DNA from: Sphaerolaimus hirsutus
Lineage: Eukaryota > Nematoda > Chromadorea > Monhysterida > Sphaerolaimidae
Assembly: GCA_964036195.1 (NCBI GenBank)
Contig: OZ038457.1
Span: 7,529,147 to 7,593,146, forward strand
Direction: 5' to 3'
DNA: 64,000 bases
How positions within the stretch are numbered: the stretch's first letter is position 1; each line of letters begins with the position of its first letter. Below the pieces are notes generated by a model that searched no databases, was not told where the DNA came from, and saw only the letters and a program-made list of their open reading frames with translations. The translations under genes were made by a program, and so were the position numbers. Positions 1 to 64,000 of this stretch are shown here, one piece after another.

Positions 1-3000
1 GCGCACAGCGCCGCCTCGTTCGCCAGCTCGTTGGCCAGCCAGGGCAGCTACTGGTTGAACGGGCAGCCCGACGACCGGCACTTGCCCGGCAGGACTGTGG
101 TGCCCAGAAAGGGTCATTTTTTGTTGTTGTCGGGTTCTTGTTGATATAAAGTTGTCAAATGGTGTTTAGTTCGGTGCATTTTTAGGCACGTCTTACATAC
201 CTGTTTCAACCAGCCCACTGATCGTTTAAGGTACTCCATTGAGCTCATTGCATAAGCATTGTACCGGTGATCATTCAACTGATTACTGTATTTTATCATT
301 GACCTCAATCCATTTTGTTCCCACACACTAGTTGACATCAAAATCCGTGTCAACTAAATTCAACTAAATTTTGGTAAATTATGTGATTTCAACTTTCCAG
401 TGTGATAGAGCATAAATAGTTTATTTTAAATCGTGACACATAGTTTTCAATGTTTCTGTTAAGTGTGATACTTGAAAATTGTATTATTTACTTGACATTC
501 AGTTGACACGAATTTGCGATGTCAACTAGTCTGTGTCCCCACTTTGACAAACCCAATCCCCAAACCACAGGTCGATCCGGCGGCGGCGGCCGCCGTCTGG
601 GCGACTCAGGCTTAACCTCAGATTCGGACGCGACGCGCCTGTTCGAGACGGACGACGACAGGTCGACGCGCGTGTCCACCTCCACCGACATCACCAGCGT
701 GTCCAGGCAGTTCCTCAAACAGAGGAGAAGAAGGAAACGTATGAGACCGCCGGCGTCCAGGGTTGGTTGTTGGCAGGGGTCTCCAGGATTTTGGCCCTCG
801 CGGGGGCTGGATAGATAGCAAATCGCTCCTCTGGAGGGATAGATAGCTGGAAAATTTTTCTGGGGGGGGGCTTGGGGGGGGCTGGCGGGGGCACAATATA
901 TAGGCTTTCTCAAGGTTATGAAGGCAGAAAGGGGAATTAATCGCTAATAATCAGTTAAAAGTAGCCAAAAGTAGGTATAAAATGGCTAAAAATAGGTATA
1001 TAACCAGGTATATAGCCGGAAAGCACGATTTTGAATGTGAAAAACTATAAAAAGGTGCGAAAATTGGTGATTTTGAGCGAAAATTGGGGCAAAATTTCTC
1101 AAAAACCACTCCAGATAGATAGATAGCTGAGCGATTTGGGGGGGGGTCTTTGGGGGTAGTAGCCAAAAATTTTGCCTCGGGATAGATAGATAGCTGAGCG
1201 GCCTCCGGGATAGATAGATAGCTGGCCGATTTGGGGGGGGGCAGCCCCCCCCCCCCTAGGAGACCCCTGGTTGTTGGCTTGGCGCCAATTGTCGCCGACG
1301 TGTGGCGTGATGGGATTTGTCTTTCTGGGCTTCCGGGCCGGTTTTTTGTTCGAAATGTTTTCTTAAGAAAAGTGCCGGTTAAGCCGTGGCCGGTTTCACA
1401 GTCTGTCAGCTGCAGGTATTCAGATTAAATTTGTCAAATGTCGTGTAAAAATTCCTGAATAATTTATCGCTTTTTGATGGCATTTGGGTGACATTGTATC
1501 GGCTACGGCACTGGTGCCACTCCCACACGCTGCCAAATTCCGTGTGAATTTTCAACTGTCATACAAAGTGTCAGAAGTCATTTAAAATGTCAAATTTCAA
1601 TTTATTTTTGTACTATTTGTTTCACGTTTTACACATTTTAAGTGTGGCCCCTGGACTTCAACATTTCGCACCGATCACTGAACCACCTATTCCTATTGAC
1701 CAATAACTCACACCCAACCCCTTCGTAGGCATCCTCGATCACCTCGGTGACGGAGTCGTCCATGTCGCTGAACATCGTCACGGTGGTGTTGAACATGGAC
1801 ACGGTCAACTTCTTGGGCATCAGCATCGTCGGCCAGACGGTCGTCGGCACGCAGCGCGGCGACGGCGGCATTTTCGTGGCGCATATTATGAAAGGTAGGA
1901 TCATTGGATTTATGTGCAAATTGGGTAGGAAAGAGGGGGTGGGGGATCAAAATCTAGAATACCAGTAATGTGGATAAAAATGGATAAATGTTAGGGTTTA
2001 TGTGTGGTACTTGTGCGATTGGTTGAACAACAACTAGTATTATATTCTGTTGTTTTCACTGTAAAAATCTCGAAAATTTTCAATTATATTCCTTCTATTT
2101 CAAAACAGACCCCACACACAGTTGCTAAGTGAATTTGAAACTTTCCATATTCTGCAGTGCCGGACAAAAGTTCTGCGAACCCGCATTCAGATCGTTCTCG
2201 ATTGATTTTTCTGTCGCCCTTCACCAAAATATCACTGTTCTTCAAACATGAACGCTTATAACACTCACTCCCCCCCCCCCCAGGCGGCGCGGTGGCACTC
2301 GACGGCCGCATCGAGCCGGGCGACATGATCCTGCAGGTGAACGAAGTCAGCTTCGAGAACCTGACCAACGACGACGCGGTGGCCGTGCTGCGCGACGCAG
2401 TCCACCGGCCCGGCCCCATCAAACTCGTCGTCGCAAAGTGCTGGGAGCCGGCCGGCTCCAAGTACTTCTCGCTGCAGCGCGCCGAGCCGGCCAGGTGCTA
2501 GTCGTGGACGCTGTGAATGGCCTTGTAAAGTGTCCAAATGTCACGCGAAGTGTCAAAAGTCATGTAAAATGCCCTGCGAAATGGCAACCGAGCAGGGCAT
2601 TTTACATGACTTTTGACACATCGCATGCCATTAGCACATTTTACAGGGCTATTCACAGTGTCCGGGACTGCCCCCAGGCCGATCGATCCCGGCGCCTGGG
2701 TGGCCCACACGAACGCCATGAGGGCGCTGCCGTCGATCTTGGAGGGTTCCGAGGGCGGCGGCACGCCCACCCCCACGCCGCATCAGGGTCTGCAGCCGCC
2801 GCATGCGTATAATAGGCCAGCCAGTGGCAGTGGCACGGCGGCAAGTCATAATTCTGGCAGTCATGGAGCCCAGAGTGCTGTCGATACTGAACGTGTGTTT
2901 TGGGGTTGTTGTTTTGTTTTGTTGATGGTGTTGTGAACGAGAGCTTTTGAATATACCGTATTTCTTCTAATAGAAGGACATACACCTTTTTTATGTTATT

Positions 3001-6000
3001 TGGGCGAGGGAAAAAAAGACGGGTGGTCCTTAATAGAACGCTACTGGTAGAATGATGCCAAATGCACAAAACAAAATTTGGGGCCAGTTCGGCAAGTCGT
3101 AGAGTAAAAAGGCAAACATTCCTCTTCACTATACATTACTTTTTACTCAACTCTTTACTTTTCTACTTGTGGAACCAGCACCAGGGGTACAGTCCCAAAT
3201 TGTCCACAGTGTATCCAAATCTTATTATCAAACATAAGATTTGGATACACAGTCGACACTTTGGGACTGCCCCCTGGTGCTGGTTCCACAAATGGAAAAG
3301 TAAAGAGTGGAAAAAACTTTCCTTTGTACTCTACCACTTGCGGAACTGGTCCCTGAGCGTGTGTTGTTATTTAGTGGCTTTTGTCCATTGATTTGGTGCC
3401 ACAATGTGGTGCGATTTGCGCAGAACTACCCATGTTGACCACCGAGATGGACCTGTCGCTGGTGGCCAAGTGGGCGGCGCGGCCCGAATCTGGTTTAGAA
3501 CAGCGCGACCGAACCTGGCTCAAGATCACCATACCGAACGCGTTTCTCGGTTCGGAGTTGGTCGATTGGCTGCTGAAGCACGTGCACGGCGTGCGCGACA
3601 GAAAAGAGGCGAGGAAAATCGCCGCCAATATGTTGAGAGAGGGCCACATCAGACACACCGTGAACAAGATCACGTTCGCTGATCAGTGCTATTACGTGTT
3701 CGCTGATATTGCGGATGGTTGGTGTTTTGAATGTTCACTGTGTTCGGATTTTGGGTTTGTTTTATTTTGCGTGTTTCTTTCTGCAGGCATGGCTGCCATG
3801 CAGTTGGCCGGCGCGCCTCCGGCGGTTTTTCACAATAGACGTTGGTTTTAATAGAAGAAATTGTAGGAAGTTTTTCCTATGACAGAATTTATTTTTTCGT
3901 AAATCTTTCGAAAATATCCACTTTGGGCCAAATAAAACATTATTTTCCGCCTGCTGTTAGGGCGTGCGCTAGGGTGCAGTTTCAACCGTAACCTGAATCT
4001 ACATTTACTCGGTTCTAAACAGTCAATATTTTATCTCACTTTTCTGCAAAAAACTACAAGTTCAAATCGATGTCGATATCTCCATTTGCCATCCACACAA
4101 CTTATTCAACACAATCATCAGTAATCTCGTACACACACAGCGGCGGAAGAAGGCGGGGCTGGCGATCACGACGGCCAATCAACGGCGACTGCGGCTTGGC
4201 CGAGCGAAAACGCCGGCTGGCCGGCGCCGCCCAGCACGGTTGGTACAGTTGCGGTGCTAGGTTTTTTTGCGGATGTTGTATTTTTAGGTGAAAGTGACTA
4301 TTTAGGATGGATTATTTCGGGAAATATTCTTGATTTAAATACACCAGATTTCTTCGAGATTGCATGGTATTTATATTGACTCACTCGAAACCTAAACCCA
4401 CCGGGATTCTTTTTTTGATATTTGTGTGGCTTAGGGATGGCCGGAAAAGGTTTTTTTTCAACCCAAGGTATAAAAAAAATAAAACCCGTTTTTTTTCAAA
4501 AGCTCCCAGATATGGTCATGAGTCAACATATATAGGTAAATCGGACAGGTAACAGTACTTTGTGATGTTATATATATAGCCATAGAATGGCTGTGGAGCC
4601 ATGGGATATCATTATAAGTGGTGATTTCTGTCAAAAATATCGTTTTATGTCGACTTATTACGTATATCGGCTTTTGTCGAACATTTGTGACTTCAAGTGC
4701 AGTTGGCTATTGAATAGTGTTTAAATTAGGTTACAATAGAAGGCTAATCTATAAGCAGTGATTTTTCACACTGTACAAGTATGTGGAGGCACATGACTGG
4801 ATATTATACACAACACCAACATATCACGGCTTATTATGACAGAATAGCATGAACAAATGGAAGCTTTCCCACAAATAATGATTCAAAACCAATGAAAACA
4901 ACCACCAATGGCCATGGGTATGTGAAATTGCGCGCTTTCGCGCAAAAAAATTTGCAAAATAGCTAGTGCTTAGTACTAAAAAATTTGGCTAAGGTTTTTT
5001 TAAATAAAAAAAACGGTTTCGATGGTCGGGTTTTTTTTAAAAATAAAACGTTTTTTATTTTAAAAAACCTTTGAAAAACACCCGAGCCATCCCTAGACTG
5101 TGGCTGTCATGTTGCTTTTTAAACACGTTATATGCAATACAATTTCTCAACTCTGGTATCTTTTCACAATCAACTTGCCCACAGGCGACGGGCTACCTGT
5201 GCATGCCGAATGTTCCCGCGACAACGAGCAGCGAATGCGCGCCGCCCATAGCCACTCCGTCTATGCACCGGCCGGTGAGCGTGTTTTTTCTTCTCTGTTT
5301 TGCCGCGCTGCCGCGCGAGTTGTGAATGTGTTTTTAACGTGTTTGTTACAAAATGCTCGGTAATCAATGTGAAATAGGCTCTACATTTACGTCCTGATAT
5401 ATTGCTGACATTTTGGCTACAGTTGCCATTTGAGCAAACGCGTTACCTCGCATTAGATCACTGATTTAGTGCAGTAGAATTAAGCACTGCGCGCAGGGGT
5501 TTAGTACTGTGGTTACCCCCCCCCCCCCAATTCACATCCCATTATAATCCCCCCTCGCCCCATCTACCCCCCTCACATCTACCCCCCCCCACATCTACCC
5601 CCTCACATCTACCCCGTCCCCCCCGCAGATGATGGCCACATTCGGCGGCAGCCAAGGGGGCGGCGGCGACATGCTGCAGTCGATGCCCGTGGCCGCCTGG
5701 TCCATGCAGCAGCAGCACCGGTCGCAGCCCGTGCCCGTGGCCATACCCAAGGCGCCCTGCCCCGTCGCTAAGAGCGAGGTGGGTGGGGGGGGGGGGTTGA
5801 GTGGAAATGGGTTACTGGGTTTTTCAATTTCAAAAAAGCTGTTTATATCGAATCATTTGAATGACTAGCACGTATCGGTGTCAAAATAGCCAGATATGAT
5901 TTTGAATATTCTATTTTGTATTTTATAAAAAAAAGTTTTAATCAATGTTGTAAACAAATCGAAAATTCATACACATCCTATCAAGACTTCAGATCGATTG

Positions 6001-6739
6001 ATAAATATTATCGTGGTTTGACTGAACCCATTTCGAAAGTGTTTCAAATTGTTAAGGACTGTGATCACAGCAGTTACACTGCGGTGGCGATGATGTTCTT
6101 AACTCTCTCATTGATGCCGCTCTAGTGTGCGGCTCATGATAACAGACTAATCTTCTCGCTGAGCCACCGATTCAATTTTTTCAAATGCTTTTTTGTCTGT
6201 CTTTTGGAGTCATACGGGATTAGTTGTCCGGCCCGGAAAATTCTCTGAGTTTCTACAATGAACCGGGTCGGAATCATGTAGCTCTAGTGGGGCGGGCCAG
6301 CTATTTATGATTCGGGTAGTAATTATACGTGCTAATGGTATGCGTAAAAGTCGACTAAACAAACCATGAGCCCGTAAATCAGCTACTTTGCAGCGCCCTT
6401 CGAGATTGCACGCGCGGTAGCTTGCTAGAAAAAAGGATCTATCCGGCCACCACGCGTAAACTCTAAATAAATGTTTTACAAGAAATAAAAAATAACGCGG
6501 TCAAGTGACTCTTGACGCAGGCATCTCACTCAACGGGCTCTAGCGGGTCCGGTTCCAGCGGTCAGCGACGAGCGCGGCAGCAGCAACAAATAGCCGACGC
6601 CGCCCAGGGCCAGCTGCAACAGCACGTCGATCCCGCGGCAGGTGGACAAAGTGACGCGGCCAGAGAAATGGCCGCTAGTCGGCAGAGTTTCCGCATCGCG
6701 ATGGGCAACCCCTGTGAATATTTCGTCGACTCGTTGTGA
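1..6739 (+). CDS. dsh: Dishevelled (Wnt signalling scaffold), 3' part, 11 exons
   Basis: Dishevelled carries the signal from Frizzled to the beta-catenin and planar-polarity branches of Wnt signalling in the cytoplasm. Exons: 1-109, 571-761, 1729-1894, 2284-2494, 2678-2892, 3424-3717, 3787-3840, 4141-4238, 5185-5274, 5629-5778, 6521-6739. They sum to 1797 nt (598 residues plus stop) and all phases agree across GT-AG borders. Exon 2 carries the Ser/Thr stretch and basic RRRRKR cluster before PDZ. Exons 3-4 are the PDZ domain ([36 protein letters not shown]-like). Exon 5 starts with the conserved RPIDPGAW linker. Exon 6 is the DEP domain ([22 protein letters not shown]). The last exon ends with the family C-terminus ([20 protein letters not shown]). 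The DIX domain lies outside the window. The first exon's donor (GTCATT) is weak, and the small exons between DEP and the last exon are set by phase and composition. Confidence 0.93.
319..541. mobile_element. MITE with ACACACTAGTTGACATC ends, in a dsh intron
   Basis: Inverted ends (CACACTAGTTGACATC on the left, GATGTCAACTAGTCTGTG on the right) bound about 220 bp that fill half of the 461-bp dsh intron. The right end stops about 30 bp before the acceptor of the next exon. Related copies occur at 23535-23703 and 34143-34380. No coding capacity. I could not settle the target duplication. Confidence 0.65.
774..1269. mobile_element. hAT-type MITE (496 bp) in a dsh intron
   Basis: The ends are CAGGGGTCTCC and its complement GGAGACCCCTG. 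The element is flanked by an exact 8-bp duplication, GTTGTTGG, at 766-773 and 1270-1277. CAGGG termini with 8-bp duplications are typical of hAT transposons. The interior is G/C-run rich with repeated GATAGATAGCTG units and encodes nothing. A second copy lies at 30441-30932. It begins 12 bp after the splice donor at 762. Confidence 0.88.
2495..2677 (+). mobile_element. Introner-like element forming a whole dsh intron
   Basis: The intron runs exactly from GT at 2495 to AG at 2677 and consists of one near-perfect palindrome. Terminal repeats include a CTGTGAAT/ATTCACAG pair and TTGTAAA/TTTACA, then TGTCAAAAGTCATGTAAAAT and its complement around a short centre. The 3' end, GGACTGCCCCCAG, supplies the acceptor, and removal joins AG|G to give the conserved Arg-Pro-Ile-Asp of dishevelled. 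The same repeat, at almost the same length, forms a calcyphosin-like intron (15548-15731), and further copies lie in intergenic DNA. Confidence 0.85.
3075..3355. mobile_element. Nested fold-back repeat in a dsh intron
   Basis: The outer ends (GGGGCCAGTTCGGCAAGT on the left, CTTGCGGAACTGGTCCC on the right) are a second fold-back family. Inside it lies another palindrome centred near 3230, made of GTACAGTCCCAAA...TTTGGGACTGCCCC and TATCCAAATCTTA with its complement. It sits in the 531-bp intron before the DEP exon. Ends resemble those of the introner-like family (GGTGCC at one end, GGCCCC at the other), but here it occupies only part of the intron. Confidence 0.6.
4428..5098. mobile_element. 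AT-rich fold-back with TAGGGATGG ends, in a dsh intron
   Basis: TAGGGATGGCC near 4430 is matched by GCCATCCCTA near 5095, followed inward by long T and A runs with AATAAAAC motifs on both sides. It fills most of the 946-bp intron between exons ending at 4238 and starting at 5185. A related TAGGGATGGC end occurs at 8019. I see no ORF that belongs to it. Flanking TGTGGCT on both sides hints at a target duplication, but the register is imperfect. Confidence 0.5.
5513..5626 (+). repeat. C-rich CACATCTACCCCC tandem array before a dsh acceptor
   Basis: Runs of C and repeated CATCTACCCC units form a long pyrimidine tract ending in CCCCGCAG, the acceptor of the dsh exon starting at 5629. Simple-sequence expansion of the polypyrimidine tract is the likely explanation. 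Confidence 0.7.
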
Positions 6740-7847
6740 CCGCGTTTCGCACGCTTCGTGTAATTTATGGCCTTCCGATTTGTCGCGGTGCGCTTTGCAT
6801 TATTGTTTTGAATTTCACACTTTTTTAATTTTAATCAGTGCATAGAATTGACAGGCTGTGTTTTTAGTTGAAATGAGGCTATTGACAATCAAGTACGGTG
6901 CCCAGTTTAACCGCGCACTTTTTAAGTGAATAGATGTGCCGTTTTCGTGCACTCTGTTTTTTATATTTAGTGAATCTCTTGCTTTTCCCCTCTTCACTGT
7001 AAAATATGCTTCCTTTCTTTTCGCTCACGCCTCAAAGTGTCAAACAGATTTTATTAATGTAAAGCATTGTATATATTGAACGATTCACATATTCATAATT
7101 TACGCTAATGCGAACGTTACAATTAACGCAATGGGCATTTTTCATTTTTATGGTAACATAAAAAGTCCAAACCGCTGCGGACAGCCAAGTTTATTTCAGC
7201 ACTTAAATAACCAAAACACCGTACTACATTTTTAATTCATTTACATGGTTACTACACAGTATATACCGTATTTCCTCGAAATACCCCCCCTCAAAATGAG
7301 CACTATGAATTTGTGGTCCGGGAAATGCATAACAGACGTTCAGAACACTTACTGTGTTACGTTAGAACATCGTTTATACCTTATATAAGGCTGTAAAAAC
7401 TTATAAATGGTGGTTATTGTTGCATTTTTCGTGTTTTTCTCTCAAAATTTTCACTCTGAAAAATAAACCCCCGAAGGGTAATTCGAGGCAATACGGTAAA
7501 CAGTACAGGGTCCCGGTACGGTGTTTACAAAGCCCCGGATTTTTACATAACCTCAGAAATATACCGAAAATTGCATTAACCTGAATTTTTCTGTTCTTGC
7601 CTCAAGAAAGGTAAGTACGCCCTGGATACGTCCTTTAAGCAGTACAACATTAATTATGCAGAAGTTTAAGTTACCATTGCAAATGAAGATTATCTACAAC
7701 ATTAACCATCACCGAATAGAACCGAACTAAACACACCTAAAACTAGACACCAGTGGAATGAGATTATAAACATCAACCCCTCAGATAGAACACATCAACC
7801 CCTCAGATAGAACCCATCCAACAAAATCATCCAAATCCGCAGTTCAT
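6740..7847. other. Spacer between the convergent dsh and heat-shock genes
   Basis: AT-rich 3' flank of both genes. It holds one TA-flanked CCGTATT element (7263-7498) and a short tandem duplication (CATCAACCCCTCAGATAGAA twice, about 7772-7817). No exon or RNA gene is visible. Confidence 0.7.
7263..7498. mobile_element. TA-flanked CCGTATTTCCTCG element
   Basis: Starts TACCGTATTTCCTCGAAATA and ends AATTCGAGGCAATACGGTA, so the inverted ends are CCGTATT next to TA on both sides, the pattern of TA-targeting transposons. The interior contains a stretch (GTGGTCCGGGAAATGCATAA) shared with the copy at 10588-10895. Non-coding. Confidence 0.75.
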
Positions 7848-10120
7848 TCACTTTTCATCCACATTCTGTTTTTCAGGATTATCCTTAACCGCCTCCGGTG
7901 CCTTTCCCACTTGTACGGGGATCACAGTCTCGCGGGGCGCCTCCAGTGCCTTGATGGGCGCCTGAAAGTGGAGACGGGTGTAGGTTCCCATTGCAATTGT
8001 GTATGACGTCTACTAGGGATGGCAGGTGGGGGTTACCCCTTTTCCCAAAAAAATCCACTATCCCGCTCTGCTATCTATCTACCCTGAGGCAAAATGAGTG
8101 AACATGTGCGTAAAAATGCGTGTATTGTGCTATTTTCACCTATTTTAAGCTATTTCCACGTTTTTAGCGATTTTTCAATTTTTATAGCGATTTTATTTCC
8201 GCTTGTTATATCTAAACCCAATATTTTGAATCCGCCAACCCCCCCCCCCCCCCAGAAAATGTTTCAGCTATCTGTCCCCCCGGAGGAGCGATTTCCTCTC
8301 CATTAACTTCCGAGAGAAAAAACCCAAACCCCATGGGACCCCCGGAACCTGTACCCTAACTCCCACACAACCTCATACCAACCTTGAGCGACAGTACGCC
8401 CTCCGGCGACAGGCTAGAGGTGATCTGCGAGGGGTCGACGCCCTTGGGCAGCATGTACTTGCGCGTGAACTGCCTCGAGATGTAGCCGTGCTCGTCCATC
8501 CGGTCCTCGTGCTTGCCCTCCACAGTCAGCATGTTGTCAACCGTTTTCACCTGCGCGTAGATGTCCAGTGAGCGTGCTGTTTGTGGCTTGCTGTCTGCAC
8601 GGGGAATCTGGCGAACTGGCAGCGGGAAATTGCAGTTTGTAGATAGCATTGACAACAAAATTTGATTATGGGAAGAAAGTCACTAACAGGAAAAGCGACA
8701 AAACCTAGTATTTCACAATCTCAGACGTCATTTGTTAAATGTCTTGCCAGATAATTTGGCAGAGCCGATTTAGCTCGAGCGATTTCTCTGCATTTAAATG
8801 AAACAAGTACGTTGCAACTTCTCTCGACAAATTTGTCTTCCACAGACTAGTTTACTGCCAGTAAGTAGATTCCACTGTATACCATGCTACATTTCGCTAC
8901 TATCTAACCCCTACAGCTGAAATGGAGAGAAAAATAGTTCCCGGCTAAGGGAATATTTTAGTAAAACAACTACTAAGTTGACATAAAAATATAAAGGCTG
9001 GTTCAGGCTTGATCTGTACAGTTTTGTTGTAGCTTTCATCGTAACGCAGCCCCTCCCCACACCCGACATGCTTCCAACACAAAACCCACCCCAAACCCAC
9101 ATTCAACTCATCCGGTTTGAAGTGCTTCACGTCCAAGTTCACCTGGAACTTGTCCTTGTCGCAAGCCACCTCCGAAGTGCCCGACCCGTGCGCCCTGTTC
9201 GTGTTCGTGCTGCGCGGCACCGCCGCCGGCCGCATCCAGTACAGGACGGTCGACGTGGGGCGTTGTTGCTCGCGCGTGGTCAGGTAGTTGGAGGAGCGGT
9301 CGGCTAGCTCGCGGTACAGGGGGTCGTCGTCATAGAAGCCTGGGGGTTGGGGGTGCGGGGTGTGGAATCATAGTTGTTGAAACGTATCTTAAATCCTCGA
9401 ATACGTCCCCAGGGGAGTTATTTTTCGTCATAAGTTTTTGAGAGGGGGTTATTCGAGGGGGTGGAGTAATTTTTTCCTCAAAAACTCTAGAGTTGAGTGA
9501 TTGTAAGGATGCAGTCTGTCAACTCATGTAATTCAAGTATTTAACTGATGATGCAACTACGAAAAGATGCGTATACACTGCATACACATCATGTATCTGA
9601 TCTCGCTGCATTCTTTTCTATTTTTGTATTGTATCCTTTTCATCAAAAGATGAGTTATTCAAGAGGGGGAGTTATTCGAGGGGGGGTTCCTCACCTCGCC
9701 AACAGGGGGAGTTATTCTAAGGGGACTTATTCAATGATTTGCTGTATTTACCTTTACTTGATAAGTACGTATAAATGCTGGGGTACAGAGTAAGTACGTT
9801 TACGTTTCCTCTGAAAAAAGCTCCTGTACTCGGTTTCTGTATTATATTTTGTGTTAAAGTAAGGTAGATGAGAACATACAACGTCACCCTTCATACATAA
9901 CCGGGCCAAATTGAGACCACAATCCAACAATAACCAGGATTGCGAAATTCTAAAGCTTTCACTATCCCCAGGCTCAAGAAGCCAGGTGCCAATCCCATCA
10001 AAAAAAGTGGCAAAAAATAAACGCACCGCCGCCAAAATTCTGGTCGAAGATCAAGCCGGGCGTGGGCCAGTCGTACCAGTTGCCCGACCTCATAAACGGG
10101 TGCCCACCGAAGTGCGACAT
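7848..10120 (-). CDS. Small heat-shock protein (alpha-crystallin/Hsp20 family)
   Basis: An ATP-independent holdase chaperone of the cytosol. Exons on the minus strand: 10120-10027, 9339-9101, 8550-8383, 7961-7848, total 615 nt, 204 residues, phases consistent. The N-terminal arm has an aromatic YDWPTP...DQNFGG segment, as in arthropod l(2)efl-like proteins (from memory). The alpha-crystallin domain starts near residue 90 ([19 protein letters not shown]) and continues through EGKHEDR and [14 protein letters not shown], with the conserved dimer-interface Arg at about 141, to [12 protein letters not shown]. The C-terminal tail carries the IPV motif (residues 181-183) that docks onto neighbouring subunits. 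Intron 3 contains a degraded repeat related to the hAT MITEs. Two heat-shock elements and a TATA box lie upstream, so heat induction is likely. Confidence 0.93.
8025..8345. mobile_element. Degraded relative of the CAGGGGTCTCC hAT MITE
   Basis: Lies in intron 3 of the heat-shock gene. It shares CTATCTATCTACCCTGAGGC, a poly-C block, CAGCTATCTGTCCCCCCGGAGG and a GGGACCCCCGG end with the intact copies at 774-1269 and 30441-30932, but both termini are eroded. Confidence 0.6.
9405..9750. repeat. TTATTCGAGGGGG repeat fragments in heat-shock intron 1
   Basis: Repeated GGGGTTATTCGAGGGGG and GGGGGAGTTATTC units interspersed with AT-rich DNA. The same units appear in other elements of this window (21715-21842, 16927-17262), so this is a fragment of that TA-targeting repeat group. 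Confidence 0.55.
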
Positions 10121-10213
10121 GTCGGCTGGAAAGTTTGGTTTCTTTTCTCGGCGCAGCTTTCTCTGGCTTTAGATCTGTATTCTCTCAACTGCCCATCACG
10201 TTGTGGACACGCG

Positions 10214-10220
10214 TATATAT
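10214..10220 (-). promoter_or_regulatory. TATA box of the small heat-shock gene
   Basis: ATATATA on the minus strand, about 95 bp upstream of the start codon at 10120 and about 30 bp downstream of a perfect heat-shock element. Spacing fits a core promoter with a short 5' leader. Confidence 0.6.
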
Positions 10221-10250
10221 CTGCCAGCACTGGGCATCCTGAACATGGGG

Positions 10251-10268
10251 GAAATTTCTGGAACGTTC
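10251..10268 (-). promoter_or_regulatory. Heat-shock element, four alternating units
   Basis: GAAATTTCTGGAACGTTC: four contiguous alternating GAA/TTC pentamers, the binding site of trimeric heat-shock factor. It lies 131-148 bp upstream of the heat-shock protein start codon and just upstream of the TATA box. Confidence 0.88.
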
Positions 10269-10483
10269 CGCGGGTACTTATTCACGCGTGCGTGTGTCCT
10301 GGACATTTTTTTTGCTTAAATATACCAACCAATGTATTTGTTTTGTTTGTGTTGTCCATCACAGAAGATGCCATGCGCTCATAATCGTTGAACCCAATAA
10401 ACTGCAATCCAAATTTAAAAAAAGTATTTATGTATTTTACAACCTAGGAAAGTACATAAATACAATTTGTCTGGGCCTCGCTA

Positions 10484-10496
10484 GAACGTTCCAGAA
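10484..10496 (-). promoter_or_regulatory. Heat-shock element, three alternating units
   Basis: GAACGTTCCAGAA: three contiguous alternating units, about 365 bp upstream of the same start codon. Two elements in a 250-bp stretch suggest cooperative heat-shock factor binding. Confidence 0.8.
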
Positions 10497-10587
10497 AGCG
10501 CTCGGACTGTAAGCGCAGCCGGCCGTTTACAGGGTTGGTCGCTTTTATCTTTGTGTTTCATTGTGTAAAATATTACTGAATGTACTG

Positions 10588-10895
10588 AACGTATTACCTC
10601 GAATCATCCCCCCTCAAATTAACCCCCCCCCCCCAAATGGGCTGGGAAATAATAACCCCCCCTCGAAATACCCCCTCAAAATGGGCACTATGAGTTTGTG
10701 GTCCGGGAAATGCATAACAGACGTTCAAAACACTTACTGTGTTGCGTTAGAACATCGTTTATACCATCTACATCCTTATAAAAGGCTGTAAAAACTTATA
10801 AATGGTGGTTATTGTTGCATTTTTCACGTTTTTCTCTCAAAATTTTCACTCTGAAAAAATAAACCCCCCGGGGGGTAATTCGAGGAAATACGGTA
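10588..10895. mobile_element. CCGTATTTCCTCG element, second long copy
   Basis: Left end ACGTATTACCTCGAA (mutated), right end TAATTCGAGGAAATACGGTA. It shares with the 7263-7498 copy the block GTTTGTGGTCCGGGAAATGC and AACATCGTTTATACC, so these two belong to one subfamily. Ends 23 bp before the hAT element at 10919. Confidence 0.7.
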
Positions 10896-10918
10896 TTACT
10901 ACTAATTTGCATTGCAGC

Positions 10919-11793
10919 CAGAGTTGGAAAAACGTATTTACGTTTACCCGAAATACCCGGTTATTCGGGTATTTATACTTACGTTTACGTTTACGTTTTT
11001 CAAAAATACCATTACGTTTTGTTACGTTTTCCTGACCAAAATACCCGGGTACTTGGGAAAACGTATAAAAAAAACTTGTAAATAATCGTTCACACGTGCA
11101 CATATTCAAATGGGCCGCACCACCTGCAGCCAACAATATTCTTATGTTATCGCATTAACGTAACATGACTGCACGCTTGCACATGGAATACTGGGTACAT
11201 ATTCATAAATGTGTTCAAACGCTGAACACAGAAACCTTTTTGTTAGCCTGTTTGTGGAGCCTTGCGTCTATAAAAAAATTTTTATGAATACCGACGACGC
11301 CACTTGCAACAACTGTGAGTAACATTTTTAAAATGTTTTGAAACTGGCAGGGCGAGTGCAAGCTCTGGTGCCATTCCCAGACCATGTAAAAAGCCCTGTA
11401 AAATGTCAAACGTCATGCAGAGTGTCAAAAGTCATAGAAAAAGCCCAATGGCAAAGGTTTCCCACCTTCCAGGGCATTTTGCATGACACTTTGCATGCCA
11501 TTTGACATTTTACAAGGCATTTTACAGGGTCTGGGACTCCCACAGAATCTCCAGCGTATAGTTGGATTTTGCCACACTTACAACGGAAACTGGTGCAGAT
11601 GGAGTGATTGACCCATCTAAAGGTGAAAATAATGGTATTTCCAAAGCACAAGTATTTTTACGTTTACGTTTTTTTACGTATTCCTTGGTATTTTAAAAAA
11701 ACCTTACATTTTAGTATTTATACTTTTGATTTGGAAAAGGTATTTACGTTTACGTTTACGTTTTCCAAAAATACCAGTATTTGCGCAACTCTG
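10919..11793. mobile_element. hAT-type element with CAGAGTTG ends (875 bp)
   Basis: Begins CAGAGTTGGAAAAACG, ends GCGCAACTCTG, and is flanked by an exact 8-bp duplication ATTGCAGC (10911-10918 and 11794-11801). The interior is rich in TTTACGTTTACG units near both ends. It carries a nested introner-like copy (11368-11545). A larger relative spans 27907-32996 with its own 8-bp duplication. Non-autonomous: no transposase ORF. Confidence 0.85.
11368..11545 (+). mobile_element. Introner-like repeat, intergenic copy nested in a hAT element
   Basis: Starts GTGCCATTCCCAGACC and ends GGTCTGGGACTCCCACAG with a palindromic interior (TGTCAAAAGTCAT, GGCATTTTGCATGACA-like). It retains a GT start and CAG end in the same orientation as an intron would need. 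178 bp, almost the length of the two intronic copies. Confidence 0.75.
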
Positions 11794-11942
11794 ATTGCAG
11801 CTACACATAGACTAGTTTGAGTAGCTATCTATTTACGTGTTTATGTCCAAATATACCCCATTTGGATACATTTATTACCTGTTTTGGGTACGCAAATGCC
11901 TAGTTTGATGATTCTTTGATACTATGATTCTTACGAAAATTT

Positions 11943-12044
11943 CTGACGAAATAATAACCCCCCCCTCGAATTAACCCCCCCCCCCCTCAAATTTTGCTGG
12001 CGAAATAATCAACCCCCATGGGGGTATTTCGAGGTAATATGGTA
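11943..12044. mobile_element. Fragment of a CCGTATTTCCTCG element
   Basis: Poly-C runs with CTCGAATTAACCCCCC, then GGGGTATTTCGAGGTAATATGGTA. Only the right terminus is well preserved. Confidence 0.55.
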
Positions 12045-12550
12045 GATGAAATTTGCTGTGTGTTCAGTCTTTGCTATGTTTTGATGTGTCATGAATATGA
12101 ATTGCCCCTTGTCTCTGCGAGGTAAATAGTAAGGTATATTATATTTACTTAATTTGTGTTGCGGCGAAATCCAACAAACGGTGGGTACACCATTGATTTT
12201 CATTGCACGGCAGCAGTACCTACAGGGAATTTTTCATGAATTTATCAAACATGGCATCAGAATATCGCGAGAGAGAATTTTTTCAAACGTTAATAACAGA
12301 TGTGCATGCTAAAATAACACGATACTCACGGAATGTATTCATAACTGACCCCACATAAAAATTACCATATTCCAATTGAAAAAGTTACCGAATATTAATT
12401 GATCTCCTACTTTATTTACATTCGTAAACTTACATTGCATCAATCAGCAAAATATGTTACTTTTCAGACTATAGAAAGTGCTCAATGGGTTGTAAAAAGA
12501 AAACCTAAGATATTTTTACATAGATCCATGAAGCCAAAAAGAATCTGAAT

Positions 12551-12687
12551 TACCGTATTCCTTCTAATAGAAGAGCGCCGTTCTTTTTCTCGTCAACCCT
12601 TTGTCTATCGTTCTATCTTTTCACGTGAAAAAGTGCCAAAACCTGCCGTTCTACTGGAGGTGCCGTTGTATTAGAAGAAATACGGTA
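12551..12687. mobile_element. Short TA-flanked CCGTATTCCTTCTAATAGAAG element (137 bp)
   Basis: TACCGTATTCCTTCTAATAGAA at the left and TTAGAAGAAATACGGTA at the right. Compact inverted-repeat element of the same terminal class but with different subterminal sequence; related ends at 2953 and 26000-26639. Confidence 0.75.
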
Positions 12688-12750
12688 TGTAGGTGTAATA
12701 TGTTAAAACGCGAATATGTTTTTATGAATGCATCTCCTATTAGTCGGTAT

Positions 12751-12894
12751 TAGTGATGTAAATGCGCCATGGCGCTAGCGCCAAAACCAAAAGTCTTATC
12801 GTCTCTTAGCTATATCGTTTCGTCATGGCGCCATTGGCGTCTGACGCTATGTGTCAGGAAAGCGCCATGGCACCTGGCGCTTTTTACATCACTA
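12751..12894. mobile_element. hAT-type TAGTGATG element with GGCGCC array (144 bp)
   Basis: TAGTGATGTAAA to TTTACATCACTA, with GCGCCATGGCGC units inside. The flanking 8-mers GTCGGTAT and CTGGGTAT match at six of eight positions, suggesting an old copy. Confidence 0.7.
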
Positions 12895-13126
12895 CTGGGT
12901 ATTTAGGCAGAATAATGCTTGTTGATAAATAGCACTGAAGATCACAAACATTGAGTGAACAAGTGGGCACCCAGATAGTGAGAAATTATCCCTAAGGTCA
13001 ATACCATACAAGATGGGTTACCATTTAAAGATAATCTTAATTTTATTCTACTTGCAAGCAGCAAATGTTCGTTTGATAGCAATTTAGGTTAGACAAAAGA
13101 AAAATATGCACGGTACGCTCAAACCA

Positions 13127-13282
13127 GGGGGCGGTCCCAGACCCTGTAAAATGTCAAATGTCATGCAAAGTGTCAAAAATCATGTAAAATGCCCTGCAAA
13201 TGGCAACCGAGTTGCCATTTTGCAGGACATTTTACATGACTTTTGACACTGCATAACATTTTACAGGGTCTGGGATTGGCAC
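13127..13282 (-). mobile_element. Introner-like repeat, intergenic copy
   Basis: On the minus strand it starts GTGCCAATCCCAGACC and ends GGACCGCCCCC; the interior is the same palindrome (TGTCAAAAGTCATGTAAAAT) as in the dsh and calcyphosin-like introns. No exon flanks it here. Confidence 0.75.
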
Positions 13283-13414
13283 CAGAGGGAAAATGCGCAA
13301 CATACTGAAAATCCATGAATATGCAGCGACAGTCCCTGGAGTTAATTTTCTATGTATTTTATTTACAGTAAAGAAGTCTACAAGAGTGCGCTTCTTGGCG
13401 TGGCTTTCACCTGG

Positions 13415-13637
13415 TGGTAGTACCAAACCCTGTAAAGTGTCATGTCAAATGGCAAATGTCAAGTGGTAAATGTCACGTAAAGTGTCAATCAAAACAAAAA
13501 GAAACGATTTTATTACTGAACTTTGCATGACAATTGACACTTTACATTTGTGATAACAATTAACACTTTACATGACATTTTATATGACATTTTACACTTT
13601 ACAGGGCTTGGAAGGTTGGAACTGTCCCCAGGGGAAT
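13415..13637 (+). mobile_element. Divergent introner-like fold-back
   Basis: ACCAAACCCTGTAAAGTGTC at the left and ACTTTACAGGGCTTGGAAGG at the right, ending in CTGTCCCCAG. Interior of alternating TGTCAAATGG/TTTACATGACATTT units. Related in layout to the introner-like family but clearly diverged. Confidence 0.55.
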
Positions 13638-13821
13638 TTTTTTTTTCATCACATCTTGGGGATGGGTGTTGTTCAAGGGAAAACTTTTGTCACTGTCTGT
13701 GTTGAGTTGGCATGGGATTTCAGTTATGACGGAACCTTATTCCAGTCTTTTCAGTAATCTACCATGGAGTGAAGCTTCCGTGCCCAAACCAAAAACAAAT
13801 GCAGAAAATCCTAAAAAAAGA

Positions 13822-15773
<1,952 letters not shown>

Positions 15774-16926
15774 CGCGATGCGGCCGGCTAATGCTGCGTT
15801 CGGTGTGATTTTTGGGATGTTTTTCGAATTCGAATGGATTATTGTAGGAAACAAGATGGGCGGACGAGAGGAAACAAACAATGTTGATGTGTAGCGAAAT
15901 GGTAGATGTTTTCGGGACCCATGTACCTACTTACTGTGAAACTTCTTTATGCCAGTGTATCCTAATATTGAAAGAGTACATGCATACCGTATTGGCTCGA
16001 ATAACTCCTCCGAATAAAACCGCAGTGTAGGATAAAGACTGAGGAAAATTATATTTCACCGTCGCAGAACTTTCTCAGACTACCGGTAAGATTATCCAGC
16101 AACTACGCTACACAAAAATACCCATAGGTACCAAGCGGCGTTAATAAAACGAAATGAAAGGTATGCGCAGTGTGAATCATTCAATGTAAAAAATCCAACA
16201 TAGGTAAATATCTTGATAAAAAATACATGACGAGTACAGTGCATACATATTTTCGTCGCTAGTATTTATGCATGTTTTGACAATAACCAAAGTTTATTAT
16301 GGATCCTGGAAACAAATTTTTTGAACATAACTCCCCTTGGAAAATTCTTTGGGGGAAAAAATCTGTCAGTAGCGTAACTTTCCGAAAAAGTCATCAGAGG
16401 TGAATAATGTGGTCGATTAACTATTTATTTACAAGCACATTAATGTAAATATGTTGCAGTGGCAGTGCATACGCCCCGAAAAGAATGTACTTGCTACAAT
16501 TTTCCATAGAAACGAGACAATAAACGGACCACTGGAGACGCAAGCGTAATATAAGGGTGGAAAATGCTGCATGACAAATGCGATAGTTCCGATCCGATAG
16601 ACGTTAATACAACACACTAGGGACGTGTCACATGTATAATAAAATGTACCCACATATACTTATGTAAAGTACCGCGCCATGTATTTGTTATGCTGCGTGC
16701 CAGGCGCAAGCTAAGGCGCCGTTCGGTGACCGAACCGCGGTTGGAATATGTATAAAAGTATTCAAATTTTAAAATACCTGGGTATTTTATGGTTATGTAA
16801 TTTTTACAATGAGTGAAAAATAAAAATATTCACCACTCATGTTTAGCAACAGTTCTGAGAAGTATTTATCAGTGAAAAGTGCATTTCACGTAAATAAAAT
16901 ATCCTAGTTGAGGAACATTCACCATC

Positions 16927-17262
16927 TACCGTATATCCTTTAGTTAGACCTCTCCCTTGAATAACGTCCCCCTTGAATACCCCCCTTTCTGGTTATTTTA
17001 TATGTGTATCCACAATCTGCATTTGAATGATTTGGATGCTGATGAACATGAATTTTAGCATGAACACCTTGTTTTTGTTTTTGTTGAACTGTTAAATTGG
17101 ATTACATGAGTTGATGGAGTACATTTATACAATGAATAAAGTGCAAGTACTGCTGAAAACAACTCCCCCACCTTGAATAACATCCCCTTTGAATAACTCT
17201 CCCCTCCAAAACATCTGATGCAAAAATCACTCCCATGGGATCTTATTCAAGGATATACAGTA
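16927..17262. mobile_element. TA-flanked element with TTGAATAACTCCCC units
   Basis: Left TACCGTATATCCTTTAGTTAG, right TTATTCAAGGATATACAGTA. Interior has CTTGAATAACGTCCCC-type units near both ends. Same terminal class as the CCGTATT elements, different subterminal repeats. Confidence 0.55.
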
Positions 17263-17638
17263 CTTATTCTCAAACGGCTGACATTCTAAAAAAAATTATA
17301 ACAACTCTGGAAACTACCCCCCCCCCCTCTTTCACTGGAACTTATGCAAATAGAGAAAATAAAGGCTTAGTTGAGTAAACGTGTAGGTGACCAGAAGAAT
17401 GACAAGTAAACTAGACTTGTCTGTGCCTCAAGGTACCAATTTCCTTATAAAATAAATCAACACTCAAAAATTTACTTATCATTTGACTCAACACTCACAA
17501 CTTTAATCATCATCACTCAAGGCGTCACCTATTTATTAAATACCCCTGACAGCGTGCCTAACTGCCGCCATTCAATTTCACTCACACCCGCCGCGCATGT
17601 AAAATAGGTGTACTCAGGTAAATGCATTCAGTACTCAC

Positions 17639-17711
17639 AGTTGTGCACCTCGTGGAAGCAGGCGCCTCTATTGACGGACGGCTGGGACTCGTTGCCACTG
17701 GTGACACTCAT
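17639..17711 (-). other. Candidate upstream coding exon of the calcyphosin-like gene
   Basis: ATG at 17711 opens 24 codons (MSVTSGNESQPSVNRGACFH...) ending in a strong donor, GTGAGT, with one base left over. An acceptor at 15794-15796 (CAG) would join it in frame through six more codons to the calcyphosin-like ATG at 15773. The acceptor's pyrimidine tract is poor. It could be an alternative N-terminus, a first exon of another gene, or chance. Confidence 0.35.
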
Positions 17712-17855
17712 GCCTCGTGCAACAGATGTCTACAGCACACGTACTTGGCTTATTAGTATACTTTCGGCCGACTATGTATGTATTATGATGTGATGTTTAC
17801 GATATCTGTGCGCGGGAACGCGGCTGTATGTATCGCCGCTTCCGCTCGCGCCCAA

Positions 17856-18046
17856 GGGGCAGTCCCAGACCCTGTAAAAAAAGCTCTGTAAAATGTCAAA
17901 TGTCATGCAAAGTGTCAAAAGTTATGGAAAATGCCGTGCAAAATGGCAACCGAGCTGCCGTTTTGCAGGGCATTTTCCATGAGTTTTGACACTTTGCATG
18001 ACACTTGACATTTTACAGGGCTTTTTACAGGGTCTGAGATTGGCAC
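17856..18046 (-). mobile_element. Introner-like repeat, intergenic copy
   Basis: Minus strand: GTGCCAATCTCAGACC at the start, GGGACTGCCCCTT at the end, palindromic interior with TGTCAAAAGT units. Its last bases are CCCCTTGG rather than CCCCCAG, so it lacks the acceptor seen in the intronic copies. Confidence 0.75.
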
Positions 18047-18372
18047 CAGTTCTTTTATGTTTGCGCTCAAAGTGGATCGATACCAGAGCAAAGTTGTCGG
18101 GTCCCAGAAGCGAACAACTCGGCCGGAATGTGATTGCTTTCACCCGCGGCTTGAGTTGAGCCACCGCGAAAATGTCCGATGCGTTTTATCTTTTGTGTTA
18201 TCAAAGGCCGCAGAGTGGAATTGCGAAATGCACGTCGGTCTACTGTTACGGATGGTCTGGGACTGGATTTGTTTAGCACAAAGCTTTTGTTGTCGGGCAA
18301 CCCGATTGAAGCGCGTTAATTCGGGTTGCCCGATTGATTGGCAACCCGAAATAACGCGCTGCTCGATGAAAT

Positions 18373-18561
18373 CTGGGGCCAGTGCCGCAAGTTGACAAGT
18401 GCTTTACACTTGACTTTTGACTTGACTGTTGACTTCGTCACTTGCCGGTTCCACAAGTGACAAAGTCAAGAATAAATTTAAAAGTTAAGAGCAAAGTCAA
18501 AAGTCATGTCAACAGTCAAAACGAGTAAAGCACTTGTAAACTTGCGAGATTAGCCCCTGGT
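18373..18561. mobile_element. Fold-back of the GGTTCCACAAGTG family
   Basis: GGGGCCAGTGCCGCAAGT at the left, CTTGCGAGATTAGCCCCTGG at the right, and an internal CACTTGCCGGTTCCACAAGTG junction that suggests two copies or a nested insertion. Interior units are TTGACTTTTGACTTGAC and complement. Confidence 0.5.
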
Positions 18562-19362
18562 TTTGGATTGGCAATCAAACAATTCGACGCCATGTCCAAA
18601 TCCAAATCCAAGTCCCACACTCATTCAGAATCACATTCAGAATCGAACGGGCAGCGGCATGATAAAAATCATTGATCGGGCTGCCCGACAAAAAACCATG
18701 CCGGGGCCGGGCCTACAGGATTCCTCGCTAACACCAGAGCAAACACCGCATCCCAAAGGGCCCGCGCACGAGTCCCAACGATGGTGTTCATGTGTTGTTG
18801 GAAAACAGAATGCACTAAGCTCCCAGAGTTTGAGGCTCGAAAGCGATTTGCGGCCGGGAATTGCTGTGCCAATGTATTCTGCAATCGAGTGAGTGTTTGC
18901 GGGAAATTGTGCCGGCGCTGACAAAAGTTCTAGATCGCGGATGAATGTAGTTTGCTTGAATTGGAAGTGGTGCGAGATTGAAATAACTTGCCAGGGCGCT
19001 CCTGAGTTTGTAGTTGATTGAACAGACCTAATAAAAAACTTACTGACAACACGTAGAACTTTTTATGGGCTCTATGTGGCACGCTGGGTGACCATACACC
19101 CTCGTTTTACTTGTGCTGGGACGTGCTAGGACTAGCATTGAAAAAATCTCTGGGAGATTTATATTTAAAAAATCTCAGAAAATCTCAGAAAATATAACAT
19201 TTTCTGAGATTTATATTTTTTCGATGATTTTCCAGAGAGATTGAATTATATTTTCTTCTGATTGAGAAAATCTCTCTATATTTTCTTATTTTCACCTTCA
19301 AATTCACTAGTTCGTGTGCTTTTTTTGTCAATTTTCATCAATTGTCAACTATATATGTGCTT

Positions 19363-19821
19363 ATACCGTATTTCCTCGAAATACCCCCCCCCCTTGAAAT
19401 ACCTCCCCCCCTCGTTTGACCCCCCCCCCCCCTCTCGAGACCACTATGAAACAATCACCCCCCCCTCGAAATACCCCCCCCAGATTGAGTGTAAAGAGAA
19501 CGTACATGCCAAATATTGCAGTTTGTGTTCTGCGTGGTGCAGAACACACGTTAAAGCAATGTCGGAATCACGTTAGAACAGTGTTTATACCATCTACGTA
19601 CTAATATTAGTCTACATAACCTTATAAATGGCGGTTTTTGTTGTATTTTTCGACGTCTGCGTACGTTTCAGACGACAATTTCGTACTGGGATTTAAAAAA
19701 TTTTCTTGTGAAATAATAACCCCCCCCCCTCGAAATACCCCCCCCCCTCGTTTGACCCCCCCCCCTCTCGAGACCACTATGAAACAATCACCCCCCGGGG
19801 GGTATTTCGAGCAAATACGGT
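19363..19821. mobile_element. CCGTATTTCCTCG element with internal duplication
   Basis: TACCGTATTTCCTCGAAATA at the left, TATTTCGAGCAAATACGGTA at the right. A block with CTCGTTTGACCCCCC and CTCGAGACCACTATGAAACA occurs twice, near 19410-19465 and 19745-19795. Confidence 0.7.
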
Positions 19822-20675
19822 ATGCAGATGTTTGGCTATTTTCCCCTATTTTTAGTCTTTTTCTCCCCTTTTTCTGTTCTATCGCATGAAAGAGCCAAAA
19901 AAGTCTATCCGAAATACATTTTCTGTACTCAAGTTCTTTCAAAAAGTATACATAAAAGAGAGTACTGGTACTTTTTTCAGATGAATTTAAATGTATTAAA
20001 GTAGTACTCAAGTATATGTATTTTTGAATAAACATAAATATGTTTTGACAACTATAGAGTTGACTGCATGCTTCGGATAAATATGAATAGGTATACTGAC
20101 CAAATTTTGGTGAATAAAGTTATCGGATAAATTCTGTACGGATCATCACACGTGAATGTAATGTATTTTATTATGAGGAAAAATGTACCTAAAATCGTAT
20201 TTTTGTTGATTATTCAGATAGTACATGGTAGTACGAAGCGTGCTGTCAGTAGCCAATATGCTGTTATCCTTTAAAATTGTGAATGAAAATGTTAAACAAC
20301 ACATAATGTAATATCTACACTCAATGGTTCAAACACCTTGAAATGTTGACTAAATCATACTTCAAGTTGAGAGATTTTATGAGATTTTTTAACTGCAAGA
20401 GATTTTCTCAGAGATTTTATTATATTTTCGAAAATGACCCAAGATATTTAATTATATTTTTATCTTGAGAGATCTTCTGAGATAATATTTAATTATATGA
20501 TCTCAAAATAGGTCGTTTTTTCAATGCTAGCTAGGACCCACAAAAATTCATCATTAAAAGATTGCATTGGGGCATGAGAAATGGCTGCGCCGCGGAGGCC
20601 TGCCTCTGTCCTGTATTTACGTGTGGCAATTTAAAATAAATAACCTTACATAGAACAGCACATACGAAAAAACCA

Positions 20676-20866
20676 TGTGCCACTCCCGGTCTCTGTAAAA
20701 AGCCCTGTAAAATGTCAAATGTCATGCAAAGTGTCAAAAGTCATGGAAAATGCCCTGCAAAATGGCAACCGAGTTGCCATTTTGCAGGGCATTTTCCATG
20801 ACTTTTGACACTTTGCATGACATTTGACATTTTACAGGGCTTTTTACAGGGTCTGGGAGTGCCCCC
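20676..20866. mobile_element. Introner-like repeat, intergenic copy
   Basis: Nearly perfect 191-bp palindrome: GTGCCACTCCCGGTCTCTG at the left, GGTCTGGGAGTGCCCCCAT at the right, with TGCAAAATGGCAACCGAGTT at the centre. Among the best preserved copies, so probably recent. Confidence 0.8.
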
Positions 20867-21714
20867 ATGTGCGCGATTGCCATGCGGTGTTTGGTCACAG
20901 CACACATCAATTTATGTACAAGCTCGGGCCGGGCTACATATGCGCTTCAAACTGTGGTGGTGATGAAAAAGTTAACCATCACGCGTCCCAATGGCGCCAG
21001 AGCAAAAATGTCGGAGCCAAGTATAAAAAAAACAAGTGAAATGACAGTTTGGATACATTTGACTTCATTGGCGCCTGACACGAAATTGCGACAAACGTCA
21101 AATCCAGTTCTATCCGGTATCAAAAGAAAAAAAACCTAGTGCACAAGTTGCCAACAACCCGGTCGCATCATCCACTCTGTCTAATGTAAAATACACAATA
21201 ATTTTTCCACCGTCGAACGCCCGGAAGGCTGGCCGCGGCACAGCTTTAGCGTTCAAAACCGCACAGTGCACCGCCTAGGGAAGCGTTGCTCTGCGATGCA
21301 GTGCACTGCAGCCCGCGACGGGTCCCCCAACGGCCGAATATCGGGTCGATATGGTCGCGCGGCATGTTCCACCGGTTGTATGAAGTTCCGGCGGGTCGCG
21401 TTACGGGAAACATGTGTATTTACGCAGGGGAAGTACACGAAGTACACAGACACTATTTTCTCTCGGTACTCTTTCTTTAAATGAGATAAAATGAATGCGA
21501 ATGGAAATCAATTTTAGCGGCCGTGCTTCAAGGGAGAAACATGCATGTGCTTGAATTTTGTGTTGTCGTTAGTTCGATTGGAATGTACACATGCTGTGTC
21601 GCTTCGCTGGCTACGTAAAATAAACCGAGAAATATCTCTCCAAACTAACGAAATAATGGATTGCAGCAAGTTGTCTATTATTCAAATTCACACTGGGAAC
21701 ATGCATATCGAATA

Positions 21715-21842
21715 CCCGGAGGGGTAGTTATTCAACAGACGGGAGTTTTTCAAGGGGGGGTATTTTTTCTCACTTGGCCAACAGGGGGAGTTATTCAAGG
21801 GTGGTGTTATTCAAGCGGGTTCTTATTAAAGGATATACTGTA
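21715..21842. mobile_element. Fragment with TTATTCAAGGG units
   Basis: GGGGTAGTTATTCAACAG, GGGGGAGTTATTCAAGGG and TTATTAAAGGATATACTGTA: right-hand part of the element type at 16927-17262. Confidence 0.5.
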
Positions 21843-22440
21843 TACATTAATTATGGCAAACAAAAATTCGGAAACGCTTTTAATTTTTTGATTTTTTTAA
21901 TTAATATATATACATTCTACAAGTTTGGTGGAAAATTACCGTGGGTAAGCGTTTCGCTGTCCGAAATTTGGCCTGGCTTTATTGTTCACGTGCACACGAT
22001 AACTCTGAACGAATGCAAAATGATAGAGGTAAAGGACTCATAAAATATTTAGGCGGAATGAGATTCTGTTCCAGATAACACGTATACTCGGCGAACATCA
22101 CACTTACTATGGAAACCTACCATAACCCATCTGAATCGTGAACCAAAAATTATACAGTTTTGCATCGTATTTCGTTTTTACTATGGAATAATTGCGAAAT
22201 TTATCACAAGATTTCATTCGTTGAATTATGGTAGGATTCTGCGAATACTTTTTGTTCCGCCGAGTATATTTGTAGTTAATAATGAATATTGATAAAAAGA
22301 AGAAAGTGTAATAAAGCATGTTTGTATTTATAAAGAGAAGAAAGTAGGATCTTAAGAATCTTCAGTAAAAGTTGCCACTGCTCAACGATTTTACATATCA
22401 ATATTTGTGAATTTCCATCAAAATGCACAGACCGGGTGGA

Positions 22441-22572
22441 AATTTTTTGCTCGGGGTGCAAATTTTGAGGGGAGCTTATTCGAGGGGCGTTTATTATTTT
22501 CCCAGAAATTTTTTGCTCGGGGTGCAAATTTTGAGGGGAGCTTATTCGAGGGGCGTTTATTATTTTCCCAGA
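22441..22572 (+). repeat. 66-bp tandem duplication
   Basis: Two units, 22441-22506 and 22507-22572, each starting AATTTTTTGCTCGGGGTGCA and containing GGGGAGCTTATTCGAGGGGC. Identical as far as I compared. Lies in a remnant of the TTATTCGAGGG repeat group. Confidence 0.85.
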
Positions 22573-22925
22573 AATTTTCGAGACGGATCGTAATAAATAT
22601 GGGCTTTCACATCCCCCAAACTGGTAATAAACCTGGTAAAACAGGGTAAATTTAGACATACCTATCTATTTACATGCCAATATGCATCGCAGCTACACAA
22701 ACTATGTGTAGCTGCGATGCATATTGGCAGCAATTAATGTATCATGTACATTGCATACATGATGAACCTTATTCCAGAACTGAATATTTTGAGGGGGGGC
22801 AATTCAAGGATGGGGGGTATTTCAAGTAAAAGCGGTACGTAAAGAACTCAAAAATTATTATCAATATATCACAATCAGATGTATCGCTATTCACATCGAT
22901 ATCCTACAATCATAGCCAATTAAAT

Positions 22926-24403
22926 TCACTGATCACTGCCCCGGTAGCCATTTTTGTAGACCTCCCAATTGTGAGTCTTTGAGTATGGATGTACCCTCTT
23001 AGCCATTAATTGTTGCAGCCATTCGTTGTATTCTGGGTTACTGTAGCTGCGTAGATGTGATCACTAAATATTTATGGTTGTATTTAGTTACCGTTTGATC
23101 CCAACTATCAAGTGATATCAGCTGGGTCAATTGAATACACAGGTGTCCTTTATATATGGATTGAAGAAACAGTAGAATTCCGTTTTTTTCATTTTAGGTT
23201 TACTTTCTACATTTCCCGTTTCTCGTCAACTGAAATTGGGACGACACATTAGTTGACAACCGAAATTTTTAGAGCTAGTAAATCTGCCTTAAACACATTT
23301 GAGTTTACTGGAATAAGTTGTTCGTTAACTACTGTTGATGGACATCAAAAATTCAACCTGGGAAACTCAGATATGAACAAGACATCAATATCAGGTTTCA
23401 AAATTGCCGCTGTAAACTAGGTAGTCTGCGTGGACCGTAGTTGTTTACGTTTTCCATTTTTACTTTCGAGTTTCCGCCCTTTCCGCCACAAAGAACTACG
23501 GTATTCTTTTTCCGTTTCCGTGAATTCCCTTGATATTGGGCCCACACACGCTAGTGGACGTCGACACCAAATGTCAACTGGTGCCGATACCGATTCGAAG
23601 CTTGCTGACGAGTGGACGAACGACGTTCAAACGCAATCTTTGAATTAGGAACGGAACCAGGTGACATTTGGTGTCGATGTCAACTAGCGTGTGTGGGACC
23701 AATGGCCCATTATACCAGAGCAGTTTGCACTGTGAACCAGAACGTCAAATAGCATATTGCAATACGGTAGATCACTTGTCACCTGTCAGCATTTACCATA
23801 TCGACACCGCCAATTTTTTACTTGACAGGGTGGGTAATTCGACAAAAAAACTTGTCACAGAGTCACACTTACGATAGAAAATCGTCATGATTTATTCCCA
23901 CCAGTGGACTGAAGTGTGGATTCCTTTTTTGAAGTCCGTCACCCGCTGCAAGTGTCGGCGCCGCCAGAATCTGCGGTGAAAATGATAACTTTTTGGATGT
24001 TAAAAGTGATCCGTTTCCCGATTAATAATCGGAAACTCCCGCAGCCTATCAAATTGACTGTCAAATTCTCGTGTGTTTATAGGATACTAAAAGGGCGTGT
24101 GAAACTTTTGTCACTTTACTGAAACTATATTTCGTCTGAAGGTTTATCACGCAGTGCACATGAAATTTGATGCTTTGCAAATACAGTTTGCACGGAAAAT
24201 GAGAACTTTGCCGGAATCCCTCATTAGTCATTACTAAGCTTATCCTTTTCCCAAAAGACAACAAATTTGAGCAAACTTTTTACCTCACTGTGCAGATAAA
24301 TGTGAAAAATAAGTGTGCTACGTTCATGAATACTTGAGCTCACCTGATTAATTGCAAATGTCGCCAGTATGATAGCAGTCTGAGTGAACATACCAATCGC
24401 CAT
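22926..24403 (-). CDS. Small secreted precursor with two Lys-Arg sites (neuropeptide-like)
   Basis: Exons on the minus strand: 24403-24344, 23970-23873, 23046-22926, total 279 nt, 92 residues, phases consistent (0, then 2/1), donors GTGAGC and GTAAGT. Residues 1 to about 28 look like a signal peptide: a short start, hydrophobic TAIILATFAI, then small residues (ILAAPTLA) suited to cleavage. Lys-Arg pairs at 35-36 and 69-70 would release a 32-residue peptide (starts NPHFSPLVGINHDDF, ends NEWLQQLMA) and a 22-residue C-terminal peptide. No C-terminal Gly for amidation precedes the second site. I do not recognise the family. A small secreted non-hormone protein is the alternative. The second intron carries a MITE (23535-23703). 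Confidence 0.78.
23535..23703. mobile_element. MITE with CCCACACACGCTAGT ends
   Basis: ATTGGGCCCACACACGCTAG at the left mirrors CTAGCGTGTGTGGGACCAAT at the right, followed inward by ACACCAAATGTCA on both sides. Lies in intron 2 of the secreted-peptide gene. Same family as 319-541. Confidence 0.75.
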
Positions 24404-24842
24404 TTTATTCCTAATAGTGTATGTACCCTTTGAATTGTGTAACTGGGTGGAAACTGGAAAATATAACCTGGGCTTTATGTTTAGCTAAATAATTTACTAA
24501 ATGTAAATACCCCAATGAGGCGCTGAAAGAGCTTGTGCGTGGGAATTGACAGCCTTTTTATTGCCCATTTGCAATTCACTGCTATTGAGGTGAAATATTT
24601 GCAGACATTTAAGGATAGTCTAGTATCTTGAATTCAGCATAAGCTATGTAAATTTACCTAGTGCTCATCATGGCGTTGGCGCTGGCGCCAACGCCATAAT
24701 GCAAAAAATCAATCGTTTATTTGGTGCTTGTTGCTATTTAGCCATGACTGCGCTTGAGGTTGGGAGTGCTTACATATTTCAAAAATGAGTACAAATTTTT
24801 ATTTTAAATTTTTTTATGTGGTGGCTTTTATTTATTTAGGAC

Positions 24843-24990
24843 TAGTGATAGAAAAACGTCATGGCGATGGCGCTTGGCGCTAGCGCCAAAGCAAAAAGCG
24901 CCATGGCGCTTTTGGCGCTTGGCACCATTATGCTGTGGCGCTATTAGCTATTGGCGCCGCTGGTGCGAAAAGGACGTATCACTATCACTA
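24843..24990. mobile_element. hAT-type TAGTGATG element, short form
   Basis: TAGTGATAGAAAAACG to GTATCACTATCACTA, GGCGC-rich interior. Flanked by TTTAGGAC (24835-24842) and TCTAGGAC (24991-24998), seven of eight bases matching. Confidence 0.75.
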
Positions 24991-25028
24991 TCTAGGACGT
25001 TGAAAAGTAGTACATCTGCATCCCTGAC

Positions 25029-25969
25029 TAGTGATGGAATGGCGCCATGGCGCTGGCGCCATTTGATGGCGCCAAAGGGCGCCGCGCCATGGCGCCATTG
25101 GCGCTTGGCGCCCTTTTTCTGTGGCGCCCTTGGCGCCTGGTGCCCACATTTTGAAAGGCGCCATGGCGCCCTTGGCGCTTGGCGCCCATTTTCCGTGGCG
25201 CCCTTGTCGCCTGGCGCTCTGCTTTAAAAGGGCGCCAAAAAGGCGCCAGCAGGGTTTCAAGGTGAGCGCTGTTTAGATCGAAAAAAATAAAAACGCACGC
25301 GTGGATAATATAAATTCGCCGGAAAAATGGACAAAGTGGTGTGAACGGGTGGAAATCTTTCATCCAGCGGTTCATCAGATGTGTCTGACAGATTAGAAGA
25401 TAAGAATGATGGACCGTTGAACTTGCAAAATCATAAATAAACGGATTCATAAAGTTGCAATTCCGTTTTTGTCGATTTCATGGAAACATTTGAAGTCTTT
25501 GAACAATGTCTATTTGAATGTCTATTTGAAGTGAATGGATTGTTGTCAAATGACAATTTCTATTGTGTTTGAATTGGGCATGTGGATTTTATTACAAAAT
25601 GTTTTGTAGCTAGTCTTGTTTTTGTGCATTACATCCTGGAAAACGCCAATAAAGAAGTGAATGCGTGTACTACGGTGCTGTAGAAACATTTTTAGCACTT
25701 TTAGGGTGTTGTACGCACTTCTTTATCCTGGCGCCCTTGGCGCCTGGCGCCCTATTTTCCAAATGGCGCCATTGCGCCCTTGGCGCTTGGCGCCCTCTTT
25801 CCGTGGCGCCCCTGGCGCCTGGCGCCCACTTTCCGAATGGCGCCATGGCGCCCTTGGCGCCTGGCGCCCTTTTTCTGTGGCGCCCTTGGCGCTTGGCGCC
25901 CACATTCCGAATGGCGCCATGGCGCCCTTGGCGCCTGGCGCCCTTTTTTCTGGCGCTTTTCCATCACTA
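25029..25969. mobile_element. hAT-type TAGTGATGG element with subterminal GGCGCC arrays (941 bp)
   Basis: Begins TAGTGATGGAATGGCGCC, ends GGCGCTTTTCCATCACTA, with an exact 8-bp duplication TCCCTGAC (25021-25028, 25970-25977). Each end carries about 200 bp of GGCGCC/GGCGCCATGGCGCC units about 25-30 bp apart, around an AT-richer centre (25250-25720). No transposase. Subterminal repeats like these serve as transposase binding sites in hAT elements generally. Confidence 0.88.
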
Positions 25970-25999
25970 TCCCTGACCCTGATAAAAATATACATCTGA

Positions 26000-26639
26000 A
26001 TACCGTATTTATTCAAAAAGAACGGCATAAACTCCAATAGAACAGCAGGTTTTTGCGCTCTTTTGCACCCACGACAACAATAGAATGGCAAACTAGTTCA
26101 ATATTACCAAAACAAAAACACAAAAATGTACAGAATGGATGGTTTTACGTTCAACGTAACGTCCAACAAGCAACGTTCAAGGCATTTTAATATTGATATT
26201 TTATTACGTATACTCGGCGTACATGATACTCTGCCGTCGCACTGATTTATGTCTCGTGTTGAAAGCGTGCCAATGATTCAAGTCATGCGATTTCCGTAAA
26301 AAGATGGAAAAAATTTATCGATGTGAATATGTTAATGAATAACATTATAACAACAATCAATTTTATCATCTTTTTATGAAACTCGCACGCGCTAACCATC
26401 GTTGGCACACTTCCAGCGGGAACCAAGCGTGCAGGGTGTAAAGTAACCGGAGTATACAGATTGATGCTCGGATATTAAAATATTGCTCAAGTTTCATTAA
26501 TAATAAAACTGTGTTCAAATGAAAAATTGGTGAAAAAATAGAGCGGCGGCTTCCAATAGAGCGGCACCTACAATAGAATGGCAGGTAAAAAGTTGACGAA
26601 AAAAGAACGCCGTTTTTCTATTAGAAGAAAGACTGTACT
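26000..26639. mobile_element. Element with CCGTATTTATTC / AATAGAAC units
   Basis: Left TACCGTATTTATTCAAAAAGAA, right TTCTATTAGAAGAAAGACTGTA. CCAATAGAACAGCAGG and AATAGAGCGGC units face each other. Terminal match is imperfect, so this is an older copy. Confidence 0.5.
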
Positions 26640-26855
26640 ACTTTTCCACGTTCCACAATTCAGCTGCTGAAACACTGGGGAAAATACGAAAAGATTAAAA
26701 TTTATTCTTTTCATATGATTTTTTTCCGTCGTCAGATAAATCACAGCCAAAAACTGTCATCCAAGTTCATTAAAAAGATACTGTCTTAATTAGTTTTTAT
26801 CTAAAATTTATCGGTGCCTGTCATCTGAAGCCTACAAAACGCCATGAAACCAAAT

Positions 26856-27277
26856 TACCGTATTTCTTCGATCATATTGACCGCCAATGTATTGTTTCAC
26901 AAGCGGTTTTGGGGGGTCAATGTAAACGAGCACGGCAATGTATTCGAGCACGGCAATATATTTTTCAGATCGTATTCATCATTTACGTGCATTTAGTGAC
27001 ATAAGTGCAAATCATTGTCATTTTGTGACATAACGCTGCACAATACCGTGTGAGTAGATAGCGAAAGCAAAACATACCTAGGCAGAACAGACGGTGTGCG
27101 TATGTAAATATGGCGGCGAACATCAAGACATGCATCAGATCATGCAACGTCAATTTTGTTCATACGGCAATGTATTCGAGCACGGCAATGTATTTTTCAG
27201 ATGCTCTTTAGACCCGCCAAAGTATTCGAGCAAGCCAATGTAATCGAACACGTCAATAAAATCGAAGAAATACGGTA
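26856..27277. mobile_element. TA-flanked CCGTATTTCTTCGATC element (422 bp)
   Basis: TACCGTATTTCTTCGATCAT to AAAATCGAAGAAATACGGTA. Inside, CGGCAATGTATTCGAGCACG units are repeated near both ends. Confidence 0.78.
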
Positions 27278-27599
27278 AATAGAAAATTTCACATCACTAT
27301 CAATCAGCACGAGGTGTCCAGTCCAGACACATTATTAGATCCTTAATGAAATACAAAGAGAAAGAAGGAAACCATGTAATTTTTGGGGTGAGTAAAAATG
27401 AAATAAATACAGAACATCTTTAAGATAACCTAGTCTCTAGGTATAGTGACATTCATTACGTTACAAGAAAAACTGAAACTGAGCTCTCGCGGGAGGGCGG
27501 AACTCAACACATGGTTTAAAATTACGTCATTGGTATGAAAGTAGTATTTATTTATAACACATCATTAATATGAAAGTAAATTGATATGAATTTACAGTA

Positions 27600-27829
27600 G
27601 AACACGATCTATAATTTCCTGACAAGAAGTTCTGGTGGAAATTTAGAAAGGTGACAACTGACAAAAAAGTTATAAGTGACAAGTAAAATTGTAAGCGGTA
27701 GATCAAGTCAAGTACAACTGAACTTATAAATCGCATTTCTCTCTTTTACTTTGTTCTTTTTTAGTTGAAAGGTTCTCTTGACAGTTGACACTCTTAATTA
27801 TCACTTGTATAAATGCGGAATTGGCACCA
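27600..27829. mobile_element. Degraded fold-back of the GGTGCC family
   Basis: GACAACTGACAAAAAAGTTATAAGTGACAAG-type units and a right end ATGCGGAATTGGCACCAG, which is the complement of a CTGGTGCC start. The left end is not clear. Confidence 0.4.
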
Positions 27830-27929
27830 GTAAAACGCAATAGATGATGTTGTTTTAAGATGCCAATAGCCCATTTACGCGTACTATACAATCAACTCAT
27901 AGTCACCAGAGTTGCGAAAGCGTATTTAC

Positions 27930-28869
27930 TAGTGATGGAAAAGCGCCATGGCGCTGGCGCTTGGCGCTAGCGCCAAGGCAAAAAGCGCCATGGCGCTTTT
28001 GGCGCTTGGCGCTAAAACGCTCTGGCGCCATTGGCGCTTGGCGCTGGTGTCTGAGAAAGCGCAATGGCGCTTTTGGCGCTTGGCGCCATTTTCTGGTGGC
28101 GCTATTGGCGCCTGGCGCCGGCATCTTAAATGGCGCCAAAAAAGCGCCAACCATGATGATAAAAAATTGTTTTAATACGGTGAAATTGACACTACAGTTG
28201 ATCAATTTTGAGGCAACTGAATAAATATTGATAAATATTAGGGTAGATATTAGGGATATAAATAGATGCCTACATCGAATAAAAGCAGAGGTGTTAAAAT
28301 CGCGGTAAATCCCTTTTTATGCTTTGCTCCCAATTCTTTCTTGCAGCCTAAACCAGGGGTTCAGTCTGGCGGGGGTTGGAGGGGGGGGGTTACCCTCCAA
28401 CAAATGCACCAGCTATCTATCTATCCCCGGGGCCGCTCAGCTATCTATCTAACCTGAGGCTAAATTTTAGGCTACTATCCCTCGAGCCCCCCACCCCACC
28501 AAATCGACCAGATATGTATCTATCCAGAGCTATTATTTGAGAAATTGTGCCCCGATTTAGTGGTTGTTTGAATGGACAAAAGTTCTATAGACTACTACGA
28601 CTTCAGCGGTACGTCACTAACAGTCATGCACTCCTTTTTCTACCATCAAATTGCAGAACATATTTTTTGGCGCTGGCGCTATTGGCGCTTGGCGCCATTA
28701 CCCTCTGGCGCCATTGGCGCTTGGCGCTGAGGTTCAGAAAAGCGCCATGGCGCTTTTGGCGCTTGGCGCCATTTTGCTCTGGCGCCATTGGCGCTTGGCG
28801 CCGGGGTCAGAAAAGCGCCATGGCGCTTTTGGCGCTTGGCGCCGAAAGCCTGGCGCTTTTTCCATCACT
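27930..28869. mobile_element. hAT-type TAGTGATGG element with GGCGCC arrays (940 bp), nested
   Basis: TAGTGATGGAAAAGCGCC to GGCGCTTTTTCCATCACTA, exact 8-bp duplication GTATTTAC (27922-27929, 28870-28877). GGCGCC arrays lie at both ends. The centre includes a fragment of the CAGGGGTCTCC MITE (28345-28560). Confidence 0.88.
28345..28560. mobile_element. Fragment of the CAGGGGTCTCC hAT MITE
   Basis: CAGGGGTTCAGTCTGGCGGG, then CAGCTATCTATCTATCCCC and CTCAGCTATCTATCTAACC, matching the interior of 774-1269 in reverse. Only one end is kept. Confidence 0.6.
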
Positions 28870-29211
28870 AGTATTTACGCTTACCCGAAATACCCGGGTA
28901 AATGGGTATTTATATTTACGCTTACGATACACTTTCGTAAAATACCCGTACGCTTTATTACGCTTTCCTGGCCGAAATACCCGGGTACTAAAAGCGTAAA
29001 AACGACTTTTCGCACGGTCCAGTTTTACTCTTTTGAAAAAGCGTAAAACCACAAAAAAGTAAGTGAACGAGAAGAGAACGAGGTGTACCAAAAAGAAATC
29101 ACTGCATGTGTGCAGTAACGCACTGTACATAGCGGCACATGTAAATAATTACAAATGTGTCAAAATACGAACGTCTGGTTTAAAATTGTGTTATCTAGAA
29201 TGGGTTTAGAT

Positions 29212-30388
29212 TAGTGATGGAAAAGCGCCAGGAAAAATGGCGCCATGGCGCCATTCAAAAATATGGCGCCGGGCGCCAAAGGGCGCCACTGAAAATGGCG
29301 CCAGGCGCCAATGGCGCCATGGCGCCGTCTGAAAATATGGCGCCGGGCGCCAAAGTGCGCCAGAAACAATGGCGCCAGGCGCCAACAACGGAATTCACTA
29401 TTTCAGCCTGTATATCATCATGGAAGCATTTATAGAAGAGCAACATGCTGTACCATCTTTCTGATGGTGACAGAAGCCACAAAACTCATCTTACCGTGAC
29501 TATTATATACCGTAATTCCTGGAAATACCCCCAGTGATTTATTACTTCATCAGCAAATTTTGAGGGGTATTCATCTAAGGGGCTTATTCGAGGGTGTTTA
29601 TCATTTCGCCAGAACTTTTATGAAATTGTATTACCGTATTTCCTAAAAATACCCTCTTCAAAACGTGCCCTACAAAAAATTTCTGTCGAAAAAATTTCCC
29701 CCTTGAAATACCCCTTCTCTCAATTAACCCCCGCAAAATTTGCTCTATGAAAAAATATATACCCTGGGTTTTTGTTGGAAAAATATGGTATCTATTCATC
29801 GCTTAAGGTCTATAGCGATACCGTATTTGCTTCAATAATTCCTCCCCTTAGGTACATATTTAGTTCCCTCTGAAGAATGTCTGATGACAAAAAAATAATT
29901 TCCAAGTGGAATTATTCAAGCAAATATACCTAGGATTTCATGGAAATACAGTGCATTGTAAATAGATACATAATCAGTTATGTAAGGGCTATGAAAAAAT
30001 CATTTTCCAATTGTTATACATGAATATTTGCAGTATTGCCAAACCCAAACTTGCAATGCTGGCAAAAAATACAAAGGTGAATGTGTGAAATATCAACTAA
30101 ATGACATTATTGAGCAGAAAAGGCAGTTGAATACAACAAAATATGACCGTTCATCCCGGCATCATGGCACCATTTCCGGCGCCATCCAAAACAATGGCGC
30201 CGGGCGCCAAATTGGCGCCAGCGAAAATGGCGCCAAGCGCCAAGGGGCGCCATGGCGCCATTCGAAATAATGGCGCCAGGCGCCAGATGGCGCCACAGAA
30301 AAGGGCGCCAAGCGCCAATGGCGCCATGGCGCTGGCGCCCTTTGGCGCCACTAAAGGGCGCCAGCGCCATGGCGCCATTCCATCACTA
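29212..30388. mobile_element. hAT-type TAGTGATGG element with GGCGCC arrays (1177 bp), nested
   Basis: TAGTGATGGAAAAGCGCC to GGCGCCATTCCATCACTA, exact 8-bp duplication GTTTAGAT (29204-29211, 30389-30396). The interior holds further TA-flanked pieces (29634-29792, 29819-29931). Confidence 0.87.
29634..29931. mobile_element. Two adjacent TA-flanked CCGTATT elements
   Basis: TACCGTATTTCCTAAAAATA...AAAAATATGGTA (29634-29792) and TACCGTATTTGCTTCAATAA...TTATTCAAGCAAATATACC (29819-29931). Both lie inside the 29212-30388 element. Confidence 0.55.
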
Positions 30389-30440
30389 GTTTAGATTAAA
30401 AATTTTGGGACCAACAATGGATTCCGATGACAATGTTGTC

Positions 30441-30932
30441 TAGGGGTCTCCAGGATTTTGGCCCTCGCGGGGGCTGGATAGATAGCAAATCGCTCCTCCG
30501 GAGGGATAGATAGCTGAAAAATTTTTCTGGGAGGGGGGCTGGGGGCTCGCGGGGGCAAAATATAGAGGTTTTTTCAGTGCATAGAAGGCAAAAAGGGGAA
30601 AAAAATCGGTAAAAACGGCTAAAAATATCTAAAAATAGGTATATAAACATGTACATAGGCGAAAGCCGCAGTTTGAAGGTGAAAAACTATAAAATGGTAT
30701 GAAAATTAGGGATTTTGAGCCAAAATTGATTGGGACAAAATTTCTCAAAAATCGTTCCAGATAGGTAGGTAGCTGAGCGATTGGGGGGGGGGGGGGGGCT
30801 AAGGGGGTAGTAGCCAAAAATTTTGCATCGGGATAGATAGATAGCTGAGCGGCCTCCGGTATAGATAGATAGCTGATGGATTTGGGGGGGGGGCAGCCCC
30901 CCCCCCCCCCAGCCCCCCCTAGGAGACCCCTG
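30441..30932. mobile_element. hAT-type MITE (492 bp), second intact copy
   Basis: TAGGGGTCTCCAGGATTTTG to GGAGACCCCTG, exact 8-bp duplication ATGTTGTC (30433-30440, 30933-30940). Very similar to the dsh-intron copy over its whole length. Confidence 0.88.
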
Positions 30933-31020
30933 ATGTTGTCGCCGTCGACAGTCCGACAGACACTAACTCCAAGTTGGAAGATGGATTGCGTAAGTGTCGC
31001 TGTCGATGAATTGCCATTTA

Positions 31021-32702
31021 AACAGCGTTCGGATCAAGTCCGGCAGTCACTTTTTGAACGGACTTCTGACGCTACAACTCACGCTATGGGGAGAGTTAAG
31101 AGCTTAAATTTGGGGGGAATATAGCCGACATTCCCCCCCTACTATATACCAACGCAGATGCGACGGCGACCCGTTTTAGTGTGGGTCGCCGTATATGCAA
31201 AAAAAAAATTGTGCGGTTTTCGCTGTCCGGATCAAGTCCGGCACCCACTGGTTCTTCACCACTTCGGGTGCCGTAACTCCAGATACACGAACAGGATGAG
31301 TCTAAAACTTGGGGGATTAACGGCGACATCCACCGCTTACTGTACACAGGATGGCGAGCGCCACTGACACACAATAAGTGCCGCTCGCCGCGTATCTTGC
31401 GTTTTTTACAGACGCACTGTCTGCATCCAGACTGTTTGGCACTCCTGGATTTTCATGAAACAAATCGTTAGTTTACACAATATTTACAGTAAACTGTACG
31501 CTTTTGTACGTTTTACAATCCTACAGTACCATACCATACTGTACAATGTGACAAAATTTTGTGTCTAGTGTGAACTTATGACATCCCTTGAGTTGCATAC
31601 TAAAAATACACTTAAAATCGATTTTTTGTTAGACACTTAAAAAGTTGGTTTAGGATGCCCTCTAGGGGATAGGTTAAGGTATAAAGTTGTGTAAAAGACC
31701 TAACCCCAAAAATGCCCTGCTAAAGAATTTTGATGGGGATCAATGTGATGATGTCACCTATGACATCATTATGGTACAAATCTCTACTGCCATGATGTCA
31801 TAGGTGATGTCATCACATTGACCCCCATTAAAATTCTTTAGCAGGGCATTTTTGCACTAAGGTCTTTTACGGAACTTTATACCTTAAACTATCCCCAAGA
31901 GGGCATCCTAAACCAACTTTTAAAGTGTCTGACAAAAAATCGATTTTAAGTGTATTTTAAGTATGCAACTCAAGGGAGGTCAGAAATTCTGTTGATCAGT
32001 ACTGAACAGGAAATTTTGCTGCATTCTACAGCATGGTATGGTACTGCAGAATCGTAAAACATACAAAAAACTCCACTGTAAATATCATGATAACAGTATG
32101 GTTTTTAAATTTTACATTATCATATCTACTGTAAATTCAAATACCCATCCATCAATTGTGCAGGTGGGAACGATTCAGTGACGCTGGACGTGGTCACTTC
32201 AGGGCGCGTCAAGAACGTCAGAATTAACTCTAGTCGTTGATTTAACTCAAGTGTCACTTGACTCTTTCTGAAAAATGTTTTCGGGTGCCGCACCGGATGC
32301 GGACAGTGCGTCTGTAAAAAACGCAAGATACGCGGCGAGCGGCACTTATTGTGTGTCAGTGGCGCTCGCCATCCTGTGTACAGTAAGCGGTGGATGTCGC
32401 CGTTAATCCCCCCAAGTTTTAGACTCATCCTGTTCGTGTATCTGGAGTTACGGCACCCAAAGTGGTGAAGAACCAGTGGGTGCCGGACTTGATCCGGACA
32501 GCAAAAACCGCACAATTTTTTGTTGCATATATGGCGACCCACACTAAAACGGAACGCCGTGGCATCTGCGTTGGTATATAGTAGGGGGGGAATGTCGGCT
32601 ATATTCCCCCCAAATTTCAGCTCTTAACTCCCCCCATAGCGTGAGTTGTAGCGTCAGATGTCCGTTCAAAAAGTGACTGCCGGACTTGATCCGAACGCTG
32701 TT
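31021..32702. mobile_element. 1.7-kb nested palindromic element, TA-flanked
   Basis: AACAGCGTTCGGATCAAGTC at the left is mirrored by GACTTGATCCGAACGCTGTT at the right, each next to TA. The arms match for about 400 bp (31021-31435 with 32300-32702). A second inner palindrome (about 31593-31982) is centred on GTACAAATCTC near 31785. The ORFs at 31096-31374 and 32126-32542 are the two arms read from opposite sides, not genes. Confidence 0.8.
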
Positions 32703-33837
32703 TACATCCAAGAGCAGACTACCAAGTGGGCATCGGAAAAATCTTGTGGAAAGCTTGTGTTGATAGGAATAATTTGAAATTATGAATGGATATGATAAAT
32801 AAATACATCTAAAGGTGAAAGCAAACGTGTTTTCCGATGCTCAACAAGCAAGAGCACTTTCAAAAAAAAAATTACGCTTACGCTTTTTTTACGCTTTCCT
32901 AGCTATTTTAACAATACCTTACGCTTTAGTATCCACACTCAAAATTTGAAAAGTGTATTTACGCTTTCCAAAAATACCGGTATTTTAACAACTCTGATAG
33001 TCACTACATTTCTATTTCATTGCATCATCAGAATAGAATTTCCCTAATTGCAGACTATTCGGTGCACTGAACATTTAGGAATGTGAATGCATGCGGATAG
33101 AAAAGCCTACCACTATTGGTATTTATTTACTGGCGGCAACATAAAAACAATCATTTTTAATGTGTTTTTTCTCTCGAAATTTTCAAATTTTCAGTTTGTA
33201 TACTCCAGTTACTGTATACCTTGCACGCGTGGCTCCCGCTGGAAGCGTGGCAAGCGTATATAACGGATGCGATTTTCATAAAAAGTTGACAAAATTCATT
33301 CATGTTGTAACATTTTACGTTTTTAAAGCAATAAATTTTTGAATATTTATACAAAAATCGCGTGCATTAATTATCATTCCAACACAAGACCTAAATAAGT
33401 CCGAATGCACAGTAATAGGTAAGTTCGCTGAGTATAGTTTTTCGTAAATGGAATGCAGCTTGAAACATTTGTAGAACAATGAAATAAAATGTTAGAAAGA
33501 CAATATAGAAGGAAAATAATGAAATAATCAGTAGATTGTAATTGCGGTGTATTGACCTTTATTAAGGACGATAGGTAAAAAATTTGAAAATAAATTAAGT
33601 ATGGAAATGGCATCTAGAAATGGTGCTGCACATTTTTCACCATTGGTATTTTACTTCTGGTATGGGTAACTATACTGCAGTGTTTGGCATTTGGGATGAG
33701 GAACTGGATACTGTGGTCTGTAGCTCCAAACACACAAGTTTACAGTTGAAATTTTCAAAACGGGTAAATCTCATTCAAACACATGTTGAGTTTACCAGAA
33801 CAAATCATTTTTGATCTCTTTCAAGGTCTTCTCATTC

Positions 33838-34056
33838 TGGTGCCGGTTCTACAAGTGGAAAAGTTTAGAGTTAAAATTTAAGAGTTGAGTAAAATGATAA
33901 ATGATAAGTTAAGAGTAAAGTTAAAAGTTAAGAGTTGAGTAAAATCATTTGTCGTTTTTCTCAACTCTTAACTTAATTCATAACTTGTTATTTGTCATTT
34001 TACTCAACTCTTAAGTTTTTACTCTTAACTTTTCCACTTGCGGAACTGGCCCCTGG
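33838..34056. mobile_element. Fold-back with CTGGTGCCGGTTC and GGAACTGGCCCC ends
   Basis: CTGGTGCCGGTTCTACAAGTGG at the left, CCACTTGCGGAACTGGCCCC at the right. The interior is AAGAGTTGAGTAAAATGA and its complement. Ends share the GGTGCC / GGCCCC asymmetry of the introner-like repeats. It appears inserted in an older CACACTAGT-type MITE. Confidence 0.65.
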
Positions 34057-34142
34057 TGAACCAAAATCAGTTGAAAGCTGATTAATCAGTTTCCGAAATT
34101 TCCGACATAAACTAGTGTGCGTGGGGACCGATAAGTTACATT

Positions 34143-34380
34143 GTGCCTACACACACTAGTTTTCACCGTGACTTCGTGTGAAAACTGAAATTTGCTCAAA
34201 TGCAAATTAACGAACACGGTTGAATGATTTAATAAAATTAAATTTAAATTTAAATTAATGAAAGTTAAAATTTGAAAATTATAAAAACCAAAACACATAC
34301 AATAAGAGTATGCTGGATGTCGCCATGTCGCCATTTCAGTTTTCACATCAGTCACGGTGAAAACTAGTGTGTGTAGGGTC
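34143..34380. mobile_element. MITE with CTACACACACTAGTTTTCACC ends
   Basis: CCTACACACACTAGTTTTCA on the left mirrors AAAACTAGTGTGTGTAGGG on the right, followed by CCGTGAC and complement. Same family as 319-541 and 23535-23703. Confidence 0.72.
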
Positions 34381-34894
34381 TTTTAACCAAATCCGTTGAC
34401 ATTGAATCCAATGGTAATGTTGTTTTCTAGTAATCTCAAAATATATCGGAAATGTACAAACTTGGCGCCATCTCGCTCTATGGTTTTGACGAGTTAAAAT
34501 AGTATAGAGATCGAATAACGTTTTATGCTATTTTAATTTGTATGCGAAATTGCATGTTTGCTTGTAAATTTTTTTCAAAACACTAAAATCCGTTTTTTTA
34601 AACATGGTTTCAATGCTTGGATTTGAAAAACAACAGCATTTTGTCATCCACCCGGTTCAAAAGTCCGGTCACCCCTTGTCGCACCTCATGTTCTTCAGAA
34701 TGTTGCATATTTGACTGCTCTTTGTTAAATTGAAATAATCTAACGAATTAACAGGACAAGTTAGAGCAGTGTAATTGTAACTGTAAAGCGTGGTAATTTG
34801 AAATTCGTTTTTTTTGTTATCGTAATGTAAGCAATTAAGTGGGTTATTCAAACCAGGTGCAAAGGTTGATTTTTTCCACATTCTTTTGCAGGAT

Positions 34895-35047
34895 AAGTGA
34901 TGTAAAAAGCGCCAGGATTTGGCGCCATGGCGCTATTCCGAACCCCAGCGCCAAGCGCCAATGGCGCCAGAGCAAAATGGCGCCAAGCGCCAGAAGCTTC
35001 ATGGCGCTTTTTTGCTTTGGCGGCGCCATGGCGCTTTTACATCACTA
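34895..35047. mobile_element. hAT-type TAGTGATG element, short form (153 bp)
   Basis: AAGTGATGTAAAAAGCGCC to GGCGCTTTTACATCACTA, flanked by TGCAGGAT and CGCAGGAT (seven of eight). GGCGCC units inside. Confidence 0.75.
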
Positions 35048-35209
35048 CGCAGGATGCAGGAATATCAATATTTAGAGACGGACAGGTGGGTGGGCTTCGT
35101 ATTTTGAGTACTTTTGTCGTTTTGTGTTTAGAGATCTTAGTGAGTATTTTGCACCCTCGGGCCTCCAAACTGATGAGTCCTGAGTATGGGGTGCGCGACG
35201 AGGGTGCAC

Positions 35210-36240
35210 CGTTTCAAATGCTAGCCGTTTCAAATGCTATGAAAAAGCACACTTCAAATGCTGAAATGCACTGTTTCAAATGCTACTGTGCTACAGTTCA
35301 AATGCCATCATGTCATTTTGTTATACCACTCATTTTACACACTTCAAATGCCATTTGGTGCTATACTTCAAATGCTGATTGATTTTTGTTTCATACCTAT
35401 TTTTTACATGTTTCAAATGCTGCATTTCTCCTTATACTTCAAATGCTCATTCCTTTTTGTTTCATTCATATCTTTACATGTTTTATATGCTACATTTTAC
35501 CAGGTGTGCATACTAAGCAATTAGGTAACAATGTGCAATATGTGCAATATGGTGCCATCTGTGAGCCTTAGCATCAGAAAATCCTTTGAAGGCTTTAATC
35601 CACTTGAGTTGGGAAGTTTGGTGCGCATATGGCTGCGAAATGAAGTTGAAATGAGAAAGTACAGCCAGTTGAACAATTTGTTAACTCAGTCAGTTAGTCA
35701 GAGAGTAAAAATTGGATAGTAAAGTAAAATGTCAAATGGCTAGTAAAGAGTAATGTTCAATGTTTACTTTACTTTTCAATTTTTTTACTATACAATTTTT
35801 ACTCTACTTTTAAATTTTTACTCTACTTTTTATGTTCATTTTTTATTTATACATTCACCATTGACACATTTTTTACATTTACTATTGACACATTTTTTTA
35901 CATTGACTTTTGACACATCTTTTTAAATTCACTATTGATACTAGTATGCATATTTTCGCCTTTAATTTGTTGTTTACATTTGATGTTTATTTATGTATGG
36001 CATGGGAAGCAAAGCTTCTGTACAGCATTTGAAGCGTGCAATAAATGAGTGTGAAACAAAAACGATTTGGCATTTGAACTGTAGCACTACAGAATATTTA
36101 GCGATACAGAATGGTATTTGAAGTGTAGCATTTGTTGAGCATGAGAGGATTTTATGCTGGCATTTGAAGTGATGCTAATTGTCATTTGAAGTGAAGCTTT
36201 TTGGCAGCATTTGAAACGACCAGCATTTGAAGTGGTCTGG
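35210..36240. mobile_element. Element with opposed TTCAAATGC arrays
   Basis: About nine TTCAAATGC(T/C) motifs face right between 35210 and 35480, and about eight GCATTTGAA motifs face left between 36020 and 36230, around an AT-rich centre. Such opposed subterminal arrays suggest protein-binding sites of a non-autonomous transposon. Exact termini not resolved. Confidence 0.55.
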
Positions 36241-36290
36241 CCTCGTGCGCAACGGCCTTTGGGTAGGGACGAAACTGTTGCTTTCATATA

Positions 36291-36802
36291 CAGGGTGCGG
36301 CAATCTAGACCTGCGCTCTAGTTTTCGAATAACTTATCACTGGGTGGTCGGATTAACGTCAAATTTTAGGTCAACATTAACAACTAAATAGGAAATGATC
36401 CCTGAAATATGGCTGCGATAGCTCAACTCGTTCTCAAGTTATTGATGCAAACACCAATAATTGTCACTTTACTACCACCTTGCTTTACAACAAATTACAC
36501 AAGCGTCTGCCGATTTCCTTATCCGCAAGGCGGATTAGTGGCGCGCGCGAACGCATTTTGGCATGCCGCTGCGAAAAAAAAAGAAAAAAAAGAAAAAACA
36601 ATGCCAAGCCCGATCCGGGTCCCGAAAAGTGGATCCGGTTTGAAACCTATCACGGGGTGGTGGTAAAGTGACACTTACGCGTTTGCATAAATACCTTGAG
36701 AACGAGTGGAGCTATCGCAGCCATATTTTCAGGGATCCTTTCCTATTTACTTGTGACAAGTTATTCGAAATCTAGAGCGCAGGTCTAAGTTGCCGCACCC
36801 TG
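36291..36802. mobile_element. Tc1/mariner-type non-autonomous element (512 bp)
   Basis: CAGGGTGCGGCAATCTAGAC to CTAAGTTGCCGCACCCTG, flanked by TA on both sides. Inner inverted repeats (ATATGGCTGCGATAGCTC and complement) make it strongly palindromic. The ORF inside has an A-rich KKKEKKEK run and no transposase motifs. Confidence 0.78.
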
Positions 36803-37198
36803 TAGTTTTAATTTCAGTAATATAACGACATTGCACGGTTAGTAGTCATTCATTTAGCAGCATGTCGGTGCCTACGGTTGGGTTTAATGCTGGATCATTC
36901 TCATGTAAAATAAACGCCAAAAATAGCTCGACTCGACTTTTTCCATCAGTTCTGCTGCATCAAGATTTATCGTCACTAATCTGCTTTTAGTAGACTAAAA
37001 ATATTGTGTTCGCGCACCTTCACTAAAATAACAATCAATTAGATAAGTGGACGGCAATACGAAACCCATGACCATGTTCGATTAGCACCATTTGAGAGCA
37101 CGGGGCCAGGGGCGCGGTGTCAAGACGCTAACGATGGCAAACAAAAATTGGAAAATTATAAAACTATTTTCGGAAAAAATTCTAAATTCAAATATTTA

Positions 37199-37560
37199 CC
37201 GTAAATACTCTATTAGTAGACCCCTCCAATAGTGCGACCCCCTTGGGCACGTTGTATAAGTATAATGCGACCCCCTCCAATAATGCGACCCCAAAGAAAA
37301 AAAAAACAACAAAAAACGGACATAAGAAAATGATGTCGCAATCTTTGGACGCCGCTAATTCGGCGGACAAAGTGGCGGCCAGTTCCCAAATTCACAAATT
37401 TTGTGGCTTTGTGATGATTATTGCTTTTCAATATTGCTTTAAAATTCCATGCTCATACTATAGTTACGTGAACAGTTGAGTTGTTGAAAAATACAATGCG
37501 ACCCCCTCCAATAAAAGCACCCCTCCAATAATGCAGTTGTAAGAGCGTTTTTATGATGGG
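37199..37560. repeat. CCCCCTCCAATAATGCGACC repeat region
   Basis: Starts TACCGTAAATACTCTATTAG and contains several GACCCCCTCCAATA units. Left end of a further TA-flanked element; I could not find its right end. Confidence 0.4.
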
Positions 37561-38472
37561 AAAAACACCACCCCACAAAATTTTAGACAAACAAATGCAA
37601 TAATAATTCACGGAACGTAAACTACTATGTATTTTATAAACTAAATTTGGGCAAACTTTCTCAGACATTACGGCGGTTTTTCGACGGCAACGGGGACTGC
37701 ATGGCATGCACAGCCCTGCAGTGGGCTGCGCAGTACCCCGTCAGGGCACTGCATCGCAAGATCAACGCCGCTACATGGGCTGACCGAGTTCGCCATGTTT
37801 TATAGTGGTTGTAGTGCTCTGCACAATCTCGTTCCCTTACCCCCAATCTTAATTACTATTGTTGTGCGCCAAATCTATTTTTAGTCGAATTTGCTAGGTT
37901 ATGACTAGCTTAGGCGTAACTGCATTCCACATGGCATAAGGTGAGAGGGGAATTTCACATTTTTCACTTTGAAATGCCGCGGCGCGGCGTGTGGCCGCCT
38001 TTGGGCTCGCCGGCACACTGTTGTGACTCTCTGGGCGGTCTAAAGCACATTCTACCCTTTACTTACCTGTGGGCAGAGGCGGAGACTGACGGCTGATAGG
38101 TAGGTGGCGACCGGAAGCCAGGAACAATGAATTTCACTCAAAAAAAAATACAAAAGCACTGTTCCGCGTTCCTCCCCATGTTGACTAGATTGTCGTGCGT
38201 CATCTAGTATCGGTGGGTGGTAGGAACAGCTTCTGATAACGCCCCAAGTGACAAGTCGCAGTCCAAAAAATACTTTTCCGCCGCCCTAGCATAAATATCT
38301 CCTCGCGCTCGGAAGGGTGTGGCCATCGGGCTGAAACCTTTCTCACGGGCGCTAGCTGACCGGATAGTCACAATAGTGGGTCGCGGGGTTGGAGGTGATA
38401 AGCACTTCGCGCCCGCGAGCATTCTCTAGCTACCGTAACTTATGAATACAAAACCCCCAAGCAAAGTTTCCA

Positions 38473-39468
38473 TGTGACATGTAGAAACTATTGTACATGT
38501 CGTGTCACGCCAATGCCTTTCATTCCCACGAGCTTAATTAATCGTTCTGTGTTGTAATTAATTAACATTAGTTGTAAGCTTGTGTTAGCTGTCTAATTAT
38601 TGATTAGCTTAAATTGCTGTGTTGGATTATGATGCCGTAATTGCCTTCGTACGTACTTTGTTCATTCTGTTTCTGTAAATATGCGTTGCACTGCATTGTT
38701 ATCTGTTTTAAGTCGTGTTATATTAAGTAGGGATTGTAGGTAATTATGGAAGTGAGTAATTGTTGCACCGAATAAGCTTGTAACTTATAGGTTAAGCCCC
38801 ATGTCGCATGAAGCTTTTCAATTACTTTTGTTAGCTGATATTGATTAGTACTCTTTCCATAAGCAGCTGCGTTACGTACGATTTTACTAAGTGCTTACAT
38901 CAGAGCTTATGTGATTTGAAAGTGATTTTGTAACTTCGCAATTTTATGTCTTTTTTGCTTTTTATTCAAGTCAATTATGGTAGTCTTGATTGCCTTATAA
39001 GTAGCCGAAATTGTTTTTTCCCCCCAACTTCGTCGACGCGACGTAAGCTGATTTTGTTTCTACTCTGCCGCTACTGTTCTTCCATCGCCCAAAAAATAAA
39101 CTCTCTTCTCAACCCAACTTGGACCCCCTTTTTGTATTGGCACTAAGTACTAACTTTTCCCCTTAGTTAGCTAATTAACAACTGCTCTAATTACTGCGCT
39201 GCTTATGCTGAGTGTAAGTGCTGTGCGTGCTGCGGGAAACGGAACAGCGTGAGCCACCGAGTGGTTCATCGCACGTTCTGAAAAACCTACCGTCTTCGGA
39301 CACGTTTCCTTAAAATTTACAACACGCATTTATACCCTGGACCTCCGGGCCCAGTGCAGTGCACTGCAGCGGCAAGCGGCCGGTGAAGTGGGAATAGAGG
39401 GAAAAGTGCGGTAAAAAACCTCGTGAATCGTGTAATCGAAAAACAGCTGAATACACGGATTCATGACA
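38473..39468 (+). mobile_element. Putative 5' LTR of the Ty3-like element
   Basis: Inferred from TGTGACATG at 38473, CATGACA at 39462-39468 (TG...CA termini with short inverted match), an AATAAA at 39095-39100, and a primer-binding site three bases after the end. No second copy lies in the window, so the left border is provisional. Confidence 0.5.
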
Positions 39469-39471
39469 ACT

Positions 39472-39481
39472 TGGTAGCAGA
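39472..39481 (+). other. Primer-binding site for initiator tRNA-Met
   Basis: TGGTAGCAGA is complementary to the 3' end of animal initiator tRNA-Met (CTCTGCTACCA, from memory). It lies between the putative LTR and the Gag frame, as expected for a reverse-transcribing element. Confidence 0.65.
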
Positions 39482-39577
39482 CGCGAGTGGTTAGCTTAAT
39501 TCACTTCAGTGAACGGTGCGGCGCCTGATCAACGCCAAGCCGTTAAGTGATAAGTAACAAACGATCTGTCGCGCCGG

Positions 39578-42500
39578 GTGGAAACGCTGCGGTCAGGAGG
39601 GCCAGCGTCGATCCCAGGGTCAGTTGAGGAAGTGTGGAGAGCTGCAGAACAGCTACAGAAGCGCACGCGCCGAGAAGCGGCTTTACGCAGGGCACAGCAG
39701 ACTGCGGACGCGCAGGACGCTGAGGTTGAACAGGTAAGAGTTGAAGCAGGTGCGCAGGAAGCGGAAGCGGAAGCCGAGCGCGCACAGGAAGCAGCGACTT
39801 GGACCAGACGCACAGAGGATAGTACTCCCGTCGTCCGGCCAGTGCTGCAATTTGGAATTGCACGTGCAGGAACAGGCGGCAGCCGTTGGGATACGCCGGC
39901 TTGCGCGCCAGGTGCGCTACCGACTGGGGCGGCTCGACGAGCGTCCAGTGGAGGCACAGAAACAGAACGCCCACCAGATAGTCCGCTCCTGCGACCCGAC
40001 AGGCCAGTAAGTGCTGAGCCCGGGCGAGAGCAGCGGAAATCAAGTAAGTGGGGTTTATTTCGACGACCGTGGGGAAAAAGCGGCCGCAGCTCCCCGGTGT
40101 CGACAGGGTCTGGATCACAGGCTGATTCAGCAGGGTACGCTGGTGAAGACGAGCCCGTGAGTTCGTCTGCATACCAGCGTAGAAGTGGTGAGACTTCCGT
40201 AATCCTAATTGATACCCCAGTAGCGATCCCAGATATAAATATTGAATTTCCCTCGTTAGCCGAAGAGCTCGAAGAGGCGGAAAATTCATTGGGGGAGCTT
40301 CAATTAAGTGCCCCGCGAAGCTCATCCACACCACGCGAGCTTGCGTCCGCGCAAGGCTCGATTGAAAGCGGTGTCTCTTCGAATAGAGCACGGCGCAGAA
40401 TCGTAGGACCGTCTCCCATAAATCAAAGTAGAATGACCAGCACCCCACCCCCAGGTTCGAGTGTGACGACCGCGCCGGGCACGCTCACCACGGTGACGAC
40501 TACCCCGGCGGCCAACCAAGTGACACCGGGCCAGATACTGACGGCGGCGACCGCGGCGGACCCGGGCAGGGAAACCACTGGGTACACTAGAGAAGGTTGG
40601 ACCTTCCCGGGCATGATACAACTATTGCACCAGTGGTCTGGGGAACTTAGTCGCGCGGGACCAGCGGCGATTTCAGTCAATGCTTCCACAGCAGATAAAA
40701 ATAAGCTACAGGCCATTAGACTAGGCCTGAGTATGTACACCAGCGTAGGTAACCCTAGCGCGCTGGAGCAGGCCACTACTCAATTTTTGGCATTTTGTTC
40801 TAACAGGGGATTAATTCCACCCATAGCATCGGCAGCTAATGCTACCTTGGGCGCGGGAACGGCCCCTGGGAACACAACCGCGCAGACTGTGCCCCCGCCG
40901 GCGAGTGTAAGCGGATCAGCGGGCGGCAGTGGAGCGGCACCTGCGCCTGCAAACGCTACGGCTCAACCAGCTACCAGTGTAATCAATTTGGCGGGACAGC
41001 CGGGTCCCTCCTCCCCAGGATCGTCAGGATCGCTCTCACCTGCACCTAATCCTACGGATCCAGACTATCTGGCGCAGCACCAGGTGTTGCACGGCACGGC
41101 CGCTACGCTGACCGCCCTGGCTACGCAGTGCGATGCATTCACTGGAAGGGCTGACAAGAGTTTCAAGGATTGGAGACGTAAGTGGGATATTTTGTGTGAT
41201 GCGCTAGGTGTTTCAATGCGCTCTAGGCAAAAGTTGCTGCCTATCTTTTTACAAAAGAATGCCAATTCTATCTTTGTAGCTAGAAGGCGGGAACTGCGCG
41301 CACTTGATTACAAAGCCATGATGGATCGTTTAGAAGAATTGTTTGCAAACCCAAACGCCCAGCACCATGCACAGCGCGAGTTTATTGAGTCAACTCAAAG
41401 TCCCACTGAATCTGTGCTGGATTGGGCAACTAGATTGGAACGTGCAGTAAAGCGCGCATATCCAATGCTGCATTCCGCCCAAAGGGAAGGCATGTGCATC
41501 ACTAAGTTTCACCAGGGGTTGGACAAGGACATTAGGCGCAACCTGGCGGTGCACGCCAATATAAGCTGGAAGGAATTAGTTGATAATGCACGCATGCAAG
41601 AAAGCTACAAAAACCTTGAAACCGTTCAGAAGGAACATGCGAAGTCGGCCAGCGAGATCGTCGCCGAGACGTCGAACCAGGTCATGGAGCGCATCATGGC
41701 CATGAACCTGCACCCCTCGGTCCAGTCGATGGAGGCAGAGGGTGCCGAGAATGTGAAGCTCAAGGCCAAGGAACGGGCGCTCGACGAACGACAGAAAAAA
41801 CTCGACGCCCAGGAAGCTAAGATGATGGGCGCACCGCGCCCGAGGCGTGAGTTACCGCCCAAAAGGTTTGAAAATGGATGTTGGGAATGTGGATCTCCTG
41901 ATCACTTTTGCTACCAATGTCCAAATAAGCCCCCTCCCGAGCCATCTGCCGGCAACGATAGCAATCAGCGTGGCCGCGGAGGCGACTTTCGTGCGCGCGG
42001 TAGAGGTGGCGGCCGAGGGCGAGGCCGTGGACAGGGAGGACAATATCCACAAAACTTTGGGTATCCAGGTGGATGGGTACCGATGCAATTAAGTCAACCT
42101 ATGACCGTGCCTTCCTCGCAGATGATGCAGCCTGTGTACGTTCAGAGCCAGCAGCCCGCGGCCATCGGATGGCACCCACAGCCACAACCGGCACAACGGC
42201 CGTTGGAATCGCAGCAAGGCCAGAGCAGCAGCGTGCCGCTGTTGAACCCGACGACAGTGACACAGGTGGGTGAATGCACTTACAAGGCCGTGACCGAGTC
42301 ACCGCCGTCTTATGCTAGAATTCTCTTCCATCATGATCAACTATTGACATTGCAAGGGCTGGAACCGGAAGCCCCTGACGAGGAGGAGGAGATGGAGGAG
42401 CAACCTGTAGCTAGCCTTCAGTGTAAAATGCACGCGCTCATGGTAGATCGGGAACAGTGGATTAGCCACTGGGCGTATCAACGCGAAGCCACGTCAATCC

Positions 42501-42706
42501 TATTTCGTACCAGTTGGTTAGATTATCTGCGGCGCACTGCAATGCATGATCTGAAGGATGAAGATTGTGTGGTGCTCCCAGACTGTCGCCCGCATGACGA
42601 CCACAATGATACGCTTACTAGAATCGAGTGGAGGGTTTTGCGTGACGCCCCATTAGACCCATTCCTAAATGAGCCCCCGGTGATTTTGTCCCCGCGTACG
42701 TTTTGA
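39578..42706 (+). CDS. Gag-like polyprotein of the Ty3-like element
   Basis: Forms the particle and binds the RNA. The frame is open from 39554 to the stop at 42704-42706 (about 1040 residues). The N-terminal third is charged, with an Ala/Glu/Arg-rich probable coiled coil and Ser/Thr/Pro-rich linkers. Residues about 520-700 resemble a retrotransposon capsid (FKDWRRKWD...ITKFHQGLDKDIRRNL). A CCHC zinc knuckle (CWECGSPDHFCYQC) is at 768-781, followed by an RGG-rich RNA-binding stretch. A PPSY motif at 909-912 resembles a retroviral late domain. The first in-frame ATG is codon 286 (40433); the upstream part looks coding, so initiation may be non-AUG or on a spliced RNA. The antisense ORF over it is a shadow. 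Confidence 0.8.
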   Translation: METLRSGGPASIPGSVEEVWRAAEQLQKRTRREAALRRAQQTADAQDAEVEQVRVEAGAQEAEAEAERAQEAATWTRRTEDSTPVVRPVLQFGIARAGTGGSRWDTPACAPGALPTGAARRASSGGTETERPPDSPLLRPDRPVSAEPGREQRKSSKWGLFRRPWGKSGRSSPVSTGSGSQADSAGYAGEDEPVSSSAYQRRSGETSVILIDTPVAIPDINIEFPSLAEELEEAENSLGELQLSAPRSSSTPRELASAQGSIESGVSSNRARRRIVGPSPINQSRMTSTPPPGSSVTTAPGTLTTVTTTPAANQVTPGQILTAATAADPGRETTGYTREGWTFPGMIQLLHQWSGELSRAGPAAISVNASTADKNKLQAIRLGLSMYTSVGNPSALEQATTQFLAFCSNRGLIPPIASAANATLGAGTAPGNTTAQTVPPPASVSGSAGGSGAAPAPANATAQPATSVINLAGQPGPSSPGSSGSLSPAPNPTDPDYLAQHQVLHGTAATLTALATQCDAFTGRADKSFKDWRRKWDILCDALGVSMRSRQKLLPIFLQKNANSIFVARRRELRALDYKAMMDRLEELFANPNAQHHAQREFIESTQSPTESVLDWATRLERAVKRAYPMLHSAQREGMCITKFHQGLDKDIRRNLAVHANISWKELVDNARMQESYKNLETVQKEHAKSASEIVAETSNQVMERIMAMNLHPSVQSMEAEGAENVKLKAKERALDERQKKLDAQEAKMMGAPRPRRELPPKRFENGCWECGSPDHFCYQCPNKPPPEPSAGNDSNQRGRGGDFRARGRGGGRGRGRGQGGQYPQNFGYPGGWVPMQLSQPMTVPSSQMMQPVYVQSQQPAAIGWHPQPQPAQRPLESQQGQSSSVPLLNPTTVTQVGECTYKAVTESPPSYARILFHHDQLLTLQGLEPEAPDEEEEMEEQPVASLQCKMHALMVDREQWISHWAYQREATSILFRTSWLDYLRRTAMHDLKDEDCVVLPDCRPHDDHNDTLTRIEWRVLRDAPLDPFLNEPPVILSPRTF

Positions 42707-43115
42707 GCACATGCGTTGATAAAATGGCCGAATTTAGAGACAAAACGTCCGCAGTGCCTCGCCAGCGAGCGTATTCTGAGCCACCGTATAATAATCAAGT
42801 CTTTGGCGCTTTGTTTACGGTGTTCACCATCGCCGCGGTGATGGCGTGCTTGAGCTTGATTCCTTTGGCGACGGCCTCGACGATGCCGGACACTCCACTG
42901 CTGTGCAGCGACCTGACCGATCACTACGACTTGTACACCTACCCCGACTTGCCTAACTGCACCGCGTTAGTCGATTCTGCTGTGTCTTTGACTAAGCCGG
43001 TTCCCCTGAAACTCACTATTTACAAACGCAATATGGTAGAGTATCGTGCCACCGCATATCGATGTGTAGCGGCCACGCGGTCTGCTCATACATACCAGAA
43101 CTTTTGGGGTGACGT

Positions 43116-43122
43116 CACTTTG
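43116..43122. repeat. Target-site duplication of the BEL/Pao element (left copy)
   Basis: CACTTTG here and at 55690-55696 flanks the element. The true duplication may be five or six of these bases, the rest being chance. Confidence 0.8.
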
Positions 43123-44420
43123 TGTGATGAAGCCACCGAAGTCAGCGTCTTCTACCACCGAATCCGGCTGCTTCAAGACCGTAGTGAGAAACGGCCTTTA
43201 GAGTGGTTGATTTCCCGTTGTTGCCGAACGTCCACTTGTCGACAGCCAAGTTGAGTTTATTTCGTAGTTGTGTGTTGAAAAGGGGTTTCGAGATTGTTTC
43301 AGGTACTTTATTTTGATCAGATACAGCGTGTTACAAAAGCGCAAAGCCTAGCGAGCTTCCTAGTCGAAGTTTCTATCGCTAGCTTATTTTGTTCACTTGG
43401 GGTGGGTCCGCAGACTGAAGTAAAAACTCTCAAAGTAGCTAAGACACAGAAATCACGTATAGAAAACCAGCTACAGTAATTTCCTAATACAAATGCACAA
43501 ATAAGACCTAAATGCAACAAATAAACACATCTAGCCGAAACAGTTGCCTTATACTGCGCGTGCATACATTCAAATAATTATGGTAAAGAAATACCAGGTA
43601 CAAATTGGGCTAATGGAAAAACTATTAATCTTGAGAGGCGCGAAGTCGGCAAACTCGGCCGATTTACTAATTTGCTTCAATTTGTCAGAAAACATTGACG
43701 CACATTGGAACTAATAAAATAGGGCTTGAAACTGTAAATAGTAGTGTAAATGTTACTAATGACATAAATAGAGCAGGGTATATTCGATATAATAATAATA
43801 ATCACTTCCTGGAAACGTATATTTCATAATTGGCAAATTGGGACTTATTCGAGGTAAATGGGTATATAATTGAGCAGAGTTTATAATATATTCGATTGAG
43901 CAAGGTATTATAATTATTAAGTAAATATAAATATAAGTTGTGGACAGGGTTAAACAATTATGCCTACGCGAAGGGCTTCGTAAAACACGTACAGTAAATG
44001 CTAGTTGCATACAGGGCACTATTTCTCCATTAGGACGCTGGCCTAGATAATTACGCAGCACGTAAATATTTACAAGATTTGACTTTTGTAAACTGCAAGT
44101 AAACTATGTAAATGTATATATAATCATGATCAGAAAATTACGGCGAGTTGAATGAGTCTAATTTTATATTAATACACCTAATAACAACTTATTTGACCTT
44201 TTAACCTAAACATTCCACATAAACCTATCAATAACTTATAAAATACTTTCCTAATTGAATATTCTCCATGGATACGTAATAAGTATAGGAAATACAATTT
44301 GCGTGGTAAATAAATATAATGCCTGAAAGGTAAATTAGTGCAAATAAGTAAATGTGCGAATATGAGCCTAATTATCAATTCTCTGTATTTCTTTATCCAT
44401 CCATTTTGCCACGGTCAGCA
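43123..44420 (-). repeat. 3' LTR of the BEL/Pao element
   Basis: Direct repeat of 54392-55689 (offset 11269 bp). AT-rich; it contains only chance ORFs, each of which recurs in the other LTR. I see no convincing polypurine tract just inside this LTR. Confidence 0.9.
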
Positions 44421-44464
44421 CACTCCGGGCGGAAGAGTTGCTGCACCCCGTTGTTGCAGCAACG

Positions 44465-47400
44465 TCACATGCTGGTGGTGGTGGGCGCCAAAGTGATGAG
44501 TGGCGTTTCCACAGTCGCCTCGGTGGTGAACGTGGTCGTGCGCGAAGTCGTGGGTGTGCGTGAAGTTGCAGGTCTGGTTGCTGGTGATGCCAACGCCGAC
44601 CTAGCCTGATGATGAAGCAGGTAGTTGCCTGTGTCGCTTCCTGCGCGTTCGCGTGTGGTGAATTTGCGGATATCAGGCATGTGAACACTGTCTCTGTTCC
44701 TGGCTCTGACTTGTCCCTCATCAGCTGAACTTTCATCTGGCTGAACGTATGCTGATAGCGACTTTGCCATTCTGTCCTCTGTTTCTGCTCTCCTGGCAAA
44801 TCTGACGGACTGTGTTGAGTTGGATCTGGCTCTCCTCTTGATTGCTGGTTTCAACTCTGTTTTGCGCACCTTTCTCTGTGGGTAATTGGTCTCTTTTTGA
44901 GTTGACTTCTTGATAGTGTATCTGACGGCTCTGAAGCATAGCCATATGCACTTGAATGGACACACTATGCATTTCCATATGCATGTGTATACGCATGGTG
45001 GAATCACTGGTTTCCCTGTGGCAATTCTCCAATTGTACCACAGGTATCCTGCAGCAACAATTCCAGCTACTAGGATTGTGATTCCCAGCAGCATTGCGAT
45101 TGTGTTGATGATCACTTGAAAGGGTCCTTTTAGCATTCCTCCCATAAAGTTGGTGTATCCTTTTGATACTCCAGATATGTAGTGACCATATGCTTTGCCG
45201 ATTCCTGCTGCTGTCTGTCCAATTCCAGATCCAATGCCTTCTATTGAATTTCTGATCACTCTGGGATCCAATGACATGTCTGCTGTGTAATCAATCAACT
45301 GATTCTGCACATGCTCTAAATTCTGTAGTCTCTGAATCTGGCCTCTGACATCCATGAAATTGGTCGCTCTGTTGACAATGTTGGTGAACAGGTGAGGCGC
45401 ATCAAACGTGAAGGCCTGCCACTGTCCTTTCCATGTCATTTCAATTGGCGTCTCTGTGACATGCACCATTCCATGTGCGGACTTCCACTGTCCATGCTCA
45501 TTTCTGTACAGGTGTGGTGTAGTGTGGCTGCAGTCCTCTTCTGGTGATTTCTCCACCAAGTCTCTGCTGCCTGGGCTTTTGAACCATAAGGGCCCGTCTT
45601 TGTCCAATCTCATTGGTGTGTATTTGTAGCATGTCTCTCCCACTCTTCCTGTCTGATAAACTATGTATGGCTGCACTTCCTTGCATTCCCAAAACATAAT
45701 TGCTTCTCCAGCCCATTCTGCGTGAACATCCTGTCTTCCCAGCATGGCTCGAATCCCCAGTGTTGGATCGATGCGGAAAAGCTGAGTCAACATGTCCAGT
45801 TGGTTCTTGCGAAGTTGACATAGCTGATGCCATACAATCGCAAATTGTGCCTGAGTCATTTCTCTGACCACATGTTGTAGGAACTGAAACTTGGAATTTC
45901 TGTCGTCCAATCTGGCATACAATGTTCCACTGATTGTCGACTCCCTTGCCTCCACTAATTTTCCTGGCATTGCCCATTCCACAGGCACATCTTCTCTTCT
46001 GTCAAACTGGATGAATACACCTCCTTGATCGGTGTAGTATGTGTCTCCCGGAACACATTCTGAACCAATTGGCCTCTTTGTCTTGTTGCTGTGGGAGTAT
46101 GCTGCTTGCAATTTTGACACAATAATTGTCTGGCCAGATATCTCTGACTTGAATCTGCCAATTCTCTCATATGCGCATTGATGCTTGAAGTTCTCCGTGT
46201 CCCACACTGTGATTCCATAGTTGTGGTCTCTGCAATGTCCCATCATGGCTCTGCACTGGCTGAAATCTTGCAAGTCGCTGATTACAGTCTTTCCATCAAG
46301 TGAAGCTACGGTTCCTTCTTCCATGTAGAAGTTACTGACGACATTTTCTTTGTCATGACAACACCATGAATATTCCACATTCAAGGTTTGATTGGTTGTC
46401 CACACTCTGGGCTCCATTTCTACCAAAGGTGTTCCTCTGAACATCTTGTGAATTCTTGCATAGTTACAGGCTACCACGCCAACTTGCTGGTATTTCTCAA
46501 AATTGCCTGTAATGCCTTTTGCTCCCCAGAAACTGGTGTGTGTGATGATTTCTTTGATTCTGATGTAGCATCTGTATGCTTTCTCTTTCTGTGGAATCTG
46601 TCTCTGTGCATAAAGTGTAACTTTCATTGCCTTGACAAAATTCCTTGGTGGGATATGGCACTGCACTTCTTCAGGGACTGTAAGCGCATGTCCATGCCTC
46701 CCACTGGTGCAAATCTGATACTTCTGGCTTTGTGAGCTGATCGCTTGTTCCACAGGATGATCCTTAATTGCATCCTTGAATCTCTCATAAGTCTGCATTT
46801 CTCTGACAGATTTTGGTGGCCATTCTGAAGGCAAAGGCGGCAATCCGTGATGCGCTGCCAATGATGGTGGCCTTACTGTCGAGGTTTCTAGAACGTATGT
46901 TCTGGAAAATACTTCGTTGTAAGCTTTGCCGGCTTCTCTCAGTGTTGCTGACTCTGACATGCCTGTCAGCATCAACACCATGCACAGCATTCCAATCACT
47001 AGATTGCTGGTGGTTGCTGTGGCCTTCCCTGTTGCACTCCTCAGGACTCTATCTGATGCTGAGTTCCTCTGAGCAGGGTTTTGTACAGAGTCTCTGTTTG
47101 AGCTCTGATTTCTGACATGTTTCTGGACAATTGCTGGGTCCAGTAAATCCACTTTGACTGTCACTGCTGTCTCTGGGATATCCATTGTCTTTGAATTGAT
47201 TTCCAGCGGATACAATTGATTGGGTGGTCTGCTGACCACATTTCTGTTGGCAGTTCTGACTTTTGCTGAGCGAATCTGTCCATCTTTGCTGGGCTCTAAC
47301 TGCTCGATGCGACCCATCTTCCATGCACCTCTGGGCATGTTCTCTTCATAAATCAGCACAACTTCATTCACTTTGGGTTCTTGAGTCGCTGTCAATCTGC

Positions 47401-48625
47401 CATGTTTGTGTGTCACCTGAGTTCTTTCCCTCAAGCTTGGGATATACTCTTGATGCCACAAGTCCCAGAACTTATCCAAAGTTTGCTGGGTTGTCTCCCA
47501 ATATTTCTGCAGTTTCGCTGCGTTATCCATTCTGGGCATAAATTCTCCATCTTTGTCTGCATCAAACTGTGGTGCTCCAATCTGACCTTCCCCTGTCAGG
47601 AAGTCTTTTGGCGTCAGCACTCTGAGGCTCTTTACATCACCATAGATGTAAGAGATTGGCCTGCTGTTGATCACTGCCTCGACTTCTGGCAGAAGTGTCA
47701 ACAATTCTTGCAGGGTTAACATTCTGTGCCCCACAGCTGCTTTGAAATGTTTCTTGGTGATGCCCACCATTCTCTCATAGACTCCTCCCTGCCACGGTGC
47801 CATAGGAGTAGTCATGTTCCACTGGATTTGTTGCTGTGAGCAGTAAGTCTGTACTGCTCCACTTTTGACCATTTCTGACCATTCTTTTCCAATATTAATG
47901 GCCTTGTCCGTGCTTGTGCTGAGCACTTTCTCTGTCAATTTGAATTGCGTCGCATTGTCTGAAATCACTGCCTCAGGCTTTCCGCGCCTGGCGATGAATC
48001 TCCTGACTGCGTTCAGGAATTCCTGTGCTGTCATATCCAGCACACTTTCCAGGTGAACTGCACGTGTCACCATGCATGTGAACAAACAGATCCACATTTT
48101 CCTGTGATCTTTGTCCACTTTGTACCAAACTGGTCCCAAATAATCCAAGCCCGTGTACTGGAACGGTCTGGCTCTCTGAACTCTGGTTTCTGGCAAATTT
48201 GGCATTGGTGGAAGCTGGTACGGCTTCGCTCCCAATTTCTTACAGGTTGGGCAGGTTCTGGTCACATTGTAGATCACCCGTCTGCCCTGTGTAATCCAGT
48301 ACTTTTGTCTGATCGCTGCCAATGTATGTTGCACTCCTGCGTGCATCAACTTCTCATGCTGGTCTCTGACGATCAGCTGAGTCACTGTAGCCGTTGCTGG
48401 CAACAGTATGAGTGGCACTGTGACCTCCTGTGGGTCTGTATGCTCCATTCGGCCATGGCACTTCAGGATTCCATCCTGATGCATTTGCACATTGAGCCAT
48501 TTGATCAACTGCTGGTCTGCAGCTGCTTTCTTGCCATCCTGGCTGCCTCTGCTGTGGCTTGTTGCCAGAATCTTTGCCACTCCTTTGTAATGATTCTGTT
48601 GCGTCACTTTGATCCAATATTTCAA
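44465..48625 (-). CDS. BEL/Pao integrase joined to an Env-like glycoprotein
   Basis: About 1386 codons in one frame. The N-terminal part is integrase: a zinc-binding HHCC module (HEKLMHAGVQHT...CPTCKK), then the DDE core (LDYLGPV, ISDNATQF, GGVYERMVG) and a C-terminal domain. From about residue 530 comes a hydrophobic segment (NLVIGMLCMVLMLTGM), a large Cys-containing ectodomain-like region, a membrane anchor near the end (GITILVAGIVAAGYLWYNW) and a Cys-rich then basic tail. This looks like an envelope-type glycoprotein following integrase without an intervening stop. The first codon is not ATG; the frame is open upstream and overlaps the preceding Gag-Pol frame, so a one-base shift connects them. 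Confidence 0.82.
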   Translation of the reverse strand: MKYWIKVTQQNHYKGVAKILATSHSRGSQDGKKAAADQQLIKWLNVQMHQDGILKCHGRMEHTDPQEVTVPLILLPATATVTQLIVRDQHEKLMHAGVQHTLAAIRQKYWITQGRRVIYNVTRTCPTCKKLGAKPYQLPPMPNLPETRVQRARPFQYTGLDYLGPVWYKVDKDHRKMWICLFTCMVTRAVHLESVLDMTAQEFLNAVRRFIARRGKPEAVISDNATQFKLTEKVLSTSTDKAINIGKEWSEMVKSGAVQTYCSQQQIQWNMTTPMAPWQGGVYERMVGITKKHFKAAVGHRMLTLQELLTLLPEVEAVINSRPISYIYGDVKSLRVLTPKDFLTGEGQIGAPQFDADKDGEFMPRMDNAAKLQKYWETTQQTLDKFWDLWHQEYIPSLRERTQVTHKHGRLTATQEPKVNEVVLIYEENMPRGAWKMGRIEQLEPSKDGQIRSAKVRTANRNVVSRPPNQLYPLEINSKTMDIPETAVTVKVDLLDPAIVQKHVRNQSSNRDSVQNPAQRNSASDRVLRSATGKATATTSNLVIGMLCMVLMLTGMSESATLREAGKAYNEVFSRTYVLETSTVRPPSLAAHHGLPPLPSEWPPKSVREMQTYERFKDAIKDHPVEQAISSQSQKYQICTSGRHGHALTVPEEVQCHIPPRNFVKAMKVTLYAQRQIPQKEKAYRCYIRIKEIITHTSFWGAKGITGNFEKYQQVGVVACNYARIHKMFRGTPLVEMEPRVWTTNQTLNVEYSWCCHDKENVVSNFYMEEGTVASLDGKTVISDLQDFSQCRAMMGHCRDHNYGITVWDTENFKHQCAYERIGRFKSEISGQTIIVSKLQAAYSHSNKTKRPIGSECVPGDTYYTDQGGVFIQFDRREDVPVEWAMPGKLVEARESTISGTLYARLDDRNSKFQFLQHVVREMTQAQFAIVWHQLCQLRKNQLDMLTQLFRIDPTLGIRAMLGRQDVHAEWAGEAIMFWECKEVQPYIVYQTGRVGETCYKYTPMRLDKDGPLWFKSPGSRDLVEKSPEEDCSHTTPHLYRNEHGQWKSAHGMVHVTETPIEMTWKGQWQAFTFDAPHLFTNIVNRATNFMDVRGQIQRLQNLEHVQNQLIDYTADMSLDPRVIRNSIEGIGSGIGQTAAGIGKAYGHYISGVSKGYTNFMGGMLKGPFQVIINTIAMLLGITILVAGIVAAGYLWYNWRIATGKPVIPPCVYTCIWKCIVCPFKCIWLCFRAVRYTIKKSTQKETNYPQRKVRKTELKPAIKRRARSNSTQSVRFARRAETEDRMAKSLSAYVQPDESSADEGQVRARNRDSVHMPDIRKFTTRERAGSDTGNYLLHHQARSALASPATRPATSRTPTTSRTTTFTTEATVETPLITLAPTTTSM

Positions 48626-51600
48626 CGCAATCTCTCTCTCTTCAATGCTGATAATTCCCTGTGGTTCATTGTACCACAGATACTTTCCATAATTTCTGAC
48701 AGTCCACTCTGACTGCCATTTCTGCTGCGCTTTTTGTGCATCTGTCGCACAAATCTCATCACATATACTGTTGCATCCAGTAATTTCGTCAGTGATGAGA
48801 ATCTCTGAATCTCAATTCCCAATGGGTTGCTTTGCTTGCTTTCGTCAGCTTGCACATTGCTGGCATCTGGGTTACTGACCACTTGCTGTGTGGCGCCCAG
48901 GTAAATTGGACTGGCTTTTGGGAACTTGAGCTCTTCTTTCTTGATTTCTGCCATTACTTCTGGCGTGACTGGCTCCACTTTTGGCTCTGGCCACTCTCCA
49001 GTCATTAGCCATTCTGGCCCCTTCCACCACAGGTTACTGCCTTCCAACTCTGACATATTCATGCCTCTTGTGGCCATGTCAGCTGGGTTCTCCAGTCCTG
49101 CGATGTGTCTAATGTGCATGTTCTCTGTCTCACTCTGAATTTTCCTGATTTCATCCAATCTGTTCTTGACAAAACATGCCAGTGGCTTCGCTGTTGTTAG
49201 CCACTTCAGACAACAGGTTGAATCTGACCATACAACTGTTTGACTGAATTTGACGTCCTTGAGCTCCTTGTGAATGAATTTCGACATTCTGCTGCCGATC
49301 AACATTGCTAACAATTCCAGCCGTGGAATTGTCACTTCTGGTTTCTTTGGAGCGAGTCTCAATCTGGAGTACAGCAGGCTTGACGTACCGCTGTCATTTT
49401 CTGTTTTCTGGCATATGTATGCCGCTGCGCTGTATGCCATTGCTGAGGCATCGACGAAGATGTGCAGTTGTGCATCTGCACCACTCTGATAATTCAGATT
49501 TCTGTTGAACTTGATCTGTCCAACTTTGAGCAACTCTGTCTCCAATTGCTGCCAAATTGCTGTCTGTTCCTCAGACAGGGGAGTATCCCACTCTTTGGCA
49601 CTTGGTCCTGAATGCCATAACGTTTGCAAAAATCTCTTTGCTGGCAGTAGGACAGGACTGACAAGTCCCATTGGATCAAAACATCCCGCAGTCACCTTCG
49701 CAACTGTCCTTTTCGTGGGAAGTTTGATTTTCTGGTCAGTTTCTGATAATTGTGATTGCTGAACTGTCTTTGGCGTTTTCAGCCACATCTGGTCGCTCTC
49801 TGTGTCCCATTTCATTCCTAGGACTGTTGTGACAATTTCCTTGGCCACATCTGACTCTGCCAATTGCCAAGTAAAGCTCTTATTGTTGCTGTTCCATTCT
49901 CTCAGATTCATCTGTGCTTCTGTGAACAGCACTTTGGATTCCTGGTACAATTCGATTGCTTTCTGCTCTGTGTCCACACTGAGGATCAAATTATCCACAT
50001 ACAGATTTTCATCGATCAATTTTGCATTTTCTGTGCCAGCTTGATTCAGATGGTATCTAACTGTCAGCGCTAGCAGCGCTGGGCTGCAGATTATACCAAA
50101 TGGCACTCTGGCAAATCTGTAAATCTGAATGTTGTCCTCCATGGATGGTTTCGTGGGATCTTTGTACCACAGAAATCTTGTCACATCTCTGTCACTGTCC
50201 TGCAGACTAATCTGCAGAAACGCTTTCTCTATGTCTGCGACCAGTGCAATTCCATACAACCGGAATCGCATCAGCATCCCTACCAGCTGTGGTAGTATCA
50301 CTGGACCGCGATACATGCACTCATTCAAGCTTGGCATGCCTGGCGGTTTTGCTGAGGCGTCATATACCTCTCTGACCTTTGTGGTAGTTTTCTCTGGCGT
50401 TATCACTGGTTGATGAGGCAAAATATGGAACTTTCTACCATCCATAATATCCTCTTGAACTTTTTCAATCACTCCTTGCTCCTCTTGTGCTTTCATGATT
50501 GCCTGAATTTTCTCTAGTAATTCTGGGTCTCTCTTGAGCCTGTTGGTGAGGTATCTGAACCTTTTGAACGCCATTGCTTTGTTGTCTGGTAGTTCATGCA
50601 AATTTGGCTTGTACATGAACTTTACAGAGTACCGTCCATCTGGGTTTCTCTGTACACTCTCATTGAATTGCTTGATGGCCTCATCATCCTCGACAAGGTC
50701 TGGCTGGTCCATTATGCCAATGGTATCCAGTCTGTCCATATCTTTGACATTTGGTACAGGAGCAATTGACAACGGTGCTTCCTCGTACCACTTTTCTCTC
50801 TGAATTTGATGCACAATTGTGTTGACCACCACCGGATATGCGCCATCCGTGGTCCATTGATTTCTGTTGCTCGTCAGCTGCCCACCTCCCATCAGCAATC
50901 CCAATTCTGATGGAATGACATACAATCCTGACGGAAGTCTGGTGGTGCTGGTGTTTCTGGACATCAAGTCCCAGAAATAATTCAAGCCCACTATAATGTC
51001 TGGCTTGAACTTGCATTCTGTCCCTTTTTCCTTGGGAATTCTGTCTGCAAAGTAACTTTCATCCGGGAAGTACTTCTGCAGGTACTTTTCGTCCTGTTCT
51101 GATACAGGCACTTTGATTTGTTCTGTGGTCAACGTCGGGACCACATCAGCCACCATATCAACTTTCTGGCCATTTCTGAGCCGCATTCTGAATTCCACTT
51201 GCTGTACTACTTTATAGTGCGGCTTTTCATTTCCGAATGTGTACACCTGGATGTGGTGTTCACCTGTACTCTTCAAATTGAGTTTCTTGGCCACTTTCTC
51301 TGACATGTACGTTCCCTGGGATCCTGTGTCCAGGAACGCTTGAATCTGTAGTGGTGGCTGTTCAGGCTCCATCTCTGTATCCATTTCTGAAGCCTCAATC
51401 ACGGTTCTGGCTGTCATCAGCATTGACATATTCCTGTTTACTGACAGGTTCACTGACGTATTCTCTTGCTTTGTATTTGGTTCTGTAACCACCGTGCTGG
51501 ATATGGTTTCTGTCTCTACCATTTCTGGTCCAGCTTCTTCCACAGTGACACAATTCACTGTGGCTTTTCTCTGTTGGCTCTGTGCTGGTCGACCGGCTGT

Positions 51601-53166
51601 CGGCACAGACTTTCTGCCATTGTTTGCTGCTTGTTGGCCATTCTGTTGACCATTCGCTCTGAACGCTGGAATTTGCCGTCCAGCGTTTCCATTGCCATTG
51701 TCACCAAATTTCTCTGGGCACACCGCAGTGTGGTGCCTATTGGACTTGCAATAGAAGCAACTTCTCGTAAATTGACATTGATTCATGTAATGCCCTTTCT
51801 GTAGGCATCTCAGGCATCGCTCTGCCTTTGACAAAATCACTCTCCTTTCTCTGGCAGTTTTGAACTTTGGACACTTATCGTTAAAGTGTAATTGCTGTGT
51901 GTCATTGCAGAACACACACGGCCTCCCAGGATTCATGAATCCAGTCTGTGGTGTACTCTGTCCATTCTGGATCACAGACATGCTCCCTGTGCTGGTCCTA
52001 GGATTCTCTGGCCCTCTAAATCGATTCCCATTGCCTTGGAACCGATTATTGAATTGCTGTGCGCGGGGATTATTCCCGAATCCCTGGCGCGATTGCTGAA
52101 CTGGTGCCTCAGTTTGCTGTGCGTGCTGTACAGCCTCACTGAGCGCTAGCTGCTTGCCAAACAGCTCTCTGAATTTTTCCACCGTCAAGGCTTCCTCAGT
52201 TCCCTGTTCCTTCTGGATTTCTCTGAGAACCTCGGGTGGCACTTTCTGTTGCAGCTGGCTCAACAGCATTGGATGCTCCACTGATTCACCCAGTGACTCC
52301 AACTGCTGGAGCAGTCTTTCAATTGCATCAAACAAAATTCTCATATCCTGACAGGTATTCCTGGCTTGTCGCAACTTCATGATATTATTCATCAGCGTGT
52401 TTCTGACCACAACTGGCTGGTCATATCTCTTCTTGAGCATTGCAATTGCGGGTGCATAATTCTCTGCGGTCACACTCAATCCACTGATCATGCCAAATGC
52501 TGAGCCTTTCAGCAAGCTCCTCAAGTATGAAAACTTGGAAATGTCCTCCAAATCTGTCCGATTGTGAATGTGGGATTCGAACATTTGCCACCATGATCGA
52601 AATTTGACAATTTCCCCAGTAAACTGTTCCACTTCCAGTTTCTGTAATTTGACGCTCTTTGCTGTGGTTGCATTGGTTGAACTGGCCCCTGGAGCAGCTC
52701 CCTGAGCTGTCAGAGCCATCTGGGCAGCCATCTGCTGTATGAATGCTGTATTGACTTCATACATAGTATTTCCGCTCTGTTGCTGGATCATGTCTTGCAA
52801 CTCTTCGATGTACACATTCATGGCTACCACTTTCTGTGTCACCAAGTCTGACATATTTGCATATTCCTCATATGAGTCTTGGTATATCTTCTGTTCTTGT
52901 TCCATCTGATCGGGTTCGTCAATGTCTTTGACGATATCCCTCCATGCGTCAAATTGAGTTTTCACTGCATTCATTGCACTTTCCAATTTTGCACCCTCCT
53001 GTTTGACAGATGCAATCACTCTTCTCATTTCTGTTCTCTTTTCTTCCTTTGTTGCTCCCGCAAATAACTCTGGGTCATACTTGGCAAATTCTCTTGCCAA
53101 TCTACTTTCCACCCTGTGCTTTGCTGGCCCCAGGGTCTTTCTGATGTGACCCGTTGGCGAAACCAT
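48622..53166 (-). CDS. BEL/Pao Gag-protease-RT-RNase H polyprotein
   Basis: ATG at 53166 (an upstream GTG at 53190 is in frame) to a stop at 48622-48624, about 1515 codons. Order: an N-terminal helical Gag region with a Pao-type capsid segment (FRSWWQMFESHIHNR); three Cys-His knuckles (CVFCNDTQQLHFNDKC, CLRCLQKGHYMNQC, CFYCKSNRHHTAVC); an aspartic protease (FLDTGSQGTYMSE); reverse transcriptase (VADIEKAFLQISLQ and the active-site strand YVDN rather than YVDD); and RNase H (LHIFVDASAMAYSAAAYI). The frame closes just before integrase, which continues in another frame from about 48740 down. Confidence 0.9.
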   Translation of the reverse strand: MVSPTGHIRKTLGPAKHRVESRLAREFAKYDPELFAGATKEEKRTEMRRVIASVKQEGAKLESAMNAVKTQFDAWRDIVKDIDEPDQMEQEQKIYQDSYEEYANMSDLVTQKVVAMNVYIEELQDMIQQQSGNTMYEVNTAFIQQMAAQMALTAQGAAPGASSTNATTAKSVKLQKLEVEQFTGEIVKFRSWWQMFESHIHNRTDLEDISKFSYLRSLLKGSAFGMISGLSVTAENYAPAIAMLKKRYDQPVVVRNTLMNNIMKLRQARNTCQDMRILFDAIERLLQQLESLGESVEHPMLLSQLQQKVPPEVLREIQKEQGTEEALTVEKFRELFGKQLALSEAVQHAQQTEAPVQQSRQGFGNNPRAQQFNNRFQGNGNRFRGPENPRTSTGSMSVIQNGQSTPQTGFMNPGRPCVFCNDTQQLHFNDKCPKFKTARERRVILSKAERCLRCLQKGHYMNQCQFTRSCFYCKSNRHHTAVCPEKFGDNGNGNAGRQIPAFRANGQQNGQQAANNGRKSVPTAGRPAQSQQRKATVNCVTVEEAGPEMVETETISSTVVTEPNTKQENTSVNLSVNRNMSMLMTARTVIEASEMDTEMEPEQPPLQIQAFLDTGSQGTYMSEKVAKKLNLKSTGEHHIQVYTFGNEKPHYKVVQQVEFRMRLRNGQKVDMVADVVPTLTTEQIKVPVSEQDEKYLQKYFPDESYFADRIPKEKGTECKFKPDIIVGLNYFWDLMSRNTSTTRLPSGLYVIPSELGLLMGGGQLTSNRNQWTTDGAYPVVVNTIVHQIQREKWYEEAPLSIAPVPNVKDMDRLDTIGIMDQPDLVEDDEAIKQFNESVQRNPDGRYSVKFMYKPNLHELPDNKAMAFKRFRYLTNRLKRDPELLEKIQAIMKAQEEQGVIEKVQEDIMDGRKFHILPHQPVITPEKTTTKVREVYDASAKPPGMPSLNECMYRGPVILPQLVGMLMRFRLYGIALVADIEKAFLQISLQDSDRDVTRFLWYKDPTKPSMEDNIQIYRFARVPFGIICSPALLALTVRYHLNQAGTENAKLIDENLYVDNLILSVDTEQKAIELYQESKVLFTEAQMNLREWNSNNKSFTWQLAESDVAKEIVTTVLGMKWDTESDQMWLKTPKTVQQSQLSETDQKIKLPTKRTVAKVTAGCFDPMGLVSPVLLPAKRFLQTLWHSGPSAKEWDTPLSEEQTAIWQQLETELLKVGQIKFNRNLNYQSGADAQLHIFVDASAMAYSAAAYICQKTENDSGTSSLLYSRLRLAPKKPEVTIPRLELLAMLIGSRMSKFIHKELKDVKFSQTVVWSDSTCCLKWLTTAKPLACFVKNRLDEIRKIQSETENMHIRHIAGLENPADMATRGMNMSELEGSNLWWKGPEWLMTGEWPEPKVEPVTPEVMAEIKKEELKFPKASPIYLGATQQVVSNPDASNVQADESKQSNPLGIEIQRFSSLTKLLDATVYVMRFVRQMHKKRSRNGSQSGLSEIMESICGTMNHRELSALKRERLR

Positions 53167-53190
53167 TTTCGCTGATGAATTTTCCTTCAC

Positions 53191-54391
53191 TGTTTCTCTT
53201 TATAGTGCGTCGCCTGTGACGCTTGGGATGCTTCTCTGCGTCTTTCTGTGTAGTGTTCTGTGCACCACGGATTTGTTGTGCCACGCACAATACCAATGCA
53301 ATCCTACAGGCCCCTGACGTGTTCTCACGCGTTGACCTTTACTGCACTGGCACCAGGTGTGTTCCTAAAGCCCCTGACGTGATTGTTTACACGCGTTGAC
53401 TTCAACACACCGGTCAAATCCACCTGGACAATAAACAAGTTCTTTGCCCAGTAGTGTGCGCCCAAAGAGGGTCCGTACACACTCTTTCTGAGCGCTCTGG
53501 CGCTCTTTCTGGCACGCCTGTGTGCCTTGTGACCACGCCGGCCACTTGCTTTCCTGAGCGGCTCCTGCCGCTGTGCGCAGTGCTGCGCTTGCCGTGTCAC
53601 CTGTGACACGTTTCTGTACACTCTGGTGCACTTTCTGATTCTGGGCAGTGTTTCTGTACACTGCTCTGCAATTGCGCCTGTGCAATGCAGAATTCTGGCA
53701 CTTTTGTGCTGTCTGATCTGATGGTACCGAGCAGGCACAGCGTGTATATTTGATGGGAGCTCCGCAAAGCCCCTACACGCTACCAAGTATCCTAATACTT
53801 GGTTTTCAAATCCACTCTCTGTCAGCTACAGCCCTCTGTCAGCTACAGCCCTTTGTACACTGATACCCCTACTTTTGCACTTCCGAGGTATGAGTCCACT
53901 CTTACCCAGTGGAGCGAGGGACCTCCGCGAATGCCCAAAAACAGCCCTTTGACTAGCGTGGCTCTGTGGCGATCCTGTCTCCGTCAGGTCACCCTCCCTT
54001 GGCATAGGAAGGACGTGCGAGCGGTCACTGGCGTCCGGATGTCCAGGAGCGTCCAGCGAAAGTTTGACCACCGTCCGACAATGACTCCTTGTCAAATGCC
54101 GGTGCCGCCCAGCGTCTAGCACCTTGCCAGAGCACTGGTGAAAGCTGCCTGAAATCCTGACAGGCTTGTCAGAACTCCAGTGTCCTCCGCGCGTGAGCGT
54201 AGAACCGCTCCCAGGATGTAGACAGGAGTGCCGTGACTTTGGCACAATGCTGTCTGCAAATCAACAGCCAACGCTCAGCCAAGGCCAATTGATGTTCAGC
54301 AGGACTTTTGAAGTTCTGCCAACTGCCGCACAATGTTCGTTCCGGCTTGGTGATAGCACAATGTCATGCAATCACCCTGCTCGCTGCGCCA
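53191..54391 (-). other. 5' leader of the BEL/Pao element
   Basis: About 1.2 kb between the 5' LTR and Gag. On the minus strand the base next to the LTR begins TGGCGCAGCGAGC, in the place of a primer-binding site; I cannot assign the tRNA. ORFs here are short and lack features. Confidence 0.6.
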
Positions 54392-55689
54392 TGTGATGAA
54401 GCCACCGAAGTCAGCGTCTTCTACCACCGAATCCGGCTGCTTCAAGACCGTAGTGAGAAACGGCCTTTAGAGTGGTTGATTTCCCGTTGTTGCCGAACGT
54501 CCACTTGTCGACAGCCAAGTTGAGTTTATTTCGTAGTTGTGTGTTGAAAAGGGGTTTCGAGATTGTTTCAGGTACTTTATTTTGATCAGATACAGCGTGT
54601 TACAAAAGCGCAAAGCCTAGCGAGCTTCCTAGTCGAAGTTTCTATCGCTAGCTTATTTTGTTCACTTGGGGTGGGTCCGCAGACTGAAGTAAAAACTCTC
54701 AAAGTAGCTAAGACACAGAAATCACGTATAGAAAACCAGCTACAGTAATTTCCTAATACAAATGCACAAATAAGACCTAAATGCAACAAATAAACACATC
54801 TAGCCGAAACAGTTGCCTTATACTGCGCGTGCATACATTCAAATAATTATGGTAAAGAAATACCAGGTACAAATTGGGCTAATGGAAAAACTATTAATCT
54901 TGAGAGGCGCGAAGTCGGCAAACTCGGCCGATTTACTAATTTGCTTCAATTTGTCAGAAAACATTGACGCACATTGGAACTAATAAAATAGGGCTTGAAA
55001 CTGTAAATAGTAGTGTAAATGTTACTAATGACATAAATAGAGCAGGGTATATTCGATATAATAATAATAATCACTTCCTGGAAACGTATATTTCATAATT
55101 GGCAAATTGGGACTTATTCGAGGTAAATGGGTATATAATTGAGCAGAGTTTATAATATATTCGATTGAGCAAGGTATTATAATTATTAAGTAAATATAAA
55201 TATAAGTTGTGGACAGGGTTAAACAATTATGCCTACGCGAAGGGCTTCGTAAAACACGTACAGTAAATGCTAGTTGCATACAGGGCACTATTTCTCCATT
55301 AGGACGCTGGCCTAGATAATTACGCAGCACGTAAATATTTACAAGATTTGACTTTTGTAAACTGCAAGTAAACTATGTAAATGTATATATAATCATGATC
55401 AGAAAATTACGGCGAGTTGAATGAGTCTAATTTTATATTAATACACCTAATAACAACTTATTTGACCTTTTAACCTAAACATTCCACATAAACCTATCAA
55501 TAACTTATAAAATACTTTCCTAATTGAATATTCTCCATGGATACGTAATAAGTATAGGAAATACAATTTGCGTGGTAAATAAATATAATGCCTGAAAGGT
55601 AAATTAGTGCAAATAAGTAAATGTGCGAATATGAGCCTAATTATCAATTCTCTGTATTTCTTTATCCATCCATTTTGCCACGGTCAGCA
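54392..55689 (-). repeat. 5' LTR of the BEL/Pao element
   Basis: Direct copy of 43123-44420. In the sense (minus) direction it starts TGCTGACCGTGG and ends TTCATCACA. Confidence 0.9.
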
Positions 55690-55696
55690 CACTTTG
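55690..55696. repeat. Target-site duplication of the BEL/Pao element (right copy)
   Basis: CACTTTG, matching 43116-43122. Taking one copy away with the element puts the interrupted host frame back in phase. Confidence 0.8.
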
Positions 55697-58658
55697 GAAC
55701 ATTTTGACTCGCAGCCGCGTGCGGTAGATCCCTCGGAGTGTGAGAGCATGATGAAATACCATAAGTGCAACGACGGCGCGCTTCAGCCAGTGGACGAGCT
55801 GAGCAACGCATGGGACACTCAATACCCGACAAACGTAAGTTATTCGGGGCACGGGCTGTATTGTTGCAGCTGGCTAATTACCAAGACCCCGCAGTGTGGG
55901 TTATTTAAGGGAGATGTACGCATGCGCTACGGCGCCAAGGTCATGCAAAGTACGCTAGGAGAAGTGTCAAAGTGTAATTACGAGGAGGGCACCTGTACCC
56001 TGCCCGACGGTAGCCAATTAGTCTGGAAACCAAATCCAAAGGCTGAATGCCCCTATGAGAAATGGCAAGAAATAGCTGGGCTAATTAGACAAGATATTTG
56101 GCTCGCGCGTGATCACACTTTGGCATTGTCATTTCGAGCAAAAGAAGAAATCATTTCATGTGGTAAAAAATTATGGAAATCAGACCAGGATATTGTTGTA
56201 GCACCGTTCGAAATCCCCCCAATTAGATATGTGCGGGAAAAGCGTCGCACAGCACGCCCCGGGTTTGGCGTAGTGGACACCGGTCACTTGGCCGCAGCGA
56301 TGCAAGCGGTGTACGAGACATCTGAGCAAACTATGCGTGCACAGGCCGTGTCTACTTGTAGGCATGTGCAACACTTTCAGGAACTTCTCCGCTTAGCCAT
56401 GACCGAGCACCCGACGACCACAGCGCGCTGGTACATGCGCGACAATGAGATATTGGCCAAGGCGGCGCCAGACGGATTTTTAGTGCATAAGTGCTTTGCG
56501 GTAAAGACTTATCAGTTGGGCACCGAAACAGGTAAAGGCGCGTGCCACGCTACGGTCCCAATACGAATGAAATTGCATGGACAGAATGTGACCTTGCATT
56601 TGGATACAATTACAAATGCCCTTCTGTTCCAACCGGTTATGGGAACGTGCACAAATCGCCACAACCGTGTGTTGAAATTGCGTGGGCAGTGGTATAAGTA
56701 CTTACCTGAGAAAGGCGCCCTGGAACATATCCCCGTTTACAACACCCACAGTTTCTCTCACAGGTGGCAGCTCGAACGACCGACGGACGTACACCATCAG
56801 ATCTTTGCCGCAACGACAATGTACAATTTGTCTGAGCTGCTACCGACCACCACGCTGAACGACGTGTGGCACTCATACGCGATTGTGCGGCGCGTGCATG
56901 GAATGCCGACGCATGCTGTTGATGGCAGTTTACAATCGCATCAATTAATGGCCAGGTCAATGGTAAGCGTGGGATTTTGGGATTTTGACGCTTTGAGGTC
57001 ATGGCTGCAGATATGGATTTACCTGGTGTGCGCCATAGTGACTTGCCAGTATTTATTAGCAGCGTTGTTAGCCGCCGCGCCCCCGGCAGCTACGACGCTA
57101 ATTGAACGTGCGCGCCGACGACTGCAACGGAAGTCAAGGCCGCTAATTACCCGACACAGAGACGCAGGTAAGCGTAGCTTTATGAAAAGTTATGACGGCC
57201 GATTGACCGTGTTGAATCCGACAACAGGTGCGTCCGAGCGCGCATCAGATGACACGGTAACGGTACAGATGTTTCCATCAATTGAATATAATCACCAATT
57301 AGAAATGGCGGAAATTTCCATGAGCCCACCAGTGGATAGAATTAGAATGATTACGCTATCAAAAGATGAACAGGAAAATATAAAGTCTGTCGTTGCGAGG
57401 CGGAACGGGCCTGTGCATGTCTACTACAGTCCTGCAGTGCCCGTGTGCATGGACGGCATCATGTACCACAGATGTTTGCTGGACACTGGCGCCATGCGCT
57501 CGTTATGCAGCAGAGACGTGTTCCAGGAGCATCGACATGGACATGACGCCGTTGAAGAAACTTCTCCCATTTCCCACATGCGATGCGCGGCGGATTCCAA
57601 GCTAATGATAATTGGTCAGTTGGAAATGCCCATTGATATAGGGGGACACACGTTTCGTGTTGTTTTTCAAGCCATCGATGGCCTGGTTGACAATTTAATT
57701 TTGGGCGCGGATGTGCTGCGGCACATGATAATTGATATGCCCGCGCGCCTCTTAAAAATCCCCTCAGTAGGCGTCAGCATTCCATTTGATAACCACAAGC
57801 CGGACGTGCAGATTCGTGCAGTATTTGCATTAGTCACAGCGGCTACCGAAATCAAGGCAAGGCATGAAGCAATGGTACCGGTGCGCCTATCAGCTCCAGT
57901 TAGCTACCGTACATTTACCGTCACTGGGCTGGAATCCGTAAACTTGAAGGATGGGGTAGTTGCCGCATCTGCAGCATATGAAACAAGTGACGAGGTGTTT
58001 CTAATGAGGGTCGCAAACGTGCGTGATCAACCGGTTACCTTGCAGATGGAACAAAAAATCGGCTTGGTTGAGCCCGTCGATTGTGTTCTGAAAGTCAAAG
58101 CCGGCGACCCCCCTGAGGAATGGATACGGCAGTGCCGCGCCAATGAAGCGACAGAGCCGGTTTCTTCAAGCGTCCCAGAAAAGGTAATTGAAGATCAATT
58201 AGGTGAGCCATTGCATGTGAAATGTCCAGATGGACACGAAATGGAATTTTCTGTGCCCCAAACATTGTCGGAAAATGAGCGCAAGGAACTTGCTGCCGTA
58301 CTTTTGAAGCACAAAGGCGCCTTTGCGAGACATAAGTACGACATAGGGTACAGTGAATTAGTCGATTATCGACTGCAATTGACCGATCGAAAACCGATTG
58401 CGTGCCGCATGTATCGGTTGAGCCTGGATGACCAGCAATACTTGGAAAAGCACCTGCGCTGTCTAATTGAACACGACATAATTGAAACAAGCACAAGCCC
58501 ATACTGCGCTCCCACATTAGTCGTTTCTAAACCTGATGGTTCTAAACGCATGGTCATTGATTACAGGCGATTAAATTTGGTTTTGCATGCGCCGCAATTC
58601 CCACTGCCGAGGCTGGATGACACCGTGGATGCACTCAGCAACTGCAAGTTTTTTTAGC

Positions 58659-61370
58659 AGCGCCGATATTAACCAGGCCTTCTATAATATTGCACTGCAT
58701 CCCGACGACAGACACATCACTTCGTTCCGTAATATTTTTGGTCAATTCCAATTAAAGAGATTACCTATGGGATTAAAATGCTCACCAAGTTTGGCACAAA
58801 GGTGTTTTGAGCTTGCAATGGCGGGACTGATTCATCGCAATGTGCTATTGTACATTGACGACCTGCTAATTTACAGTCAGGACTGGAAAACTCATTTAAG
58901 TGACATTGGCCAAATTTTGGATCGATTGATCAAAAACAATTTCAAAATTAGTCCCCGTAAGTGTTTTTTCGCACGCATTACCGCGGTAAAATTTCTGGGC
59001 TTCATGATCGGCCGCGAGGGCATTTGCATTCCCATGGACAAACGCAATATTATCTCGGAATGGCCCCTCCCAAAAACTGTCAAGGAAGTCAAAGGGTTTT
59101 TGGGCGCAGTGGGATTTTTCAGACGCATGATACACAGATGCGCCGAGATAGCAGTGCCGCTATCGAATTTGACACGCACCGGTCCGCGCGAGAACTACGA
59201 TGGAAACGCGCCGGTAGATCTCAACGACAATCCTGAGGCTCTGAGAGCCTTCTTCCAATTAAAAGAAATACTATTACACAGCCCCTGTTTGCAATACCCG
59301 AACCCAAATAAAACGTTCATCGTAATTACAGACGCGTCACAAATTGCGGTCGCTGGAGTGCTGGTGCAGCGAGCCGACGAAAAATCTGGACTGCATGCGT
59401 GCGCGTTCTACAGCCGGAAGTTGACTGAGGTTCAGAGCAGATGGCCCGCCATCACTCTAGAGGCTTACGCAATTTTTGAGAGCGTCCGAAATTGGCATTG
59501 CTACTTGGCGGGACGCCCCTTTGAAGTGTGGACTGATGCCAAAAGTATCCCTTGGGTGAAGAACCCCAATTTGGAGGCTACACCACACGCCGCATTGCAT
59601 AAGTTTGCATTGGCCATTGCCCCGTATCAAATTACATTCAAGCATTTGAAAGGAAAATGCAATGAGCTCGCAGATGCTCTGTCCCGAAGGCGCGATGCGC
59701 CAATAACTTTCGATGAGAAATTAGAACTTGACGAAGCATTTGAGCAATTTGCACTCATTAAAATATCACACAATAAAACTGTCGCGACACAGACCGCAAT
59801 CGACCCGTGGGATACGGTAGCTACTGTTTCCAGACGCGCGCCCATCAAGGAACCAATGAGGACACGCGCGCGTGCGAGGGCGGAGTCTGCGGCGCATGAC
59901 CACATCCCTGGGACAATGGACACGCGACAGCCGGCGAACAATGGGGTGGAGCCAATTACCGGACTCACTACCGTAGGTCCACAAACAATGGCTGGTGGCC
60001 CCGCGGCTACCGAAGTGCGCGTCAACGGTTTTCACACTGATCACGTTTTGCCCCCGTTTGTCCCCATAATTGAATTGAAGCGCTTGCAGATGCAAGAAGC
60101 GTATATAGTGAATTTGATGGAAGTTTGTAAGGATGCACCTGGACAATGTGTGCCACCGTTTTTCATTGATCAATATGGAATCATGCGAAAAAGGGCTGAG
60201 GCTTCAATAGTACCGGGGATCAAGTTGTATGATCCTGTGTGTATTCCAGCCTCACTGTGCCCGCTAGTATTCGAACTAGCACACAATCACCCTACAGCGG
60301 GACATTTGGGAATAATGAAAACTTTCGAAAGACTACAGGAATTCGCGTGGTTCCCAAATATGCGCCCCGAAAGCGCGCATTGGGTCGCCACGTGCCCTTT
60401 GTGTTGTGCGCGAAAAGGACTCAGGCAGTCGATGCAGACTTTGATGGCGTGCCGGAAAATCGCGCGATCTCCCGGCGATGTCATCGCAGTCGACGCCGTT
60501 GGCCCGCTGCCACGCACGCGGCGCGGGCATAAACACGTGTTGGTTTTCGTTGACCAGTGCACGCGATTTGGTATCGCTGTTCCGGTACCCGATATCCGGC
60601 AGGATACTGTAGCATTTGCATTCTTGCTACACATTCTTCCCATATTTAGCGTACCCGGCGCCATTTTGAGCGATAACGCGCCAAGCTTTGTCGAAGGGGC
60701 ATTCAAAAGATTGTTATTGTATTTCAATACCCTTCAGCATCGCTCATTTGCGTATATGCCAAAAGGCAACGGAATGGTGGAGCGCCGAAACGGTGTTCTG
60801 ATGGAAATCGTGTCCCATTACGTGAACCAAACTCATTCCGATTGGGATTACCACTTAGGCGCCGCGGTGCATGCATATAATACGTCGAAACACCCGGCAA
60901 TGGGCACCACGCCGTACGCACTTTTGTTTGGGCGCCCAGCCGCGTCGCTATGGGAAAGAATGTTGACGCCCCCCGCGCCTGGCGCAATGCTACCCGAGTC
61001 GACAGATAAGCACGGTGAACCTACCGAGCTCGCGCAGCGTCTCTCGGCGGCGCGCAATGCGGCGCATACCGCGCTTAGGAATGCTCAATTGAAAGAGCAA
61101 TACTACGCCAATCGCCGCGCCCGCCATTTGAATTTGAAGCCGGGCCAAGCGGTTCGTATTTTTACTCCGCGCTTGACCGATCAGACCGGCCCTTGTAAAA
61201 AATTTGCTGCTTTCTTTTTAGGCCCCTACGAATGCATTCGCTATGCTCATCCGCTTGTAACTATTTATAATGATACTAATGATAAGATTTATGTAGTGCA
61301 TGCGGATCGCTGTAAACCAACGCTTGAAAACATTATCCCCACCTGTACGCAGAATCTCGGCCCTACTTAG
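58659..61370 (+). CDS. Ty3-like RT (remainder), RNase H and integrase
   Basis: Continues the RT in the frame one base from that ending at 58657. RT: SADINQAFYNIALHP, then the active-site YIDD at 58851-58862. RNase H: TFIVITDASQIAVAGVLVQR through AITLEAYAIFE and VWTDAKS. Integrase: HHCC module (HPTAGHLGIMKTFERL...CPLCCARKG), DDE core with Asp near 60490 and 60672 and Glu in GMVERRNG near 60780, and a C-terminal GPY/F-type module (FLGPYECI) typical of Ty3-like elements. Stop TAG at 61368-61370. The open frame starts slightly upstream (58587). Confidence 0.88.
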   Translation, partial: SADINQAFYNIALHPDDRHITSFRNIFGQFQLKRLPMGLKCSPSLAQRCFELAMAGLIHRNVLLYIDDLLIYSQDWKTHLSDIGQILDRLIKNNFKISPRKCFFARITAVKFLGFMIGREGICIPMDKRNIISEWPLPKTVKEVKGFLGAVGFFRRMIHRCAEIAVPLSNLTRTGPRENYDGNAPVDLNDNPEALRAFFQLKEILLHSPCLQYPNPNKTFIVITDASQIAVAGVLVQRADEKSGLHACAFYSRKLTEVQSRWPAITLEAYAIFESVRNWHCYLAGRPFEVWTDAKSIPWVKNPNLEATPHAALHKFALAIAPYQITFKHLKGKCNELADALSRRRDAPITFDEKLELDEAFEQFALIKISHNKTVATQTAIDPWDTVATVSRRAPIKEPMRTRARARAESAAHDHIPGTMDTRQPANNGVEPITGLTTVGPQTMAGGPAATEVRVNGFHTDHVLPPFVPIIELKRLQMQEAYIVNLMEVCKDAPGQCVPPFFIDQYGIMRKRAEASIVPGIKLYDPVCIPASLCPLVFELAHNHPTAGHLGIMKTFERLQEFAWFPNMRPESAHWVATCPLCCARKGLRQSMQTLMACRKIARSPGDVIAVDAVGPLPRTRRGHKHVLVFVDQCTRFGIAVPVPDIRQDTVAFAFLLHILPIFSVPGAILSDNAPSFVEGAFKRLLLYFNTLQHRSFAYMPKGNGMVERRNGVLMEIVSHYVNQTHSDWDYHLGAAVHAYNTSKHPAMGTTPYALLFGRPAASLWERMLTPPAPGAMLPESTDKHGEPTELAQRLSAARNAAHTALRNAQLKEQYYANRRARHLNLKPGQAVRIFTPRLTDQTGPCKKFAAFFLGPYECIRYAHPLVTIYNDTNDKIYVVHADRCKPTLENIIPTCTQNLGPT

Positions 61371-61631
61371 ACTCTCATTGCGGTAAAGCCCTTAAGTGGC
61401 TATCAACGTAGCCACTGAACAAATTAATTAATTGTGTTCCCGTAATTCGATTAATTCCCTCATCACGTAAGTTTGACAAACTTGTGATCCCAAGTGCGTG
61501 TGACTGCGTGTTCGTGTGCGTGTGAGTGCGGTTGTAATTCGCTGGTACACTAGTGGGCTCCGAGAGTCCACTGCAGTGCCGGTGATTGATTGTGATTAAT
61601 TGCACTCTTCCTTAAAACTTAAAAACGTAAC
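61371..61631 (+). other. Spacer between pol and the helicase-type ORF
   Basis: 261 bp, non-coding, with GTGCGTGTGAGTGCG-type simple sequence. It contains no copy of the putative 5' LTR, so the Ty3-like element does not obviously end here. Confidence 0.65.
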
Positions 61632-64000
61632 ATGGCCGGAAGGAGCATGGGCGCCAAACGGCAGCACAATGGCCGGCGCGCCAGCGCCGCGGGCTCGGGC
61701 TTCACGAAAGCCACCACCCAACGTGGCGAACCGGGCGCCACCATACCACCCCCCAAGGTGGATCACCAGTGGGGTGAGAACCAGCGGCCCCCGCCGCCCG
61801 TCTACGCGAAGCGGATGTTCGCCGGCTGGGTGGACCGTGTCTATTGGAGACACGACACTGCAGACCGGGAATACTACCAAGCCCACGTGCGACTTCACGA
61901 CGACGCGCTGGCCGAGTTGGCCGAGAACGACGAATGGAACGGCGCCGACAACGTGTACCCGTTCTTCACCTACTCGACCAACATCGCGCGCGGCGCCCGC
62001 GACCGCCGCACGTCGGTTGTGGTGGCACAGTACGCCAACATCAACGAAAAGTACGGCCCGGAGCTGCACTTGCCGCTCGTCAGACACGGTATGAAGTTCA
62101 CGGCCAGGTATGTGCAGCGTTGCACCGCTAAACCCGACTACTGGGAGTTATTTGACATCAAATTGGACATGAACAAAAGCGCTAGCCCCCTATTGGTGGC
62201 AGTGCCCGTCGTCGTAACCGTACAGGGACGCGCCCCGGCCGACCATGAATACGACGCGCAGCGCGACGAGGTCGGCTACCAGCGCTACTCAACGAACTGG
62301 CGTTCGCTGCGGCTGCGAGTGGCGTTCACGCCCCGTCGCTACAAGGAGCTGCCGGAGTTGGGCGCGGGCGAGCGCAACGATTGCGGCCCGGAGCGCTTGG
62401 CGTTCGCGCACCGCGAATACACCATGCCCGGCAACCCGATCCCGAGTGCAGGTATGTTGGGGATTGCACACGTCGAGTTTCACGACCTGAACAACGACGT
62501 GTTTGACAACGTCTATTACGCACATGCGTATGGCGTTTTCTTGCTCGAAAAATCGGCGCTGGAAGATTTTTACTTCCACGACCCCCACGAGGTGGAATTG
62601 AACCGGGTGCACCCGCCGCACCTGCGCACCAAGTACGTGATGCTGGCCGCAGCATACATGTACCACGAGTCCTTGTTGCGTTTCCGAGCGGCACGCGCCA
62701 CGGCGGTGCGCGCGCTAATTGAGTGGGAAGCGACCGACGCAGGTACCAAGGCGTGCATCACGATCAACAGGCCGGACCTGGCCGACGCCGTCAACGACGA
62801 GCAGGAGCAGATGGACGAGCAGCAGAGACGCGCGAACGCGCAAATCAACGCGCTACCCCAGCTGCTGGTCGGCGCCGGACCGATGTCGGTGCTGACGTTG
62901 ACCAAGGCGATGCCCGACGACGACAGGCCCGACCCGACGCAGCCAAAGTTGCAACTGCGAGTGGCCACCTTAGAGGTAAGTCCGGAGCGGGCTGTAATTG
63001 TGGGCAATTTGGACTTGAAGTTGAGCCAGGCGGCGCTCCCGTCCGAGCTCGAGAACGGCGACTACATGGTGCGCACCACCAATGAGTCGCCCAACTATGT
63101 GCGAACCATGCGTTCTTTGCAAGGCGCTATCGAGCGCCTGAACGAAGGGTGGAGACCGTCCAACATACGCTCGGGCAATGTCCTAAAACTGGGTGACCAG
63201 ATCGCCATTGCCATTGTGTATGATGATCGGTTGTCCGACACGTTCACCCAGTGGTCGCACATCCGCGCCACGGCCGCGCCCCTAGAAGACGAAATCCGTC
63301 AGGGCACGTCCGAAGCGCTGCTGGTGAGTAAGCCCGGCGAGTTCAAGCCGTTGGGCGGCCAGGCGAAAACCCTGGCGGCCGTTTTAGCCGCCTTGAAGCT
63401 GGCGTGGCCGCTGTTGCTCATGTGCGACTCCCCGTTCGGCACTGGCAAGACCACTGTGCAGAACCAGGTGGCGTACATGTGCTCGTTGTATTTCAACCAG
63501 TTTAATGGTCGCCCATTCCCAGACAGTAATTCCACCCTTTCCTCCGACATCACTTCCAACGCCAAATACCACTCCACCATCGTCACGTGCACCGTCAACT
63601 CGGCGACGGACGAGAGCGCTAGGCGCGCTGTGCAAAACATGCAGCGCACCGGCTGCGACGGCGTGCACGATGCCGTGCGCCGCCTGCTGCTGGGCCGCAA
63701 GCAGTGGTCCGAACTGCCCGCCGCACAAGTTAAGGACATGCTGCAAGAGCCCGGGTACGTCGAATATTTGAAATTGAGAGCGGCGTTCGCTGTAAGGGTG
63801 CTGAGCCCCCTGTTGGAAACCCAGGAGGTCTACAGCGACCTCGCTGTAGACGACCTGCCCGCGCTGCACAAAATAGCGCAGGACACCCCTTTCTCGGTCG
63901 CGCGGATCGACGCCCAGTGGATAGAGCTGGTAGACCAGTACTGGGCGGTGAAAACTGAGTACGAGACCGTGCACTCCATCGTCGCAGGTCCCAATCAAAC
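61632..64000 (+). CDS. Large ORF with superfamily 1 helicase-type P-loop, partial
   Basis: ATG at 61632 (good context, AACATGG) opens a frame with no stop for 789 codons to the window end. The first 60 residues are basic/Pro-rich. Residues about 60-590 match nothing I recognise; they include a Gln/Glu-rich helix near 400. Near residues 585-605 comes a Gln-containing segment followed by PLLLMCDSPFGTGKTTVQNQ, a Walker A motif in the setting of UPF1/ZNFX1-type SF1 helicases. Later motifs (DEAQ box) would lie beyond the window. It starts 261 bp after pol, on the same strand, intronless and with similar GC-rich codons, so it is probably part of the same element. A separate intronless host gene is the alternative. 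Confidence 0.72.
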   Translation, partial: MAGRSMGAKRQHNGRRASAAGSGFTKATTQRGEPGATIPPPKVDHQWGENQRPPPPVYAKRMFAGWVDRVYWRHDTADREYYQAHVRLHDDALAELAENDEWNGADNVYPFFTYSTNIARGARDRRTSVVVAQYANINEKYGPELHLPLVRHGMKFTARYVQRCTAKPDYWELFDIKLDMNKSASPLLVAVPVVVTVQGRAPADHEYDAQRDEVGYQRYSTNWRSLRLRVAFTPRRYKELPELGAGERNDCGPERLAFAHREYTMPGNPIPSAGMLGIAHVEFHDLNNDVFDNVYYAHAYGVFLLEKSALEDFYFHDPHEVELNRVHPPHLRTKYVMLAAAYMYHESLLRFRAARATAVRALIEWEATDAGTKACITINRPDLADAVNDEQEQMDEQQRRANAQINALPQLLVGAGPMSVLTLTKAMPDDDRPDPTQPKLQLRVATLEVSPERAVIVGNLDLKLSQAALPSELENGDYMVRTTNESPNYVRTMRSLQGAIERLNEGWRPSNIRSGNVLKLGDQIAIAIVYDDRLSDTFTQWSHIRATAAPLEDEIRQGTSEALLVSKPGEFKPLGGQAKTLAAVLAALKLAWPLLLMCDSPFGTGKTTVQNQVAYMCSLYFNQFNGRPFPDSNSTLSSDITSNAKYHSTIVTCTVNSATDESARRAVQNMQRTGCDGVHDAVRRLLLGRKQWSELPAAQVKDMLQEPGYVEYLKLRAAFAVRVLSPLLETQEVYSDLAVDDLPALHKIAQDTPFSVARIDAQWIELVDQYWAVKTEYETVHSIVAGPNQ

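Follow-up and report, generated by a model that had tools for sequence, protein, structure and literature searches.

A dishevelled intron that is very probably an introner, from a CWG-targeting MITE family with apparent non-AG acceptors

Introduction

Introners have been reported in 175 of 3325 genomes (PMC9860276). Among animals and land plants, Gozashti et al. 2022 place them in two groups only, both of them animals, with copepods named (PMC9860276). The family described here resembles those introners, which are short non-autonomous repeats that form introns in many genes, some with terminal inverted repeats and with duplications of 3-9 bp, and it resembles the Chrysochromulina type in particular, which brings the 5' splice site itself and relies on the duplication for the 3' site (PMC9860276). 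It differs in that the duplication is CWG and half of the sites lack an AG; that paper, where it touches on splice sites, mentions rare GC and GA donors, but not TG acceptors (PMC9860276).

Two other systems are close. The introner elements of Amoebophrya share direct repeats of 3-5 nt, inverted-repeat hairpins and many non-canonical borders with our family, but Amoebophrya is a dinoflagellate with highly varied borders, whereas the donor is always GT in the single family described here (PMC7789003). Tunicates are likewise animals that tolerate introns departing from the GT/AG rule, with introners as a possible source; 95% of the tunicate introns depart from it, whereas the remaining introns of the dishevelled (dsh) gene studied here, read by eye, end in AG (PMC13326754).

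Introners are thus a known kind of element, and what would be new, judging from the sequence comparisons below, is a family that targets CWG, with apparent non-AG acceptors, in an animal with nematode-type cuticle collagen in its genome (PF01484, E 1.1e-12). Among the matches listed in our literature search, none, judged by title and abstract opening, reported introners from nematodes or related animals, and the combination of a CWG MITE, a GT donor and half of the sites without AG in an animal was not found in print among those matches. A 2025 introner survey, absent from those matches, may cover this genome already. In animals, the gain of an intron is seldom observed as it happens.

Results and discussion

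The dishevelled intron

Positions 2495-2677 of the window, by which we mean the whole 64,000-nucleotide stretch that was analysed, form a dsh intron that consists of one 180-bp palindromic element and one CAG of a duplicated 3-bp target. The element itself (2495..2674, + strand) is a near-palindrome that begins with GTGC, which is the splice donor, and ends with GCCCC. The left CAG (2492..2494, +) forms the final bases of the upstream exon (2283..2494, +), which holds the end of the PDZ domain and stops at a phase 2 junction, and the right CAG (2675..2677, +) is the splice acceptor ahead of the downstream exon (2678..2880, +, the 3' limit being approximate and set by eye). The type of duplication was read from the empty site of another copy, described below. 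At the donor junction (2494/2495) the exon ends with GCCGGCCAG and is followed by GTGCTAG; at the acceptor junction (2677/2678), GACTGCCCCCAG is followed by GCCGATC. When the two exons are joined, the protein aligns with human DVL2 (8wm9, E 2.8e-59) without a gap at the junction.

The arms of the dsh element (2488-2577 and 2592-2681, 90 nt each) are 83% complementary, and its RNA folds at -133.7 kcal/mol, with a z score of -17 against 200 shuffles. The junctions, the arm pairing and the fold all agree with the sequence-only reading, in which the intron was a single palindromic repeat whose ends give the donor and the acceptor.

Copies in the window and in the genome

Allowing at most one mismatch, 8 occurrences of the motif GGGACTGCCCCC were counted in the window, where 0.13 would be expected, and self-BLAST of the window gave five more copies and one partial copy. 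Identity in the main alignments is 71-83%, and the window copies are therefore diverged. The sequence-only reading had them as near-identical repeats, one of them in a second, unrelated gene; the further copies and the second gene stand, while the near-identity does not.

That second copy (15552..15731, - strand) coincides exactly with an intron in a gene for a calcyphosin-like EF-hand protein. On the donor side CAG is followed by GTGCCAATCC, which begins with GTGCCA, and on the acceptor side CCCCCCAG is followed by TGC, with a single additional C ahead of the CAG. The first coding exon of the gene (15732..15773, -) has the left CAG as its last bases, and the joined protein aligns with a calcyphosin-like chain (11yj, E 8.6e-57) ungapped at the junction. 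The best calcyphosin relative found has just 58% identity. Four other copies were non-exonic by the codon score described below, at 11368..11543 (+), 13128..13282 (-, with a CTG/CTG duplication), 17856..18046 (-) and 20677..20865 (+, with CAT/CAT flanks). A different palindrome lies in another dsh intron (3142-3316) and has a terminal GGGACTGCCCCC in common with the family.

A family in this genome had been supposed from the window, and the genome search found thousands of copies: the left end of the family (24 bases, at most one mismatch) occurs 7215 times in the 348-Mb genome, and the reversed control 0 times. The dsh intron used as a genome query gave 84 matches (40 scored of 1777 candidates). 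The consensus element is 189 bp long with the 5' end GTGCCA; divergence from it is low overall, with a median of 6.7% in the exonic copies (n=22), and the dsh copy differs by 14.6%.

For closer study we assembled 65 distinct full copies. Besides those of the window, they came from 30 BLAST-top loci, a set biased to the kin of the dsh copy, from 10 longer regions and from 20 C1 loci that cover 21 listed ends in one contiguous run of the left-end list. Duplicates were left out, as were ends with no partner within 280 bp (L048, L049 and L052 among those listed). Longer elements with family ends were seen in two of these, at 2450-4049 of L049 (1.6 kb) and 2433-2785 of L052 (353 bp); no transposase was recognised by eye in the reading frames of L049. 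The 24-base end of the family was absent from the viral contigs searched.

Exonic copies and intron gain

Exonic copies were recognised by a codon score with leave-one-out training on 14 copies vetted by Pfam, PDB match or eye, which was applied to 64 of the 65 copies (one was dropped for a short flank). At a cut-off of at least 12, set post hoc when the scores were already known, 23 of 64 copies are exonic, and all 23 are in the sense orientation, with the GT end 5' in the sense of the gene. A reversed element would make an intron beginning with GG, which fits this one-way orientation. Eleven of the 23 lie outside the training set, and these are sense in 11/11. By source, 14 of 32 BLAST-top copies are exonic, 5 of 20 on C1 and 4 of 13 others. 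Applying the exonic fraction of the listed C1 ends (5/21, 8-47%) to 7215, the family may, as a rough figure, offer a thousand or more exon insertions.

Lowering the cut-off to at least 9 gives 24 sense and three antisense copies (L012, L023 and L057), the antisense call for L057 having a sense score close by, at 8.8. Random 180-mers reach a score of 12 in 137 of 4000 cases, split 76 vs 61 between the strands. Support is weak for three of the 23 copies: L037, with a left flank of 0.9, one L004 copy, with a right flank of -3.3, and L055, whose left flank by itself favours antisense. In 22 of the 23 exonic copies the left and right flanks agree on the reading frame, compared with 267 of 506 false joins. 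Two copies have low codon scores despite Pfam support, the nicotinic acetylcholine receptor (nAChR) copy L014 and the MAM copy L028, so the score misses some exons.

We also considered a dedicated exon subfamily and rejected it. In a tree of 57 of the 65 copies (length 120-205) the exon label changes 11 times vs 14.1 when shuffled, with 28 of 500 shuffles as low as 11, a weak clustering.

The protein comparisons support the same junctions. Alignments are ungapped at the join for DVL2 (dsh), the calcyphosin-like protein, Kir2.2 (L026) and SLC4A11 (L015). In the Pfam test (30 entries from 26 copies), a family was matched at E of at most 0.001 in 12 of 26, the rest being read by frame alone. The match spans the join in cuticle collagen (L009, 48 residues over 48 positions), the HCO3 transporter (L015), IRK (L026) and a kinase (L003), and matches below the cut-off run through the join in TOG (L029) and MAM (L028). 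In nAChR (L014), 7tm (L004), ion channel (L033) and cadherin (L059, twice) the match is one-sided or at most reaches the join, and the frame is open through it. Since the Pfam family of L018 is a transposase-type HTH, the gene at L018 is possibly not one of the host's. By reading frame and homology, members of one family appear to form introns in the unrelated genes dsh, calcyphosin-like, Kir, SLC4A11, collagen and kinase.

In a search of the genome with the joined Kir protein, the gene itself is split at the insertion. Of the five other Kir loci, four show no break through residue 28, though an intron follows later in one of them. The fifth, a close paralog (89%), is interrupted where the first gene is, and the gap there is ~341 bp. 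The intron is thus not general to the Kir family, and the comparison of paralogs suggests that one Kir gene acquired it.

The elements might instead have entered or replaced introns that already existed, with the border match secondary. MITEs are often found in introns, and a partial family copy (1506..1589, +, found by self-BLAST) does lie inside another dsh intron. We think this very improbable, since the element and one 3-bp copy make up the whole dsh intron with no remnant outside the duplications, the calcyphosin intron is likewise accounted for save one extra C, the joined proteins of all four genes aligned above are ungapped at the junction, and no intron interrupts four of the five other Kir genes at that point.

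The dsh intron is very probably an introner, made by insertion of a short non-autonomous DNA transposon (MITE), as the sequence-only reading had proposed; the copy number, the exact exon junctions, the sense-only exonic copies and the Kir paralogs agree with it, as does the CTG empty site described next. The MITE (consensus 189 bp) would have inserted into a dsh exon at CAG and duplicated that CAG, so that the 5' end of the element (GTGCCA in the consensus) came to serve as donor and the second CAG as acceptor. Removing the element and one CAG restores the message as it was before insertion. The same family probably made introns in many genes of the genome. That its copies are removed from mRNA by splicing is suggested by the reading frames.

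Target duplication and transposon class

The L047 copy, which is CTG/CTG, reads catCTG, then the element, then CTGctggcg, and the empty site in its paralogs L046 and L045 reads catCTGctggcg. L046 is 97% identical over 240 nt, ungapped, and L045 93%. The comparison shows a clean 3-bp target duplication of CTG.

Among the listed C1 ends, the 47 pairs that lie 60-1500 bp apart are CAG/CAG in 25 cases, CTG/CTG in 16, CTG/CAG in 5 and CAG/CTG in 1, so that the duplications match in 41 of 47. Five of the 47 pairs are longer than 900 bp, including the sole CAG/CTG pair, whose left end also belongs to a proper 189-bp pair; leaving these five out, the counts are 22, 15, 5 and 0. In the 65 copies, mismatched duplications (donor side/acceptor side) are CTG/CAG in 6 and CAG/CTG in 1, with L053 appearing in both mismatch counts; of the six, L043 is non-exonic.

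Duplications of CWG (5'-CWG-3') define the NuwaI transposons of the PHIS (PIF/Harbinger) superfamily, found mainly in animals, and the target duplications of our family are those of the NuwaI group (PMC4482050). The two differ in that NuwaI elements, in the part of that paper that bears on the group, are not presented as intron makers, and in that the present family has no linked transposase (PMC4482050). Mobilisation may have been by a NuwaI-type transposase, which would be expected to be a DDE enzyme with a Myb/SANT partner and the same terminal inverted repeats. The genome has 163 matches to the PF13359 transposase, and none is tied to the ends of the family. Targeting of CWG means that about half of the insertions fall on CTG.

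One PIF/Harbinger-type transposase (PF13359) is at L061 (G000:C1:2186200-2186950), and more than 100 listed matches have nearly equal score and span. The main PF13359 family spans the profile plus 192 bp, that is 189+3, which hinted at an introner inside the transposase. We rejected this for the L061 copy, because the 751-base stretch has short introns and no element.

Acceptor sites

Only part of the insertions yield an AG acceptor, a point that the sequence-only reading missed. The acceptors of the 23 exonic copies are AG in 12, TG in 8 (7 CTG and 1 TTG), CG in 2 and GG in 1. CTG stands on the left of 12 of the 23 exonic copies compared with 1522 of 3286 left ends genome-wide, so CTG insertions in exons are not avoided. 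In both Kir (L026) and SLC4A11 (L015) the insertion at the ungapped protein junction is a CTG insertion, and an AG at -19, used with the GTGCC donor, would shift the frame. It appears from these junctions that GT...TG introns are spliced in this animal, or else that some other process removes the CTG copies exactly. C. elegans is able to splice without an AG. TG acceptors in human, as described in the paper cited here, are always alternatives to an AG (PMC2374985).

The CAG:CTG ratio is 1337:934 on the acceptor side and 1764:1522 on the donor side (chi-square 14.5, p 1.4e-4, counting all copies, exonic or otherwise). This acceptor-side surplus of CAG, together with the bias of the mismatched duplications to CTG/CAG, is what selection toward AG would give.

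The exonic CTG insertions could be broken or allelic copies in the assembly, with only the CAG copies being real introns, and TG acceptors are indeed non-standard. We regard this as unlikely, because CTG is not depleted in exons, the seven CTG/CTG exonic copies are 4-10% from the consensus, inside the CAG/CAG range, and both flanks have open frames.

It is about as doubtful that the CTG copies are spliced GT-AG at nearby alternative sites with few residues altered. A search for such sites, covering GT donors near the element ends, found mild in-frame options for L010, L011, L025 and L055 among the 8 CTG/CTG copies tested, and for L024 (CTG/CCG). Against this, the options found for L015 and L060 are net +24 nt or more, and the closest option for L026, at net -3, replaces conserved residues in an ungapped membrane segment.

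Somatic excision of the elements from DNA, as with the IESs of ciliates, would need no AG, and exact removal between short direct repeats accounts equally well for the CTG sites. Programmed DNA elimination of that kind is expected to be independent of strand, however, and DNA excision would not require the gene-sense orientation seen in 23 of 23; the mismatched duplications also favour AG at the acceptor side. We consider it extremely improbable.

We give splicing at non-AG acceptors roughly an even chance. Exonic CTG insertions would then be tolerated and removed as GT...TG, or occasionally GT...CG or GT...GG, introns, and some acceptors would later have changed from CTG to CAG. In its full form, in which we believe about as much as we doubt, the spliceosome may accept TG, and apparently CG and GG, given the hairpin of the element and its C-rich 3' end, and hence the MITE could invade exons at both CAG and CTG, the CTG acceptors being slowly corrected to CAG. 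If so, a transposon has built animal introns at scale under a relaxed 3' splice-site rule. A CAG target gives the new intron an AG end and a CTG target does not, a built-in control with which both the penalty for lacking an AG acceptor and the selection to repair such acceptors are directly measurable. The family also suggests that the target preference of a transposon can pre-adapt it to intron making.

Other elements in the window

A Bel/Pao-type retroelement (44465-53199, -) has RVT, Peptidase_A17, DUF1759 and integrase zinc-binding matches, and a later stretch of it matches a Monjiviricetes-type viral fusion glycoprotein (PF24664, E 1.9e-16). A second retroelement (55589-61370, +) has an RT/RNaseH/integrase ORF, and the ORF ahead of it matches PF24664 weakly (E 3.9e-7). 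There is also an ORF of 1050 aa (39554-42706, +) whose gag-like match, to PNMA, is weak and below the cut-off (E 2.4e-4), and a nested palindrome of 1.7 kb (31016-32707) whose outer arms are 95-97% complementary.
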